From NCBI GenBank assembly GCA_021234155.1, contig JAJEKV010000111.1:1866968-1930967 (forward strand): a DNA stretch of 64,000 nt, read 5' to 3'. Of this stretch, positions 1 to 64,000 are shown piece by piece. The notes beneath the pieces were generated by a model. That model had not been told where the DNA came from, searched no databases, and saw only the letters and a list, made by a program, of their open reading frames with translations. The translations under genes were made by a program, and so were the position numbers. Position 1 is the stretch's first letter, and every line of letters begins with the position of its first letter. The DNA comes from Isoetes taiwanensis. Its lineage: Eukaryota; Streptophyta; Lycopodiopsida; Isoetales; Isoetaceae.

Positions 1-3000
1 GAAAGCTCGACTAGTTGCATGTAGCAAGTTGAGTTTGGCTATGTTGGTCACAACAGCTGGTCCCTAGAGTAAATTGGTTGCCTTGGAGTCGTGCATGAAG
101 CCAAAACTGCATTCCAAGCTCGGTATAGCTGCCGAATTGGAGGAACATGCCATATATCCACCTCGCGGGCCCTACGCCGAAAGGGGTGATTTGGGGTTGG
201 TATGCCCGTGCAATGGATGTCCATTTTTTCTTTTTGGAGATGATTCAGGGAACACGAGCTACCATTTGGACGGTGGGATTAGCAGATGGAGTGGCTTTGG
301 TGCCCCAAAACCAAAACCCTACTAATTATGTAGGGTTTAGGTTTTGGTAGCCTTCCCTGCCTTTAAAGTGGTCGAGCGCTTGCCTGCAGGGTTCCCACAA
401 GGGTCTGAAGAGAGAACATCAGAGAGAGAATAAAAAAACCCTCCCGAGGCACCTATTTCAAAGTTGCCCCTTGCGATGCTTCATGACAAACTGGACAAGG
501 TGCCACTGGCCATGCCAGAAAGGCACGTCACGAAATTTCGACTATGCGGTTGCTTCTAGAAGGCCATGGTTACCCTAAGACATGACATGCATGGAGTGCC
601 TTGCCACAATCAACTGCCCCTACTTCCTTGTGCATGCTACGTTTAATTAAGACTAGCGCACACACTACACGCAAGGAGTGCATTGAGCGAAAGCTCGACT
701 AATTGCATGTAGCAAGTTGAGTTTGGCTATGTTGGTCACAACGGCTGGTCCCTAGAGTAAATTGGTTGCCTTGGAGTCGTGCATGAAGCCAAAACTGCAT
801 TCCAAGCTCGGTATAGCTGCCGAATTGGAGGAACATGCCATATATCCACCTCGTGGCCCTACGTCGGAAAGGGGGTAATTTGGGGGTTGGTACCGTGTAA
901 TGGATGTCCATTTTCTCTTTTTGGAGATGATTCAGGGAACACGAGCTACCATTTGGACGGTGGGATTAGCAGATGGAGTGGTTTTGGTGCCCCAAAACCA
1001 AAACCCTACTAATTCTGTAGGGTTTAGGTTTCGTTAGCCTTTCCTGCCTTTAAAGTGGTCGAGCGCTTGCCTGCAGGGTTCCCACAAGGGTCTGAAGAGA
1101 GAACATCAGAGAGAGAATAAAAAAACCCTCCCGAGGCACCTATTCTAAAGTTGCCCCTTGCGATGCTTCATGACAAACTGGACAAGGTGCCACTGGCCAT
1201 GCCAGAAAGGCACGTCACGAAATTTCGACTATGCGGTTGCTTCTAGAAGGCCATGGTTACCCTAGGGCATGACATGCATGGAGAGCCTTGCCCCGATCAA
1301 CTGTCCCTACTTCCTTATGTGCATGCTACGTTTAATTAAGACTAGCTAGCACACGCACTACACACAAGGAGTGCATTGAGCGAAAGCTCGACTAGTTGCA
1401 TGTAGCAAGTTGAGTTTGGCTATGTTGGTCACAACAGCTCGTCCCTAGAGTAAATTGGTTGCCTTGGAGTCGTGCATGAAGCCAAAACTGCATTCCAAGC
1501 TCTGTGATAGGCATTTAATTGGAGGAACATGCCATATATCCACCTCGTGGCCCTACCGCCTAGGAAAAGGGGGTAATTTGGGGGTTGGTACGCCCATGCA
1601 ATGGATGTCCATTTTTTCTTTTTGGAGATGATTCAGGGAACACGAGCTACCATTTGGATGGTGGGATTAGCAGATGGAGTGGTTTTGGTGCCCCAAAACC
1701 AAAACCCTACTAATTCTGTAGGGTTTAGGTTTCGGTAGCCTTCCCTGCCTTTAAAGTGGTCGAGCACTTGCCTACAAGGTTCCCACAAGGGTTTGAAAAG
1801 AGAACATCAGAGAGAGAATAAAAAAACCCTCCTGAGGCACCTATTCCAAAGTTGCCCCTTGCGATGCTTCATGACAAACTGGACAAGGTGCCACTGGCCA
1901 TGCCAGAAAGGCACGTCACGAAATTTCGACTATGCGGTTGCTTCTAGAAGGCCATGGTTACCCTAGGGCATGACATGCATGGAGAGCCTTGCCCCAATCA
2001 ACTGCCCCTACTTCCTTGTGCAAGCTACGTTTAATTAAGACTAGCTAGCGCACGCACTACACGCAAGGAGTGCATTGAGCGAAAGCTCGACTAGTTGCAT
2101 GTAGCAAGTTGAGTTACGAGCTAGCATTTGGATGGTGGGATTAGCAGATGGAGTGGTTTTGGTCCCCCAAAACCAAAACCCTACTAATTCTGTAGGGTTT
2201 AGGTTTCGGTAGTCTTCCATGTCTTTAAAGTGGTCGAGCGCTTGCCTGCAGGGTTCCCACAAGGGTCTGAAGAGAGAACATCAGAGAGAGAATAAAAAAA
2301 CCCTCCCGAGGCACCTATTCCAAAGTTGCCCCTTGCGATGCTTCATGACAAACTGGACAAGGTGCCACTGGCGATGCCAGAAAGGCACGTCACGAAATTT
2401 TGACTATGCGGTTGCTTCTAGAAGGCCATGGTTACCCTAGGGCATGACATGCATGGAGAGCCTTGCCCCGATCAACTGTCCCTACTTCCTTGTGCATGCT
2501 ACATTTAATTAAGACTAGCTAGCGCACGCACTACACGCAAGGAGTGCATTGAGCGAAAGCTCGACTAGTTGCATGTAGCAAGTTGAGTTTGGCTATGTTG
2601 GTCACAACAGCTTGTCCCTAGAGTAAATTGGTTGCCTTGAAGTCGTGCATGAAGCCAAAACTGCATTCCAAGCTCGGTATAGCTACCGAATTGGAGGAAC
2701 ATGCCATATATCCACCTCGTGGCCCTACGTCGAAAAGGGGATAATTTGGGGTTGGTACGCCCATGCAATGGATGTCCATTTTTTCTTTTTGGAGATTATT
2801 CAGGGAACACGAGCTACCATTTGGACGGTGGGATTAGCAGATGGAGTGGTTTTGGTGCCCCAAAACCAAAACCCTACTAATTCTGTAGGGTTTAGGTTTC
2901 GGTAGCCTTCCCTGCCTTTAAAGTGGTCGAAGCGCTTGGTGCTGGGGTTCCCACAAGGGTCTGAAAAGAGAACATCAGAGAGAGAATAAAAAAACCCTCC

Positions 3001-3848
3001 CGATGCACCTATTCCAAAGTTGCCCCTTGCGATGCTTCATGACAAACTGGACAAGGTGCCACTGGCCATGCCAGAAAGGCACGTGCCACTGGCCATGCCA
3101 GAAAGGCACGTCACGAAATTTCGACTATGTGGTTGCTTCTAGAAGGCCATGGTTACCCTAGGGCATGACATGCATGGAGAGCCTTGCCCCGATCAACTGT
3201 CCCTACTTCCTTGTGCATGTTACGTTTAATTAAGACTAGCTAGCGCACGCACTACACGCAAGGAGTGCATTGAGTGAAAGCTCGACTAGTTGCATGTAGC
3301 AAGTTGAGTTACGAGCTACCATTTGGACGGTGGGATTAGCAGATGGAGTGGTTTTGGTGCCCCAAAACCAAAACCCTACTAATTTTGTAGGGTTTAGGTT
3401 TCGGTAGCCTTCCCTACCTTTAAAGTGGTCGAGCGCTTGCCTGCAGAGTTCCCACAAGGGTCTGAAGAGAGAACATCAGAGAGAGAATAAAAAAAACCCT
3501 CCCGAGGCACCTATTCCAAAGTTGCCCCTTGCGATGCTTCATGACAAACTGGACAAGGTGCCACTGGCGATGCCAGAAAGGCACGTCACGAAAATTTGAC
3601 TATGCGGTTGCTTCTAGAAGGCCATGGTTACCCTAGGGCATGACATGCATGGAGAGCCTTGCCCCGATCAACTGCCCCTACTTCCTTGTGCATGCTACGT
3701 TTAATTAAGACTAGCGCACCCACTACACGCAAGGAGTGCATTGAGCGAAAGCTCGACTAGTTGCATGTAGCAAGTTGAGTTTGGCTATGTTGGTCACAAC
3801 AGCTGGTCCCTAGAGTAAATTGGTTGCCTTGGAGTTGTGCATGAAGCG
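1..3848. repeat. Tandem array of a ~690-bp unit (six units plus a partial seventh)
   Basis: Units begin at the motif GAAAGCTCGACT and run 1-688, 689-1381, 1382-2080, 2081-2554, 2555-3275, 3276-3746, then a broken copy 3747-3848. Units 1, 2, 3 and 5 are about 690-720 bp. Units 4 and 6 are about 472 bp because the same ~215-bp internal block is missing with identical breakpoints (GTTGAGTT joined to ACGAGCTACC). Unit 5 carries a 27-bp tandem duplication at 3056-3109. Unit 7 jumps from GCATGAAGC directly to the unit end motif TTTAATTAAGACTAGC. No reading frame stays open across all units, so this is noncoding satellite-like DNA. The array begins at or before the window edge. Confidence 0.95.
305..347. 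repeat. Telobox-containing inverted repeat inside each array unit
   Basis: In unit 1 an 18-nt arm (305-322) and its complement (330-347) flank a 7-nt AT-rich spacer, with one mismatch. The arms hold AAACCCTA-type and TAGGGTTT-type teloboxes facing each other. The same structure recurs in every unit that keeps this segment, usually with one more mismatch in the right arm. Teloboxes are known plant promoter and Polycomb-recruiting motifs; a function here is inference only. Confidence 0.75.
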
Positions 3849-4705
3849 TTTAATTAAGACTAGCTCACGCACTACAGGCACGTGTTTCACGAAACATGCC
3901 TACAAGGTGGAGCACATTTGGTGGTTAACTATATGAAGTGGAAGTACACTATTGCACTATGAGGTGGTTGCCTATGTCACCACGCGTGGTTCATGAAACA
4001 TGCCCACACGTTTGCAGCACGCTTGAATGTGCTTTACCCATATTTCAATCATGGCAACATGCACCCGATCCCAAACTTTTATCTTATGCCTTCATTCCTG
4101 ATGTTGGGAATTGTGTCCTGCTTTTAGAACTTTTAAGTGCTGACAAAGTTAAAAATCAAAATGTATGCTTAGATAGATTTCGTAAGTTATCAAGTATTAG
4201 CATTCGCATACAGAACTTATTTCAAAATTCCACACATCTCAAACAAAACACTTAATCGTAACAAATGACTTGCAAATTTACCCTTTTCACATTTCTTTGT
4301 GCCTTCAACTACATGGTTGCTTGCTTGTAGAATGATTTTTTAAGTCAAGAAGATTTAACATTCGATGCAATGGTTGTCACTCGGGTGACAACTTTGTGAC
4401 AATTAGGGTGTCATCTAGAACATTAAGAATATGACAAGAACGGGAGTTCTAAAGGTTTTATTTGTGTCAATGATTTTGACCTTATACTTAAAAATACAAG
4501 CACACTTCTCTTGTAGTGGTAGTAGTTCTTTTAAGAGAACATTTCGCATTGTATATACACATAAGGCAAGTTGGTCCTATTGTTGACGAGGTTGCTATTT
4601 AATTGTGGAAGCTCTACTTTTAACCTTTGCAACACTGCAACATGTGCACCTCACGTTGCTTGTAACTGAGACATTTGATAATTGTTTTTCAAGCAGAACC
4701 TTGCA
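3849..4705. other. Unassigned spacer between the satellite array and LINE-1
   Basis: AT-rich sequence with no convincing gene. It opens with the array end motif and a degenerate duplicated segment around CACGAAACATGCC (3897-3909 and again near 3991-4005). An open frame at 3938-4255 shows no recognisable domain and is probably chance. Confidence 0.5.
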
Positions 4706-4859
4706 TTTTTTTTTTTTTTTTTTTTTTTGGAGGTAAGTATGTATATTATATTAATAAGAAGTAAAAACAAGCAGATGGACCTTATGTCCTGATATCATCC
4801 GTAAGCACAAGGGGAACCCGCCTAGTCCCAAGGGGAGTTAGGGGGTTAACTGCCAGAGT

Positions 4860-7800
4860 TTAAGCCAGGCCAGTGGCTACCTCCTCCGTGCTCCATGAGC
4901 AACGGAAAAACATGTTGAAGCCTTGTGTACTACCAATCTTATCAAGCTCCTTATCATAATTACTACCATATTTCCTGTGGTGCCCCAACCCCATCATTGC
5001 AACCTCCATGTTGAAGTATTTGCGTATTCGAGTGGTAGAGGGAGTCTGCTTTCCAATTGCAACATCACACCTGTGTTTCCAGACTACCCATAGAGCAATG
5101 TTGATGACCGAAGCTCTGGTCCGTGATCCAGCTGAAACCATTAAGATATGTGGCCACTTCCACTCGTCAGGGGCTAAGTGGAGTATGGGTGAAGCCCAGT
5201 GCCAAAAGTCTACTGCCATCGGGCAGAAGAACACATGTGCTCTACTGATTCACATTGCCCACATCCTAGTGGGCAGAGATTTGATCCCACTATTTTCCTT
5301 CTTCTCAGCCGAGACATGGTGCTGATTGCATCTTGGAGAGCCAACCACCGGAACAGCTGTATCTTCTTGGAGCACCAACATTGCCAAGAACCCACCAAGA
5401 GTTGCAGGAACACCTCATCCGTGACATCCAGGCTGGCCAAAACCTTGAAGGGAGAAAGGTTCCTTTTTAGCCTATAAATCCTACTTACTGAGTATCCATC
5501 TTGCCCTTCAATCCCCCAGACCTCACCTAGGCCTACAATCCCTGACCAATCATGCACATTAGCCAAAATGCCTCTAAATATACTCTTGTCCAGCACACTA
5601 GCTTGTTTGAGCCGTGCTTGAGTTTCGACCAGACAACCATTGATCATCCGGCCACACATCGGCTAAGTGGCGGATCCCTTGTTGTCTCCACCTTGAGTAT
5701 ATATACGAGGGTGGACTGAGAGCAGGGCACCACGTGCTTTTTCCCATACTGTTGTGTTCCAGAAGATGCTAAGGCCCCCCACTTCCACCAGGGGCGGCTT
5801 TAGGTGGAAAACCTCTATAATTTCTTGCCACGCACTGAATAGACCTCGTATAACAGGGGATACACCACGTGGCATAGAGAATGAGTAAAAGAAGGAGCTT
5901 ATCTCCTCCATAGGAACCGATGGTCTGCATAGGGGTGCGCATTTGCCTAGCCAGAATCGGACAAAGTGAAGCACAGGTGATTGCTCCCCCATAAGAGATC
6001 TCCAGATTATTTTTGCTGCCAAGACCTGAGCTTGCAATAGTAGGTCCTTGCAGCCCAATCCCCCATCTCTCCTGTCTCTACATACCTCAGACCATGCAAG
6101 TTCAAAGGGGCCATTCTATATGAACATCCTGATCATCCTCTGGAGCTTCTCGTAGACTGTCTTAGGACCCACGAGGACCGAGGAGTAGAAGACATGTGAG
6201 GATCCAAGCACCGCATTGGCTACCGGGCCACTCGCCCGGCTTTGTAGAGAGGCTTCTCTGTGACCATAGATTTATTTTCCTCCGAACCTTCTCCAGAATG
6301 GGAGTCCACAGCCCACGAGTAGAGGCCTGAAGAGAGAGGGGAATGCCTAGAAGCTTCATTGTATCTTGTTGTCTTAATACTTGGAGCCCGAGGGCCAAAA
6401 CAGTGTGATGGACTTGTCCCTCATGCGGCCACAAGATAGAACATTTGTTCCTATTGAGCTCAATTCCAGATGCAATAGAGAAAGTAGAAAGAACTCCTAT
6501 AAACTTAGCTAGACTCTGGTCATCATACCTGAGGAATAAGAAGGTGTCGTCTGCATATTGCATAATAGTGAGCATCTCATCGGCCATGCCTGGAAGCCTC
6601 AGTCCCTCGATTCTCTGTAGTTGTACCTCAATTTTGACCAGGCGCGTCAGAACATTAGCTACAATGAGGAATAGATAGGGCGCAAGTGGGCATCCCTGTC
6701 TTACTCCCTTCCTTATTTGGAATAGTCCTGTAGGCCTCCCATTGAGGAGCACTGATGCACTAGCAAGATTGTTAAGGCCCATTACCTTCCCAACCAAATC
6801 GGGATGGAATCCCATTCGATGCATAATTCTCTCTAAGCACTGCCAGCGTAAAGAGTCATATGCTCTCTTGAAGTCCAACTTCAAAAGAACAACCGGTTGA
6901 CATGATCTTTGACACCAGTGTGCCCCTTCCCTTGCTGCAAGATAATTATCTAATATGGATCTACCTGGTAGGAAGGCAGACTGCTCATGATCAATCACTC
7001 TCTGCAGCATAGGTTTCATTCTGGACGCAATGATCTTAGCCAAAATCTTGTAGGTAGTGTTAGTCAGAGCAATGGGTCTCCATTCACCTATAGACAGTGG
7101 TCTGTCCACTTTGGGAATCAAGGAAATAAAACCTGCAGAGATAGCCGGGTGAAGTTCTTTGGTCGATCATGCCCTTCTAATAGCTTCCACCAAATCCCCT
7201 TAAGTTCTGGCCAGAATTCCACATAAAACTCGGGAGGAAACCCATCTGGGCCAGGGGACTTGCCCGCTGACATGGAGCATAGCGTTTTGAAGACTTCTTG
7301 CTCTGTGATGTCAGCCATGAGTTGTCGATTGTCAGCAGGAAGAATACTGGTTTGAGTTACCCTGGAGCAGGCCTCCATTGCATCATCAAAACCCACCGGC
7401 TGAGGGTCCTCCGAGAAAAGAGACTGGTATGTCTGTTTAAGAAAGACCCCAATATCATGTTGCTTGTCGATGATCACCCCCTTATCATTCAAGACCCTAG
7501 AAATTCCGTTCTCTGCTAGCCTAGCACCAGCCACCCTAAAGAACGCTTTGGAGTTCTCATGGTCCATCTCTGCATACCACCTAGATTTTGATCTTACAGC
7601 AGCTCCCCTTGCCTCTTCCTCTTCAATAGCCTTTGCCTTCCTTTCCATCTCCTCCTCTCTATTTTGCTTGCCAACATTAAGGGGGTCGTTCAATAGATCT
7701 TGTCTAATGCTTCTTAGCTCATTATATAGGTCATTTTTCTCCTTTCTGAATATAGCAGCCCAGTCCTTGCCCCACGACTTTATCCATTTTTTCATAGCCT

Positions 7801-8672
7801 GTGCCTTCTGTACCCATCTTTTCATGCTAGGTAAGGATGTTTGGGGCAAAGAGGCAAGAAACAACTTGAATGCATCTACAAAGCTCTGCTTAGTCAGGTA
7901 ACTTGTATAAAACTTGAAGGGCAAGCATCCCTTCTCGCGTACCTCCGGTAGGGTCAAATATCAGTACTTGAGGGATATGGTCTGAATGGGAGAAGCACAA
8001 ATCAGCATGTACAAAGCATCGATCCATAAAGCTAGCTGTTCTATTAGCAACATAAAAACGGTCAAGGAGGCAGTAGACTCGGTTCTGACCTTTCTGCTTA
8101 TTGGACCAGGAGTAAAGAGCATTAGATGGGGGTATAAGTAGTAGTCCAATATCATCCAGTATGTGTTCCCAAGCTGCCTTTTCCTGAAGCTGGAGGTTAC
8201 GGTTGACCCCTAACTTTTGGTCCCACGTATCTGTCATGTTAAAATCCCCTGCCAACACCCAGTTATCCACTAGCTGCCTCGTAGCCCAGCCATCAATTTC
8301 ACCCCATAACAAGGCTCTTTCAGCAGGGTTGTTGGAGGCATAGACATTTATCAGCCCCCAGGACACCCCTTGCGTTTCAATTATTAGAGCCTGCCATCTG
8401 CCGGTAGGGCTTGTGTGGGTGGACTTAGGTGTGAGACCCTTCTAGAAGGCACCTACACCCCCCTTGGTCCCATCTGCTTTGGAGATAAGCGAGTTGTGTC
8501 CACAACCCATCCATCCCCCAAGGGAACATGCCTCAAAATCACCCAACCTATGCTCTTGAATAAGAATAATGTCAGCCTGCATAGAGCGCATAGCTGTCAA
8601 CACCCTGGCCCTCTTGAGAGCACCTTTGATTCCCCTGAGATTCCACGATACAATCCTCATATCAAATGCCAC
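4860..8672 (-). pseudogene. LINE-1 ORF2: AP endonuclease, reverse transcriptase, zf-RVT (frameshifted)
   Basis: The endonuclease starts at 8672 with MRIVSWNLRG and QEHRL, continues after a break near 8400 with INVYAS and GDFNM, and ends with SDHIP, which are the expected APE-type catalytic motifs. The reverse transcriptase (about 7400-6160) shows KSPGPDGFPPEF, LLKLDFKRAYDSL, KGVRQGCPLAPYLF and the catalytic QYADDTFLF. The tail has WLALQDAISTMSRLRRR and a Cys/His knuckle (LCPLGCGQCESVEH) split by a frameshift near 5225. At least five frame changes (near 8400, 7920, 7120, 6060-6160 and 5225) rule out a functional protein. The product would have nicked target DNA and copied LINE RNA by target-primed reverse transcription. 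Confidence 0.9.
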
Positions 8673-8916
8673 CTCCTATCACTGATGCGCCTGCCCCTGG
8701 GCAGACCATATGTTTCTTGGAACCATAATGTGGTAAAGTGAGGCGCACCTCATGTCCGACCCCTCTACCTTCAGCTCGCCAATACTAATGAGAGTACATA
8801 TGGGTGGTAAAGGATTCACACCCCCAGCTAAATATCTGTCAATGAGTGGTAGCCTGCTCGCCCCCGTGTAGACCATAGCTTTACCCATAAAAACACACAT
8901 GCTTGGGAAGTACAAC

Positions 8917-11535
8917 CTACCTCTTTTTCCGGAGGGACTTCCGGGTCGATTGCAAAGACATCCGCGCCACCCCCTGCTTCCCATTTATTGGTGGTGTACT
9001 TTCCCCCGGAATAAGGTCACCGCCACCATCATGTACTGCATCTTGACTTCCCCTCCCCCTCCCCTGGCTATACACCCCTGCCTCCATATGCTTCCCATTT
9101 ATTGGTGGTGTACTTTCATGCCCAACCATACCATCAGGGGTTCCATAATTCCAGTCCACAGGAGGGAGGCTGTCTTCCTTGCTTTTTGAGCCCGTGCCAT
9201 CTTCACCGCTTTTTGTGCAAGAGGGACTATTGACCACAAGGGGGTGGCCCCCTATGGCCACCCATCTCTCCCCATTAATGTTGTCGCACCCATCCCTTTC
9301 TTCTCCGATATAGTTCTCCCCCTTTAGGCCACTTACAGTCTTCCCTTTATTATTTTTTGTGGTAGGTGGTCTACCCTCCAAGCCTCCCATCGTAGAGCCA
9401 TCCCTATCCTCATTATTTTCTGTGCAACTATCCCCATCGTCCCTGATTTCCATGTTATTCAAACCACTTTCTAGTCTCCCCTTCAAGAAAAAGTAGCCAT
9501 CATTGTCCACCTTATTTTCAGCACCAATGTCCACATCTGCACCGTTATTGTCACCTCCATCTATTTGCGTGCCACTTGCTCCCTCCACCTTGTTTACTGA
9601 GCCATCCCTATCCTCATTATTTTCCGTGCAACTATCCCCATCGTCCCTGATTTCCATGCAATCCCAACCACTTTCTAGTCTTCCTTTCAAGAGAAAGTTG
9701 CCATCATTGTCCACCTTCTTTTTGGCGCCAATGTCCCCATCCGCACCGGTTTTGTCACCTTCATCAGTTAGCGTGACACTTGCTCCCTCTACCTCGTTGA
9801 CTGTGCCCTCGTTGACTGTGCCCTCCTTGGAAAGTATGGCACCACACGATCCCTTTTGAGGGGAGTCGTTAAGAAGGGGCTCACTATCCTGAGTGCCAAT
9901 CTTTTCTTTTTGCGGGTCATCCGAGCCACTCTCTCGTCTCCCTTCAAGGATGACATTAATGTTGTTAGGAGGGGGCTCATTTCCCATAGCACCTGTCCCT
10001 ATCTCCTCATTCTGCGGGCCATAGGAACACTCTCCTTTATGGGGGACACAACCTTGGTTAATGTGGCGCATATCCCTATGCACCGAACCACGAGGGGGCT
10101 CATTTCCCATAGCGCCTATCCCTGTCTCCTCATTTTGCGGGCCATAGGAACATTCTCCTTTATGAGGGGCACAATCTTGGTTAATGTGGCGCATATCCCC
10201 ATGCACCACCCTGGTCACTGTTGGCGCATATCGCCCTCCTCTTGTACCTCGCCCACCCCTCCGACCAACCTGCCTAGGTATGCCCAGTTGCCAGCCATCA
10301 ACAGACTTGTGCTCACCAATGGCATCCTTGACGGCCTCCCTACAAGGGGGACCAGAATGGAACCTCTGACTATATAGCTTACAAGCTGGTGGAATTCCCT
10401 CAAGTCTCATGTCGAACCATTCCTCTTTCCTATCGAATCCCGTAAATGCCACCCCTGTAGGTATTGGCTGTAGGAGATCTATCATGAGGCACACCCTTCC
10501 CGGAGAGTCTGGTTTGAATTGACCCCAACAAACTCCCCCTACCGTGAGCAAATGGCCTTTAAAGCTGCAACACTCCAATATTCTCGCACTAAGGCCCGCA
10601 AGGGAGGTCCACACAGAAATCAGATCATATCTGGACACCTACCCTTAAAGCCTGGTCTCCACCTCTGCACAAAAAATTCCGCGTGCTTACAAGCAAGCAC
10701 TCCCCTACGAAAGAGCGTGTCTATCTCTTTTTCCGTGTTTGCCTTAATAAGAAAGTAGGGGGGGTCAAGCCATTTGACTCTGGGGAAGCCTTCGACACGG
10801 CATACTCTTTCAAGAGTTCTCCTGACGTCAATTAGATCAATGTATCCCCGGATCCCTCTCCCTATCAAGGCCATCTTGCCAAGCTCTCTAATGCCGCCAC
10901 CCACCGTATAACGTTAAAACGCCGATCAAGATATTTCCCTTACCTTTGTCTCCCCCCTCAGGGCCATAACTTCCCACTTGGGTACCACGTTGTTTCAAGG
11001 TGTTGTTCTGAGGCAAAAAAAATTCCATTTCTCGTAGACCGTCACCTTGGTTGGGGCATCCCTCAGGCCCACCTTGGCCCGATGTACTAGCCACCTCCTT
11101 GTATGTAGGTACCCTCAGCAAGGCTTTTCCACCACCTCGTGGAAGTAACACCTGGTCTTCCGCTTGTTGGGGATTGACTTGCACTTGTTGAGGACTGGCG
11201 CCTCCCTTGTCAAGCGCTTGCTGAGTCTTGGCATCTCCCTCATCAATGTTCAAGGTATCCATATGACATGAAGTATTCTCCTTGGAAGGCTCGTGGGCAT
11301 TTGTTGGATGGGCCATAGCTTGTAGATCAGTGGCCACCGCTTGAAGATGTCCCACTTGGGTTGGAGCCGTCCCCTCCAAATTTAAAGCATGAGGTTGAAG
11401 CAATGGACCCATGCCAGAGGCAAACACATCTTTATTGTGCAGAGCACAACAATTTTCTTTTATATATGAAACCTTCAAAACATCACCATATATAACGCCT
11501 TCACTCATAACTATGTAAAGCAAAATGGCTACCAA
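8917..11535 (-). pseudogene. LINE-1 ORF1: DUF4283-type RNA-binding protein with degenerate zinc knuckle
   Basis: Three overlapping frames (11535-10888, 10904-10620, 10638-8917) join into one ORF1. The middle holds the DUF4283 core ending in VQRWRPGF, followed by the usual TSLAGLSARILE segment. A CX2CX4HX4C knuckle follows, but its second Cys is Tyr (C86, Y89, H94, C99 of the last frame; codon TAT at 10374-10372). The C-terminal ~450 residues are low complexity with two internal duplications: a block with HKGECSYGPQNEE appears twice, and one with MEIRDDGDSCTENNEDRDGS appears twice. ORF1 proteins bind LINE RNA. The Tyr change and the frameshifts argue that this copy is dead. Confidence 0.8.
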
Positions 11536-11735
11536 CTAGCCCCATTGGCAGCCTACTAGCTATATGAGGTCTTCTACGTGCAACGTCTAACCAAGATAGG
11601 AATTTGCACCAAAATCGGGCCCCGTGGTCTAGTGTAAGTCTAACCAGTATAGATCCTCCAACCATTCAACAAAAACTGTGAAAGTATGCATGGGCCACTG
11701 CCGAGACTCACGGAAATGAAATGCCCTGACCCGAG

Positions 11736-12954
11736 TTAGCACTGCGTCAAGGTTACCTTTTGGACTGTGAAGAACCCATCCTCCTCAAAATAAGACTCCC
11801 AAAGTGCCTGCCTCATAACAATCAATTCCCACAACTCCCCAGGGTTGCCAGTGATCCATCCCCATCTTACGAAGGATCTATTTGCCAAAATGGTTGGAGC
11901 ATAAATGAAGGGATCGTGAGTGCTGCTAGGCGATGAGGAGGCTCCAGACCAGTGCGCATCGGATGACTCAGATGATGATGATGAGATGACCACCACCTCA
12001 CCCTCCATTTGATCCATGCTAAATCTTGTAGATCTCAATGCGGACCTGACAGTCGTAGTAGTCACTCTGGGCATGCAATATGGCGGCTGGGATGACTGCC
12101 GAACTACCCAAGTAGTTATGTCGCCAAAGAACAATGACAGTTGGGACGTGATCGGTGGTGATGCTCTCCGCCCCAATAAAAAGTTGTTCTGGGAAGGTAC
12201 GCTCCTCGAAGAGCCACTCCCACAACTCTGCTCCCGTACCCTCAAGCCAACCACAGAGCAAGCTGTTGTTGTTGCAGATAATAACGAAGTATTTGAGCAA
12301 CGGTCTTTCGAGCTCTTGCGAGTGCTGAATTTCCCCTTCCTCGATCACTTCCTCCTCCAACCCGCCAGCTTCGGCCAACACTCCGACTTCGGCAACTACC
12401 GGAACCGCCTGATCCCCTGATAGCGAGTTGGCTGCTGGAAGGAAGATGGTGCTGCCCCACGGGGATCAAAGAGGGGGCCACGGGGATGGGGCAAAGACTC
12501 TATAGGCGGGAGGTGGAGGAGCAAAGCCCAGCACCGGTGCAAGAATTGAAGATGCTTGCGTTGGTGCAGGTAACGGTTGAACCGGAGGAGTCGATGCCGA
12601 AGATGATGGATCTTGAGTAGGACTTGGCCAAGGGACGCCCAGGAATTGCAATTCGTTTACAGGGAGGAAGGTGGCACCCAAACCTTCAAGGCAGCTAGTG
12701 GGGCCAGTAAAGCCAGAAAAATAGAAATCAGGATGGCAGAATATTGGATGAGCAACCCGAGACCCCAGCCAGAAAGCTTTAAATTTGTTGTAGCAGAGGC
12801 TAGCGTATAAAGGCCCAGCTTTGTTGAGGCCAATCCGACTCCAGAATGGAGACCTACTGATTGCAAGAGCTAGAGAGATCTGAGGGCCTCCCAGCATGCA
12901 AAAATCAGACCAAGTATATGAACACAGGCAGGCTCTAAGCCCACAAAAGCACAC
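11736..12954 (-). pseudogene. LINE-1 upstream ORF region (possible ORF0), broken
   Basis: Overlapping minus-strand frames (12954-12466, 12481-12242, 12381-12019, 12254-11736) look like one disrupted coding region upstream of ORF1. Two segments resemble each other: GTGAELWEWLFEERTFPE and GNPGELWELIVMRQALWES, suggesting an internal repeat. LINE-2 has a comparable extra ORF upstream of ORF1, which supports treating this as part of the element. I recognise no domain, and coding status is inferred from layout only. Confidence 0.4.
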
Positions 12955-13991
12955 TCAGGCAGAACCACTCCATGCCGTGAGTAAGAGGAACAGGTGGGCC
13001 AACAGCCCACAGACTTGGCACAACTGCTGCCACAAATGGGGCCACTGCAGTCAAATGAGAGCAGGCTCCCGGGAAGAAACGTCTTCGTATGAGGAAGATG
13101 GGGAATTACAATGAAAGCCTCAGCCTTTAGTCTGGCCAGAAGTGGAAAGATCAGAGAGGCCAGTATCTTGCACAGCAGCTTGACGGCTTAAGGCTCCAGT
13201 TGAATCCCAGCATCAAAGGGCCACATGATCTTGAAGTTACGGTGCCCACAGCAAGAAACAGAGATAAAATTCTTAAAGACAATGAAGACGCCAAAAGCTT
13301 GAAGAGTGGTGAGTTGCTGCATCCACAATCGCAGCTATTTAAAGGAAGAAGAGGTAGGGGTTGCATAACTGGCAGTTCCTTAGCCCTGCCATGAGAACTT
13401 GGAGCCCCAAAAACTGCAGGAGGGATTCGTGAGAGCATGAGAGCTTTGTACCTTGGCTTCCCCTCTACAAAGGGGGAGCGTGAGAGATCAGGATCAAGGG
13501 GATTTAGCCAGGCCTGGAAGATCTAGCCCAGTCAAAAGCCCAGAACCAACTAGCTAGTAGACTGATAGGCCGGTTCAGATTTGAGGGAGGCAGAGTTAAT
13601 TGGATTGGAAGGAAGGCCGATTCAGATTGGCATAAGACCAGGAGCCGAAATCCTTGGAATCGAAGGCGGCTCTCAGCTATCTTAGGCGCGTATTTGATTT
13701 ATGGAATGTAAAGGTTGTGATGCACATATTGCAGCTCTCACAGCATTCCAAAAAATGCAAAAGTTATGAAAAAAAAAAGGGTTTTTCGTAAGAGTCCTAA
13801 ACCTAATTTCAAACTACCACAGAAATCAATTACCTGGTGGGAAACGCCACAGTAAATCAATCCAACTATCAGGTATGGAAACGCCTCCGCCAGGATAAAG
13901 CATTCGGAAATTATTTTGAGCTTTTCAACGGATGCCATCGTGAGTATAAGGTAAGTGGTTTTCCAACCGATTGCATCTCTTTCTGATTAAC
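12955..13991. other. Likely LINE-1 5' leader followed by upstream region of the SAM gene
   Basis: No supported gene. 12955 to about 13500 probably belongs to the LINE-1 5' end, but the junction was not found. 13700-13991 is AT-rich with a short A9 run near 13770 and could hold the promoter and 5' UTR of the plus-strand gene beginning at 13992. No clear TATA box was picked out. Confidence 0.4.
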
Positions 13992-15901
13992 ATGGCTGAT
14001 CAAGTGCCGTTTGTGTCTGAAGTATCTAAATGGGAGCCATCTCAAGTCACTTCTTACATTGCCAAGAGATTTCCTTCTGTTGCTGAGCAGATTGAGTGTA
14101 GCATCAATGAGAATCACATTTTTGGAATTTCGTTTCTTAATTTGGAGTCATCTGATTGGCAGAAGTTGGGACTAGCAATTGGGATAGCTGCAAGAATTAT
14201 TGCTTTGCGGGATGAAATCAGGTCCCAATCTCTTTCAAATAGTGAAGGTATTTTTTCTATCTCTAATTCTAGGGCTGAGCCATCATTTGATCATTCAGCA
14301 CCATCTGTTCATCAAGTTCCTATTGTGGGAGGAAAAAAAATATAAAAAGCATAGTTGTGATACATTGGAGCAATTTGGGCAAATGCGGTCAGATAAGATT
14401 CCAAAATGCAGCGCTGGTTTTTACATCTTTGAGTAGGGGATCAGAAAAGAATGGTAGATTAGCTTTGAAAAAAACAGGTCATCATGCACAATGGATTTTT
14501 ATGATGGAGAATCATCGAGTAATCCGAGCTGCTGCGTTAGAAGCTTTCCCAAACTTCACTTTACCAGAATTCAAGAGGGTTTCTTCAAGAAACAACAAAT
14601 GGATAAAGACGAGGGATAAGTTAGTGGACCTTTTGATGGCAGATGGATCTTTGAAGACAATATGTTGGCCAAATGTGACCTATCCTGTCCCAGAAAGGTT
14701 TGTTAGGGAGACAGTTAACTCAGTTATTTCAGGTGCGAAGAGACGCTTAAGGCTAAGAGAGAATAAGTTTCCTCGAAACTATGAAGAAGATGACCATGTT
14801 TCATTGGTTGCTTCATCCTTGACACTGGATAAGACGGATTTATCATTTTTTGATAAGCTCTTGTCTGCAGGTTACCAACGTCCTCCATTTTTCTATGATA
14901 AGGAGTTTGTCATTGGGGCTGCTGATGTTATTTGCAGAGTTGATAATATTTCCTATCATATATTGACCGTTAAAATATCGAGTCTTGGTGCTAGTATGGC
15001 TGATGTATGCCTTCCTTTTGAAAAGGACCACATATACACAAAAAAGAAGATTGGAGGACTGTCAATAGGGGTACGTGTGCATTTTTTATTTCTACGAGTC
15101 ACCAATTCCCTATTTTGTATGTTGTTGGTGTATTCATTAATTCCTTTTCTCATTTTCATTGTTATGTAGGAGGAACTGTCGTGGCCAGAATGCATGCCCC
15201 GTTCAACTCTTGATAAGAGACTTTCTTTTGTGGAAGATGATGAATCTGACGATGATGCAGAAAAAGAATCAACGAAAGAACCAGCAACACGATATCAGAG
15301 AAAACGACAAAGTGACGGAAGTGTGGATTCAGAATGGGCAGCTCAACATATTCGCGATGAGGTATATTTCATAAGATTTGCAATCTTTAGATGGAAATAG
15401 CATGAAAGAAATTAAGTTTGTCTTTGTTTGTGTTTGAAGAACAAAAAGTATTATGACAATCAGTTTGTATCTTTGGTGACGGATGGTATGCCAATGGGAG
15501 TGGGAAAGATCCATCGTGTGGATCCAGAGGGCCTTATTCATGGTGTATTAATTGGCGATGGCAATGTTTCCTTGATTGTGCAAGTTGTGGATGAGGATTG
15601 TGGTGAGGTGGTACTGCCATATCCACCATGTGCTGGAGTTGACACATTTGGAGACTTGAGAAGTGACATGAAGGCATGGTACATACGTTGGCCAATCAAT
15701 CGCCTCTCTCCGCCTACAGAATCTGAGGCCTGCAAGATTATTCATGACTCTAAGATGCAGGCTTATTCGACAGAATCAGCCTCTGGAGTTTCTCGACTAC
15801 TTTGGGCACTTAACAGGATATCTGCAAGCAATATGACCAGCCCCTCCACTGTAAAGGCAAAGATTAGCCTCTCTTCAGCGCTATTTTTTGACAACAGATA
15901 A
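13992..15901 (+). CDS. Four-exon gene: SAM-domain N-terminus, DUF8039-like C-terminus
   Basis: Proposed exons are 13992-14247, 14445-15070, 15170-15361 and 15440-15901, giving 511 codons. Introns 2 (99 nt, GTACGT...GTAG) and 3 (78 nt, GTATAT...GAAG) are phase 0 and rejoin open frames exactly. Intron 1 (197 nt, GTATTT...TCAG) is phase 1 and less certain. Residues about 10-72 (KWEPSQVTSYI through IAARIIALRDEI) match a SAM domain, a helical protein-interaction module. The middle is unrecognised and basic (GAKRRLRLRENKFPRN). Exon 3 encodes an acidic patch then a basic patch. Exon 4 (YYDNQFVSLVTDG to WPINRL) resembles the DUF8039 module linked to plant Tnp1/En-Spm-like proteins. The gene may be transposon-derived or domesticated. 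It lacks internal stops under this model, unlike its neighbours. Confidence 0.6.
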
Positions 15902-16309
15902 GGGCTCTCGCACTGTACAATCAATTTGCATAGAAGAGGGCCATCTGTTTAAGAGGGCATGGACGGTGCAGAGCTGATGTGACCACTGATGCTTGCAGAA
16001 TTGGAGAAACAAGCTGATTCTGTCTTTCTTTTCTATGCCTGAGGTTTCCAAGCAGTGTGCTGCCGATGATCAATGTCTCCAAAACACACCTCAATTTCAG
16101 CAGTAAACGCTGTAAAATCCTGCAATTCAAGAGCCCCCCTCTCCAGCGAGGAGGTAAACCAGCTGAAAGCTGGTCCAAAAAGTAGAGTCTATCAAGTATT
16201 TCCAGTGTTTTAGCCTATGCTTTGCATATTCCCCGTGCATTTCTTGCGTATTCTTCCTTGTTCTTGCGTAGGTTCATGACCTTTTGAACAGGAACCCTTA
16301 CCGGTTTTT
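15902..16309. other. Unassigned sequence downstream of the SAM gene
   Basis: Probably 3' UTR and spacer. A short self-complementary motif, CCAGCTGAAAGCTGG, lies near 16150. No coding evidence was found on either strand. Confidence 0.4.
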
Positions 16310-16519
16310 GTGTGCTCGGATCCTAAGCATTCTTTGTCCATATTTGGTGCCCAATTTCAACTAGACAGTAAGGATCTTAAAGAACGAGTAGCGTCTCATA
16401 AGTCAGCCTCTAGCTTCAAGAAAAAGCCATCAGAGCTTAAGATTAGTTTGCCAGAGAAATTTGATGGCACTACATCTAGGCTCCGAGGTTTTTTGAATCA
16501 GATTCGACTCGCTATTTAG
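16310..16519 (+). pseudogene. Ty3/gypsy gag fragment
   Basis: The 69-codon frame ends with LKISLPEKFDGT, then SRLRGFLNQIRLAI. This matches the start of the gag region of many plant Metaviridae (LPEKFDGTRSxFRGFxNQIRL pattern). Nothing else of that element is visible on either side, so it is an isolated relic. It is a different family from the chromovirus at 21-49 kb, whose gag reads differently. Confidence 0.65.
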
Positions 16520-16957
16520 CTCCACCCTCACTAGTTGGTCATGCCAAAATGGGGGGCGGGGGAGGTACATTAGAGAGGGTAAGGAGGGTATTGAACTAGC
16601 ATGGAATTTTATAGCAAGGAAGTAAACTCAATGCTGATATGCAAAGAACGTGAATATCGGAATGCAAGCACTGGAAAAGCAAAAGACCCAATTGAGATTA
16701 AGCTCTCATAGACTTGAAATTAAAATGTGTCGACATAGGATCCAACATATATAGAAAGCTTATATAAACACATGCCCCTATAGGTGCATGGCAACATCAG
16801 CCACACGTTTACTAGTCAATATCTAACAATTAGACAATACATTTAGAATGAGTATGTTTTTTGTACTCAAATAAAAGAAGAGCTAACATGCTTTATACTT
16901 AAATTTTGGTTGTCTAAGCTGTTTTTTATGACTACCATTGAATTTTATGTTGTGCAG
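16520..16957. other. Unassigned AT-rich spacer, possibly intronic
   Basis: No gene, repeat or element end was recognised. It ends in a plausible 3' splice site (TTGTGCAG at 16950-16957), so part of it may be an intron of the gene whose last exon follows. Confidence 0.35.
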
Positions 16958-17262
16958 GTTATTAATGGTCAAGCTTTAAAGGATTTTGCCTCGCTAGGGT
17001 CTGCAATGCATAAAAATGTCTGTTTAGTTGCATTGGGAAAAGAAAGATTAGATGGAGTTACGCCTTTGGAAATTTCTGCAGCAACTCCAAACGAGAAAAC
17101 AACAATGCATTTCTTGCTCTTGCAAAGTCCAAAGCTAAAGGGTCAGACTTATACAAGAGTTTTGCCATAGCTTGTATCAAGACAAAGATCGTGGAGGTTA
17201 CCAAAGAAGGATGGGTGTCTCGTACTTTTGATCGGACCACTCTAAAACTTGCTGATAGTTAG
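16958..17262 (+). pseudogene. Terminal exon of an unidentified gene, with one frameshift
   Basis: After the acceptor at 16956-16957 the frame reads INGQALKDFASLGSAMHK through ERLDGVTPLEIS. A shift near 17080-17100 then leads into NNNAFLALAKSKAKGSDLYK and FAIACIKTKIVEVTKEGW, ending at TAG 17260-17262. Both parts have ordinary protein composition and meet at one point, which suggests a single coding exon broken by a small indel. I do not recognise the family. A sequencing error at the shift would make it an intact C-terminus. Confidence 0.4.
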
Positions 17263-18259
17263 GATCTGCTTCTAATTATTATTTTGGTATTGATTGCGGA
17301 TTAGTTTAGTGCTTTTGAGGACATGTCTTGGACCTCTCTTGTTATTTTGGCGCTTGTAGATCCAAGGCTTTCTCGTGATATGGAAGAAAGCAGCTTTTTG
17401 TATGGCTCACCAAGTGGGTTTAAAATAGAATGTTCATTTTCTACTCTTATTCTGGCTTCAAACAATATCTTTGCTTAATTATTTGGTCGAATTTGTTGTC
17501 AATTTTGCATTATGTTCTTTGTGCTGGACTTGCATCAGATGTAGTATGGGGAACTGCTCTTAAGGACTGTTCAATACCAGGGGTGACATATATGAAGGTT
17601 GTGGAAGTAAGCATATAAGAAAGGTAACCACTTTAAACTCATCTTCTGCTACCTACAGGTTCTCTTTTTCTTAATATATTAAGGTTATAACAGGAAAATT
17701 CTCCCAATGTTGATGTTGGCGCACTTAAGTTACAGAACAACTATCCACCTTGGGTCTTTTTGTATTATTTTAGCAGGGTTAGAGATTCGTAGGGTTTATT
17801 CATTTATAATTGGCTGCAAAAGTTCTTTGGTGCTGTGTATGACGTCTTTTAGTGGTGCAATAGGGCATAGGTTTGCTGAGTTTTCCAATGCTGGGGTAGT
17901 TAGGTGCTGAATGCTGGTGCTGAATGCTGCCCCTGTAGTATGTAACTGTTTTAAGTTTGCAGCTAGGTTGACTGTTAGCATTCGTGCAAGTCGTATAGGT
18001 AGTGTAGTTCTTTTATTTGGTGGTTGTTATGCTTGCTAAGCTAATGCACAGTTAAATTAGGTGAGTTCGAGTTGCAAGGATGCTTTGGTAGGGAATAGGG
18101 ATAGCTGATTATTGTTGGGAAGCTAGGTTTGTGAGTTGGACACTGCTATGGTTTGTTTGCATAGCCAGCTTTGCTTCCTGAAACCCTAGGTTAGCTGGCT
18201 AGAAAAAGAAAAACAGAAAGAATGCAATGCAGGAGGTTATTGGATCGATCTGCCTGGCC
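17263..18259. other. Intergenic sequence without a supported gene
   Basis: AT-rich, short frames only. It is flanked by the unidentified exon on the left and the 3' end of the convergent mTERF gene on the right, so it probably holds both 3' UTRs. Confidence 0.4.
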
Positions 18260-19109
18260 TTAAGTGCTTAAGTGCTTCAGTTTATGAAAAATAATGTAAT
18301 ATTGCGATTTATGTTTTAGATGCGTCACTTTGAGCACCATAGTGGATTCATGCACATGCTTAATGGAACTTGCAGAGGGATGAAGTGCTACAAACCTGGT
18401 CACAGATTGCCCAAAGGACATGTATATAATGGTGCTTAGGGGATACCGCCGCTTCAGAAGTTCCTTTGATTGAAGAAATAATATAACCCTGTTGCGGGGT
18501 TTTACCCTTTTTTCCAAGCTAGAGAGCAAATAAAATGGAGCGTTGAGAATTTCATCCAAGGGATACTTCATATCCTCTGTAAGGTATCTAAATTTCTCCA
18601 CGACATGTTCATTTTTTATGCACGGTATTTGAGGATATATCTGCAGAATGTGATAAATACTCTGAGGTGGAAGTCCGAGGCTGAATAGATAGCCCAACCT
18701 TTTTTCTAATGTGAGAATCCCATATGATGAATACCTTGCTAATGCTGTGACAAAATATTTGGAGCTTTGATCAATGCCAAGGCTCGACATAAATTCTATA
18801 CGAGCAGCCAAGGTGTCGTAAGACCTACACAAAAATGATGGCCTTATTTTAAGGATTTTATCTAAAACTTGGGCACTTATCTTATACCGTTGCAAAATCT
18901 CGTCCAAGCGCTTAATATTATGCTTAGAAATAAACAAGACAGACAGTGGCTGTGTAGATAACATTTTAGAAAGAAATACAACCTTCCAGGCCATACCTTG
19001 ATAAAAACTCAGCAACATGGCGCAGATTAAGAAGAATGGCATCGATACGAGGAACGAAATGAGGTGAGCTCACCAGACGGTTCTCAGGCAATGCCACCGT
19101 CAAAGGCAG
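18260..19109 (-). pseudogene. mTERF-family protein, C-terminal half, one frameshift
   Basis: The minus frame from about 18990 to 18260 has typical mTERF repeats. They include KMLSTQPLSVLF, KILKIRPSFL, LEKRLGYLFSLGLPPQSI, and the C-terminal signature SSLEKRVKPRNRVILFLQSK. mTERF proteins bind organellar nucleic acid and act in chloroplast or mitochondrial transcription, splicing or translation. Upstream, a second frame from 19109 reads LPENRLVSSPHFVPRIDAIL, continues to FLSRYGLEG and stops at TAA 18966-18968. Joining the frames needs a 1-nt change at about 18966-18995. The N-terminus and transit peptide are missing, so this is a fragment or the 3' exon of a larger gene. Confidence 0.75.
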
Positions 19110-20108
19110 CTATGTTATTGAGGCAAAGGAAATATTTTACTTTAGGCACTGAGTTGTACTGTCTTTATCTCCCCTATTTTTAAATCTCCCTTATGCTGAC
19201 ATTTTGTACCTTATGTACAGGTTCATAATGGAGTTGTTGAAGATGTTGCATGACATGCAATACATGAGAATTATCTGGTTCTATTGGAGATGATTGCTCT
19301 CACTAGAACTAGCTTCCTTTGCATTCTGTTGAAGCTCATAAGGCAGAGGTAAATCTATCTTGGGGGGTTTGTTATTTGGAATTGCAACACTTCTTAGAAC
19401 CTCAATGTTTTATCGTAGTGTGGCTGTTGTACTTGCTCATAGCTGTATGATTGCAGTCAAATGCATCTCTGTATCTAATAGTAGTTTTCAATCTATTGAT
19501 TCTAACAAGTGCTTCACTACCCAACCTTTGAAGGTGGTCGCAAAGTGAAGTTATTATAGATCAACTGCGCACGGAGGTTGAACTCAAGTTCTGAAGCACT
19601 ATTTATTGCCAGACAGCTCATAGAACTTAACCTTTAGTATTCGTTAAGGTATTTGATGGCTGTAAAAGCCTGATACTATTGTACTGAAGCAAATTTTAGT
19701 GGCAAAATTTTTAAGCATATTTGTCTTCAATAGTCTTTGCTTTTGAATTCCGTCTCATAAATTAAAAAAATGTTCAAATGAACAATAGCTGAAATATGTT
19801 GATTAGTTACTGACACCACAATTTGGAATCACATGAAAAAAAAACATGTCGAATGCCCTCAAACTTATTAAGCTAATATATTAAGGTGGAATACTCCGGT
19901 CTCTTGCCATATCACCAAACTTGATACATGCACTATTAGATGTTAATATTAAAATCACGTATATTTACAACATTCTACAATTGTATTGATATTATTAAAA
20001 AGAAAACACATTAGTTTTTCACATTCAAAATTAGATATATTTACAACATTCTTTAATTGTATTGATATCATGGAAAGAAAAACATATTAGTTTATCTAAA
20101 CCGAGCAA
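19110..20108. other. AT-rich intergenic region
   Basis: No supported gene. It contains the small tandem duplication listed separately at 19961-20096. Confidence 0.4.
19961..20096. repeat. Two-copy ~76-bp tandem duplication
   Basis: Copies begin at 19961 and 20037 with ATATTTACAACATTCT and share AATTGTATTGATAT and a following A-rich AGAAAA...ATTAGTTT segment. They are imperfect, so the duplication is not recent. Confidence 0.75.
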
Positions 20109-21193
20109 TTTGCGTAATGTTAAGAGTTTGCTGGATACATTTTCCTTGGCTTCTGGTTGTCTTCTTAATTGGGGAAAGTATTCGGCTCTGTGGGCTTTGG
20201 AGACGCCGCCTCCACCTTGTTTGTTTCTCTTCCCTTGAAGGTACTCCTAAAGGAATGCATGTACCGCACTTCTGCATTCCTTTTGGGGTGATATCTCTAT
20301 GGGTCAGGTTCGGGATGAGATTTTGCAGGGACTACGTAAGCACCTCAATTGGTGGAAGGGTAGTAAGTTGTCGATGGTAAAAGTGTGATTATCCGAGCTA
20401 AGTCGCTTTTGTAGCACCCACGATACAGCCACCGTTATGTTAGCTCCGTAATGCAAGGTTCGTGAATTGGATAGAATTGTCCCAAACTTTGTTTGGGGAG
20501 GGACGCAAAAGGAGCAAGTGGGTTAAAGTAGCCCGGGTGGAAGTGCCTCCCACCGAGAGGATGGGGGTTTGGCAATCCTAGATTTGGCTTTGCATTCTAA
20601 GGTGTTAGTCTCCAAGTTTGTCCCGAGTATTCTCCATGAAGAGGGTTCTCTCGGCAGGTGCAAAAGATTGCTTTTACAGCCCTCCGCATTCAGGTGGCTT
20701 TTCACAAGCCATCCGTCCCCTCGCGGAAGTTGCCTTGGGCCTTGCTTTTACAGATGAGGTCGCATCCACACGCTTCACCTTTTCTCAAAGGTGTACGGGG
20801 GCCCGGGAGCATGCGCAGTGCTTTTCCGTGTAGACTATGCATCAAGATTTCATCACACCTCTTCTTTTCTCGTGGGTTCCTCCGCTTCCAACATACTTGC
20901 CTTTGGTCGCTAGCTTGCACGCCGGGATGCAGGCCCGTTGGACTCGGGCTGCAGTCTCCACCTTAGAGGATTGGTATTGGCATGGCCAACTGGCTCCTTG
21001 GGAGTTTTTTCAGGCCCGTTTTCGGCTTAAGAGTAGTGACCGAGCTATCTGGCAGCAAGTGGCCTCCTGTATTCCACTGCATATTCCTGTTCTTCTCCAG
21101 GGAGGGGTGGTCTTTCAGATTTGGAAGGTTCATTCAGGTGTCGATGAGTCATGCTTTGTTCGCTCTTTTGTTACCCCGACATGGTTATTCGAT
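20109..21193 (+). mobile_element. LINE-3, 5'-truncated, left part (split by the chromovirus)
   Basis: Degenerate plus-strand LINE ORF2 downstream of the RT. Readable pieces include LAILDLALHSKVLVSKFVPSI and WYWHGQLAPWEFFQARF in changing frames. The right part resumes at 49168 in the same orientation with the Cys/His tail, and GATAC flanks the intervening chromovirus on both sides. Stops and shifts are frequent, so it was already old when interrupted. Confidence 0.75.
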
Positions 21194-21198
21194 GATAC
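21194..21198. repeat. Target-site duplication of the chromovirus, left copy (GATAC)
   Basis: GATAC directly precedes the 5' LTR and recurs at 49163-49167 right after the 3' LTR, the 5-bp duplication expected of an LTR-retroelement integrase. Confidence 0.75.
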
Positions 21199-22768
21199 CG
21201 CGGATCGCTCCAAGTATTTATATCAGATAATGATAAATATATCGACATCGCCACGCAAAGAAGTGATACGCCACCATGGGGTATTTTAACCTAGGGGGCT
21301 GACCTAAAAGGGATTAATTTAGCTATGCTAAATTAATTATTAAAGGTTAATTACCTATAATTAAGAAAATAATATCTAATTGACTTAATTAGGATAATAG
21401 ATTAACTAGGAAGGTGCAACTTGGCCAAATTCGATTGGCCAGCAGGAAATGCTAACTTGGGGCATCAAGTTGGACCCCTACCCCATAGTGCCCCAAAATC
21501 GAGCCAGGAGGAGGAGTTGTTGAGCGCCCCAGTTGTTGCTGAATGCCCAAGTTGTTGCTGAACACCCAAGTTGCTGAAAGATGGAAGTGCCCCATGATAA
21601 CGGATCTAGCAGAAACTCGGGTTAGTGGGTAGTCTAGCTTGAGCTTCTAGGATAGTGCCTCAGTTAGTCTTCTCTGGTTATCTTTGTTAAGATTAACCCT
21701 TCTTTGATATTTAGGATTATATTTCAATTATGGATTATGCTCTGTTAAGTAAGGATGGATGAATCTATGAAAGTATCTCTGTTAGCTTCCGTAAAGCAGG
21801 GATTAAAGGGGGGGTAGAGACCTCTGTGCCTTATGCTCTTAGTATGCTCCTAGTAGTTCCCCTAGTACCCGGTAAATGCGGCCTGTGAACAAGAGACCAC
21901 CGAGCCGTGGATGCTATGGAATTGCTTAGCACCAGAGAAGGGACGCAGTGGTGATGTGGGGGTGGGGTCTTGCACGAACATAAAAGGCTCCTGGGACTCC
22001 TACAGTGGGCTAGGCCTAATAGCTGGTCACGTAGAGGGCCGAGTATGGGTATGACACTTCCTGGGTGCAGCGGTGTGACCCGTATGGGGCATCCTGTACT
22101 TTGAAGATAAAGTTAGGGGAGTAGGTCTGCACGGATGCTGGGCCGCCGATGCGCACGATATTCTAGCTCACCCATGGAACCGCGCGGATCCCGAAGGGGA
22201 CACTTCCCCACTGCTTCATCGGACCAGGTCTTCATGAAACCCCGAGTAGGCTCGAAGGGTGATACCTGAGTCCGTCTCCCGAAAGATGCCATAGCATGAT
22301 TCACTCATCCGCAGTGTGCACGTGAGGGGCGATGGAGTGGACAACCCTAGCCGATGTTCTATGCCGCCCAACGCCATGCCAAGATTTGGTCCGGCTGATC
22401 TCTTGAGACCTAGCCATCACGATCCTCACCGGAGTCCGAGCCGGTAGAACCATGGGGTTTGGGATGTTTTCTCTAGTATTAAATGCATCTTCTCTGTTAT
22501 TATCAGTTGGATGGATGTGCCACCCTTCGTGGTGGTTATTTATGATATGATTATGCAGTATGCTAACCTTGTATGCACGCTTCTGCGATGTAGGAGTCCC
22601 ATTGAAGGCGTGGGCCGAATGACACCTCTGTGTCCTTCACTCGAGCATCTTTCTATAGATGGCCCGAGTTAGACGAAGGGCCCTACTCATGGCGAGTTGG
22701 TTGCCATGGGAGGGGAAAGTCCCCGTATATATATGTCTGAGTGTCGTATATGTTCTGGGAGCGTCACA
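21199..22768 (+). repeat. Chromovirus 5' LTR (~1570 bp)
   Basis: It matches the 3' LTR along its length, including GATACGCCACCATGGGG near its start and GGGAGCGTCACA at its end. The 5'-terminal TGTGAC seen in the 3' LTR is degraded here to CGCGGATC. The end CA abuts the primer-binding site. Many substitutions and small indels separate the two LTRs, so the insertion is old. A TATATATA run lies at about 22725. Confidence 0.9.
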
Positions 22769-22769
22769 G

Positions 22770-22782
22770 TGGTATCAGAGCC
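22770..22782 (+). other. Primer-binding site for initiator-Met tRNA
   Basis: TGGTATCAGAGCC lies one base after the 5' LTR. This is the usual plant retroelement PBS, complementary to the 3' end of tRNA-iMet, and primes minus-strand DNA synthesis. Confidence 0.93.
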
Positions 22783-23130
22783 GTGATTTCGGTTGCCCAA
22801 AATCATAGCACTGACCAAATCCTAACTCATTAGTTCGGTAGTTAGGTGGGAGTTTAAGCTAGTGGGATTGTTTAGCTCTTTGATGTTTGGTTTTGTGCTA
22901 GGTGATGTAATAGATTGTAAGTTTTTAAGAAAGTTAGGGCAACTGGAGGACCCAAGATTCAGAAGGTCATAACTTTTTGTAGATAGCTCGGATGAACGCA
23001 AAAATGGTTCCAATGGATCGGGCATCTCTCAAATATCCTAGGGGGCACGTTACCCGAGGTCAAAATGGCGATAGCAAGGCAAAAAAGTCAAAGGGGCGCT
23101 GTTGTCGGATTGAGTGTTTTTCTCGGAAAA

Positions 23131-23731
23131 ATAAGGGCATATAATGCTAGCAAATATTCTGATACATCTGAGTTCGATATAAAAATACTGGCGTCCGCTT
23201 AAAAAAAAAAAAAAAAAAAAAAAAAATAACCCGGGACATAACTAGTCTGGACAACAATCCTACTAGCACATCATACTACTTTGGTCAATCCCTCCATAGT
23301 TTTATCATTCCATCCAAAGATCTAGATAGATCCGAGTCTGGTACACCAATCTATGGATAACAGGTTTAGAAACTATTGACACTCTTTTTTGAATCTACCG
23401 ACTCAGTCATCATTTTTTTGAAAACAAAACTTTTTCCACTCTATGGGATGCTCAAATCATTAGAACAGTCATTCCATAGTGCACATTATTCTTATAAAAT
23501 AAGGTTTAATGTATTTGCCATTAAAACATCCTAAAATGCACAGCAAAACTGGAGGTAAACGTACCTGTATTATGTGTGAGCTTTACTTATAAAAAATGCT
23601 CCACATTTGACTATTATTTCAACATGTTCAATGTTTAACAAGGGCGTATAATAAGGGCGTATAATGCTAGCAGCGCCCCATACGGTTCCGCGTATAAAAA
23701 TACGCGTCCGTTTAAAAAAAAAAAAAAAAAA
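23131..23731. repeat. Direct repeat pair ending in poly(A) runs in the chromovirus leader
   Basis: Segment 23131-23226 and segment 23651-23732 share ATAAGGGC(A/G)TATAATGCTAGCA, a TATAAAAATAC stretch, GCGTCCG and a terminal A run. About 425 bp of unrelated AT-rich DNA lies between them. The arrangement could be a leader duplication or an insertion whose target became duplicated. No coding sequence was seen. Confidence 0.6.
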
Positions 23732-23977
23732 ATGAAATTTTTTTACAAAAAAAAGTTAAAAGTTAAATTCAAACTTGTGTCACTTTTTGAAAAGTGTGTT
23801 AGTTGGGACGCCTTCTTGCCGCCATAGCCGCCGGACTTGAGCTCTTTTTCCGCCATAGCTGACCTCCATTGCTACCTTGCGACTGCCCTAACCACCTAGC
23901 GCCTTTGCCTAGTATCTAGCGCCATCTATCTAAGCTTGAGCGCCCTACTTCTTCTCTTGTTATCCATCGCTAGTGCC

Positions 23978-25210
23978 ATGATGCCGCGCTTCAAGCTTAC
24001 CATAGACCTAAAGAAGGCGACTGTCTTCCAGCTGTACAGCGTGCTAGTGGACCATCTTTCAGATGATAGTCCCATGATCGACACTGTGTTAAACCTGCTC
24101 GTGATTCATTTCACTGAGGGCCATAGGATTCCCTACCCAATCTTCCATTTCAATGAACGCTTCCTCATGAAGCTGAATGCTGCAGACCAACCTTACACTC
24201 TTGTGGAGCAACCTGACCAAGCTTGGGCCATAGTTAAGTTTTATCCGCTAGCCAGCCCAGAGGAGGATCCCGTGGAGCTTCCGAACGGAGGCCCAACGGA
24301 TTTTGCATCTTGCTAGGGTAGAGGACCTCTAGCAGATAGCTAGTGCCCTACCAGAAGAGCGGGCTAGCCGTTTCTATTACCTCGGTAAAGGCCATGTGCT
24401 TATGTACAGGGACCATTACAATCTTCCCCCTTTCTTTTGGAATGAGGAACTATATAGCTTTGTCTTCGAGAATGTACCACCTAGCTTCACCCAGGACCGC
24501 ATGGACCTTGTGCAAGCTGAGATGCGAGCTCACCCGGCCCGGTACCATACGGAGATTGCCAGGCGGATACAAGTGCGCCAGGACAAGGAAGCCCGGGATG
24601 CAGAGAGAGAGAGAATCCGTAAGGCAGAAGAGGATGCCCAAACACAGCAGGGCGGGGATCAAAATGTTGATCAAAATATGGATCAACATGTGGATCAGGA
24701 CGGAGGTCAGAATGCTGTTGTCCCGGATAAGGAGGAGAGGTGGGGTAACCGAAAGAGGAAGATTACGAAGCCCACACGGGGAGGCGTCAATTACAAGACC
24801 CGGCTTCAGAAGGATGCCCAAATTGGAAAGAACACGTCGGCTCAGCGTCGGGAGCAGATTGTGCAGCGGGTGAAGCATCCCTCGACTGGCGGGATGTTAG
24901 TGCCATTGCTTAGGGCAACTGTCAAGCCGAGGAAGCCCCATCGGTTCCGACCGGGCACAGTAGCTCTTCGCGAGATACGTAAGTATCAGAAGACTACTGA
25001 GCCATTGATACGCCGGCTACCTTTCCAGTGGCTTGTCCGGGAGATTGCCCAAGAATTCAAGACCCTATCCTCGCACTCCAGGAGGCTGCCGAGGCTTACC
25101 TCATTGAGATTTTGAGTGACGCCAACCTCTGCGCCATCCATGCAAAGAGGGTTACCATAATGCCCAAGGATATCCAGCTCGCAAGGAGGATCCGAGGGGA
25201 GTTTCGGTGA
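23978..25210 (+). pseudogene. ORF-A: novel N-terminal region fused to a histone H3 fold
   Basis: ATG at 23978 opens a ~410-codon ORF interrupted by a frameshift near 24300, a TAG at about 24331, and a 22-nt net deletion at 25065-25075. The N-terminal ~240 residues are unrecognised. Next comes a charged linker with repeats ([15 protein letters not shown]) and an NLS-like NRKRKITKP. From 24882 the sequence is histone H3: STGG, then [44 protein letters not shown], and [20 protein letters not shown] to RRIRGEFR. The H3 tail is shortened, the Lys9 position is lost (HPS for RKS), R69 is Trp, and the deletion removes loop 1 and the start of helix 2. No introns. H3 normally forms nucleosomes with H4. 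Here it sits inside a retroelement just after the PBS. Confidence 0.85.
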
Positions 25211-25470
25211 CTATGGGACCTTCTTTGTTTTGTTGTAACATTTTGTGGATCTATCTATGTAAAATATTCTTATTGTAAAGCTGTAAATATAAAAGTGTCT
25301 CTTTCCGCCACTTGGTGTGTATCTAAGTCTAAATTATTAAGTAAATAATAAATTTCTTTCTAACCTAAAAAAACGTGCCGAAAAGTATAAAGTCACTTTT
25401 GGGCCATTAGGGTTTCATTTTCGTTTTCGCTTTTAGAGTTTGTCTCCTCCTCCCTTGCGCCTTCTTCCTC

Positions 25471-26825
25471 ATGGCTCGCCCAACGCTACAGCAGTGGTAC
25501 CTGGATGGCGAACACTGGGAGCGGTTCCTTTTGATCTTCTTCATCCTCATCTGCTCCAGCAAGTGGATCTCATCCACAACATGCAGGCGCACCCCGACTA
25601 CGCTGCTTTTCTTCAGTTCTACTGTGAGGAGATCGTGCCTGCATGCGTCTTCAATGAAGATGACGCACAGCTCTACCTCGACTTCCACACCTTGCTAGAG
25701 ATGTTGGGGGGCGATGATCATGCCCGGAATGTCATTAAGGGCATTAGGAGGAGAGGGACCGACCTCCCTATCGCTACTATAGATTGGGAAGTCTGTTTTG
25801 AGGCTCGATTCGCGCTGGCCATCATCATGGACCAGTATATTGAGGATGAGCAGATAGCGGCCGAGCAGTCTTCTACACCAGTGCCCCCTGACCCGGAAGA
25901 CGATGAGGTCGTCGACGAGCAGGATTTTGCCCGGTGGAAGGAGTTAGCCACCGAAGCACAGGCAGGTTGAGATAAAGCCCTCAAGCTCGAAGGGCTAAAC
26001 CTCCTCCCTGCCGTACTCTTGAACAACCAAGAGTATCTGATTCTCGAGGACATTATGTAGGCTTACCGTGTCATTGCTGATATGCGGGGCCGCCGAAAGA
26101 TAGAGGTCCACTATGACCTTGCCGAGTACTGCCAGGATGATTTTTTCGACTTTACAACACCTGTTGTGCATCCGCCACAAGTCGAGAACTTTTTAGTATT
26201 TCGGCCAAAAGAGCTAGAACCCGTTGAGACCCTTTTGTCTCTTCAGCAATTCCTATTGACTGATGCACCCCAGCCTCCAGAGGAGCAGTTTGCGGCTCAC
26301 ATGCGGCCTCCTTCTGCAGTTCAGCCTTTACAGATCACTATGGGAGGGGTGGATCAAGAGGAGGAAGACCTTTGGGACACCAAGATGAGTCTTAAGGATG
26401 ACAAGGAAGAGGCAGAGTAGGAGAAGATCCCTGTTAACTTGGAAAAGGAAGCAGAGACCTCCAGGGATCCGCAAATTAGGGCAATGCGCAACCATTTGAC
26501 CCGATTCTTCCTTTCAGCCTTCCGGCAAGGTGAGGTCTTGTTCTTTTCCAAGAACTTGGGGCCTTCTTCTGAAGCATCTTGGTGGGCGCTCCGTGCGTTA
26601 TCCACCTTGGCAGGCCATAAGAAAATTGACTATCACGCCACTACTATCACCTTGGTCCGACGAGATCTGGCAATCGTGGCATTGGGGGATGTGGCGGGCT
26701 GCGCTACTATGCGACTCCTTGTGGCGGCACCCTTGGCCACTTGCTTACCACCGGAGACAGCAGCTCGAGCCGCCCTCTTTGCTAGCCCCAGCACCACCTT
26801 GATGCGCTACCGACCACCTCCGTAG
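25471..26825 (+). pseudogene. ORF-B: unknown protein with a possible histone-fold C-terminus
   Basis: Starting MARPTLQQWYLDGEHWERF, one frameshift near 25530 and three in-frame stops (25968, 26058, 26418) interrupt an otherwise single frame of about 450 codons. The first 330 residues are acidic and unrecognised. Near the end, HATTITLVRRDLAIV (26634-26678) aligns without gaps to the H3 segment [15 protein letters not shown]: four identities and several conservative changes. Upstream spacing also fits helix 1, loop 1 and helix 2 (AFRQGEVLFF, then SSEASWWALRALSTL). This is suggestive, not proven. It lies between ORF-A and ORF-C in the chromovirus leader. Confidence 0.5.
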
Positions 26826-27055
26826 CCTATGGACGACGAGGGGGACTCTAGTTCTTAGATATCTTTTTACAATTATAAATCTTTGTATTACATATAGATG
26901 TAATCTTTGATTGGCATTTTATCTAAGCCATCATATAATATATGTGCTATTCTCTTATGTTTCATGATTATTCTATCGTTGAGTACGATTAAATGGTTTC
27001 CCTATGATACTTGTTAATCTCTTTTAGAGTTTAGAGTATAAGAAATCGTTCAATA
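26826..27055. other. Spacer between ORF-B and ORF-C
   Basis: AT-rich, 230 bp, with TGTAAT and ATATAATATATG motifs typical of plant 3' ends. Similar AT-rich spacers follow ORF-A (25211-25470) and ORF-C (27544-27803), as if each extra ORF had its own 3' untranslated segment. Confidence 0.4.
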
Positions 27056-27543
27056 TTGTATATTCATTCTTGCCGTCTTACAGACGATGAGCTCGAAGAA
27101 ACCGACGACAGAATAACCAAAGAGCTACGAAGGGACGATCAGGGACCTCCCGACCAAGACTACGGTCAACGGTATGGGGAGAATCTGGATCGGGATGATG
27201 ATTACGAAGCGGGGGAACCCGTAGAAGAAGGAGAGCCCTATGATTCAACTAAAGGCTTTGAAATAGTCAATATTCTCCGTGAACGTGCTTTCGAGCATCT
27301 ACAACAAACTCTCCGTCGTACTTGGGATTACTGGGATATGACGAAGCACGAGGCTTTTGCCGATGCAAATGATCACTTATGGCAGATTTTTTATGCGCCA
27401 AGAGGCTTCTTCAATCTCCTTATCATTAGTCCCACGTTAGACTACCAGTACGTTATCATCCAGGCATGGGCTCGCTACAAGGTAGTCAGGGCAGTACGGG
27501 AGAGTATCCGTTACTCCATCCTGTACCCTTTCGCGCAGCCTTA
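27056..27543 (+). CDS. ORF-C: unrecognised acidic protein in the chromovirus leader
   Basis: An uninterrupted frame of about 160 codons. The start is uncertain because the first codon of the open frame is TTG. The N-terminal third is very acidic (DDELEETDDR, EAGEPVEEGEPYDS). The C-terminal part is helical-looking and aromatic (RTWDYWDMTKHEAFADAND, then QAWARYKVVRAVRESIRYS). No family is recognised. Unlike ORF-A and ORF-B it has no internal stop. Confidence 0.5.
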
Positions 27544-27803
27544 GGCCTGATCTCTTCAGTTTTTTTATGGCTAAAGTTTGTGTTGGAAAAAAAAAAATTG
27601 TCCAATGTATAATCACTACTTTTGTATTGTACAGCCCTGAGCTTTTGTTAAAACACACCTCCAATGTAATTGCCACTTTGACTTTGTAATAAAGACCTTT
27701 TCTTTAATTCTCTTGTATTGTCTTTGTTGTTGTTTCCTAGTACTACTCAAAATAATCTTCTTTGTGACACTTAGTATCACAATAATTCTGCTTATACCTT
27801 CTT

Positions 27804-29043
27804 ATGGCCAATATAGACGGTGCACGTAACGCCTCATGGCAGACACCCTCGAATGCTAGCAGATTAACACCTGAGCAAGAACTCATGTTGATGAAGCGGC
27901 AGTTAGTAGAGCTACAAGCTTATGTGTTAAATACCAACCCACCACAGCATATGCAGGAGGACAGACCGGAGTTACCTCCAAGTCCACCACCACAGCAGCC
28001 ACCTGCACCGGAACCAGGCCCTATACCCGCACAAAGGAGGCACCGTTCCAAACGTCGTCGAAGCTCGTCTATAGATAGTGCCACATCCTCACAATCAGCC
28101 ACTTCTGTGTCTTCAGAGTCATCTATATCATATGGTGACCATGCAAAGGCCCGGGACAAGAGTATGTGAAGATAAAGGCGGATACGGCCATAACCAGTAT
28201 ATGGAAAAATAGGAAATTGGCCCAGTTTGATGGGAAATCTAGAGGCGGCCTGAATGCAGAGTCTTGGTTGGACGAAATGAAGGAGTTCGGGAAATCCTAT
28301 GGGATGACAGAGAAAGATACAGGAAAAGTTGCCACTACAAACCTTACAGGGCGGCCTTCAGATTTGTGGAAGGGCTATGCTAGAGCCAAGCATCTAGAGC
28401 GAAGGCATGCAAGTTTAAAAGTTTGCCAAAGCTTTTAAGTCGCATTATGTGCCCTCGCGCACAAGTGCCAACAGATACGCATTTTTACGTGTTGGAGCGT
28501 AGGCTATGTCATTCAAGCCTACACGGATGAATTCACGCGCTTTGAGGCTATATGTGCCGTATGAATGAGAAGAGGGCGGTGGAGGGCTATATTGAAGGGT
28601 TGGCCCCATCAATTAAACGAATGGTTAAGGCCATAGACCTAAGTCACAGAGGGTCGAGGCTAAGGCATTGAGCCTTTGAAGAGGACACGCCATCTAAACC
28701 GCATCAGGCGGTCCCTCAGATCTTATTCCCAAATACCGCCAGTTAACACCCTACAAGCCCCTTTCACCAAGTCCTGGGCCTTCGCCAGAGAACTCTAATC
28801 TGGCCGCCAGAAAAGAAAGTCACTTTCAAAGATGTCTCACAAACCTAACAATGTCGGTAATGAAGTTCGAACCTCTTACAAGCCTATTCCCAAAGAGGCC
28901 CGAGCAGTCCAAGAAAAGAGAAAGCATGCTACAAGTGTATGCGGCGGGGCACTTTATGCACTGCCCTTATGTCACCCAAATCGCCTACCTGGCCATGGCT
29001 GATCTTGATTGGGATGAACTCGAAGTCTACACCACCTGCATTT
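27804..29043 (+). pseudogene. Chromovirus gag, decayed, with split zinc knuckle
   Basis: The start MANIDGARNASWQTP leads into a proline-rich and Ser/Arg-rich segment and stops at 28167. The next frame carries the retrotransposon gag core (FDGKSRGGLNAESWLDEMKE, TGRPSDLWKGY). 28439-28850 is badly scrambled. A CCHC knuckle is readable across two frames at 28927-28964: CYKCMRRG in one, then HFMH and C in the next, so a 1-nt indel splits it. Gag forms the virus-like particle and binds the element RNA. Confidence 0.75.
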
Positions 29044-29109
29044 AACGAGGAGGCTCCTCGAAAGTACATTCACTAAGGCCCCATATCTTTGCGACCATTG
29101 AAACCGCAA

Positions 29110-29700
29110 TGCCGAAAGTCACCGCCGCTATTTCTACTATAGGTCAAGTAGACAAGAAGCCTTTCATAATTCTTATGGATACTGGTACACATAATTTTGC
29201 TTCTCCTAGGATGGCCTGTATTGCGACTTGAGACTTTAAGATCCCTAATCGAAGCCTCGTGACTTTTATTGGGAAGATCGTGACATACTCATGGCCGCCG
29301 ATTAACCTCAAAATGTACCGCCAGTGCACCAAAGGGCATTGGGTGCCGAAGTTAATGGATATTGGCAAATATGATCTCATTGTTGGTATGGAATTTTTGG
29401 CATCTGCAAAAGCAAATATAGACTGCGAAAAACGGGAGGTTACCTTCAACGCAGTTAATGGAGCCCGTGTAACTATAAAAGGTGATCCCTTAAACCCCAT
29501 TATGCAGTCTATGTCCATCAAGCAGTTAAATAAGGCTATGCGCAAGGATAAACTACTTTGCGTTATCAGACTTGCATCCATTGAGTCAGATGCTAAACAG
29601 AAGCAAGTAGTTGATGCCTTGCCAGAGAGCATTGCTAATCTTCTCAGGGAATTTAGCAATCTCTTCCCAGACGAGATCCAGAAACTCCCTCCATTCAGAG
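29110..29700 (+). pseudogene. Chromovirus aspartic protease domain
   Basis: KPFIILMDTGTHNFASPRM holds the catalytic D-T-G. A TGA at 29229-29231 stops the frame 20 residues later, and the frame resumes with [13 protein letters not shown] through [18 protein letters not shown], the usual end of this domain (GMDWL-type motif). The protease would have cut Gag-Pol. The nonsense codon inactivates this copy. Confidence 0.8.
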
Positions 29701-30440
29701 GGGTAGAATGTGAGATAGCTTTGGAGCCAGGTACTAAGCCTACCAGTAAGGCCCCGTACCGAATGAGTCCCCCTGAGTTGACAGAGCTTAAGAAGCAACT
29801 CCAGGAGTTGTTGAACTTAGGCTTTATTCGGCCTAGTGTTTCGCCTTTTGGCGCTCCTATCCTTTTTGTTAAGAAGAAGGATGGCTCCTTGAGGATGTGT
29901 ATTGATTATGGGCAGCTCAATAAGCATACCATCAAGAATCGCTATGCTTTGCCTAGAGCAGACGATCTTATGGACCAGTTGCAAGGGGCCAAGTACTTCT
30001 CAAAGATTGATTTATGCTCCGGATATCATCAAATAAGAATTAAAGAGGAGGACATCTATAAATCTGCCTTCCGCACTAGATATGGGCATTATGAGTTTAC
30101 CGTTATGCCTTTTGGGTTAACTAATGCCCCCGCAACTTTTATGCGATTAATGAATGATGTTTTCCGCCAATACTTGGATGATTTTGTTGTTATTTTCTTT
30201 GACGACATTCTCATCTATAGTAAGACCCTGGAGGAGCATGAGAAACATCTTCGGTTGGCCCTACAAAAGCTAAGACGTCACGAGCTCTTTGCCAAGTTTT
30301 CTAAGTGCAAATTTGCCACTCCCAAGGTGGACTATTTAGGCCATGTCATTTCAGCCGAGGGAATTGCTACAGATCCAGTAAAAATCGAGGTAGTCAAGGA
30401 TTAGCCCATTCCTGGTAATGTGTCAGAGGTCTGAAGTTTT
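29701..30440 (+). pseudogene. Chromovirus reverse transcriptase
   Basis: Contiguous open frame with [20 protein letters not shown], the [12 protein letters not shown] segment, [30 protein letters not shown], and the catalytic [19 protein letters not shown] (Asp pair at 30201-30206). The usual residue before DD is Ile or Val, here Phe. TAG at 30402 replaces the Trp of the common DWP motif, and TGA at 30432 replaces an Arg codon before SFLGLVGYYR. Confidence 0.92.
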
Positions 30441-30895
30441 TTGGGATTAGTAGGATATTACCGGAAGTTTGTTAAGGACTTTGCAAAGATTGCAGCACCT
30501 CTTACTGATCTTCATGAGAAGGTGAAGGATTGGATTGAGCATTGGAAAGCAAAGGTCCAGGTAAGTTTTCAGAAGCTTAAAGATGCTTTGACATCCGCAC
30601 CAGTCCTCACATTGCCGGATCCAGAGAAGGATAAGTTAGTAGCAACAGATGCCAGTAAGATTGCTACAGGCGGAGTTCTCATGCAAGAAGGGAGGGTTAT
30701 AGCCTACGATTCTAAGAAGATGAATGAGACGGAACAGCGATACCCTACCCATGATCAGGAATTGTTGGCTGTTGTTCGCGCTTTGCGTATATGGAGACAC
30801 TACCTTCTTGGTAGGAGATTCCAGCTTGATACGGATCATCAGAGTCTCCGTTATCTACAACCCAGCCAAATCTCAACCTCCGTCAGAGAAGATGG
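30441..30895 (+). pseudogene. Chromovirus RT connection and RNase H
   Basis: GLVGYYRKFVKDFAKIAAPL is the connection. RNase H follows with VATDASKIATGGVLMQ, YPTHDQELLAVVRALRIWRHYL and DTDHQSLRYL, giving the D-E-D catalytic set. After SLRYLQ the frame shifts near 30880 into MEFLEEYDFEIMYKPGKHN, the normal continuation. The domain degrades the RNA strand of the hybrid. Confidence 0.9.
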
Positions 30896-32171
30896 ATGGA
30901 ATTTTTGGAGGAGTATGATTTTGAAATTATGTATAAGCCTGGGAAACACAATGTGGTTGCGGATGCATTATCACGCCATCCCTTGGTAACCCAAACCCAT
31001 TGTAATGCAATTTCCACGCTCACCAGCAAGTTCGGAAAGCAGATAGAGCAGACCTTAGCTACAGATCCAGAGTTCTGTGATGTGTGGGATAGTTTGGCTA
31101 AGGAGGCACGCACAGATAAAGAACGTGAAGCTTTCCGTTCATATAAGAAGGAGGGCAATTTGTTATACTACAAAGACAAGTTGTGCATACCTGAGACTTC
31201 AGGAGTACGTAAACTTATTCTCCATGATACACACAACAACCCTATAGCTGGACATGCAGGTTTCATGAAGACCTACTTTAAGATCCGCTCCAGTTATTTT
31301 TGGCCGTGTATGAAGAAGGACATTGCCAGGTATATTAAGCAGTGTCAAGTGTGTCAACAAACCAAGGCTGAGCAACTAAGGATTCCAGGAGAGTTGCAAC
31401 CTCTGGATGTGACCAACGCTAAATGGGAAATAATAACCATGGATTTCATTGTGGGCCTTCCACGTACTCTCCGTGGATATGATGCATTGATGGTAGTGAT
31501 CGACAAATTGTCGAAAAATGGCTCATTTCTTGCCATGTCGCATCACGATATAGCCTTCGATACCGCTATTTACAACAAAGGAGATCTTCGGGATTGCATG
31601 GAATGCCACGAAGTTATCGATCCGATGTGGATCCCAAATAAGTGCATTCGGAAAGATTTCTTTGCTACCATCCAAACCAAGCTTGCTATGAGTACGGCAT
31701 ATCATCCTCGGATCGATGGTCGGGAGCGTGCCAATCGCATTATAGAGGATATGCTACGGTTATGTGTGGAGGGGCAATCACAATGGGTGACTATATTTAT
31801 TTGGTCGAATTTGCCTATAATAGCATGAAACAGAGTCTTCCGCATCGTCTCCCTTCATGATAAATTATAGTTATCAATGCCTTACTCCAGACAAATGGCA
31901 TAATCCCGTTTCTAAGGTGGAGGTTTCTCAACAACTCCTCTTGGAAATGCAAGCTTTGGTTGAAGAAGTTCGTGGCTACTTATTGGTCGCGACGCAAATG
32001 GCCAGGAAGAGTGTTGCCGATAAGCACAGGACCCCACGAGTCTTCCAGCTGGGCGAATCAGTTTGGCTCAAGATTAAGGTAAAACAAGCCAAGCTTAAGA
32101 TTGGTAACTGCAAGAAGCTGGCACCCAGATGGGCTGGGCCGTTCAAGATCATTGAACGTGTTGGAGAATAG
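30896..32171 (+). pseudogene. Chromovirus integrase
   Basis: VADALSRHPL precedes an HHCC zinc finger (HDTHNNPIAGHAGF ... CQVCQQTKAEQ). The catalytic core has WEIITMDFIVGLPRT with the first Asp and ERANRIIEDML with the Glu. The middle SDRD motif is ruined (VIDPMWIPNK), and the region between (31560-31650) is rearranged. LAMSTAYHPRIDG remains clear. The frame shifts near 31830 and runs on through QLGESVWLKI and KLAPRWAGPFKIIERVG. Confidence 0.88.
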
Positions 32172-32645
32172 GCATATCGTTTGGATTTGCCACCCCGCTT
32201 GAAGATCCACAAGGTTTTTCACGTGAGTCTTCTGAAACAACATACCCCAGATCCAGAGGAGATCTTGGATACACCCACCCTCCTTGAAATGACAGAAGAG
32301 CATCTAGATATAGTACCTGAAGCTCTTCTTGATCGAGCCTATAAGTAGACCAGAAGGACTCAAATGTTGCAATACTTGGTTAAGTGGAAACACTTGCCAG
32401 TTGAGGATGCTACGTGGGTCATGAAGATAGACCTTGAGAAACACTATCCGGACTTCATGCGGGAATCTCAAGGCCGCACTATCAACGACGCCATCAACCC
32501 CGCACCCGGCGGTAAGTTTGAAGGCTTGATTCGCCGAGAATCATGCAATAGAGGGGTAGATGCATCGTGGTTATCAGTAGTTACCGATGATGAGATCACC
32601 TTCGTGTTCTCTAGGAAGCGTGGTGTATTGTCGATGTTGGCATGA
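32172..32645 (+). pseudogene. Chromovirus pol C-terminus with chromodomain
   Basis: After TAG at 32169, the frame continues RLDLPPRLKIHKVFHVSLL, then LDRAYK and TAG at 32346. The chromodomain core follows: QMLQYLVKWKHLPVEDATW, then DLEKHYPDF. Chromodomains of such integrases bind methylated H3 tails and steer insertion into heterochromatin. The central Trp is present. The first aromatic-cage position is not clearly kept. A 55-residue extension after the chromodomain is unrecognised. Confidence 0.82.
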
Positions 32646-33100
32646 CCGCGAATTGCTTGGAAAGCATGTAGTTCATAGGCCGCGTTCATCTCGGCTATAA
32701 TGGAAACTTGGCCATTCCTTACGCCGCAATGAATTGCGAACCATAGGCATGATAGGTTCCCTTATAGATAGGTTTTCCTTTTATTTCTTATAGGGGGTGG
32801 TCCCTTCAACCACAACCTAATTATATTATCTACATATACTGATGTATTGACATGTGCAGGCCAGTGAGCAGTACGTGACCTGCCCATGTATAGAGGGTTG
32901 CTGATGGCCCGACTCCTCCAGTTTTATCTTGTCTACATGTGTTACCTTCTGTCACTGTGATGTTTGATATCGGACTTCGGTCCTTGAACACTTTTCTTAT
33001 GATAATTATGTGAAATGCACCTTGGTGCTTAAGCTCTTATATGTTTTAAACTTTAATGTATTACTGTCGGAAATAAGGAATTACCTTCCTTCTTTTATGT
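32646..33100. other. Chromovirus region between pol and the LINE-2 insertion
   Basis: No gene seen. This is the element's 3' untranslated region, continued at 40478 after LINE-2 is removed. Confidence 0.5.
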
Positions 33101-33616
33101 GTAATTTCTTACATTTTTTTTTTAATTGAAGGCTATGAGTATATTTAAATATATAAGTTTAGTGTACAAAATTACTTTTTATAGGGAAGTACAACCCATG
33201 TCTTGCATAAAAAGGATAGATAATAAAAGGCTCGGTTCTGATATGAAAACAGTCAAATATGAAGCAGCAGCTTCAGTCCTTAAAAGTGGGATTTGAGATT
33301 GAAATTCTTTTGTTTCCGTCCTCTGCCTCTGACCATAACTGAAAGGATGCAGAAAGCACACAGCCATGCTTCTGCTTTAGCCATATTGAATCTCCCCCTA
33401 TTGTCCTTGGCCTCACAAAGCTGGCCCCTTCTAGCGTCATAGTTTTGGTCACATCAGCAACCACAGAAGCATGGTTCCTGGTGCCTTTCAATTTCTGGGG
33501 GTCCGAACACTCGAATCCACTCCTGGTTTGTTATCGGATCCATCTTCTTCCACTTGAGCTTCCTAATAAGCAGAAATATGATACCTGAAAAGACATCAAA
33601 AACCATATTAGAGGGT

Positions 33617-36600
33617 TTATCTCGCAGCAGTAATCCATTTAATATTATATTCGATTTGTTTAATTACAGCCTCAGGGTGGATAATTTCACACTGAAATAT
33701 GAATTGATTCCTCCCCTTCCACAATCTCCACAGAATGATATATAACCTCCAGTCCTTCGGGTCATTAGGCATAAAAAAATCTGTATGACTCATGGCATTA
33801 AGGTCTACCCCCATAAACCCAGACGCAAGCTCGAGGATCCATTCCGACCATAAACATCTTTTAAACAGATGATCCTCATCCTCTTTGTGCATAAGGCACC
33901 TAGGACACACATCCGAGTCTGCCATCTGAATTTTATGCCTTTTATAATTAGTAGCCAAAGCTTTATGCCATAACTGCCACATAAAAGATTTGATTTTGGG
34001 AGGAATCGGGCTCGACCACATAAACTTAAGGTTCCTGATACACCTATCCTCCCCAATCTGCCATTTAATGTGCATAGTTATGCCATTATCTTTAGTCAGG
34101 AATCTGTAGGCAGCTTTGACTGTGAACCCTGTGTTCTCATTATGATTCCAATTGTAGTCCTCTTCTGCCCACTTCCCTTGGGTTAGCATGGTGTGGATAT
34201 TGTTGTATAGAAGCTCACAACTTTCATCCTCTTCAGACATAACTGATTGCCCAAATGGAATTATCCCCTGATCATTGAACATATCACTTATAAGGTGGAT
34301 ACCTTTGGAACCCCATAATCTGGCCTGTTCAGGGAAGTGGCATGCTAAGCATAGGGAAGGGTCATTGGTCAGGAGGGCTGGATTCCAGAAAATAGATTGG
34401 TCCATGGCCAAGCCTTCTTTCCAGGTAAACATCCCCCTAACCAGATTCCATGCTCTAATCCATTTCTTGATCAGCCCAGGAGTGGAGTTTGAAACAGTAA
34501 ACGGGAAGTATATAGAGTGGGAAAGACTCATCTTCAGGTTCCTCCAGCCATAGGGGTGGCATTTAGTCAGGTAGTGCCTGATAATGATGGAGACAGGGTG
34601 GTTAATCCTATTATAGGCAGCTTTGAAGAAATATTTAGCTGCCAGTGCCACCCCCTGTTTTTCAATATCAATCACCCCCAGCCCCCCAGACTTTTTGTTC
34701 TTACAACACTCCTTCATGGCAACAGGGGTCCAACATCTCCTATTCTGACCACTAGAAATAAATCTGCCTATAATACTCTGGAGCTTGGAAGACACCTTCT
34801 TGGGCGCAAGGATGATTGAAGATTGGTATACATGAGAGGAAGATATAACAAAATTAGCTATGATGGATCTACCCTGCTTGGAAATGTATTTGGAGTTCAG
34901 ACTGTCAACCTTCTTTTGGAACTTTTCTATGATCTCAGTCCAGATATCAGAAGGGCTCCCCTTAAGAGCCATGGGCATCCCTAAAATTTTTGATGAATTA
35001 GTAGGTAGAATATACTTACAACCCATGAGAGCAGCCGTTTGCTCTCCTTTTACCTGATCCTTAGCCACAATCTTGGATTTGATTGGATTGATCTTACACC
35101 CTGAAGCTTCTCCAAACTCTTCTAGGATAGTTTGAGTGTTGCTGAGGGATACTAGCAGGAATGTGTCATCTGCAAAATGCCCATTTAAAATCTGATCCAT
35201 GTCCCCATTTTCTGGGAGAGTGAGTCCCTAGATCAGGTTAGTATTCTTGGCCTCTTCAAGCTTGCTATGAAGAGCTTCCATGATAATTAGAAACAGAAAT
35301 GGAGCCAGAGGGCACCCTTGTTTAACTCCCCTTTGTAAGGGGAAAAAAGGTCCACATTCTCCATTAATTAACACAGAGGACCTTGAATTAGAGAGAATAG
35401 CTTTGAAAATCAGAATTACCTCATTGGAGAACCCTAGGGCCCTACAACATTTGAATAGAAAGTTCCAGCTGACTGAGTCAAAGGCTTTTGTAATATCCAA
35501 TTTTATGAGAGCCACATCTTGATTAGTATCTTTAGCCCAATGTAATCCTAGAATAGCTGTAACAACATTGTCAAGGATAAACCTGTCCTTTAGGTAGGCT
35601 GCCTGGGAGGAACTAATAATTCTTTCGAGAACCGTCTTCAGCCTCCTAGCAATTGTTCCAGAGATAAGCTTGTATATAACATTGGAAAGGGAGATAGGCC
35701 TGTAGTCCGAGAAAGTAGCAGGCACATCTATCTTGGGAATAAGAGTGATCAGGCTCGTGTTGATTCTCGCATCCAGACACTTAAGATCCCTGAATTCATT
35801 AGCTAGACAGGTAATACAATCCCCAAGGATATGCCATACTTTAATGAAAAATTCAACTAACAGCCCATCCGGGCCCGGGCTCTTCCCTTTCTCCATATCC
35901 TTGGCAATTGAAAGAAGCTCAGCATTAGAAAAGGGCTTCTCGATGTTTAAGTTCTCCTTAGGGTTAACTTTGTTCCTGAGATTAATAAAGTCATCCATAA
36001 TATTCTGCTGACAATCTCGGTTTGTTCCCATAATATTCTTGAAGTGATCTGCAACAGCTACTTTAATCTGATCTTCATCCACTACCTCATCATCCCCTAC
36101 CTTTATCTCAAAGATGTGATTCCTCTTCATCTTGCCCTTAGCCTTGACAAAAAAAAACTTCGAACAACTTCTCTCATCATCTCGGATTTCCCTGATTTTG
36201 GCCTTCAGCCTCCATCCTTCTACAATCTTTATTTCTTCCCTCTCTATTTCAGTTCTAATGGCATCTTTCTCCTCCTCAGGGGCCCGCGTTAATCTAACTC
36301 TCAGATCCTGGAGGAAGGACATCTTTTGAGCATGCACTTCTTTGCCCCACTGCTTGAGCCAATTCTTTATTGCCTTGGATACCCTAATCCACCAATACAT
36401 CTATCCAGTAGTCCCATTAGGCCTGGGAAAGTTAGCAAGGACCTGCTGTAATCTGTCCTCAAACTCATCATGGTCCAACAGACTTGTGTTAAGCTTAAAG
36501 TAGGTCTTCCTCTTCCTTATACAAGTGTTGGCCATAATTCTTAGCTGTTGGGGAAAGTGGACCGAGAGAGTATAGCCCTCGAGATTATTAACCCTGTTGC

Positions 36601-37253
36601 TTTGGTTCCAAAGATTCTCCGAAAGGTAGTACCTATCATGAAGACACAAAGTAGGATTTGCTCTTTTATCAGTCTAACTATGGGATTCAGCCTTGGTTCT
36701 GGCTAAGGTTAGGTTGTGCCCCCGGATCAAATTTAGCCAGGCCTCCTTCTCCTGCTTACCTAGAGGTTTGAAATTCTTGTTTTTCATAAAACTGTTAGTA
36801 ACCATATTCAGATCACCTCCTAAAATGCATTCATCAAAATCTAAATTATCTAAACTACCCTTTACCTTTTTCCAAATCCCAACCGTTTCCCCAGGGCTAT
36901 TATAGGCATAAATATTAACCAAGGCAAGCCTAATCTTGAGGAAGGTACACAATAAGATCTGCCATCTGCCCTCTCTGTCATTGATCATATAGGTATCCGT
37001 AATATTGAGCCCATTATTCCAAGCAATTGCTATTCCAGTAGAAGAATCATTAGCAGGGATCGACCAAAGGCTGAAATTAGGGGGGAGAGTCCTGCTGATA
37101 ATAATGTTATGATTCAAGTCATGGATCTTGTGCTCTTGGATGAATAAAAAAATCCGGGTTGAGGGAGGAGAGGCATACTTTCAGCCTGTCCCTTTTAATG
37201 ATACTATTTATACCCTGAAGATTCCAGGTAATACAGCTTATATTTCTATCCAT
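33617..37253 (-). pseudogene. LINE-2 ORF2: endonuclease, RT, zf-RVT
   Basis: ATG at 37253 opens the endonuclease (ISCITWNLQGIN). After a shift near 37150 it reads IQEHKIHD, LALVNIYAYNSPGE and GGDLNM. The RT has KSPGPDGLLVEFFI, LIKLDITKAFDSVSWNFL, RGVKQGCPLAPFLFLI and the catalytic HFADDTFLLV. The tail has FMWQLWHKALATN and CPRCLMHKEDEDHLFKRC. Interruptions are few: one frameshift, and stops near 36672, 36400 and 35228. From 35200 to 33617 it is an unbroken 527-codon frame. A second copy of this family is at 62541-63790. Confidence 0.92.
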
Positions 37254-37297
37254 TAATATCTGTACTTACCGAGCTCCCTACCCGCTTGGACTGTTTG

Positions 37298-38628
37298 CTA
37301 CCTTGGGCTAACTCTACAGGGTCCGAAATAAAATTTCTTTTTGCCTCGACCCTTCCTCTTTTCCACCATATTCCAATGTTTATCTTCCATGTCCAAGAGC
37401 TTCTCAATGTCCTGCTGAACATCTGTCTCTGTTCTATTTTGTTTATGATCCGATATATCAGGCAAGGAGATAATAAAATCACCTGTATCAATTCTAACCA
37501 TCATATTTAAGTTTCTGATTAGAAAAGTCATATTGTCCTTTAATTCCACACTTGGGAGATTCTCTTGATAATTTTTTTGATAATCCTGGTTTAGACGGAT
37601 TATATGATTCTTCTCATTGACAAAGGTGGATCTAGATGATTCCCCATTCTCAACACAATTATCCGCAATGTCAGGGATAGAAACCTTATCTTTGTCAGTC
37701 GTTTTACCTTTGGGAACCCAAGCTTGTTTCATTTTCTGATCAGAACCCTGCGGAACCAGAACCGGCCACTTAGAGTAGTCAACAATTATATCCAGAAATT
37801 GATTGGCCTTAACTCTGGTTTTGATTTTTCTCTTCCAATCTGATTTGATTTTCTTGGAAATACAGACATAAGAGTAGTTCGTTTGCGGGATGTTTATATC
37901 AATGACCTCCCCTAGAGACTCCGAAATAATCTTCAAGTGGGAACGAGTCCAGAAGGCTGGGGGAAGATTGGGGAAGGATATCCAGGTGGAGGTTCTAATC
38001 TCACCCTCAGACCCCGGGATGAAATCAGGGGTCCACTTCATAATATAGAAAGGATTGTTAGCAATAAGATCCAGTTTCTCCTAAGGATATATCCCACACA
38101 CACTTCGTCCCTGCAAACAATTTGGAAAGTTCTGCTATCTAATTTTAGAATAGACATAATCGGGATATTTTGAGCCTTGGTAATCCAGTTCTTGACCTCC
38201 AATTGGGTTGGGCACTTGCGCGGGAAATGGATTAAGATAGCTTTCCTGGAGAAATTGTCAGTAGTAGAGAAATCCGGTACGCCAAATAAATCAATATAAT
38301 CCCCAATAACCCCACTATGGCCACCAGAATCAGTCGAATTAACTTCCTTATTACCCATAAGAACATTTTTATAAGAAGGGGGAGAAACAAGATCTTTTGA
38401 TTTGTCATTCTTCCCGATCACCGGAATATAGTTGGTTATCTTGTTCTCTCCAATCTTTGTTTTCGTGATGTTCAGCTCCGAAAGTTTAACCTCTTCACAA
38501 TTGCCGCAATCACAAGAGTTTACTTCCACTGGGTTGAAGAAGCCATTGGAATCTTTGATTTCACAGGTCTTAGTAGACTTTTTCCTTCTGATCTGATAGA
38601 CTTCCAGGGATGTAGAAATCCCTTCCAA
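37298..38628 (-). pseudogene. LINE-2 ORF1: DUF4283-type protein without a CCHC knuckle
   Basis: Two frames, 38628-38038 and 38041-37298, meet at a 1-nt shift near 38080. The first includes FSRKAILIHFPRKCPTQLEV and FQIVCRDEVCVGYILRRNW. The second has STWISFPNLPPAFWTRSHL and ESLGEVIDINIPQ, the DUF4283 tail where a zinc knuckle normally follows. None is seen: the sequence goes to a Lys-rich NYSYVCISKKIKSD. The N-terminal CDCGNC is the only Cys cluster. The protein should bind LINE RNA. Confidence 0.75.
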
Positions 38629-38642
38629 TGACTGATCCGCAG

Positions 38643-40347
38643 TTAGGCCGGATTTGAATGTCTATGCCTTTCAATCACATGGTCCTCCGCCTCCTCCCAC
38701 CTCTTAATAAGTATGATACTTGCATTTGAGCTATCCCTGATACCGTCCCATTGAATGATCAGATTCTTTACCTTCGACAACAGCCATGGAAAAAATTAGT
38801 GGCTAAACTTAGCTAAATGGCGAAATTTTAGCCTTGTTTGAAAAAAAAATGGCTAAACTATGGCCCTTTTTGGGCTACAAAAAATAAAATTTTAGCCAAG
38901 TCTATTTCACGCCCCACCTCCATTTCGTCCAACTTTAGCTAATCGCAAGAAAGTGTAAGTGCCAAAATTTGGAAAGTTTAGCCAAAACTTAGAAGCTTTT
39001 ACGTCAAATTTTAGTGTACTTTAGCCAAATTATCCTATAGCCTTTATATTTATTATGGTCAGTTAATATTTCAGTCTTAAATTAGTGCAAAATAGTCAAA
39101 AGATAGAAGATTTTTTCTTTTTTAAATAACAGTTTAGCCAAACGTAAGAAAGTATAGGTGGCAAAATTTAGAAAGTTTAGCTAAACATTAGAAGCTTTCA
39201 CCTCAAATTTTGGCATACTTTAGCCAAGTCTATTTCACCACTTTGAATATAAAAGTTCCTTAATTTTTTCCCTGACAACAGCTCGTCCATGAAAGCTCTG
39301 AAAATATTATTTTTTAAGCTGGAGCAGTCGGTCTCGGTATGACCTTGTTTAACTGTAATTAGCCTGTAAAGGGCATTATCCATTTCCTGCACGAAACCAA
39401 AAGTATTCCAGACCCAATCCCTGTCATTCGCCCTTCCATCCATATAATCTTTGTCTATAGCTGACATCTTCTCTTTGCATGTAAGAATTGCTACATCCTC
39501 TTGCACGCCCATGCAGCAGGCGGCCGCTTTCTGCTGATCCCTGATAATTTCAATACCTGTATACAACTCCTTGAGAACCTTCCAAGCCTTGTCGTTCCTG
39601 CTGTCAAGCCAGAATATATGTGTCCACTCCTCATCTTCTCTGCTATACTACGGTCCCAAGCTCACTGCCTTGGTTCTCATGCTGACCATCTAACAAAGAT
39701 CTCCTAAAGATGGGAAAGAGGCGCAAAAGGATCTAAAGAGGAAGGAAATGGGAACTATCGGTGCCGGAATGCAACAGTCCTTCTACCCTTCTTTTTCTCT
39801 ATTCAAACCGTAACTGCCAATGGTAACTCTCCCCATCCCCCGAGAAGAATCCCAAGATGTGACTCAAGAAACTGACAGCCGTACCCTCGGAAATCCCAGA
39901 TAGCAGATTGACCATATCTGACTGTACCCTAGACTGACTTCTACTCCTAAACAAGATCCGCTAATTCGAAACTAAGAATCTCCAGACTACCACATCCAAG
40001 TCACTAATGTGTTGAGATGGCTCAAGATCAAAGAAAACTGCCCAGTAATATATTGGTTCCACCCCAAATTCCAACGGTGCGCTCATCAAGAATAGATTAC
40101 GTTCAAATCTATTGCCGAGGAAGGGCTGTGAATTATGGGCTGCCACCCTTAAGGAGCCTGGTCTGTCAAAGCACAGAATGCACAAGAAAAAGGAATTGAA
40201 CCCAAATCTGCAAAAACCAATTCTAGATCTAGAGTCAGCTGCCCATCTAATCAAATTTTCAATAACACCTATAGATTCTTGGTTTTCCTCTGGGATGTTT
40301 GTAAATCCCAGCCCCTGGAGAACAGCTTCAACCAAAGCCTCATCCAT
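38643..40347 (-). pseudogene. LINE-2 ORF0, a third ORF upstream of ORF1, split by a MITE
   Basis: ATG at 40347 (MDEALVEAVLQGLGFTN) opens a frame to 39961. After disruptions between 39960 and 39570 a second clear stretch (39566-39284) ends in DELLS, where a 489-bp MITE is inserted. Across it the frame resumes with KVKNLIIQWDGIRD and ends at TAA 38643, 15 nt before the ORF1 start. Removing the MITE and one copy of its target duplication restores the frame exactly. The family is unknown. Confidence 0.6.
38785..39273. mobile_element. MITE with 9-bp target duplication, inside LINE-2 ORF0
   Basis: GACAACAGC occurs at 38776-38784 and 39274-39282. The ends are short inverted repeats (GGAAAAAATTA type). 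The inside is AT-rich with many TTTAGCCAA/TTAGCTAA motifs and two imperfect copies of a ~200-bp segment (about 38931 and 39130). A 9-bp duplication suggests a Mutator-like source; 8 bp (hAT) cannot be excluded. No coding capacity. Confidence 0.75.
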
Positions 40348-40509
40348 CGGGGCTGGGTAGTTCTCCCAGAAGCGAGGAAGTTCTTAGGCGCTGGCGCTCA
40401 ACGTTCGTATTTTCCTTCGCCAGTAATTCACCGCTGCACAGGATTTTTCACTATGGCTCGTAATTTCTTACATTTTTAACTAACCCTAGCTGAGGACAGC
40501 ATTATTTCT

Positions 40510-40522
40510 AAGGAGGGGAGAA
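40510..40522 (+). other. Polypurine tract of the chromovirus
   Basis: AAGGAGGGGAGAA lies directly before the TGTGACG start of the 3' LTR. It is the plus-strand primer site of reverse transcription. Confidence 0.9.
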
Positions 40523-40644
40523 TGTGACGTTCCAAGTATTTATACTATATACGTATAAATATACTGACACGTCACGCAGTAAGGATACGCCACCATGGGG
40601 TATTTTAACCTAGGGGGTTGACCTAAAAGGGATTAATTTAGCTA
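40523..40644 (+). repeat. Chromovirus 3' LTR, first part
   Basis: It starts TGTGACGTTCCAAG and matches the 5' LTR from about 21210 to 21330, ending at GATTAATTTAGCTA where Helitron A begins. The intact 5' LTR reads GCTATGCTAAATT across this point. Confidence 0.92.
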
Positions 40645-40899
40645 TCTACTTTGTTAATTTGGAAGTTTCCGGTTTGACTAAAAATATTTTGGAATTTTTT
40701 TTTAATCAATTTCCTATGATTTTCAGATTTGTGGTCGCCGGAAAACTTTACCGGTTTCCAAAAATCGTAGAAATTTCTGCTACGATTTTTTTCCTTGATT
40801 CCCAATCTTATCCGATAGAGGGCATGAGGGCATGCCACACAGAGGAGCCCGCATGCATTTGCATTACCCTGGCATCATGAGGAAAGGCCATATGGCTTC

Positions 40900-43068
40900 T
40901 CTACATAATCGAAATTTATGAATGCGGTTTTAGACTTCTTTGTGTTCCGTGTCTCTGAACAGGGTTCATGCTTGGCAACTGACGCTCATGTAAGTTTTGT
41001 ATTATGGCTTGCAGATGCTTATGTAATTTTTGTATATATGCACGAATCTGGATAGCATGCACAGATGCCTTCGGCCTTTATCTGATGCTTTGATTTCTTG
41101 AGAGGGGCGGGCAACTATCATTTGGGTCTTGATTTGTCACGGGATGGCCGTACTTTTATTAGGTTTGCTCACAAGCATGTGTGAAGCTGAATGTGAAGAT
41201 AGTAGGCTCCTCAGAATGAATCTCTGCATTTGTGAATTTAACATATTCACTTTTTAACTTATTTCTATTCATGGATGCACATCATTGACGTGTTTGCCTG
41301 TTGTGTTCTGTTTCCAGTGCATCCTCCCATCTACAACGACTAAGCTTACACAAGGCAGCCTATTTTCTTTATTCCGGAGTATCTGGAGTTTAGCTGTGTA
41401 AGAGCAAGAATTAGCAATGGCATCATGGCTTTTCATTAAAAGGTCAGTGTTCTTAATTTCTTTTGATGATATTTTCTTCTAGGTGCTTGCTGGTTACATC
41501 AATCTAGCGTATATGGTACTTGACGTTGTTATGCCTTGACCTCTCTGATCCTTTGAGATAGGGATTGAATTTTTTCCTTCCGAGAGGATGCATAGCATCT
41601 CAGCATGCATGCCATCATTCAAGGTCTATATGCCATTTGATTACGTTGCTAATGATTCGTGTCCCATGCTTCTAAGCAGATTGCTATTCAATTGGCTGCA
41701 ACTTGCATTCATGTCAGATCAACTAATATACTTTAGTGGATTCTTTCGACACTATCTCATAGTATTTGAAGAGCTGATCATGTCTTATTTTAAGGAGTTC
41801 CAATCCATATAATTATGAATTCACCAGAGTTTGTAAGCTGATTGTTCAGAATATGAATAGTGGACTTTCCTAATGGTACATTTCAAGAAATATTGAGCAT
41901 GGTCAAGCTTTGATTACAGACAGTACAAACCACTCCAAATTCAAGGAGTTTGTAACTGCTGTTGTATAATGTCTGCTTTTTTCAAAATCTCTAGGCGGCT
42001 ACATTCTATTTGTTCAAGGATGTATTTTAAAACTTTTGAGGTTGAAGATGTCTTTTTTATTTCCATCTATCTATTAGTTCAATTTTGATGCGCCATTTTA
42101 TGTCCATACTATTATTTCGATTCTTATATTTTCAATTTTGTACTTGCAGAAAGGAAGCTGGATCCATGATAAAACGAAATTGTGTGGTATAGGAATTACA
42201 CATTAGCAGCCGAGTTCACGTAATTACAGTGTTGGTCTATGCATGCGATTCTCATAAACTGCTTTTGCTTTCTTACAAGAGTTGTTTATGTTCTTTTTAC
42301 TTTGATCCCTATTCCTCCCTGATCCAATCTTTCTTGGCCCATTTTGGGGTTTGGAATCTACAAATACAGAGTAATATTCTTCTCATCCCAATGGGATTTC
42401 ATTCGACTTATTCACTCTTGCAGGGACTGGGCTCCATGGCTACTGCTTTAGTGGGCTTTTGTTCCGGAGATAAGGCGCACTGACTGGCTACGAAATATTG
42501 CTGGCATACTAGATTCAAATTATTGGAAGGGAACACTGCGTCCAAGGCCCGTACTTGGCTGGTACTTTGTAATTCTTCTATATTGATTTCTAGGTCAATA
42601 AAAATAGGTATGTAATGCATTGGAGAAACTCTACAAAAGAAAGATTACACAGGAAAAACTGAGCTAAAATCTTATATCAAGTTGTAGGTCTCTTTCTCAT
42701 ATGCATCAGAATTGAATGGCTATGCTCTTCAAATTGTCATTGATGGCGAGGCATCACCATCGTTAAAGTTAGTTTATATGCTTAGCAGATATATACTTTG
42801 AAGACACCATTGATATGGTCTATTTTAAGCGAATGGAGAATGCTATTTTCGAAGCTAAAGCTTCCGCTCCTGGTATGTGCTGAACTATTTGTAAAGCCAT
42901 TTTTTTGCAGTAAATCTCTGCTGTAGAAATTATTGCTTGAAGAAGTTCTAGCAATTGACATACTTGAACTTAGGGGCTATATATCGAAAAGTACTTCATT
43001 CCCTTTCATTATCAGATTCTAATATGCTGCTTGAGGTGATGATTGAAATGCATTTTCTTAAGAAGATA
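40900..43068. other. Helitron A interior without recognisable genes
   Basis: AT-rich sequence, possibly introns or flanks of captured genes. Short open frames only. No domain was recognised and no element ends were found. Confidence 0.4.
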
Positions 43069-44829
43069 CTAGTTATGGTGCCCAGCGTTGTTGGGCAAAT
43101 GTTGGGAACATCTGTGGATGGAAACCTATTTAGCTCAGACTCATTCTTATAAATCTAATATAATAGAAACCAAGCCTATCATTGCTAGGCTATCCCTTCC
43201 CTTTGCTCTATCCCGCGTATAATTTTTTTTCTCATTTTCTTACACACTTTCTTTTTTCCCTTTTTTTATTTTCCCTGCACATTTACTTTTTCCCTTCTCC
43301 TTTTTTTTTTACTCTCTTTACCCTCCCCTTTCCCTTCCCTTTCTCCTTCTCCTTTTTCCCTTTCCCTTTTTTCTGACAGGCTTTTTTCCTTCTTTTTTCA
43401 TTCTTTCCTCACCCTCCTCATTTTTCTCGTGCCCTTTTTTCCCATTCCTTTTGCCTTTCTCTTTTCCCATGCCCTTTTTCCATTCCTTTTTCCTTGCCTT
43501 TTTTCATGTGACCCTTTTCGTCCTCTCCTCACCCTCTTCTTTCGTGTCTCTCTTTTCCCATTTCCTTCTTCCTTTTTTCTCGTGCCTTTTTTCCTTTCCT
43601 TCCCTCCCTTCCGCCTCTCTTTTTCTTTTTCCTTTTCATTCTTTTTTCATCCTTTCCCCACCCTTTTCCTTTTTCCCATGCCCTTTTCCTCTTTCCTGCC
43701 CCTTTCCTTTTCTCTTTCCCTTTCCCCTTTTTCCATGTGTTTTTCCATTACCTTTTTTCCACTTTTTTTTACGTGCCCCGTCCCTATTCCCCTTTTTTCT
43801 TTTTCTTTTCCCTTTCCCCATGCTCTTTTTCCCTTTATTTTTACCCTTTCCTCACCCTTTCCCTCTTCCGGTTTTTTTACGTGCCCTTTTTCCTTCCTCT
43901 TTTCCATTTCCCTCCTTATTCCTCGTGTTTTTTTTTCTTTCCCGTTCCCCTTCGCCTCCCATTTCCTTTTTCCTTTTCCTTCTTTTTTTCATCCTTTTCT
44001 CCTTTTCCATGCCCTTTTCCTCTTTCCTTTCCACCCTTTTTTTTTCCTTCTCTCTTTTCCTTTCCATTTTCCCACACCTTTTTCCATTCCATTTTTTCCA
44101 CCTTTTTCACATGCCCTTTTTCCTCCTTTTCCCACCCTCTTCCCCTTTTCCCTTTTCCTCTTTTCCTATTCCATGTTTTCTGTTCTCTTTTTGCTTTTCG
44201 CTTTTCCCTTTTCCCCTTTTCCATCTTTTTTTCCCTTTCTTTTTTTCCTTTCCTCACCCTTTTCCTCTTCTCGTGCCACTTTCTCCTTCCTCTCTCATTT
44301 CCCTCTCCCTTTTCCTCATGCCCTTTTCCCTTTTTCGCCTCCTTTTTCCTTTTTCCTTCCCTTTCTATTTTTCCATGCCCTTTTTTCCTTCTCTACATCA
44401 TTCTTATCTTCCCCTTTTTCCCTTCCGTCACCCTTTCCGTCTTCACCTTTTTCCCGTTGCCCTATTTTTCTTCCTTTTCCTCCTTTCCCCTTTTCTTTTC
44501 CCTTATTCTGTCCTCACCCTTCCCCCCTTTTCCTTTTCATAGTGTCCTTTTTTCCTTCCTTTTTCTCCCTTTCTTTTTCTTTCCCTTTTTCGTGCTCTTT
44601 TCCCTTTCCTTTTCCCTTCTCCGTCTTTCCCTTTTACCCGTGCCTTTTTGCCTCTCACTTTGCCCTTTTCTCTGCCATTTTCCCTTTCCTCTTAAGAGAT
44701 CAAAGCATGGCCAATCACGGTGGTGGGAAGTTGTGTGATAAATCTCGGCCTTCGAATGCAATCAGACGATCTCAACTATCTAAATTAGGGTTTGATTCAA
44801 GACATACGCTAAAACTTTATAATATAAGA
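43069..44829 (-). mobile_element. Helitron B1 (1.76 kb) with polypyrimidine core, inside Helitron A
   Basis: Read on the minus strand, the 5' end is TCTTATATTATAA (44829 leftward). The 3' end is a hairpin (43080-43096) followed by CCATAACTAG ending at 43069. A lies at 43068 and T at 44830 on the plus strand, fitting A-T target insertion. Both ends match Helitron B2. Apart from about 130 bp at each end it is one homopyrimidine tract on the plus strand. Confidence 0.92.
43240..44695. repeat. ~1.45-kb homopyrimidine tract of Helitron B1
   Basis: Nearly pure C/T on the plus strand, built from variants of CCCTTTTCC and TTTTCCCTTT with occasional ATGCC and CGTGCC words. The long open frames here (hundreds of Phe, Pro, Ser and Leu codons) exist only because stop codons need purines. 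Long mirror-like homopurine-homopyrimidine DNA can form triplexes (H-DNA). Confidence 0.95.
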
Positions 44830-44972
44830 TGCTGCCGATAGGTCTGTGCTGTTCAACACAGCAGCGACATTGAACTTTGATTGATGTTATGAGGTTAATA
44901 TTTTACCATAGTTCTTGCTATTCTGTTTTTGTATGCTATGTGTCTTCTATGCTTCCAATGCATTTTCCCCAG

Positions 44973-45149
44973 CATTTTATTCAGAATATTGGATCCTAAT
45001 TTACATTATCTTGGGTTGACACTTGCTTCAGATAAGCAGATCTCATTGGTTGGCCATTCAGCTGGAGGATGGCTTGCTCGGGTGTACATGTCTGAGTTTG
45101 GATATTCAGACATTGCACTTTTGATCACCCTTGGAACACCACCACATTG
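44973..45149 (+). pseudogene. Captured exon of a PGAP1-like alpha/beta hydrolase
   Basis: The exon lies between an acceptor (TTTTCCCCAG at 44972, or TTCAG at 44984) and a donor (ATTG|GTAAGA at 45149). It reads DKQISLVGHSAGGWLARVYM, then SDIALLITLGTPPH. GHSAGG is the nucleophile elbow (G-x-S-x-G) of alpha/beta hydrolases, and the surroundings match plant PGAP1-like or lipase-type proteins. Only this exon is recognisable inside Helitron A, so it is a gene fragment taken up by the Helitron. Confidence 0.7.
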
Positions 45150-45614
45150 GTAAGATAATTTGGTCGTTACATAAGACAACCTAATGCATGCAAGTATTAC
45201 CACTATTAAATGCACCAAATCATATTTTATCTGAACTAAGATGCAAACCTTATTATCAGACAGATAGCAACAATACTTATGAACAAAGACAACAAAAATA
45301 TGAAAATTGTACTTGCAACAGACTGTAACTGTACACCAAAACATGAAAGGTTTTAGAGGTGCTGCAGTAGACGTGAAGATGCTGACCATGAATGTTTAAT
45401 GCCTGTGGAGTTGTAGTCCCATTTCTGTAGCTAAACCTAATAGAAAAGTGATAGTTAGGACAATGAAATAAAAATCATATAGACCATTAGCCCATGTATC
45501 GTGTCCTTAATTCCCATATTGCTAGACGTCTCTTTCAGTTACTTTCTTGCATGTCGTACAATAATAACTACGAATGCATATACACTATATTAAATATTGG
45601 CTTGCTTCATTGTC

Positions 45615-46085
45615 CAGGAACAAGCTTGTAGCTATTGCATCAATTCGCACGGGGTCCTACAGGCTACGGATTGAGACAGATAGATGGGAGCGGCCGCAAT
45701 TGCCGCGAGAAGCGAGACTATGTGCCTGTTGCCAGTTACAGGTTATTGAAGATGAAAGACATACTCTTCTGAGTTGCCCTGCTTTTGAGATAGTCCGGAA
45801 TCATTTTTCGACCTTAGCATTCCAGTCCACGCTTCCACAACTTCTCAGCGCACCATCTGTGCATGACTTGGCATTATACATACTTGAGGTTCTAGATAAA
45901 CGTCTGCAATTACTGAGCCCTCAGTAGTCATTATCTAAGCTTGTCTAGTATCATCATTACTGCAAAGGTTTTTCCCTTGAAAACCTTTCGAGGCAGGGGT
46001 TTTTTAATCCTAGTAGTAATGATTGTACTAGCACATTGTATGGGTAAAACTATTCTATTCTATTCTATTCTATTCTATTCTATTC
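45615..46085 (+). mobile_element. LINE-5 fragment with (TATTC)n tail
   Basis: The frame to 45927 reads KLVAIASIRTGSYRLRIETD, then LCACCQLQVIEDERHTLLSC and LALYILEVLDKRLQLLS. This is a Cys-Cys-His-Cys zinc module at the end of a LINE ORF2. It matches the fragment at 62703-63210. The 3' end is not poly(A) but seven TATTC units (46051-46085). The rest of the element is missing (5' truncation). Confidence 0.7.
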
Positions 46086-46094
46086 TATTTCAAA

Positions 46095-47640
46095 GTCGAA
46101 ATGCATCTTTCCCTCCTCCATGAGTTCAATTCAATTTTAACATTTTAAGATTTTAAACATTCATAGCACTTTATCTCTCTCGCTCTTAATAGTTTAGATT
46201 TGTAGTCCTCTCTCCCTAGCAACAATGCAACGAAACAGACTTCTTCTGTAACAATATGCCATGAAGACCGTATTAAATATGCACAATGATTCAAAGTTGA
46301 AATGCATCCCTCCCTCCGAATCGGTTCAATTCAACTATCACTTTTTAAAGTTTGAAACAATAACACGTTCTTCCACAATAGTTCAGATGCATACTCATGT
46401 CTCTCTAGCAACAAACACAATGAAAGACACACTTCAATATAATACCTGCATTTATAGGTAAGTCTCTCTAGCAACAAAGCAACTAAATGAACACTTCCAC
46501 TGGTAACTACATGCAATTCCCGATATAATACATTGTAGGTAGACATTAAAAGGCGCTTCACGTATTTATCCCCCATCCAAATCACTACTAAAGCCATGAT
46601 TCATCATTTCAGTCTTCACTGCTAGACCATGTCCTTGCATAATTTGGATCATACAAACTTCTTCACGGCCTTTGTTATCTTAGACAATCACATTTAACAC
46701 CACATAATGTGCCTTGCAACATGGAAACAGTTGTAGCCACATTGAGAATAAGTACATGTTTATAAAAACTCGATGCAGGTACATTAGATTCTTTGCTTGC
46801 TGGATTTCCTTACACATGTTGTATTCTATGACTTCAAGTTGGGCATTCGAGCATCTAAATGTGCAATAGTAAAGGTATATGCCTAATCTGCAATATATAT
46901 TTAAGTGCAGGCCTGGCAATGCAATAGATATGCATTTGTCAATGTTACCTCAATTTCGTCAACATTACCATGTGTAGGCATTTTATAGCAACAACACATG
47001 CAACACCACCATGTGTAAGCTTTATGGCAACAAGATCCCATGTGTTTATAAGAAACTCAATCGTAAATTTGGTATATAGGCATCCCGTCACTACTCCAAA
47101 ATGATAACATTATTTGACATCTAATGGGATGTCCAAAGAGGTGGGCTAGCAGTGTCAGCAGTTACTACGACAACAAATAGTTTGCGCCATGATTTAATCT
47201 CAATATTGTTACTAATATTATAGCAAGTTAAAAATAGAAAACATAAATAAATATCCCATCTCTTTTCAAAGAAGTTCCACAACTATAATGCATTTTATTG
47301 GATGGCAACTGCATGATTTGCATCTAAGGTGTTATTCCACTCTAGACAGTTTTCACCTATAATTCTTCCATGTTCATGTAATAATCATCTACAAATCTCT
47401 CTTTGCAAATCAGAGAACGTGGAGCACTTTATGAAAACATGCTTAGAGCATATGCAAGCATCTCATAATTACAAGTAATTCTACTCAACAAATAATGGAG
47501 CCCAAGAATTCTAACTTCCCATGTTAGATATTATTGTTCCAAACTCATAGTTTCATAGATATTTTTTAATGTAGTCGTCATTCAGGCTTACCATCTTTCA
47601 ACCATGAGACACTTGGTTTATGAAACAACAAACTCTTCAA
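46095..47640. other. Helitron A 3' interior, AT-rich, no genes
   Basis: Nothing coding was recognised. A weak duplication of AAAGT(C/T)GAAATGCATC...CCCTCC followed by GGTTCAATTCAA-like text occurs near 46095 and 46291 (period about 196). Confidence 0.4.
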
Positions 47641-47670
47641 ATTATTACCTCTTCAAATCATTACTAGGCC

Positions 47671-47695
47671 CGGCAACGCCGGGTACCATAACTAG
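47671..47695 (+). other. Helitron A 3' terminal hairpin and CTAG
   Basis: A 6-bp GC stem with loop AAC, then 12 nt ending CTAG, with T as the flanking base. This is the canonical Helitron terminator structure. Confidence 0.93.
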
Positions 47696-49162
47696 TGCTA
47701 AATTAATTATTAAAGGTTAATTACCTATAATTAAGGAAATAATATCTAATTGACTTAATTAGGATAATAGATTAACTAGGAAGGTGCCACTTGGCCAAAT
47801 TCGATTGGCCAGCAGGAAATGCTAACTTGGGGCATCAAGTTGGACCCCTACCCCATAGTGCCCCAAAATCGAGCCAGGAGGAGGAGCTGTTGAGCGCCCC
47901 AGTTGTTGCTGAACGCCCAAGTTGTTGCTGAACACCCAAGTTGCTGAAAGATGGAAGTGCCCCATGATAACGGATCTAGCAGAAACTCGGGTTAGTGGGT
48001 AGTCTAGCTTGAGCTTCTAGGATAGCGCCTCATTTAGTCTTCTCTGGTTATCTTTGTTAAGATTAACCCTTCTTTGATATTTAAGATTATATTTCAATTA
48101 TGCATTATGCTCTGTTAAGTAAGGATGGATGAATCTATGAAAGTATCTCTGTTAGCTTAGTAAAGCTTGTGGATTAAAGGGGGGTAGAGACCTCGGCCTT
48201 ATGCTCTTAGTATGCTCCTAGTAGTTCCCCTAGTACCCGGTAAATGCGACCTGTGCACAAGAGACCACCGAGCCGTGGATGCAATGGAATTGCTTAGAAC
48301 CGTAGAAGGGACTAAAGTGGTGAAGTGGGGTGGGGTCTTGCACCTAACATAAAAGGCTCCCGGGACTCCGTGTTGGGCTAGGGCCTAATAGCAGTCACAC
48401 ATAGAGGGCGGGGTATGGGTCCGACACTCCACGGGTGTTGTTGTGACCCGTGATGGGGCATCCCGTACTTTGAAGATAAAGTTAGGGGAGTAGGAGATGC
48501 ACGGATCGGGGGTCGCTGATGCTGGCGTATTCTCTAGCTCACCCATGGATCCGTGTGATCCCGCAAGGGGACACTTCCCCGACCTGCCTCATTGGACCAA
48601 GTCTTCATGAAACCCGGAGTAGGCTCGAAGGGGTGATACCTTGAGTCCGCGTCTTGGAAGGCTATAGTGATGCCATAAGCGTGATTCGACTCATCCGCAA
48701 AGTGTGCTGGGGAGGGGCGGATGGAGTGGGACAACCCTAGCCGATGTTCTATGCCGCCCAACGCCATGCCAAGATTCTGGTCTGCCGATCTCTTGAGACT
48801 TAGCCGTCGGTCGATCCTCACTCGAGTCCGGAGCCAGGGTAGAACCATGGGGTTTGGGATGTTTTCTCTAGTATTAAATGCATCTTCTCTGTTATTATCA
48901 GTTGGATGGATGTGCCACCCTTCGTGGTGGTTATTTATGATATGATTATGCAGTATGCTAACCTTATATGCACGCTTCCGCGACGTAGGAGTCCCATTGA
49001 AGGCGTGGGCCGAATGACACCTCTGTGTCCTTCACTCGAGCATCTTTCTATAGATGGCCCGAGTTAGACGGAGGGCCCTACTCATGGCGAGTTGGTTGCC
49101 ATGGGAGGGGAAGTCCCCGTATGTATACGTCCGAGTGTCGTATATGTTCTGGGAGCGTCACA
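47696..49162 (+). repeat. Chromovirus 3' LTR, second part
   Basis: It continues the LTR from TGCTAAATTAATTATTAAAGG to GGGAGCGTCACA. With the first part it totals 1589 bp, against 1570 for the 5' LTR. It is followed by GATAC and LINE-3 sequence. Frames seen on either strand here are not genes. Confidence 0.92.
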
Positions 49163-49167
49163 GATAC

Positions 49168-49888
49168 TTTACCTCCTTCTGACAAATGGGCACTGAAGCT
49201 TTAGGGTTCTTGTTGGCGCTCCGTCTGGACATGGACTTGGAACTCTCTCCCCCCACCAAAGGTTAGGGTTCTCTTGTGGCAAGTGGTGCACCGCTGCATT
49301 AGGGTAAATGTTCTGGTGCATAGATTTAAGCCAGCGGTGAGTTTTCTTTGCCCCTGTTGTGGCTCTCATGGGGAGTCCATTGAACATTGTCTAGTCTTGT
49401 GCCCACATTTGCAAGCTGCATGGGATTGGGTCAGAGCATTGTTCCGGATCAGGATGTGTAGCCAGAAGATACTTCTTCATGTGTTTCCAGCTTCATGGTC
49501 CTCTCCTAAGAAGCAGGCTTTCCATCTGTGTAAGGCGTGGTTGGTTTGGTTAATTTGGAAACGACGGCGTTTATGGATTTTTCAAGGGACTCAGCAACCT
49601 GCAGCCTCTCTAGTTCAACGACTCAGACATAAGCTATTCCAGAGTTTTCTTGTGTTTACTGGCCTAGAGGAGACAAAGTTTTGCATCTGGCGAGATATTT
49701 TGCACATTGTAAATGCGAATGGGGAGTTTGTACAGTGATTACTAGAGGCGATTGTTTACGCTCTAGTTTTTTAGTATGGAGTGCTGAGGTGTCTTTGTCC
49801 CTTCGGGGCATTCTTTTTCCTCACTACTCGTCTTGTATCATTGCCATTCTTTTAATATAAGTGTCTCAGTTCTTCAAAAAAAAAAAAA
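49168..49888 (+). mobile_element. LINE-3, right part with zf-RVT tail and poly(A)
   Basis: The frame 49274-49738 reads LLWQVVHRCIRVNVLVHRF, then LCPCCGSHGESIEHCLVLC (zinc module), AWDWVRALF and KAWLVWLIWKRRRLWIF, ending TGA 49736. A 3' UTR and A run (49877-49888) follow. It joins in orientation and content to 20109-21193. Confidence 0.8.
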
Positions 49889-51361
49889 CAATTCTATTGA
49901 TGATTAATCATTATGAAATATTACACGGACTATGCACTTAAAAATACAATGATGATTAATCACTATGAAATATCATACTAATTATGCATGTAAAATTACA
50001 CTGTCAATAAACCAAAGATAATAGATGTGATCAGATACCATTTCAATAAACTTGATTTGTTAACCAATAGCACATATCGTATATTTAAGTTGTCATGAAA
50101 ACCGGCTATAATTATCATCTTTCAGTACCATGTTCCAAAACAATATATGTTTGTCACATTAAGCAAGTTGTCATGAAAACCAGCTAATTATCATCTTTCA
50201 ATACCATGTTCCAAAACAATATATGTTTGTCACATTAAGCAAGTTGTCATGAAAACCAGCTATAATTATCATCTTTCAGTACCATGTTCCAAAACAATAT
50301 ATGTTTGTCACATTAAGCAATTGCATTGGTAAACTGTATTGTATAACTAGACATGGTTTGTAAACTTTTTGGCCCACAAATCGATATTGATTTTATGAAT
50401 TGTTTTTTATTATGAAATCATTAAACAAAAATCATACTAATTCAATTTTGGGGGCCTTGTGTCTGATATGGAACGCAGTCTAAACAGAATTTAAGAAGAA
50501 ACACAAGCTAATAGTCATTATTGCATCGACCTGATTATGGGAAGACCTTATTCAAGGAGAATATATTCCATGAAAGGAAACATAGAATGAGGAGATCCAA
50601 GAAGAAAAACAACCAAATTCTTCAAAGCATCGAATCGATTTGGGTCCACCAGAAATCGAGAAGAAAAGAACCAGGAGAGTTGAGATAGAAGATGCAACGG
50701 CGGTGAGGAGATAGGAGATGCACAGACATGAAAAGAGGGAATCGCAAGAGAACGGTGCTTTCCTTCATAACTTCCACAAGAGATAATCTAACGGCCCACA
50801 ACAAACATAACAAAATCAATGCCTAAGATGGCGCACAGACTATCCTAAAACTCCTTTAGTATTAGATATAGATGCTTGCTAAACTATGCATAAATGACGG
50901 GTCTCCGATGCCCGCTGCAGATATGACTGTAGTTGATTGGATGTATTTGTAGATATGATCTCTCATCAAACAAATTGAAGGTTTCTTTTCGTAGATCCAA
51001 GCCTGAGAGAAGACACACATGCATTTTGGCAAGCTAAAACCTACAAACCTCAAAAAATTGTTGTCCTTTCCCTTCTTCTAACTCCAAACACCCTTGAAAA
51101 ATCTCAAAAAGCTCTCTTCCCAATCCCGATCCATCCAGGTTGTCGATTCTATGCATGAAATTCAATTCTCAGGCAGACGATTCGCATGTGTAGAGTGCAG
51201 CATAATAATGGTTGGGATGAATGCAAACTAATCTGCGGAATGTATGGGATGAATGCGAAATGTCTGCGGAATGTCGGCGATGAAAAGAAGAGGTCTTTCC
51301 TAATCCTCTTTGTTCTAGGCCGCCCATCCAAGGTCAATGCTATTTGTTTAACCCTTCTTAA
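49889..51361. other. Spacer and left flank of Helitron C
   Basis: No gene. A two-copy ~57-bp duplication lies at about 49898-49990 (GATGATTAATCA...ATGAAATAT) and a three-copy array at 50087-50320. From about 51280 the sequence matches 63796-63880, which marks it as part of the older Helitron C. The 5' end of C was not located. Confidence 0.5.
50087..50320. repeat. Three-copy ~78-bp tandem repeat
   Basis: Copies start at 50087, 50165 and 50241 with AAGTTGTCATGAAAACC and include CCATGTTCCAAAACAATATA. They are nearly identical, differing by a few bases and small indels, so the duplication is fairly recent. Confidence 0.92.
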
Positions 51362-51639
51362 TCAACTCTTTTAATTTGGGTTTTTTCGGTTTGGTGAGAA
51401 ACCTTTTTGGAATTTTTTTAAGCTATTTTTCTAAGGTTTCATGGTGTTTTGGGTGCCGGAATAGATTCCGGAATACCAAAACAGCAAAAATCAAGGAATT
51501 TTATTTCGTATATGGATCATTTCCTTTCTTATCCGAAAGCAGATGGCAAGAGGAATGCATGCCACGGTTCACGGTTATTGGGATGCCATATTTTTTGTTT
51601 ACGTTTCTTCCATTTCCGGCCTTCTAGAGACTTCGATTA

Positions 51640-53910
51640 GTCTCTTAAATGAGACCTATTTTTGTATCAGGTCAGCCCTTCTTTCAGACATATCTTCTTC
51701 GAGATTGATGCCTTAACGTCACCAGGAGCTAGCGTCCTTTCTAAAAGCAGGGAATTGTGCCAGGATCGGTGCATCAAGAGGTTAGCATATTTGATGAGAG
51801 CATTTAGGGCTTTTATTTTCTCCGAGGGATTAACCGTCTTTTCTGATTTCACTTTTGTTGTATCCTGGACATGCGAAGATTGTCTTAACATAAGTCCATG
51901 ATGGTAGACATGCCTGGAACCATTTGGGAACAGATAGTCTGATTGTTTTGGCCATGCTTTCCATAAACGACATGGCAACTAGGAAAATTGTTTATACCTC
52001 TTAAATACACCAAGCAGCAGCTTTTGTCTTGAAAGTATTGGATATTTAATTTGTAGTCATAAGTTGCTACACAGACTATGCCGAAGAGAATATTTTTGTT
52101 GTTTCCTATTGATGGGCATTAATAGAGGTTTGATACATGTAATGGAAGTTCTTGATATATGTAAATGCATTTTTTAATGCTTGACTGCATTTTGTACCCA
52201 TTTGGGTATTGCACAGGTGGATTTATACAAATCTAATTGAAGGAAGAAGTTAAATTGCTAAGGATTTTCAGCCTTACTACTGTGGCTATGCCTACATACG
52301 ACGACGGTTCCGAATACATTCAAAAAAGTATGTCGGAAGGAGCTAAGGAGCTGTTGACATTCAATGGTCGGATGCCTTCATATTGAAACTGTATAACATG
52401 TTAGATATAGCTTTCACAGATGGTTTATAGGTTTGTCCCATAGTACAATTGCAAAGATTGAATGTTTAGCTCATGTGCTTTGCCTTTTCTGGCAGGTAAT
52501 ACAGGCCCGTCCAGATGTTTATATAGGATGTCTGTGATGGAAGATTTTCCACAAATGAGGTTGGCTAGGTGATGCGTGAGTCGTCTTGATGTTGTGTTTG
52601 CATTCCATCTCTGATTTGGTTTGAAAATTGTGAATTGATATACAAATTTCTTGTTGAAATTATTGGTACTTCTTAAGCAGATCTTTAAAGATGGCGATTT
52701 CTAGACTTACTACAAGGAATGATTGAAGCGTTTGTCTCTGAGGCAAGTATTGTAAAAATATTTGCATGGATTAGAGCTTCTTAAATAATTTGTCATGCTC
52801 AACAATGTAACAATATAGAGACTTAGAGGGTGAGAGTAACAATGGGCTTTGCTCTCTAAAATGAGATTGCAAATTTTTGGGCAGCCTTGGGCACGTTGCC
52901 TATGGTAAAGAGCTATAGTACTGATATATGCATGTGCAGGGGTCGATGTTTGTATATCGGAGTGCATAGACCAAAAATATTCAAAGTTTGCATAAGGCAA
53001 TAGCTTTTCTAAGACTCTTGGTTTATTTCCCCAATGATCTTTTCTCAGTTGCATCTGTATAAAATAAGAAATACAGTGAATGAAATTTCTGGAGACATGC
53101 TTGCTTGAAGGAGCTTAAAGGATTGCACTATTGATTGGCCATTATTTACTTTACATCGAGATGCTTTAGCATACTGAGAGCATGCTTACTGAAGATGGTT
53201 TTGCATATTGAACAAGACTTTCTCTGCCCATTCCATAGAACATACTCAGGTAGCAGTCATATGAAAATTATGTTAACTAATTTGTGTCTTGCATTGTCTT
53301 CAATTGCAGTTGAAAAGCTCACTTTATTTATTTTCTAATTTCAATTTTATACAATGCATTCTTTAAATTTCTTTTATGTATGTGTTTTGTAAAATCTTAT
53401 GGCCAGCTATGCCTCCATCTTTATTTTTTGCGCTACGTTACAACGAGCTGTGAGTTATATTGCAGAAAAGATATTAGCCAGTTCGTACATGTCTGATATT
53501 GTTTGCCAAGTATGAATTTTGACAATGCTGAAGGCAAAGGCCTTATGCAATTTCTTGGCCTCAATTCATCATAGAAGAAAAAATCTGCATCCACCGTGAT
53601 AGAGCATCCACTGCGATAAAAGCTTCAGTGAGAAAAGTCGTTAATTTGCCATAATTCAAAATTTTGGTGCTACCCATATTGTTGGATCATAAGTTGTCGG
53701 TTGGACTTCTTACCTCCAATGTTGGTAGGGCTTTTTTATCTCCAATGCCAGCAGACTTTCAGGTTGGAATTTGCACAATTACAATGCTGGATGCAGCTGT
53801 ATATTACAGGTTAGTTTTTCTAATATACATTTCTGTCCGCCAACAAATGGCACGAGTAAGAGAGGTTCTTTGCATTTCGGGCAGATAAAACATTTGCCTT
53901 AAATACATGT
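51640..53910. other. Helitron D 5' interior, no identified gene
   Basis: Many short frames on both strands, none with a recognisable domain. Probably scrambled captured introns and exons. Confidence 0.4.
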
Positions 53911-53913
53911 GTT

Positions 53914-54030
53914 CAAATGGCCTCAATTGTACTATGTACAGAATCTCATCCTGTAACTGGGTTTATGCAAATGGCCTCATTGTACTGTGTATAGAATCTC
54001 ATCCCAAAACAGGGTGTATGCAAAGGCCCT
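53914..54030. repeat. ~54-bp tandem duplication in Helitron D
   Basis: Copies start at 53914 and 53968 with CAAATGGCCTCA and end in AGAATCTCATCC. A third, partial copy begins near 54020. Confidence 0.8.
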
Positions 54031-54183
54031 AGGGTAACGATATTTAGTTTTTTCACAATGTTTGTTGTGCAAATGCAACATTTACAAAGGAGATCTGTGT
54101 CCTTTGTTATTCAGGTTCATCAGAAGAATAATTTAGTTTTCGATGCAAACCTTTCAAGTATGTGAACATCTTCAATAGAGGCG

Positions 54184-54279
54184 TAACACAAAAACAATAG
54201 GCCCTACTAGGAGGTTGCATGCCAGAACACCTAACACAAAAACAATAGCCCCTACTAGGAGGTTGCATGCCACAACACA
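54184..54279. repeat. 48-bp tandem duplication in Helitron D
   Basis: Copies start at 54184 and 54232 with TAACACAAAAACAATAG and share ACTAGGAGGTTGCATGCCA. Confidence 0.9.
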
Positions 54280-54289
54280 ACATGAGCCT

Positions 54290-54480
54290 GGCCAATATTG
54301 TTAAAGCCAATTCTGGTTGCACTTGCTGGAAGTTAGAGACACTTTGTAAGGAAGGCCAATTGAAAGAAGCTATACATATCTTTGAGCATCTCAAAGTGGA
54401 AGATACCATCCATGCTTTTATGTTTTTTTGCATATATTTTCATTGAGACAAAGGAAGAACTGATATGACCCCACCTTTGT
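54290..54480 (+). pseudogene. Degenerate PPR-protein-like fragment captured in Helitron D
   Basis: The plus frame reads CWKLETLCKEGQLKEAIHIF, then EHLKVEDTIHAF before a TGA. This resembles the opening segment of plant PPR proteins (LCKEGRLKEALxIL pattern), which bind organellar RNA. The following sequence (KLAEDVHLFAKLDLLK in another frame) is only loosely similar. Short and decayed, so the call is tentative. Confidence 0.4.
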
Positions 54481-54557
54481 ATATCTCTAAGTAGCCAAAT
54501 TGGCAGAGGATGTACATCTTTTTGCAAAATTGGACCTCTTAAAGACGCTAAGAATAC

Positions 54558-54727
54558 AAACAAAAAGAGCATGTTGCAGGTTTTGAAGCAGAAACTTAGT
54601 TGAAAGCTTTCTCTCTAATTCTACTTATGTTCCAGCTAAGATAAACAAAAAGAGCATGTTGCAGGTTTTGAAGCAGAAACTTAGTTGAAAGCTTTCTCTC
54701 TAATTCTACTTATGTTCTAGCTAAGAT
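54558..54727. repeat. 85-bp tandem duplication in Helitron D
   Basis: Copies start at 54558 and 54643 with AAACAAAAAGAGCATG and run to CAGCTAAGAT and TAGCTAAGAT. Almost identical, so recent. Confidence 0.95.
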
Positions 54728-55550
54728 TGTATTTCAGAAAATGAAAAATACAAGCCTCTTGATACGTGCGTGCAAATCTCTACCAATAGACATGCATACC
54801 ATGGTCTTTAAGGGTGTCGAAAAGTAGGAATTCTTTTGGCAACAAGCACATTGGTTAATGATGATATGTTAATGATAAAAGTAAACGTATAAAATTCAAA
54901 ACATTTGAGTTGCAAGCTTTAAGTTGTTACTTAGTAGCACACAACAATCAAAACCATTTAGGAATTAGTGGATTGAAGGGCCAATGGTCTTCAATGTTGG
55001 TCATGATTTTGTGTTTTCTTGCTATGTCTTTTACCTAAAGACGTGTGCTTCATACTCAAAGGAACTAATTTCCCAACATGTATAGCTTTCTAAATTTTCC
55101 CGTTGGAATTGATGTAATATCATTCTTTTAGGTTCTTTAATTGCAACTTGGAAATCCCTAATTGTACTCTAATATTTTATGTCATTTCATCATATCAACA
55201 TAATTAGTACGACATAGACCAACATAAAATAGCATAGAAACTACATGTGCAAGACATACTCAAGACCATGTTCAACAAAATCTATTGTCTACTTATAGAG
55301 AAATAAGAGGCATCATATCATATAGTGCCAAAAGTTCAATGTAATGTCCTCGAGGCTTCAAGGGTTACAAAATGAAATACAAAGTGACGTGTTTTACTAT
55401 AACGTTCATTACTGATGTGACTACTTGAATTAGTGGCGCAGCAATTGTTCTAGATCAATGGCCTTCCAATCCTTGGACTGGCTATGTCTAGATAATTTTA
55501 GAAGCATAAATTTACCACTAGCATTAGCATTATCTTATCTTATTATTGGT
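54728..55550. other. Helitron D interior, no identified gene
   Basis: AT-rich, short frames only. Confidence 0.4.
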
Positions 55551-55559
55551 AGCCTTTTA

Positions 55560-55690
55560 ATATTTGGTTATTGTGTTTGGTGATGGGGCCTAGTCCCCAG
55601 GTTTTAGATGGGTTGTTGCCCTTGCATGTGCCGTCCCATAACCCGTTGGGTTCCCGTGGACGTAAAAATTCATCTTATCTTATCTTATCT
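55560..55690 (+). mobile_element. LINE-5-like 3' tail with (CTTAT)n
   Basis: GGGCCTAGTCCCCAGGTTTTAG and GGACGTAAAAATTCATCTTAT followed by repeated CTTAT units resemble the 3' end of the LINE-5 copy near 63180 (GAGGACGTTAAAATAT). Only the 3' tail is left. Confidence 0.45.
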
Positions 55691-56129
55691 TTTTAAAAAC
55701 TTTATACAAACGAAGGATAATTCTCTTTCTATATATCAAAAGGTATCTTAAAAATGACCATCCTTTTTGGATGAGAGACCTTGCATATTAACAGTTTAGA
55801 GGTTTTGGCACATGCCTACGTTCTTAGGTGCACTTACAATAAACTAATAGCAATTGGATTTGGATGCCATGTCCTTGGATAATTGCCCTCAATTCAAGAT
55901 TGCTAAACCACTTGCGTCGCTGAGAAATAAATCAACCAGTATATATTTTGAGGCAAGGAGTATATCATCTCTATACTCTAGCAAGGCAATGTACTTATGC
56001 CTACTCCTTCATGGTTGCCTATATCAAAATTGCAATATCATCTCCCTTCTTCTACACCCCCCTATCAAATATAGCAAGGCAATGCACTTCTATCTACTTC
56101 TTCATGGTTGCCTATGTTCAAATTGTACT

Positions 56130-56161
56130 TAAGTCCGGCCACGCCGGGCATCCATAAATAG
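56130..56161 (+). other. Helitron D 3' hairpin and ATAG terminus
   Basis: GC hairpin with loop CAC followed by an AT-rich 14-nt tail. The terminal tetranucleotide is ATAG, where Helitrons normally end in CTRR. Confidence 0.8.
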
Positions 56162-56261
56162 TAAATTAAAATGCTAGTTACCTACGAAACATTAGCTAAA
56201 ATAACAATTTTGCAATACACATCCCTCACCCAATAAACATAATACATTTGGGTTTCCCAAT

Positions 56262-56880
56262 TGATCTTGGAGATTTCGCAAATTTTTTTTACGAAAACAA
56301 ACAATGAAGATACACTGAGTCTTAGTGACAAAACCCTGCAAAGATTGCATGAAGACTTGCACCCATATACTGGTATTGATACCCTCAACCTAGAAGATGA
56401 AGAGGACATCAGAAATTTCCCGATTGAATTCATCAATCACCTCACACCTTCCGGAATGCCGCCTCACAAGCTCAATATCAAGGTGGGTGCAATAGTAATG
56501 TTATTTAGAAACATGTATCCTCAAGGTGGCCTATGCAACGGAACACGCTTGCGCATCACACACGCAACACAGAGAATCCTACGGGCTGAGATAGTCACGG
56601 ATGAATTTAGAGGGACCCCAGTCCTGTAGCCAAGAATCAACTTGACGCCATCTGATTCGCACATACCTTTCACCAAAAGACAATACCCAATCCGCTTAGC
56701 ATTCTCAATGATAATCAACAAGTCGTAAAGGTCAATCTCTGGAGACCGTCGGGCTTTACTTGCCAGCGCCAATTTTCGCCCATGGACAACTTTACGTTGC
56801 CCTCTCAAGGTGCACCTCACAGGACGGAGTTAAAATCGTCGTTACAGAAACGTCACGCTAGGGTGCATTGCGAAAAGACC
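56262..56880 (+). pseudogene. Helitron C Rep/helicase, C-terminal (PIF1-like) part
   Basis: The frame reads FPIEFINHLTPSGMPPHKLN, then KVGAIVMLFRNMYPQGGLCN and GTRLRI, the conserved end of Helitron PIF1-type helicases. After TAG at 56627 it continues [19 protein letters not shown], then shifts frame near 56728 into [20 protein letters not shown] and LYVALSRC, the last helicase motif, ending TAG at about 56861. Rep and the helicase N-terminus are not in the window. This domain would unwind DNA during rolling-circle transposition. One stop and one frameshift make it a relic. Confidence 0.88.
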
Positions 56881-57013
56881 ATCGAACATATACCCCGAAC
56901 GTTGTGTATAAAGAGGCACTTATATAAACATGGTATTTGATCAGCATTTTTGAATAAAACATCTTTTAAACAGTTCTTTGAAATTGATGGCTTTTAAAGG
57001 TTTTATAGAGTAA

Positions 57014-59123
57014 CTAGTAATAGTGCCCAGCGTTGCTGGGCATAATTTGGGAGCCTGTGTGGACGGAAACCTATTCAGTCCAGACTTCTTTTCATAAATC
57101 ATATAATAGAAATCAAGCCCAATATTGCTGAAGTATAAAAGGTTTTTGTGCATTTAATACCATTTCCTGTTCCTTTGCTTTTCGCTCTATCCCGTGTTTT
57201 TCCTTTTTCCTCATTATCCTACACACTTTCCTTTTTTCCTTTTCTCTTTTTCCTTTTCTCTTATTTTTCTCATACGTTATCTTTTTCCCTTCTCCCCTTT
57301 TTCTTTTTTTAGCCCCCTTCTCCCTCCCTTCTCTTCTCTTTCCCTTCCCTTCCCTTCCCTTTCCCCTTCCCCTTTCCCTTTCCCTTCGCATTTCCCTTCC
57401 CATTTTCCTTTTTCTGATAGGCTTTTTCTCTTCCCCTTTCATCTTTTTCCCGCCCTTCCTATTTTTCCCTTTCTTTTTTCATTTTCTCGTTCCCTTTTCC
57501 CATGCCCTTTTTTCTTCTCTCTTCTCCATCTTTTCGTGTGGTCTGTTTCTTCCTTTCCCCACCATCTTCCTCTGTATCCTGTGCTCTTTTTCCCCATCTC
57601 TTTTTGCCATTTCCTTCTCCTATTTTTCTTATGCCTTTTTTTCCCTTCCCTTCCCCCCTTTCTGCTTCCCTTTTCTTTTTTCATTTCCCTTCCCTTTTCA
57701 TCTTTTTCCCACCCTGTCACTTTTCTCCGTGCCCTTTTTCCCTTTCTCTTTTCTCATTCCTTTTCATTTTCGCTTTCCTTTTCCCTTTTCTTATGCCTCT
57801 TTCCATTCGCATTTCTCCATCTATTTCATGTGCCCCTTTTCTTTTTTTTCCCATCCTCCGCATTTTCCCTCTTCCACTTTTCCCTTTTCTCCCTTTTTTT
57901 GCCCCTTTTCTGTTCCTTTTTTCCCTTTCCTCACCATTTCCCTCTTCCCTTTTTTCTCGTGCCCTTTTCCCCTTCATCTCTTCCTTTTTTTTTCATTCCT
58001 TGCTCTCCACCCTTTTCCTTTCCCCCTCCCTTTTCCTCCTTTTCTCACCCTTTCCCTCTTTCCTTTTCCTCGGTGCCTTTTTATCTTCCTTTTTTCCCTC
58101 TATTTTTTCTTTTCCCCATTCCCTGTCCCTTTTCTAATGCCATTTTCCCCTTTCCTTCTCCTCTTTCCTTACCTTTTCTCTTCCTTTTTTCGATGCCCTA
58201 TTTTCGTTTCCCTTTCCTCTTTCTTCACCATTTCCCTCTTCCCCTTTTTTTGCACGTCCTTTCCCCCTTCCCTTTTGCCCTTTTCCTCGTGCCCTTTTCC
58301 TAGGTTCCCTTTTCCCATTTCCATCTCCTTTTTTCTTTTTTCCTTTTCCTTTCCCTCATCTTATGCTCTTTGTTCGTCCCCTTCTCCCCACCCTTTTCCT
58401 GATCATCTTTTTCCTCTCCCTTTTCCCACATTTCCCTCTTTCCCTTTTCTCGATGCTTTTTATCTTCCTATTTTCCCCTTTCGATTTCCTTTTTTCCATG
58501 CCATTTTCCGTTTTCCTTCTCCTCTTTCCTCACCTTTTCTCTCTAACCTTTTCCCTTCCTCTTTTTGATGCTCTCTTTTCATTTCTCTTTTCCTCTTTCT
58601 TCACCCTTTCCCTCTTCTTTTTTTTTCCCATGCCCTTTCCCCCTTTCCTTTTGCCCTTTTTTCCTCGTGCCTTTTTCCAGGTTCCCTTTTTCCCTTTCCA
58701 TCTCCCTTTTTCTTTTTTCCTTTCCCTTTCCTTTTTTCCATGCACTTTGTTCGTTCCCTTCTTCCCACCTTTTTTCCTTACCTTTTCCTACCATTTCCTT
58801 CTTCCCCTTTTTCCCTTCTCTTTCTCCCTCTCTATTTCTATTCTTTTTTCCATTTTCCCATGCCATTTTTTCTTCCCTTTTTCCCTTTCTTTGTCCTTTT
58901 CCTCTTCCCCTTTTTCCCATGCCCTTTTTCCCTTCCTTTTTTCCTTTTACCCGTGCCTTTCCTCCCCGTTCCTTTTCCTTTTCTCTTAAGAGACCAAATC
59001 ATAACTAATTACGATAGTGGGAAGTTGTGCTATAAATCTCGGCCTTTAGTTTCAATCAGATGATCTCAGCCATTTAAATTAGGGCTTGATCCATTCCATA
59101 CGACATAACATTATAATATAAGA
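57014..59123 (-). mobile_element. Helitron B2 (2.11 kb) with polypyrimidine core, inside Helitron C
   Basis: Read on the minus strand it begins TCTTATATTATAATG (59123 leftward) and ends with the hairpin GCCCAGC-AAC-GCTGGGC, then ACTATTACTAG at 57014. A (57013) and T (59124) flank it on the plus strand. The ends match Helitron B1, including the shared words GGAAACCTATT and TGGGAAGTTGTG just inside. Non-autonomous, no coding. Confidence 0.92.
57180..58985. repeat. ~1.8-kb homopyrimidine tract of Helitron B2
   Basis: Same composition and words as in B1, about 350 bp longer. The long Phe/Pro/Ser/Leu frame at 57194-58303 and its Lys/Glu/Arg-rich antisense frames are artefacts of the missing purines. 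Confidence 0.95.
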
Positions 59124-59341
59124 TATGCGTGATAATAAACGGAAGTAAGCTCCTCATGGATTAACCAATGGATGTTAAGTAGCACGGGGACAATGATGTA
59201 TTTGTGCACGCATAAGCTAGAATTTATCCAAATGAGGAATAAGATCAAAGATGTCCAAACCGAGGCGAGGCCCCGGCCGGAGGCGGGGGCCGAGCCAAGG
59301 AAGGGTGCAAAAGAAAAGGGTCAGGCCGGGCCCTTTTCTAG

Positions 59342-60148
59342 TACTATAATAAATAGTTCATCACAACTAAAAAATATTCATTAAGTGTTTCTTTTAGGTG
59401 CCAAACATCATCTTCCAATACTCGACCCCATCCATAACACACCACTTGAACCATAATTAAAGTTACGTTATAATCAAGCAACTCATTCCACATGAAAGCG
59501 GTGAAATATTTGGAATTTGAAGATAAAAACAAGAAAACTTGTCAATTGAATTAGAAACTCAAGATGACTTTGAACTATCAACCTCATTTAGTGTGCCTAC
59601 AAGTGCATAAAAAAGAATATTGTTAGGTAAAGGAAAGCACCTAGAAGCACGCTGCAATGATTCACATAAATACTTAATTAGAATACTGAGGACATTCAAA
59701 ATTGTTTAGTCTTGAGGCTTTAGTTTTTTTGATAGGGTACATAAGTGTGTGATTGAGAAATGGTAGCAATGGTGTAAATTGTTAAGCCATGATATCAATG
59801 GCTAGGAAGGTTCATGACGGCAGAGTTATTGTTGTAGAAAATGAAGGACAGAATGTATGATTCTTTTGGGTCGGGGCTAGCAAGTAGAGGACAAATAAGC
59901 ACTACAAGGAGATAGGAAGGTGCTTAGAATCACATTCACATTCTGGTAGATGCTGCATCACATCCTAGTAGTTTCTTGTAGATATGCACCCTGATCGGGA
60001 GATTAAATTTGGGTTGCATCACTCATGCACATTAAGTATTTTATATGCCCTCTTTTGTAACAACATTCCCTAACAGATCATGTGAACTGTTATGTTAAAG
60101 TTTTAAGGAAGGAGTAATGGTAGATCACATGCAATTATTGCCTATAAG
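59342..60148. other. Unassigned AT-rich spacer
   Basis: No gene or element end recognised. Confidence 0.4.
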
Positions 60149-60430
60149 GGACCGTCGAAGGACATGAGCCTCTTGGCCAGCCCCTTAAAGGCTGTGGTGG
60201 CCTTTGCTCGACCATCCCACATTATAATTGAGGATGGGGTGATTACTAAAGGGTACGTTCTCATGGAGCAGACCCAACTTCAACTGGTCTAGATCAGGTT
60301 CGACGATCCTGATGAGTGGCCTGACTTGGATAGGGGTAGCAGACTGGCATTCCTAGAAATCACATTTGATTTCTGGAACGTCTCAAAGTTGCCTTTGAAG
60401 GCGTAGTTAGAGTCGTTGCACGGGAACACT
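60149..60430 (+). pseudogene. Degenerate coding relic of unknown family
   Basis: One frame reads SLLASPLKAVVAFARPSHII, then VITKGYVLMEQTQLQLV, a TAG, then IRFDDPDEWPDLDRG and LAFLEITFDFWNVSKLP before another TAG. Protein-like composition over 90 codons with only one internal stop suggests an old coding sequence. No family is recognised. A retroelement gag is possible. Confidence 0.35.
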
Positions 60431-60688
60431 TTGGCTTCGACTTGAGCTTCAAAGTTTTGTCAGATCAGCCTCCAAGGGAACGCGCCTTAAGCCTTCTAAT
60501 TTTTCAATCTCTAGTGAAAGAGAGCATATTTTAACGTCCACGTGGGACTAGTGTATGAGACGCGCAAACCATACCAATGTTAAGCTTAGCATCACATAAT
60601 AACAGGGCTTGGAATAAAGAATATCCTTCCTTGTCAGCAAGTTATAATCCTGATCAGCATCCTAGTCAGCATTAGGACCAACGCCGGA

Positions 60689-60973
60689 TTGACTAATCTG
60701 CCGGATCTTTTTCATCTGCATTCTTTCATCTGCCTCCTTCTTTCTGTCCTTTGCTTTGTATTTTTTAGCTCGACTCTCCATAGCTGTGAAGCTTTTAGTT
60801 GCGGGTCAATTCCGGTGGGAGCTATGGCTATGGGAGGTTCTTCCGGAAACAAAGAGTCCAAGTGGTACAAAGGATCTTCGTCTCAAAGGTATGTACCAAA
60901 TTTTAAATTTCAAGCATGGGCGGGAAAAAAAAGGCGGGGTATTAGAAAAAGGCGGGGTAAAAAAATACGTTGA
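60689..60973 (+). CDS. Short hypothetical ORF, uncertain
   Basis: 94 codons. The first ~30 are hydrophobic (LLLSVLCFVFF) like a signal peptide. The end is basic and runs into (A/G)-rich repeats (AAAAAGGCGGGGTA, twice). No domain and no start-context support. It could be chance. Confidence 0.2.
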   Translation: MTNLPDLFHLHSFICLLLSVLCFVFFSSTLHSCEAFSCGSIPVGAMAMGGSSGNKESKWYKGSSSQRYVPNFKFQAWAGKKRRGIRKRRGKKIR

Positions 60974-60979
60974 AAAAAA

Positions 60980-61395
60980 AATTGTAAAATAAATGCTACA
61001 ATAGGATTATATTTTGGCGTCTATTTACACGTTCCCAATTTTTCTCTTTTTATGTGTGTGCTACTATGTTCACACGTTAAACATTATGTTGCCATGGTGC
61101 ACGTTTTCTAAGCATATATTTTTATTATAAGGTAAAAATTTAACTTTTCAAAGATCATGATATACTTTACACCTTGTTTAACCCTCTATAGTGATCATCC
61201 TCTATAGTTCCTAATACAATGTAAGGTTTACATATTAATAGATTTAATGCATAGGTCTAATAGGCTCTCATAGGTTTAATGCACAAGTTTACATTGGTTT
61301 AATTATTTCAATGTGCTTGAAGTGGTATATTACATAGATTTACATATTTTTAATGTATATCTTTCATAGGTTTAATGGATAGGTTTAGATTGGTT
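60980..61395. other. AT-rich spacer
   Basis: Nothing coding. Several TAGGTTTAAT-like words recur between 61220 and 61390, a weak short-period repetition. Confidence 0.4.
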
Positions 61396-61400
61396 TAGAT

Positions 61401-61915
61401 CGCGAGTCGAGAAAAGGCTCTCAGACTTGCGTTTTTTACTCTAAGCTGCCTTTCTCGACTCGCGAGTCGAGAAAGGCCATTAGAGGGGCCGTGAGTTGAG
61501 AAAGGCCCTCAAAAAACTTTTTTTTTCCTAGTTAAAAAAAAAAAGGGAAAAAAAAGTTTTTTTTTTTTGCTCTGACCTACGTTTCTCGACTCGCGAGTCG
61601 AGAAAGGCCATTAATGGGGCCTTGAGGGTGAGTCGAGAAAGGTCCTCAAAAAGCTTTTTCTTTTTCCTACAGACCTGCCTTTTCTATAGAATTGGCCCAT
61701 AGACCTGCATTTTTCACTCTGAGTTTCCTTTCTCAACTCGAGAAAAGCCATCAGAGGGGCCTTGAGGGTCTTTCTCGACTCGCGTTCCTACTTAAAAAAA
61801 GGGGAAAAAAGCTTCTTTTTTGGGGTCTAAGCTACATTTCTCGACTCGCGGAGTCGAGAAAGGCCCCCGTAGCCTTAGGGCCTTTCTTGACTCGCGAGTC
61901 GAGAAAAGGCCTCAG
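61401..61915. repeat. Array of large palindromes around CTCGACTCGCGAGTCGAG
   Basis: A perfect 30-nt palindrome lies at 61448-61477 (half-site GCCTTTCTCGACTCG). A perfect 24-nt version is at 61582-61605, a version with one extra central G at 61837-61861, and a near-perfect one at about 61881-61909. Half-copies occur at 61401, 61634, 61735 and 61771. Between them run repeated phrases such as GGGGCCTTGAGGGT and poly(A)/poly(T) blocks. Not coding. Confidence 0.9.
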
Positions 61916-61919
61916 ACCT

Positions 61920-62520
61920 ACATTCTTCAGAAGTGGACCTTAGAACTGATTGTCTTCTTATTTGTATTGTCTGTAGCATCACTTGCATTAACTTAATTTT
62001 GCCTTTCCCGGTACAGATCGCGAACAGAAAGGACATGATCCAGAGCCATGGAAAGGCCTGTTCATTAAGGAAAGAGGACGACAAGAGGTTGGTGACATGC
62101 ATTGGTCAGGCTAGCGTATTCAGATTTCTATTCTCTTCAAGTTGCTCTTGTGACTTGGAACACCTCAGACCTTGCTCGCATCTTCGCTCCTAGAGGTGGT
62201 CCGTGGTTTTAAGATGATGTAATATTTATGTCAGCCCGACCATCATGGTATCTTCAACCATTGTAAAATACAATGTAATGAAATTATTTATGAATAAAAA
62301 TTCAGGGCAGATCAGCACTTTGTTTATAGAGAGATAGCATTTTCATTGATTTTAGTCGTGCTCCTCGCTAACCGAGAAAAATAGACCACGTAATTTTCCT
62401 TAACATTTTTTTTCATACAGGAAAACAGGCATCTTCTAAAGCAATAATGCGGTTTTAAAAGTTTCCCTTGTCCTTTTTTGTGTAAAATAACAGGGTTAAA
62501 AAAAAAAAAGTGGGAATGGA
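61920..62520. other. Spacer between the palindrome array and the LINE-2-family copy
   Basis: Short frames only (for example 61933-62193), no recognisable domain. Poly(A)-like runs near 62285 and 62495. Confidence 0.4.
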
Positions 62521-62540
62521 ATGAGACCCACTTTAATTAA

Positions 62541-63795
62541 ATGCGACTTAAAAGGCACAGGCTCCATATGACGGATTCAGATGTTTGCCCTAGGTGTCTT
62601 AGTCACAGGGAAGACGAGGAGCACCTCTTCTGGTCCTGTACCTGGTCAGAATGGGTTCTCGAGCTCGCCTCCACTCTGTTTGGATATGATCTTAATCACA
62701 TTTCCACCAAGAAACGAAGAGCTATAGCTGCAATAAGGACAGGATCCCACCATCTCAGAATTGAGACAAGCTGCTGGGGTACGGATGGAGGGCAGGGAAT
62801 CCCCTGGCATGAGAGATTATGCCAGTGCTGTCACATGCAGATAGTAGAAGATGAACACCATGCTCTACAGGAATGCCCAGCATATGCACACATCCGAGCA
62901 GCTCATGCCGATCTCAGATGCTCTGAGATAGCAATTCACCAACTGCTGGCTTCACCAATGGTGGCACGTCTTGCATCCTACATTCTGCAAGTCTCCACCG
63001 CCAGGGAGTCCCTCACAGCACAGGGAATTTGAGCGCCCAGATAGGGCCTCTCAACGCCTACTACAAGGGTTATTCCTCCCACACGGGGGGTTTTTTCATC
63101 CCAGTGGTAGAGACACATTGTACAGGGTTTCTGTGGTTTTATTTTGTGTTTGGAAACTTTTCGCTATATTGTAAAACCGTCTCACAGGCCAGTTGGCCTC
63201 CGAGGACGTTAAAATATACTTCCTTCTTGCCAAATTATCCCAATGATTGGAGGTTGTATATTCTTATGTGGAGAATTTGGAAAGGCAGGAACAACTTCAT
63301 CTTTAACTGTGATATTACTCACCCGGAAGCTGTCATCAAGCAAATTGAATATGATATTAAATGGATTATTGCCGCTGCATAAAGCTTATTATGGTTCTCA
63401 CAATTCTCTTGTTGGTATTTCAGGAATTGTTTTTGTGCTGGTGCGTAAGCTCAAGTGGAAGAAGATTGATCTGGTTGTCAACCAACAATGGATCAAAGTA
63501 TTCGGACCTCCAGATTTGTATAGTCATGAGGAGCCATGTCTCTGCAATTGCTGCTGTGACTAGAATCCGGATGCAAGAAGAGGCATGCTCTACGAAGCTA
63601 GGGACAACAAAGGCCGCTTCAATATGGCAAGGGCAGAAACATGTCTGTGTGTATTCTGTACCCTCACAGTGGTTAGAGGCAGAGGCATCATCTTTCCTTT
63701 CTTATCTACTTACTAGGGTTATACTTCCCTGTAAAAAGTACTTTTTGTTAACTTATAACTTATAATTAATATACAAATACGCTTTCAATCAAAAA
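62541..63795 (+). mobile_element. 5'-truncated LINE-2-family copy, interrupted by LINE-5
   Basis: 62541-62702 encodes HMTDSDVCPRCLSHREDEEH, then LFWSCTWSEWVLELAS. 63211-63382 encodes FLPNYPNDWRLYILMWRIWK, then HPEAVIKQIEYDIKW. Together they match the LINE-2 ORF2 tail, and 63383-63780 matches its 3' UTR (CGGACCTCCAGA, GGCTAAAGCAGAAGC-like words). It ends in an A-rich tail near 63790. Confidence 0.85.
62703..63210 (+). mobile_element. LINE-5 fragment inserted in the LINE-2-family copy
   Basis: It encodes RAIAAIRTGSHHLRIETSCW, then LCQCCHMQIVEDEHHALQEC and LASYILQVSTARESL to TGA at 63030. It is related to 45615-45930. It interrupts the LINE-2 frame between DLNHIS and the resumed FLPNYPNDW. The 3' end carries GAGGACGTTAAAATAT. 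No clear target duplication was found. Confidence 0.7.
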
Positions 63796-64000
63796 AAAGA
63801 AAAGAAGAGGTCTTTCCTAATCCTCTTCGTTCTAGCCCACCCATCCAAGGTCAATGCTATTTCTTTAAACCTTCTTAATACTTAATTAAAATGCTAGTTA
63901 CCTACGAAACATTAGCTAAAATAACAATTTTGCAAATAAACATAACACATAGGTATTTGGGTTTTCCAATTGAACTTGGAGATTTTTCAAAAAAAAATTT
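63796..64000 (+). mobile_element. Second copy of Helitron C sequence, running off the window
   Basis: 63796-63880 matches 51280-51361, and 63881-64000 matches 56162-56290 without Helitron D between them. It therefore serves as the empty-site version of the D insertion. Confidence 0.85.

What the first reader, a model, noticed from the sequence alone, without database searches (positions are those of the whole stretch)
24882..25210. Retrotransposon-borne histone H3 fold
Seen: [39 protein letters not shown] and [20 protein letters not shown] lie between the primer-binding site and gag of a Ty3/gypsy element. The tail is altered (Lys9 position lost, Arg-Lys region shortened), R69 is Trp, and a 22-nt net deletion removes loop 1 and the start of helix 2. 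Known: H3 is normally a stand-alone ~135-residue nuclear protein, and I know of no described chromovirus carrying one. Inference: the element captured a host H3 as an intronless copy and may have used it to enter or mark chromatin.
Basis: partly seen in the sequence, partly recalled or inferred. Interest (0 to 1): 0.93.

Follow-up and report, generated by a model that had tools for sequence, protein, structure and literature searches.

The report
Retrotransposon family carrying histone H3
A large family of jumping genes in what is almost certainly the quillwort Isoetes taiwanensis carries its own altered copy of the chromosome-packing protein histone H3, fused to an unknown domain and kept under strong selection, which suggests that the parasite plants its own histone in, or on, its host's chromatin.

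Summary
The H3 segment is real. It is the C-terminal part of a ~410-450-residue protein (ORF A: unknown N-terminal domain, Gln/Asp-rich linker, basic stretch, H3) encoded between primer-binding site and gag of a chromodomain-bearing Ty3/gypsy element with 1.4-kb LTRs. The window copy is decayed, but two capped searches give 273 places of this H3 class in the genome, probably Isoetes taiwanensis (assembly size). I mapped 20 other copies, chosen by H3 match and mostly long open frames: all 20 have ORF A and a second unknown ORF (B), 18 have LTR sequence upstream, 19 have gag and/or pol downstream. The retro-H3s form one clade (100/97) apart from the five host H3s tested: one capture, long co-evolution. 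H3 is the most constrained part (dN/dS 0.04-0.055; gag, pol and ORF B 0.11-0.18). Fold and H3-H3' contact residues are kept; the tail has lost Lys9 and Lys27 acceptors. Most likely the protein pairs with host H4 and enters or grips chromatin; whether it blocks silencing, tethers integration complexes or does something else is not shown. The share of family members without H3 is unknown. My paper searches listed no histone-bearing LTR retrotransposon.

The parts
21326..22768 (+). 5' LTR (begins TG, ends CA)
   Evidence: self-blastn against 47696-49163, 91% identical; K2P 0.095 over 1438 columns
22770..22787 (+). primer-binding site TGGTATCAGAGCC..., like the plant initiator-Met tRNA PBS (recalled)
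   Evidence: read directly
23978..24316 (+). ORF A, N-terminal domain, first piece (MMPRFKLTIDLKKATVF...); frame broken after it in this copy
   Evidence: ORF list; tblastn to N-term residues 1-101 of copy L035, 89%
24396..25115 (+). ORF A, second piece: rest of the N-terminal domain, linker, basic stretch, first half of H3, then out of frame
   Evidence: ORF list; Pfam Histone 7.3e-12
24882..25068 (+). H3 tail remnant, alpha-N, alpha-1 up to EFKT
25070..25207 (+). H3 rest of alpha-2 to C-terminus, shifted frame after a 22-nt gap; stop at 25208-25210
   Evidence: Pfam Histone 1.8e-19; alignment
25440..26825 (+). ORF B, decayed here into three pieces (25440-25970, 26082-26420, 26439-26825); open over 432-490 codons, stop to stop, in 10 of 20 mapped copies; no known relative
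27056..27544 (+). ORF C (~160 aa), unknown
27804..28438 (+). gag region
   Evidence: matches the gag part of copy L047, which scores Ty3_capsid 5.2e-15 and Retrotrans_gag 8e-15
29259..32168 (+). pol: protease, RT, RNase H, integrase zinc domain, SH3-like domain (in pieces)
   Evidence: Pfam
32364..32645 (+). chromodomain at the integrase C-terminus
   Evidence: Pfam Chromo 1.3e-6
47696..49162 (+). 3' LTR

Best explanation
A lineage of chromodomain-bearing Ty3/gypsy retrotransposons in Isoetes captured a plant histone H3, presumably the host's, once and fused it to the C-terminus of an element-specific protein (ORF A) encoded between the PBS and gag. The fusion has been kept through long diversification (shown for the copies examined). 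Most likely the H3 part pairs with host H4 through the usual chaperones and enters, or tightly grips, host nucleosomes (inferred from the kept fold and contact residues). The N-terminal domain would then be carried on chromatin. Because the tail lacks the Lys9 and Lys27 acceptors, I think the protein mainly helps the element against silencing, or ties its complexes to chromatin for integration (inferred, not separable here).
For: Capture and retention: 273 distinct places of retro-type H3 on 107 contigs, union of two capped searches, classed by score and identity. ORF A and ORF B in 20 of 20 mapped copies, LTR sequence upstream in 18 of 20, gag and/or pol downstream in 19 of 20. One clade: 22 retro-H3s against 5 of the 15 host H3s plus 11 others, support 100/97. 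Selection: H3 globular dN/dS 0.042 (codon bootstrap 0.026-0.067; 16 copies, 120 pairs). By tblastn-mapped pieces: H3 0.055 and N-term 0.118 (20 copies; N-term 117 of 190 pairs, the rest saturated), ORF B 0.118-0.168 (18-20 copies), gag 0.110-0.136 and pol 0.179 (15 copies each). Function: 59 of 97 globular sites identical to host H3 in all 22 retro-H3s, among them C110, R116, D123 and L126, H3-H3' contacts (roles recalled). Tail K/R-H-P-x-T-G/S-G-K in 16 of 16; beside host H3 about ten residues around Lys27 are missing (by eye). A basic stretch (NRKRK or LKRTKSR type) precedes the tail.
Against: No expression, binding or localisation data. The mapped copies were chosen by H3 match and mostly for long open frames, so they cannot give the share of family members that lack H3, and they lean towards low dN/dS. 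Of 150 places found with the N-terminal domain alone, 63 have a listed H3 downstream; the H3 lists are capped, so the other 87 are undecided. Of two of those 87 read, one has H3 in two frames and one has only its first 19 residues. Position 87 in the chaperone-reading motif is Phe in 22 of 22, unlike Ser, Thr or His in the five host H3s read, so host chaperones may not take it. Strong conservation would also fit another use of the H3 surface. Two of the 20 mapped copies (L040, L048) have a stop inside H3.
Confidence: 0.6

Rival explanations
1. Tether: the H3 part docks the element's protein-nucleic acid complexes on chromatin or on H3-H4 chaperones to favour nuclear entry or integration, with no effect on silencing.
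For: Fusion to an element-specific N-terminal domain; basic stretch; the same element already has a chromodomain.
Against: A chromodomain already offers chromatin targeting; loss of Lys9/Lys27 is not needed for tethering.
Confidence: 0.3
2. Packaging: the H3 part, with host H4, condenses element cDNA or RNA inside particles.
For: Encoded upstream of gag in the mapped copies that have gag; marseillevirus-type histone doublets are tied to genome packaging (PMC9145170, passages).
Against: Only one of the four core histones is recognisable; retrotransposon particles carry RNA and form in the cytoplasm (recalled).
Confidence: 0.1
3. Chance host-H3 pseudogene inserted in this one copy.
For: The window copy is frame-broken.
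Against: 273 places of this H3 class, same order of parts in 20 of 20 mapped copies, one clade, dN/dS far below 1.
Confidence: 0.01
4. Centromere-type H3: the element took or evolved a CENH3-like protein to reach centromeres.
For: T107 is Ala in 22 of 22; change at 107 is a CENH3 trait (recalled).
Against: Loop 1 has canonical length; F84 is kept in 22 of 22, Q68 in 21 and D81 in 20; the places lie on 107 contigs.
Confidence: 0.05

Closest known systems
Plant chromoviruses, e.g. SM-Tcn1 of Selaginella moellendorffii (PMC2864245, passages read)
   Same: Ty3/gypsy pol with a chromodomain after the integrase; lycophyte host
   Different: SM-Tcn1 is 5704 bp with two ORFs, gag and pol; this element has about 5 kb between LTR and gag coding a histone fusion and two further ORFs. 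The RT clade was not tested here.
Phalaenopsis giant Gypsy elements with an AlkB RNA demethylase (PMC9289625: abstract, section 12 and passages read)
   Same: Large Gypsy element with a captured, retained host domain in an extra ORF
   Different: There an RNA-demethylase enzyme; here a core histone. That survey of 121 angiosperms reports 15 extra domains; none of those named in section 12 is a histone, but not all 15 are named there.
Single viral H3 and H4 histones, e.g. Cotesia bracovirus H4 and algal-virus H3 (PMC9145170, passages read)
   Same: One host-like histone, mostly 73-89% identical in the fold, some with a lengthened N-terminus, thought to enter host nucleosomes
   Different: Those are in DNA viruses; here it is an LTR retrotransposon, the added part is about 300 residues, and Lys9/Lys27 are lost
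VANC anti-silencing proteins of Arabidopsis VANDAL transposons (PMC10398659 and PMC5735166, search listing only)
   Same: Transposon-encoded protein against host silencing (works-like comparison only)
   Different: VANCs are sequence-specific anti-silencing proteins, not histones; VANDALs are DNA transposons (recalled)

Membership tests
Chromovirus (Ty3/gypsy LTR retrotransposon) | paired LTRs and PBS | tested here: met
   LTR pair 91% identical; PBS read at 22770
Chromovirus (Ty3/gypsy LTR retrotransposon) | gag, protease, RT, RNase H, integrase in Ty3 order | tested here: met
   Pfam hits in order in the window pieces and, up to RT, in copy L047; the integrase core domain itself did not score, only its zinc and SH3-like parts
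Chromovirus (Ty3/gypsy LTR retrotransposon) | chromodomain at the integrase C-terminus | tested here: met
   PF00385 1.3e-6, 28.6 bits against a cut-off of 25.1
Chromovirus (Ty3/gypsy LTR retrotransposon) | target-site duplication | tested here: inconclusive
   5-bp flanks read do not match; the copy is old
Core histone H3 | histone fold recognisable as H3 | tested here: met
   Pfam Histone in 17 of 17 ORF A copies, best 3.6e-44; 80-89% identity to host H3 over residues 38-134 (22 sequences)
Core histone H3 | stand-alone protein of ~135 residues with canonical N-tail (Lys4, Lys9, Lys27) | tested here: not met
   C-terminal part of a 411-450-residue frame; Pro at the Lys9 position, Lys27 region missing
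CENH3 | longer loop 1 and the changed residues typical of CENH3 (recalled) | tested here: not met
   canonical loop 1 length, F84 kept; only T107A. No CENH3 sequence was in the tree.
Viral singlet histone | encoded by a DNA virus | tested here: not met
   retrotransposon with RT
Nucleosomal histone by function | assembles with H4 into nucleosomes | not testable with these tools
   needs biochemistry

The most novel reading that the evidence does not exclude
The element makes its own nucleosome subunit: an H3 that cannot be methylated at Lys9 or Lys27, joined to an element-specific domain, which host machinery builds into chromatin. That creates stretches the host cannot silence, beside a chromodomain integrase of a kind that reads the very mark this H3 lacks.
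Probability: 0.3. Interest if true: 0.96.

Novelty: new variant of a known kind. Interest (0 to 1): 0.88.

Why it matters
Captured core histones are described for DNA viruses (PMC9145170, passages); my searches listed none for a retrotransposon. [quoted passage not shown] It makes 'how do transposons meet chromatin silencing' directly testable: one protein with an H3 fold, missing the silencing acceptors, in an element that also carries a chromodomain.

Tried and rejected
Single-copy pseudogene: rejected. ORF B or the ORF A N-terminus as a second histone fold: Pfam (best stray hits E 0.11-0.13), a PDB profile search for ORF B, and profile comparison with one H2A, H2B, H3 and H4 sequence each gave nothing significant. 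A single-sequence model of the ORF B C-terminal piece (mean pLDDT 61.6) is mixed alpha/beta, with no match at E <= 0.001 in PDB or the viral library. The N-terminal model (pLDDT 40.6) is useless. Relatives of ORF A's N-terminal 290 residues: 967 candidates, none at E <= 1e-3. The whole of ORF A: 4188 hits, the best 120 listed, with local alignments of 30-46% of the query and histone domains. L056/L057 looked at first like a host H3 variant, perhaps CENH3; one search showed a degraded N-term-like piece upstream of L056, so I treat L056 as a diverged element subfamily. L057 was grouped with it by sequence alone; its flank was not read. One search, run to name L056, singled out no relative.

Not done: a search with full-length ORF A did not complete, so the share of family members without H3 is open. 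RT clade, expression and other Isoetes species were not tested.

Full report
What is there. 24882-25210 encodes most of a histone H3 in two frames. It lies 2.1 kb downstream of the PBS and 2.6 kb upstream of the gag region, inside an LTR element that runs from 21326 to 49162. The element has Ty3-type pol and a chromodomain. Its LTRs differ by K2P 0.095, which is about 7 My at an assumed 6.5e-9 per site per year. The span is inflated by later insertions, among them a LINE-like stretch on the minus strand (33.6-38.6 kb; judged by eye from the translations) and polypyrimidine repeats.

Whose genome. The window lies in a 1,658,258,908-base assembly of 1110 pieces. The Isoetes taiwanensis assembly is 1658.30 Mb in 204 scaffolds plus 909 contigs (PMC8566536, passages). 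I take the host to be I. taiwanensis; this rests on size and piece count alone.

A family, not an accident. The 79-residue H3 piece finds 150 scored places out of 4321 first-look candidates, all with E < 1e-26; 35 of the 150 have an open frame of 400 or more codons and no stop in the match (my count). A canonical H3 finds 15 host genes at 96-98% identity over all 136 residues, then a gap from 270 to 188 bits, then 135 further places at 71-86%. The union, host genes left out, is 273 distinct places on 107 contigs. Both searches are capped at 150, so more may exist. I class them as retro-H3 by score and identity; element context was checked in the 20 mapped copies, and partly in L058. I read 10 kb around each of 20 places, chosen by H3 match and mostly for long frames. 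All 20 have N-term and H3 in order, and all 20 have ORF B; 18 have LTR sequence upstream (not L033, L040). Downstream, 19 have gag and/or pol (not L038; L041 only a short pol piece). ORF A is open from stop to stop over 403-485 codons in 19 of 20; L040 has 350.

Anatomy of ORF A. An N-terminal domain of about 210 residues, with no relative found; a Gln/Asp-rich linker; a basic stretch; a tail remnant; and an H3 histone fold. Over residues 38-134 the 22 retro-H3s (20 mapped plus L056 and L057) are 80-89% identical to host H3. Phe87 and Ala107 are fixed in 22 of 22, while C110, R116, D123 and L126 are unchanged (their roles are recalled). The tail keeps TGGK (TSGK in L015) but has Pro at the Lys9 position in 16 of 16 aligned copies. 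Aligned by eye with host H3, about ten residues around Lys27 are missing and Lys36 is Arg.

Origin. In a maximum-likelihood tree of 97 columns, 22 retro-H3s form one side of a branch with support 100/97, against 5 of the 15 host H3s and 11 other H3s. The program warns that the bootstrap had not settled, and no CENH3 was included. A diverged subfamily (L056) has an N-term-like piece upstream as well, so the fusion appears older than the split of the subfamilies.

Selection. Nei-Gojobori dN/dS on 16 ORF A copies: H3 globular 0.042 (bootstrap 0.026-0.067), N-term 0.145, linker 0.273, tail 0.158; on 10 ORF B copies 0.130. One search drops saturated pairs (of 120 it uses 120 for H3, 59 for N-term, 66 for linker, 86 for tail; all 45 for ORF B); one search gives the same order with another cut-off. 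By tblastn-mapped pieces: H3 0.055, N-term 0.118, ORF B pieces 0.118, 0.146 and 0.168 (20, 20 and 18 copies), ORF C 0.192 (17 copies), gag pieces 0.110 and 0.136 (15 copies), pol 0.179 (15 copies). Saturated pairs dropped there: N-term 73 of 190, ORF C 61 of 128, gag 26 and 12 of 105 each, pol 7 of 100, second ORF B piece 2 of 190, the others none. Copies chosen by H3 match and open frame lean towards low values for H3. Even so, H3 has mean dS 0.73-0.80 with dN 0.03-0.044, far from neutrality.

Against the reading. With the N-terminal domain as query, 63 of 150 places have a listed H3 within 4 kb downstream, median distance between listed starts 867 bp. For the other 87 the capped lists do not decide. 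I read 301 bases at two of them: L059 holds H3 in two frames, L060 only the first 19 residues before unrelated DNA. So damaged copies exist, and the frequency of H3-less members is not known.

Mechanism. Shown: fusion, one clade, retention in the copies examined, purifying selection, loss of silencing acceptors. Inferred: pairing with H4, entry into chromatin. Speculative: whether the gain is anti-silencing, tethering or packaging. I lean to anti-silencing plus tethering because the conserved fold is what nucleosome entry needs, and the tail loss removes what the silencing machinery writes on.

In print. Judged by titles and abstract starts, my searches of open-access papers listed no histone-bearing LTR retrotransposon: 20 of 121 listed; six direct phrases, zero papers; 13 of 13; 1 of 1; 6 of 13; 14 of 14; 8 of 20; 4 of 4. 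A review of viral histones treats DNA viruses, and the stems 'retrotranspos' and 'retrovir' do not occur in its main text (PMC9145170). The two Isoetes genome papers hold zero occurrences of 'histone' in the main text. In a paper on plant retrotransposon chromodomains I read 12 passages and saw no histone-bearing element (PMC3350952). Most subscription papers and preprints are outside the library.

Noticed in passing
25440-26825; copies L031, L036, L042, L046 etc.: ORF B, ~460 residues, present in 20 of 20 mapped copies (dN/dS 0.13 on 10), without a significant Pfam or PDB relative: a second unknown protein of the element.
   Followed up: partly
27056-27544: ORF C, ~160 residues between ORF B and gag, nothing above a Pfam cut-off; found in 17 of 20 mapped copies by tblastn.
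   Followed up: no
L056, L057, L058 (contigs C1033, C1077): Diverged H3-bearing subfamily with Ala102, Gly105 and a different tail; the N-term piece upstream of L056 is degraded.
   Followed up: partly
33617-38628, minus strand: LINE-like non-LTR element (by eye) nested in the chromovirus; similar stretches at 62.5-63.7 kb in the opposite orientation.
   Followed up: no
43068-44830 and 57013-59124: Two related polypyrimidine (TTTCCC-rich) repeat arrays giving long artefact ORFs of Phe/Pro/Ser.
   Followed up: no
18260-19042, minus strand: mTERF-family gene piece (PF02536, 9.1e-22), probably a host gene next to the element.
   Followed up: no
1-3847: Tandemly arranged blocks 90-99% identical to one another.
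   Followed up: no
8917-10638, minus strand: 573-codon ORF with internal repeats near a non-LTR reverse transcriptase (5.2-8.4 kb, by eye).
   Followed up: no
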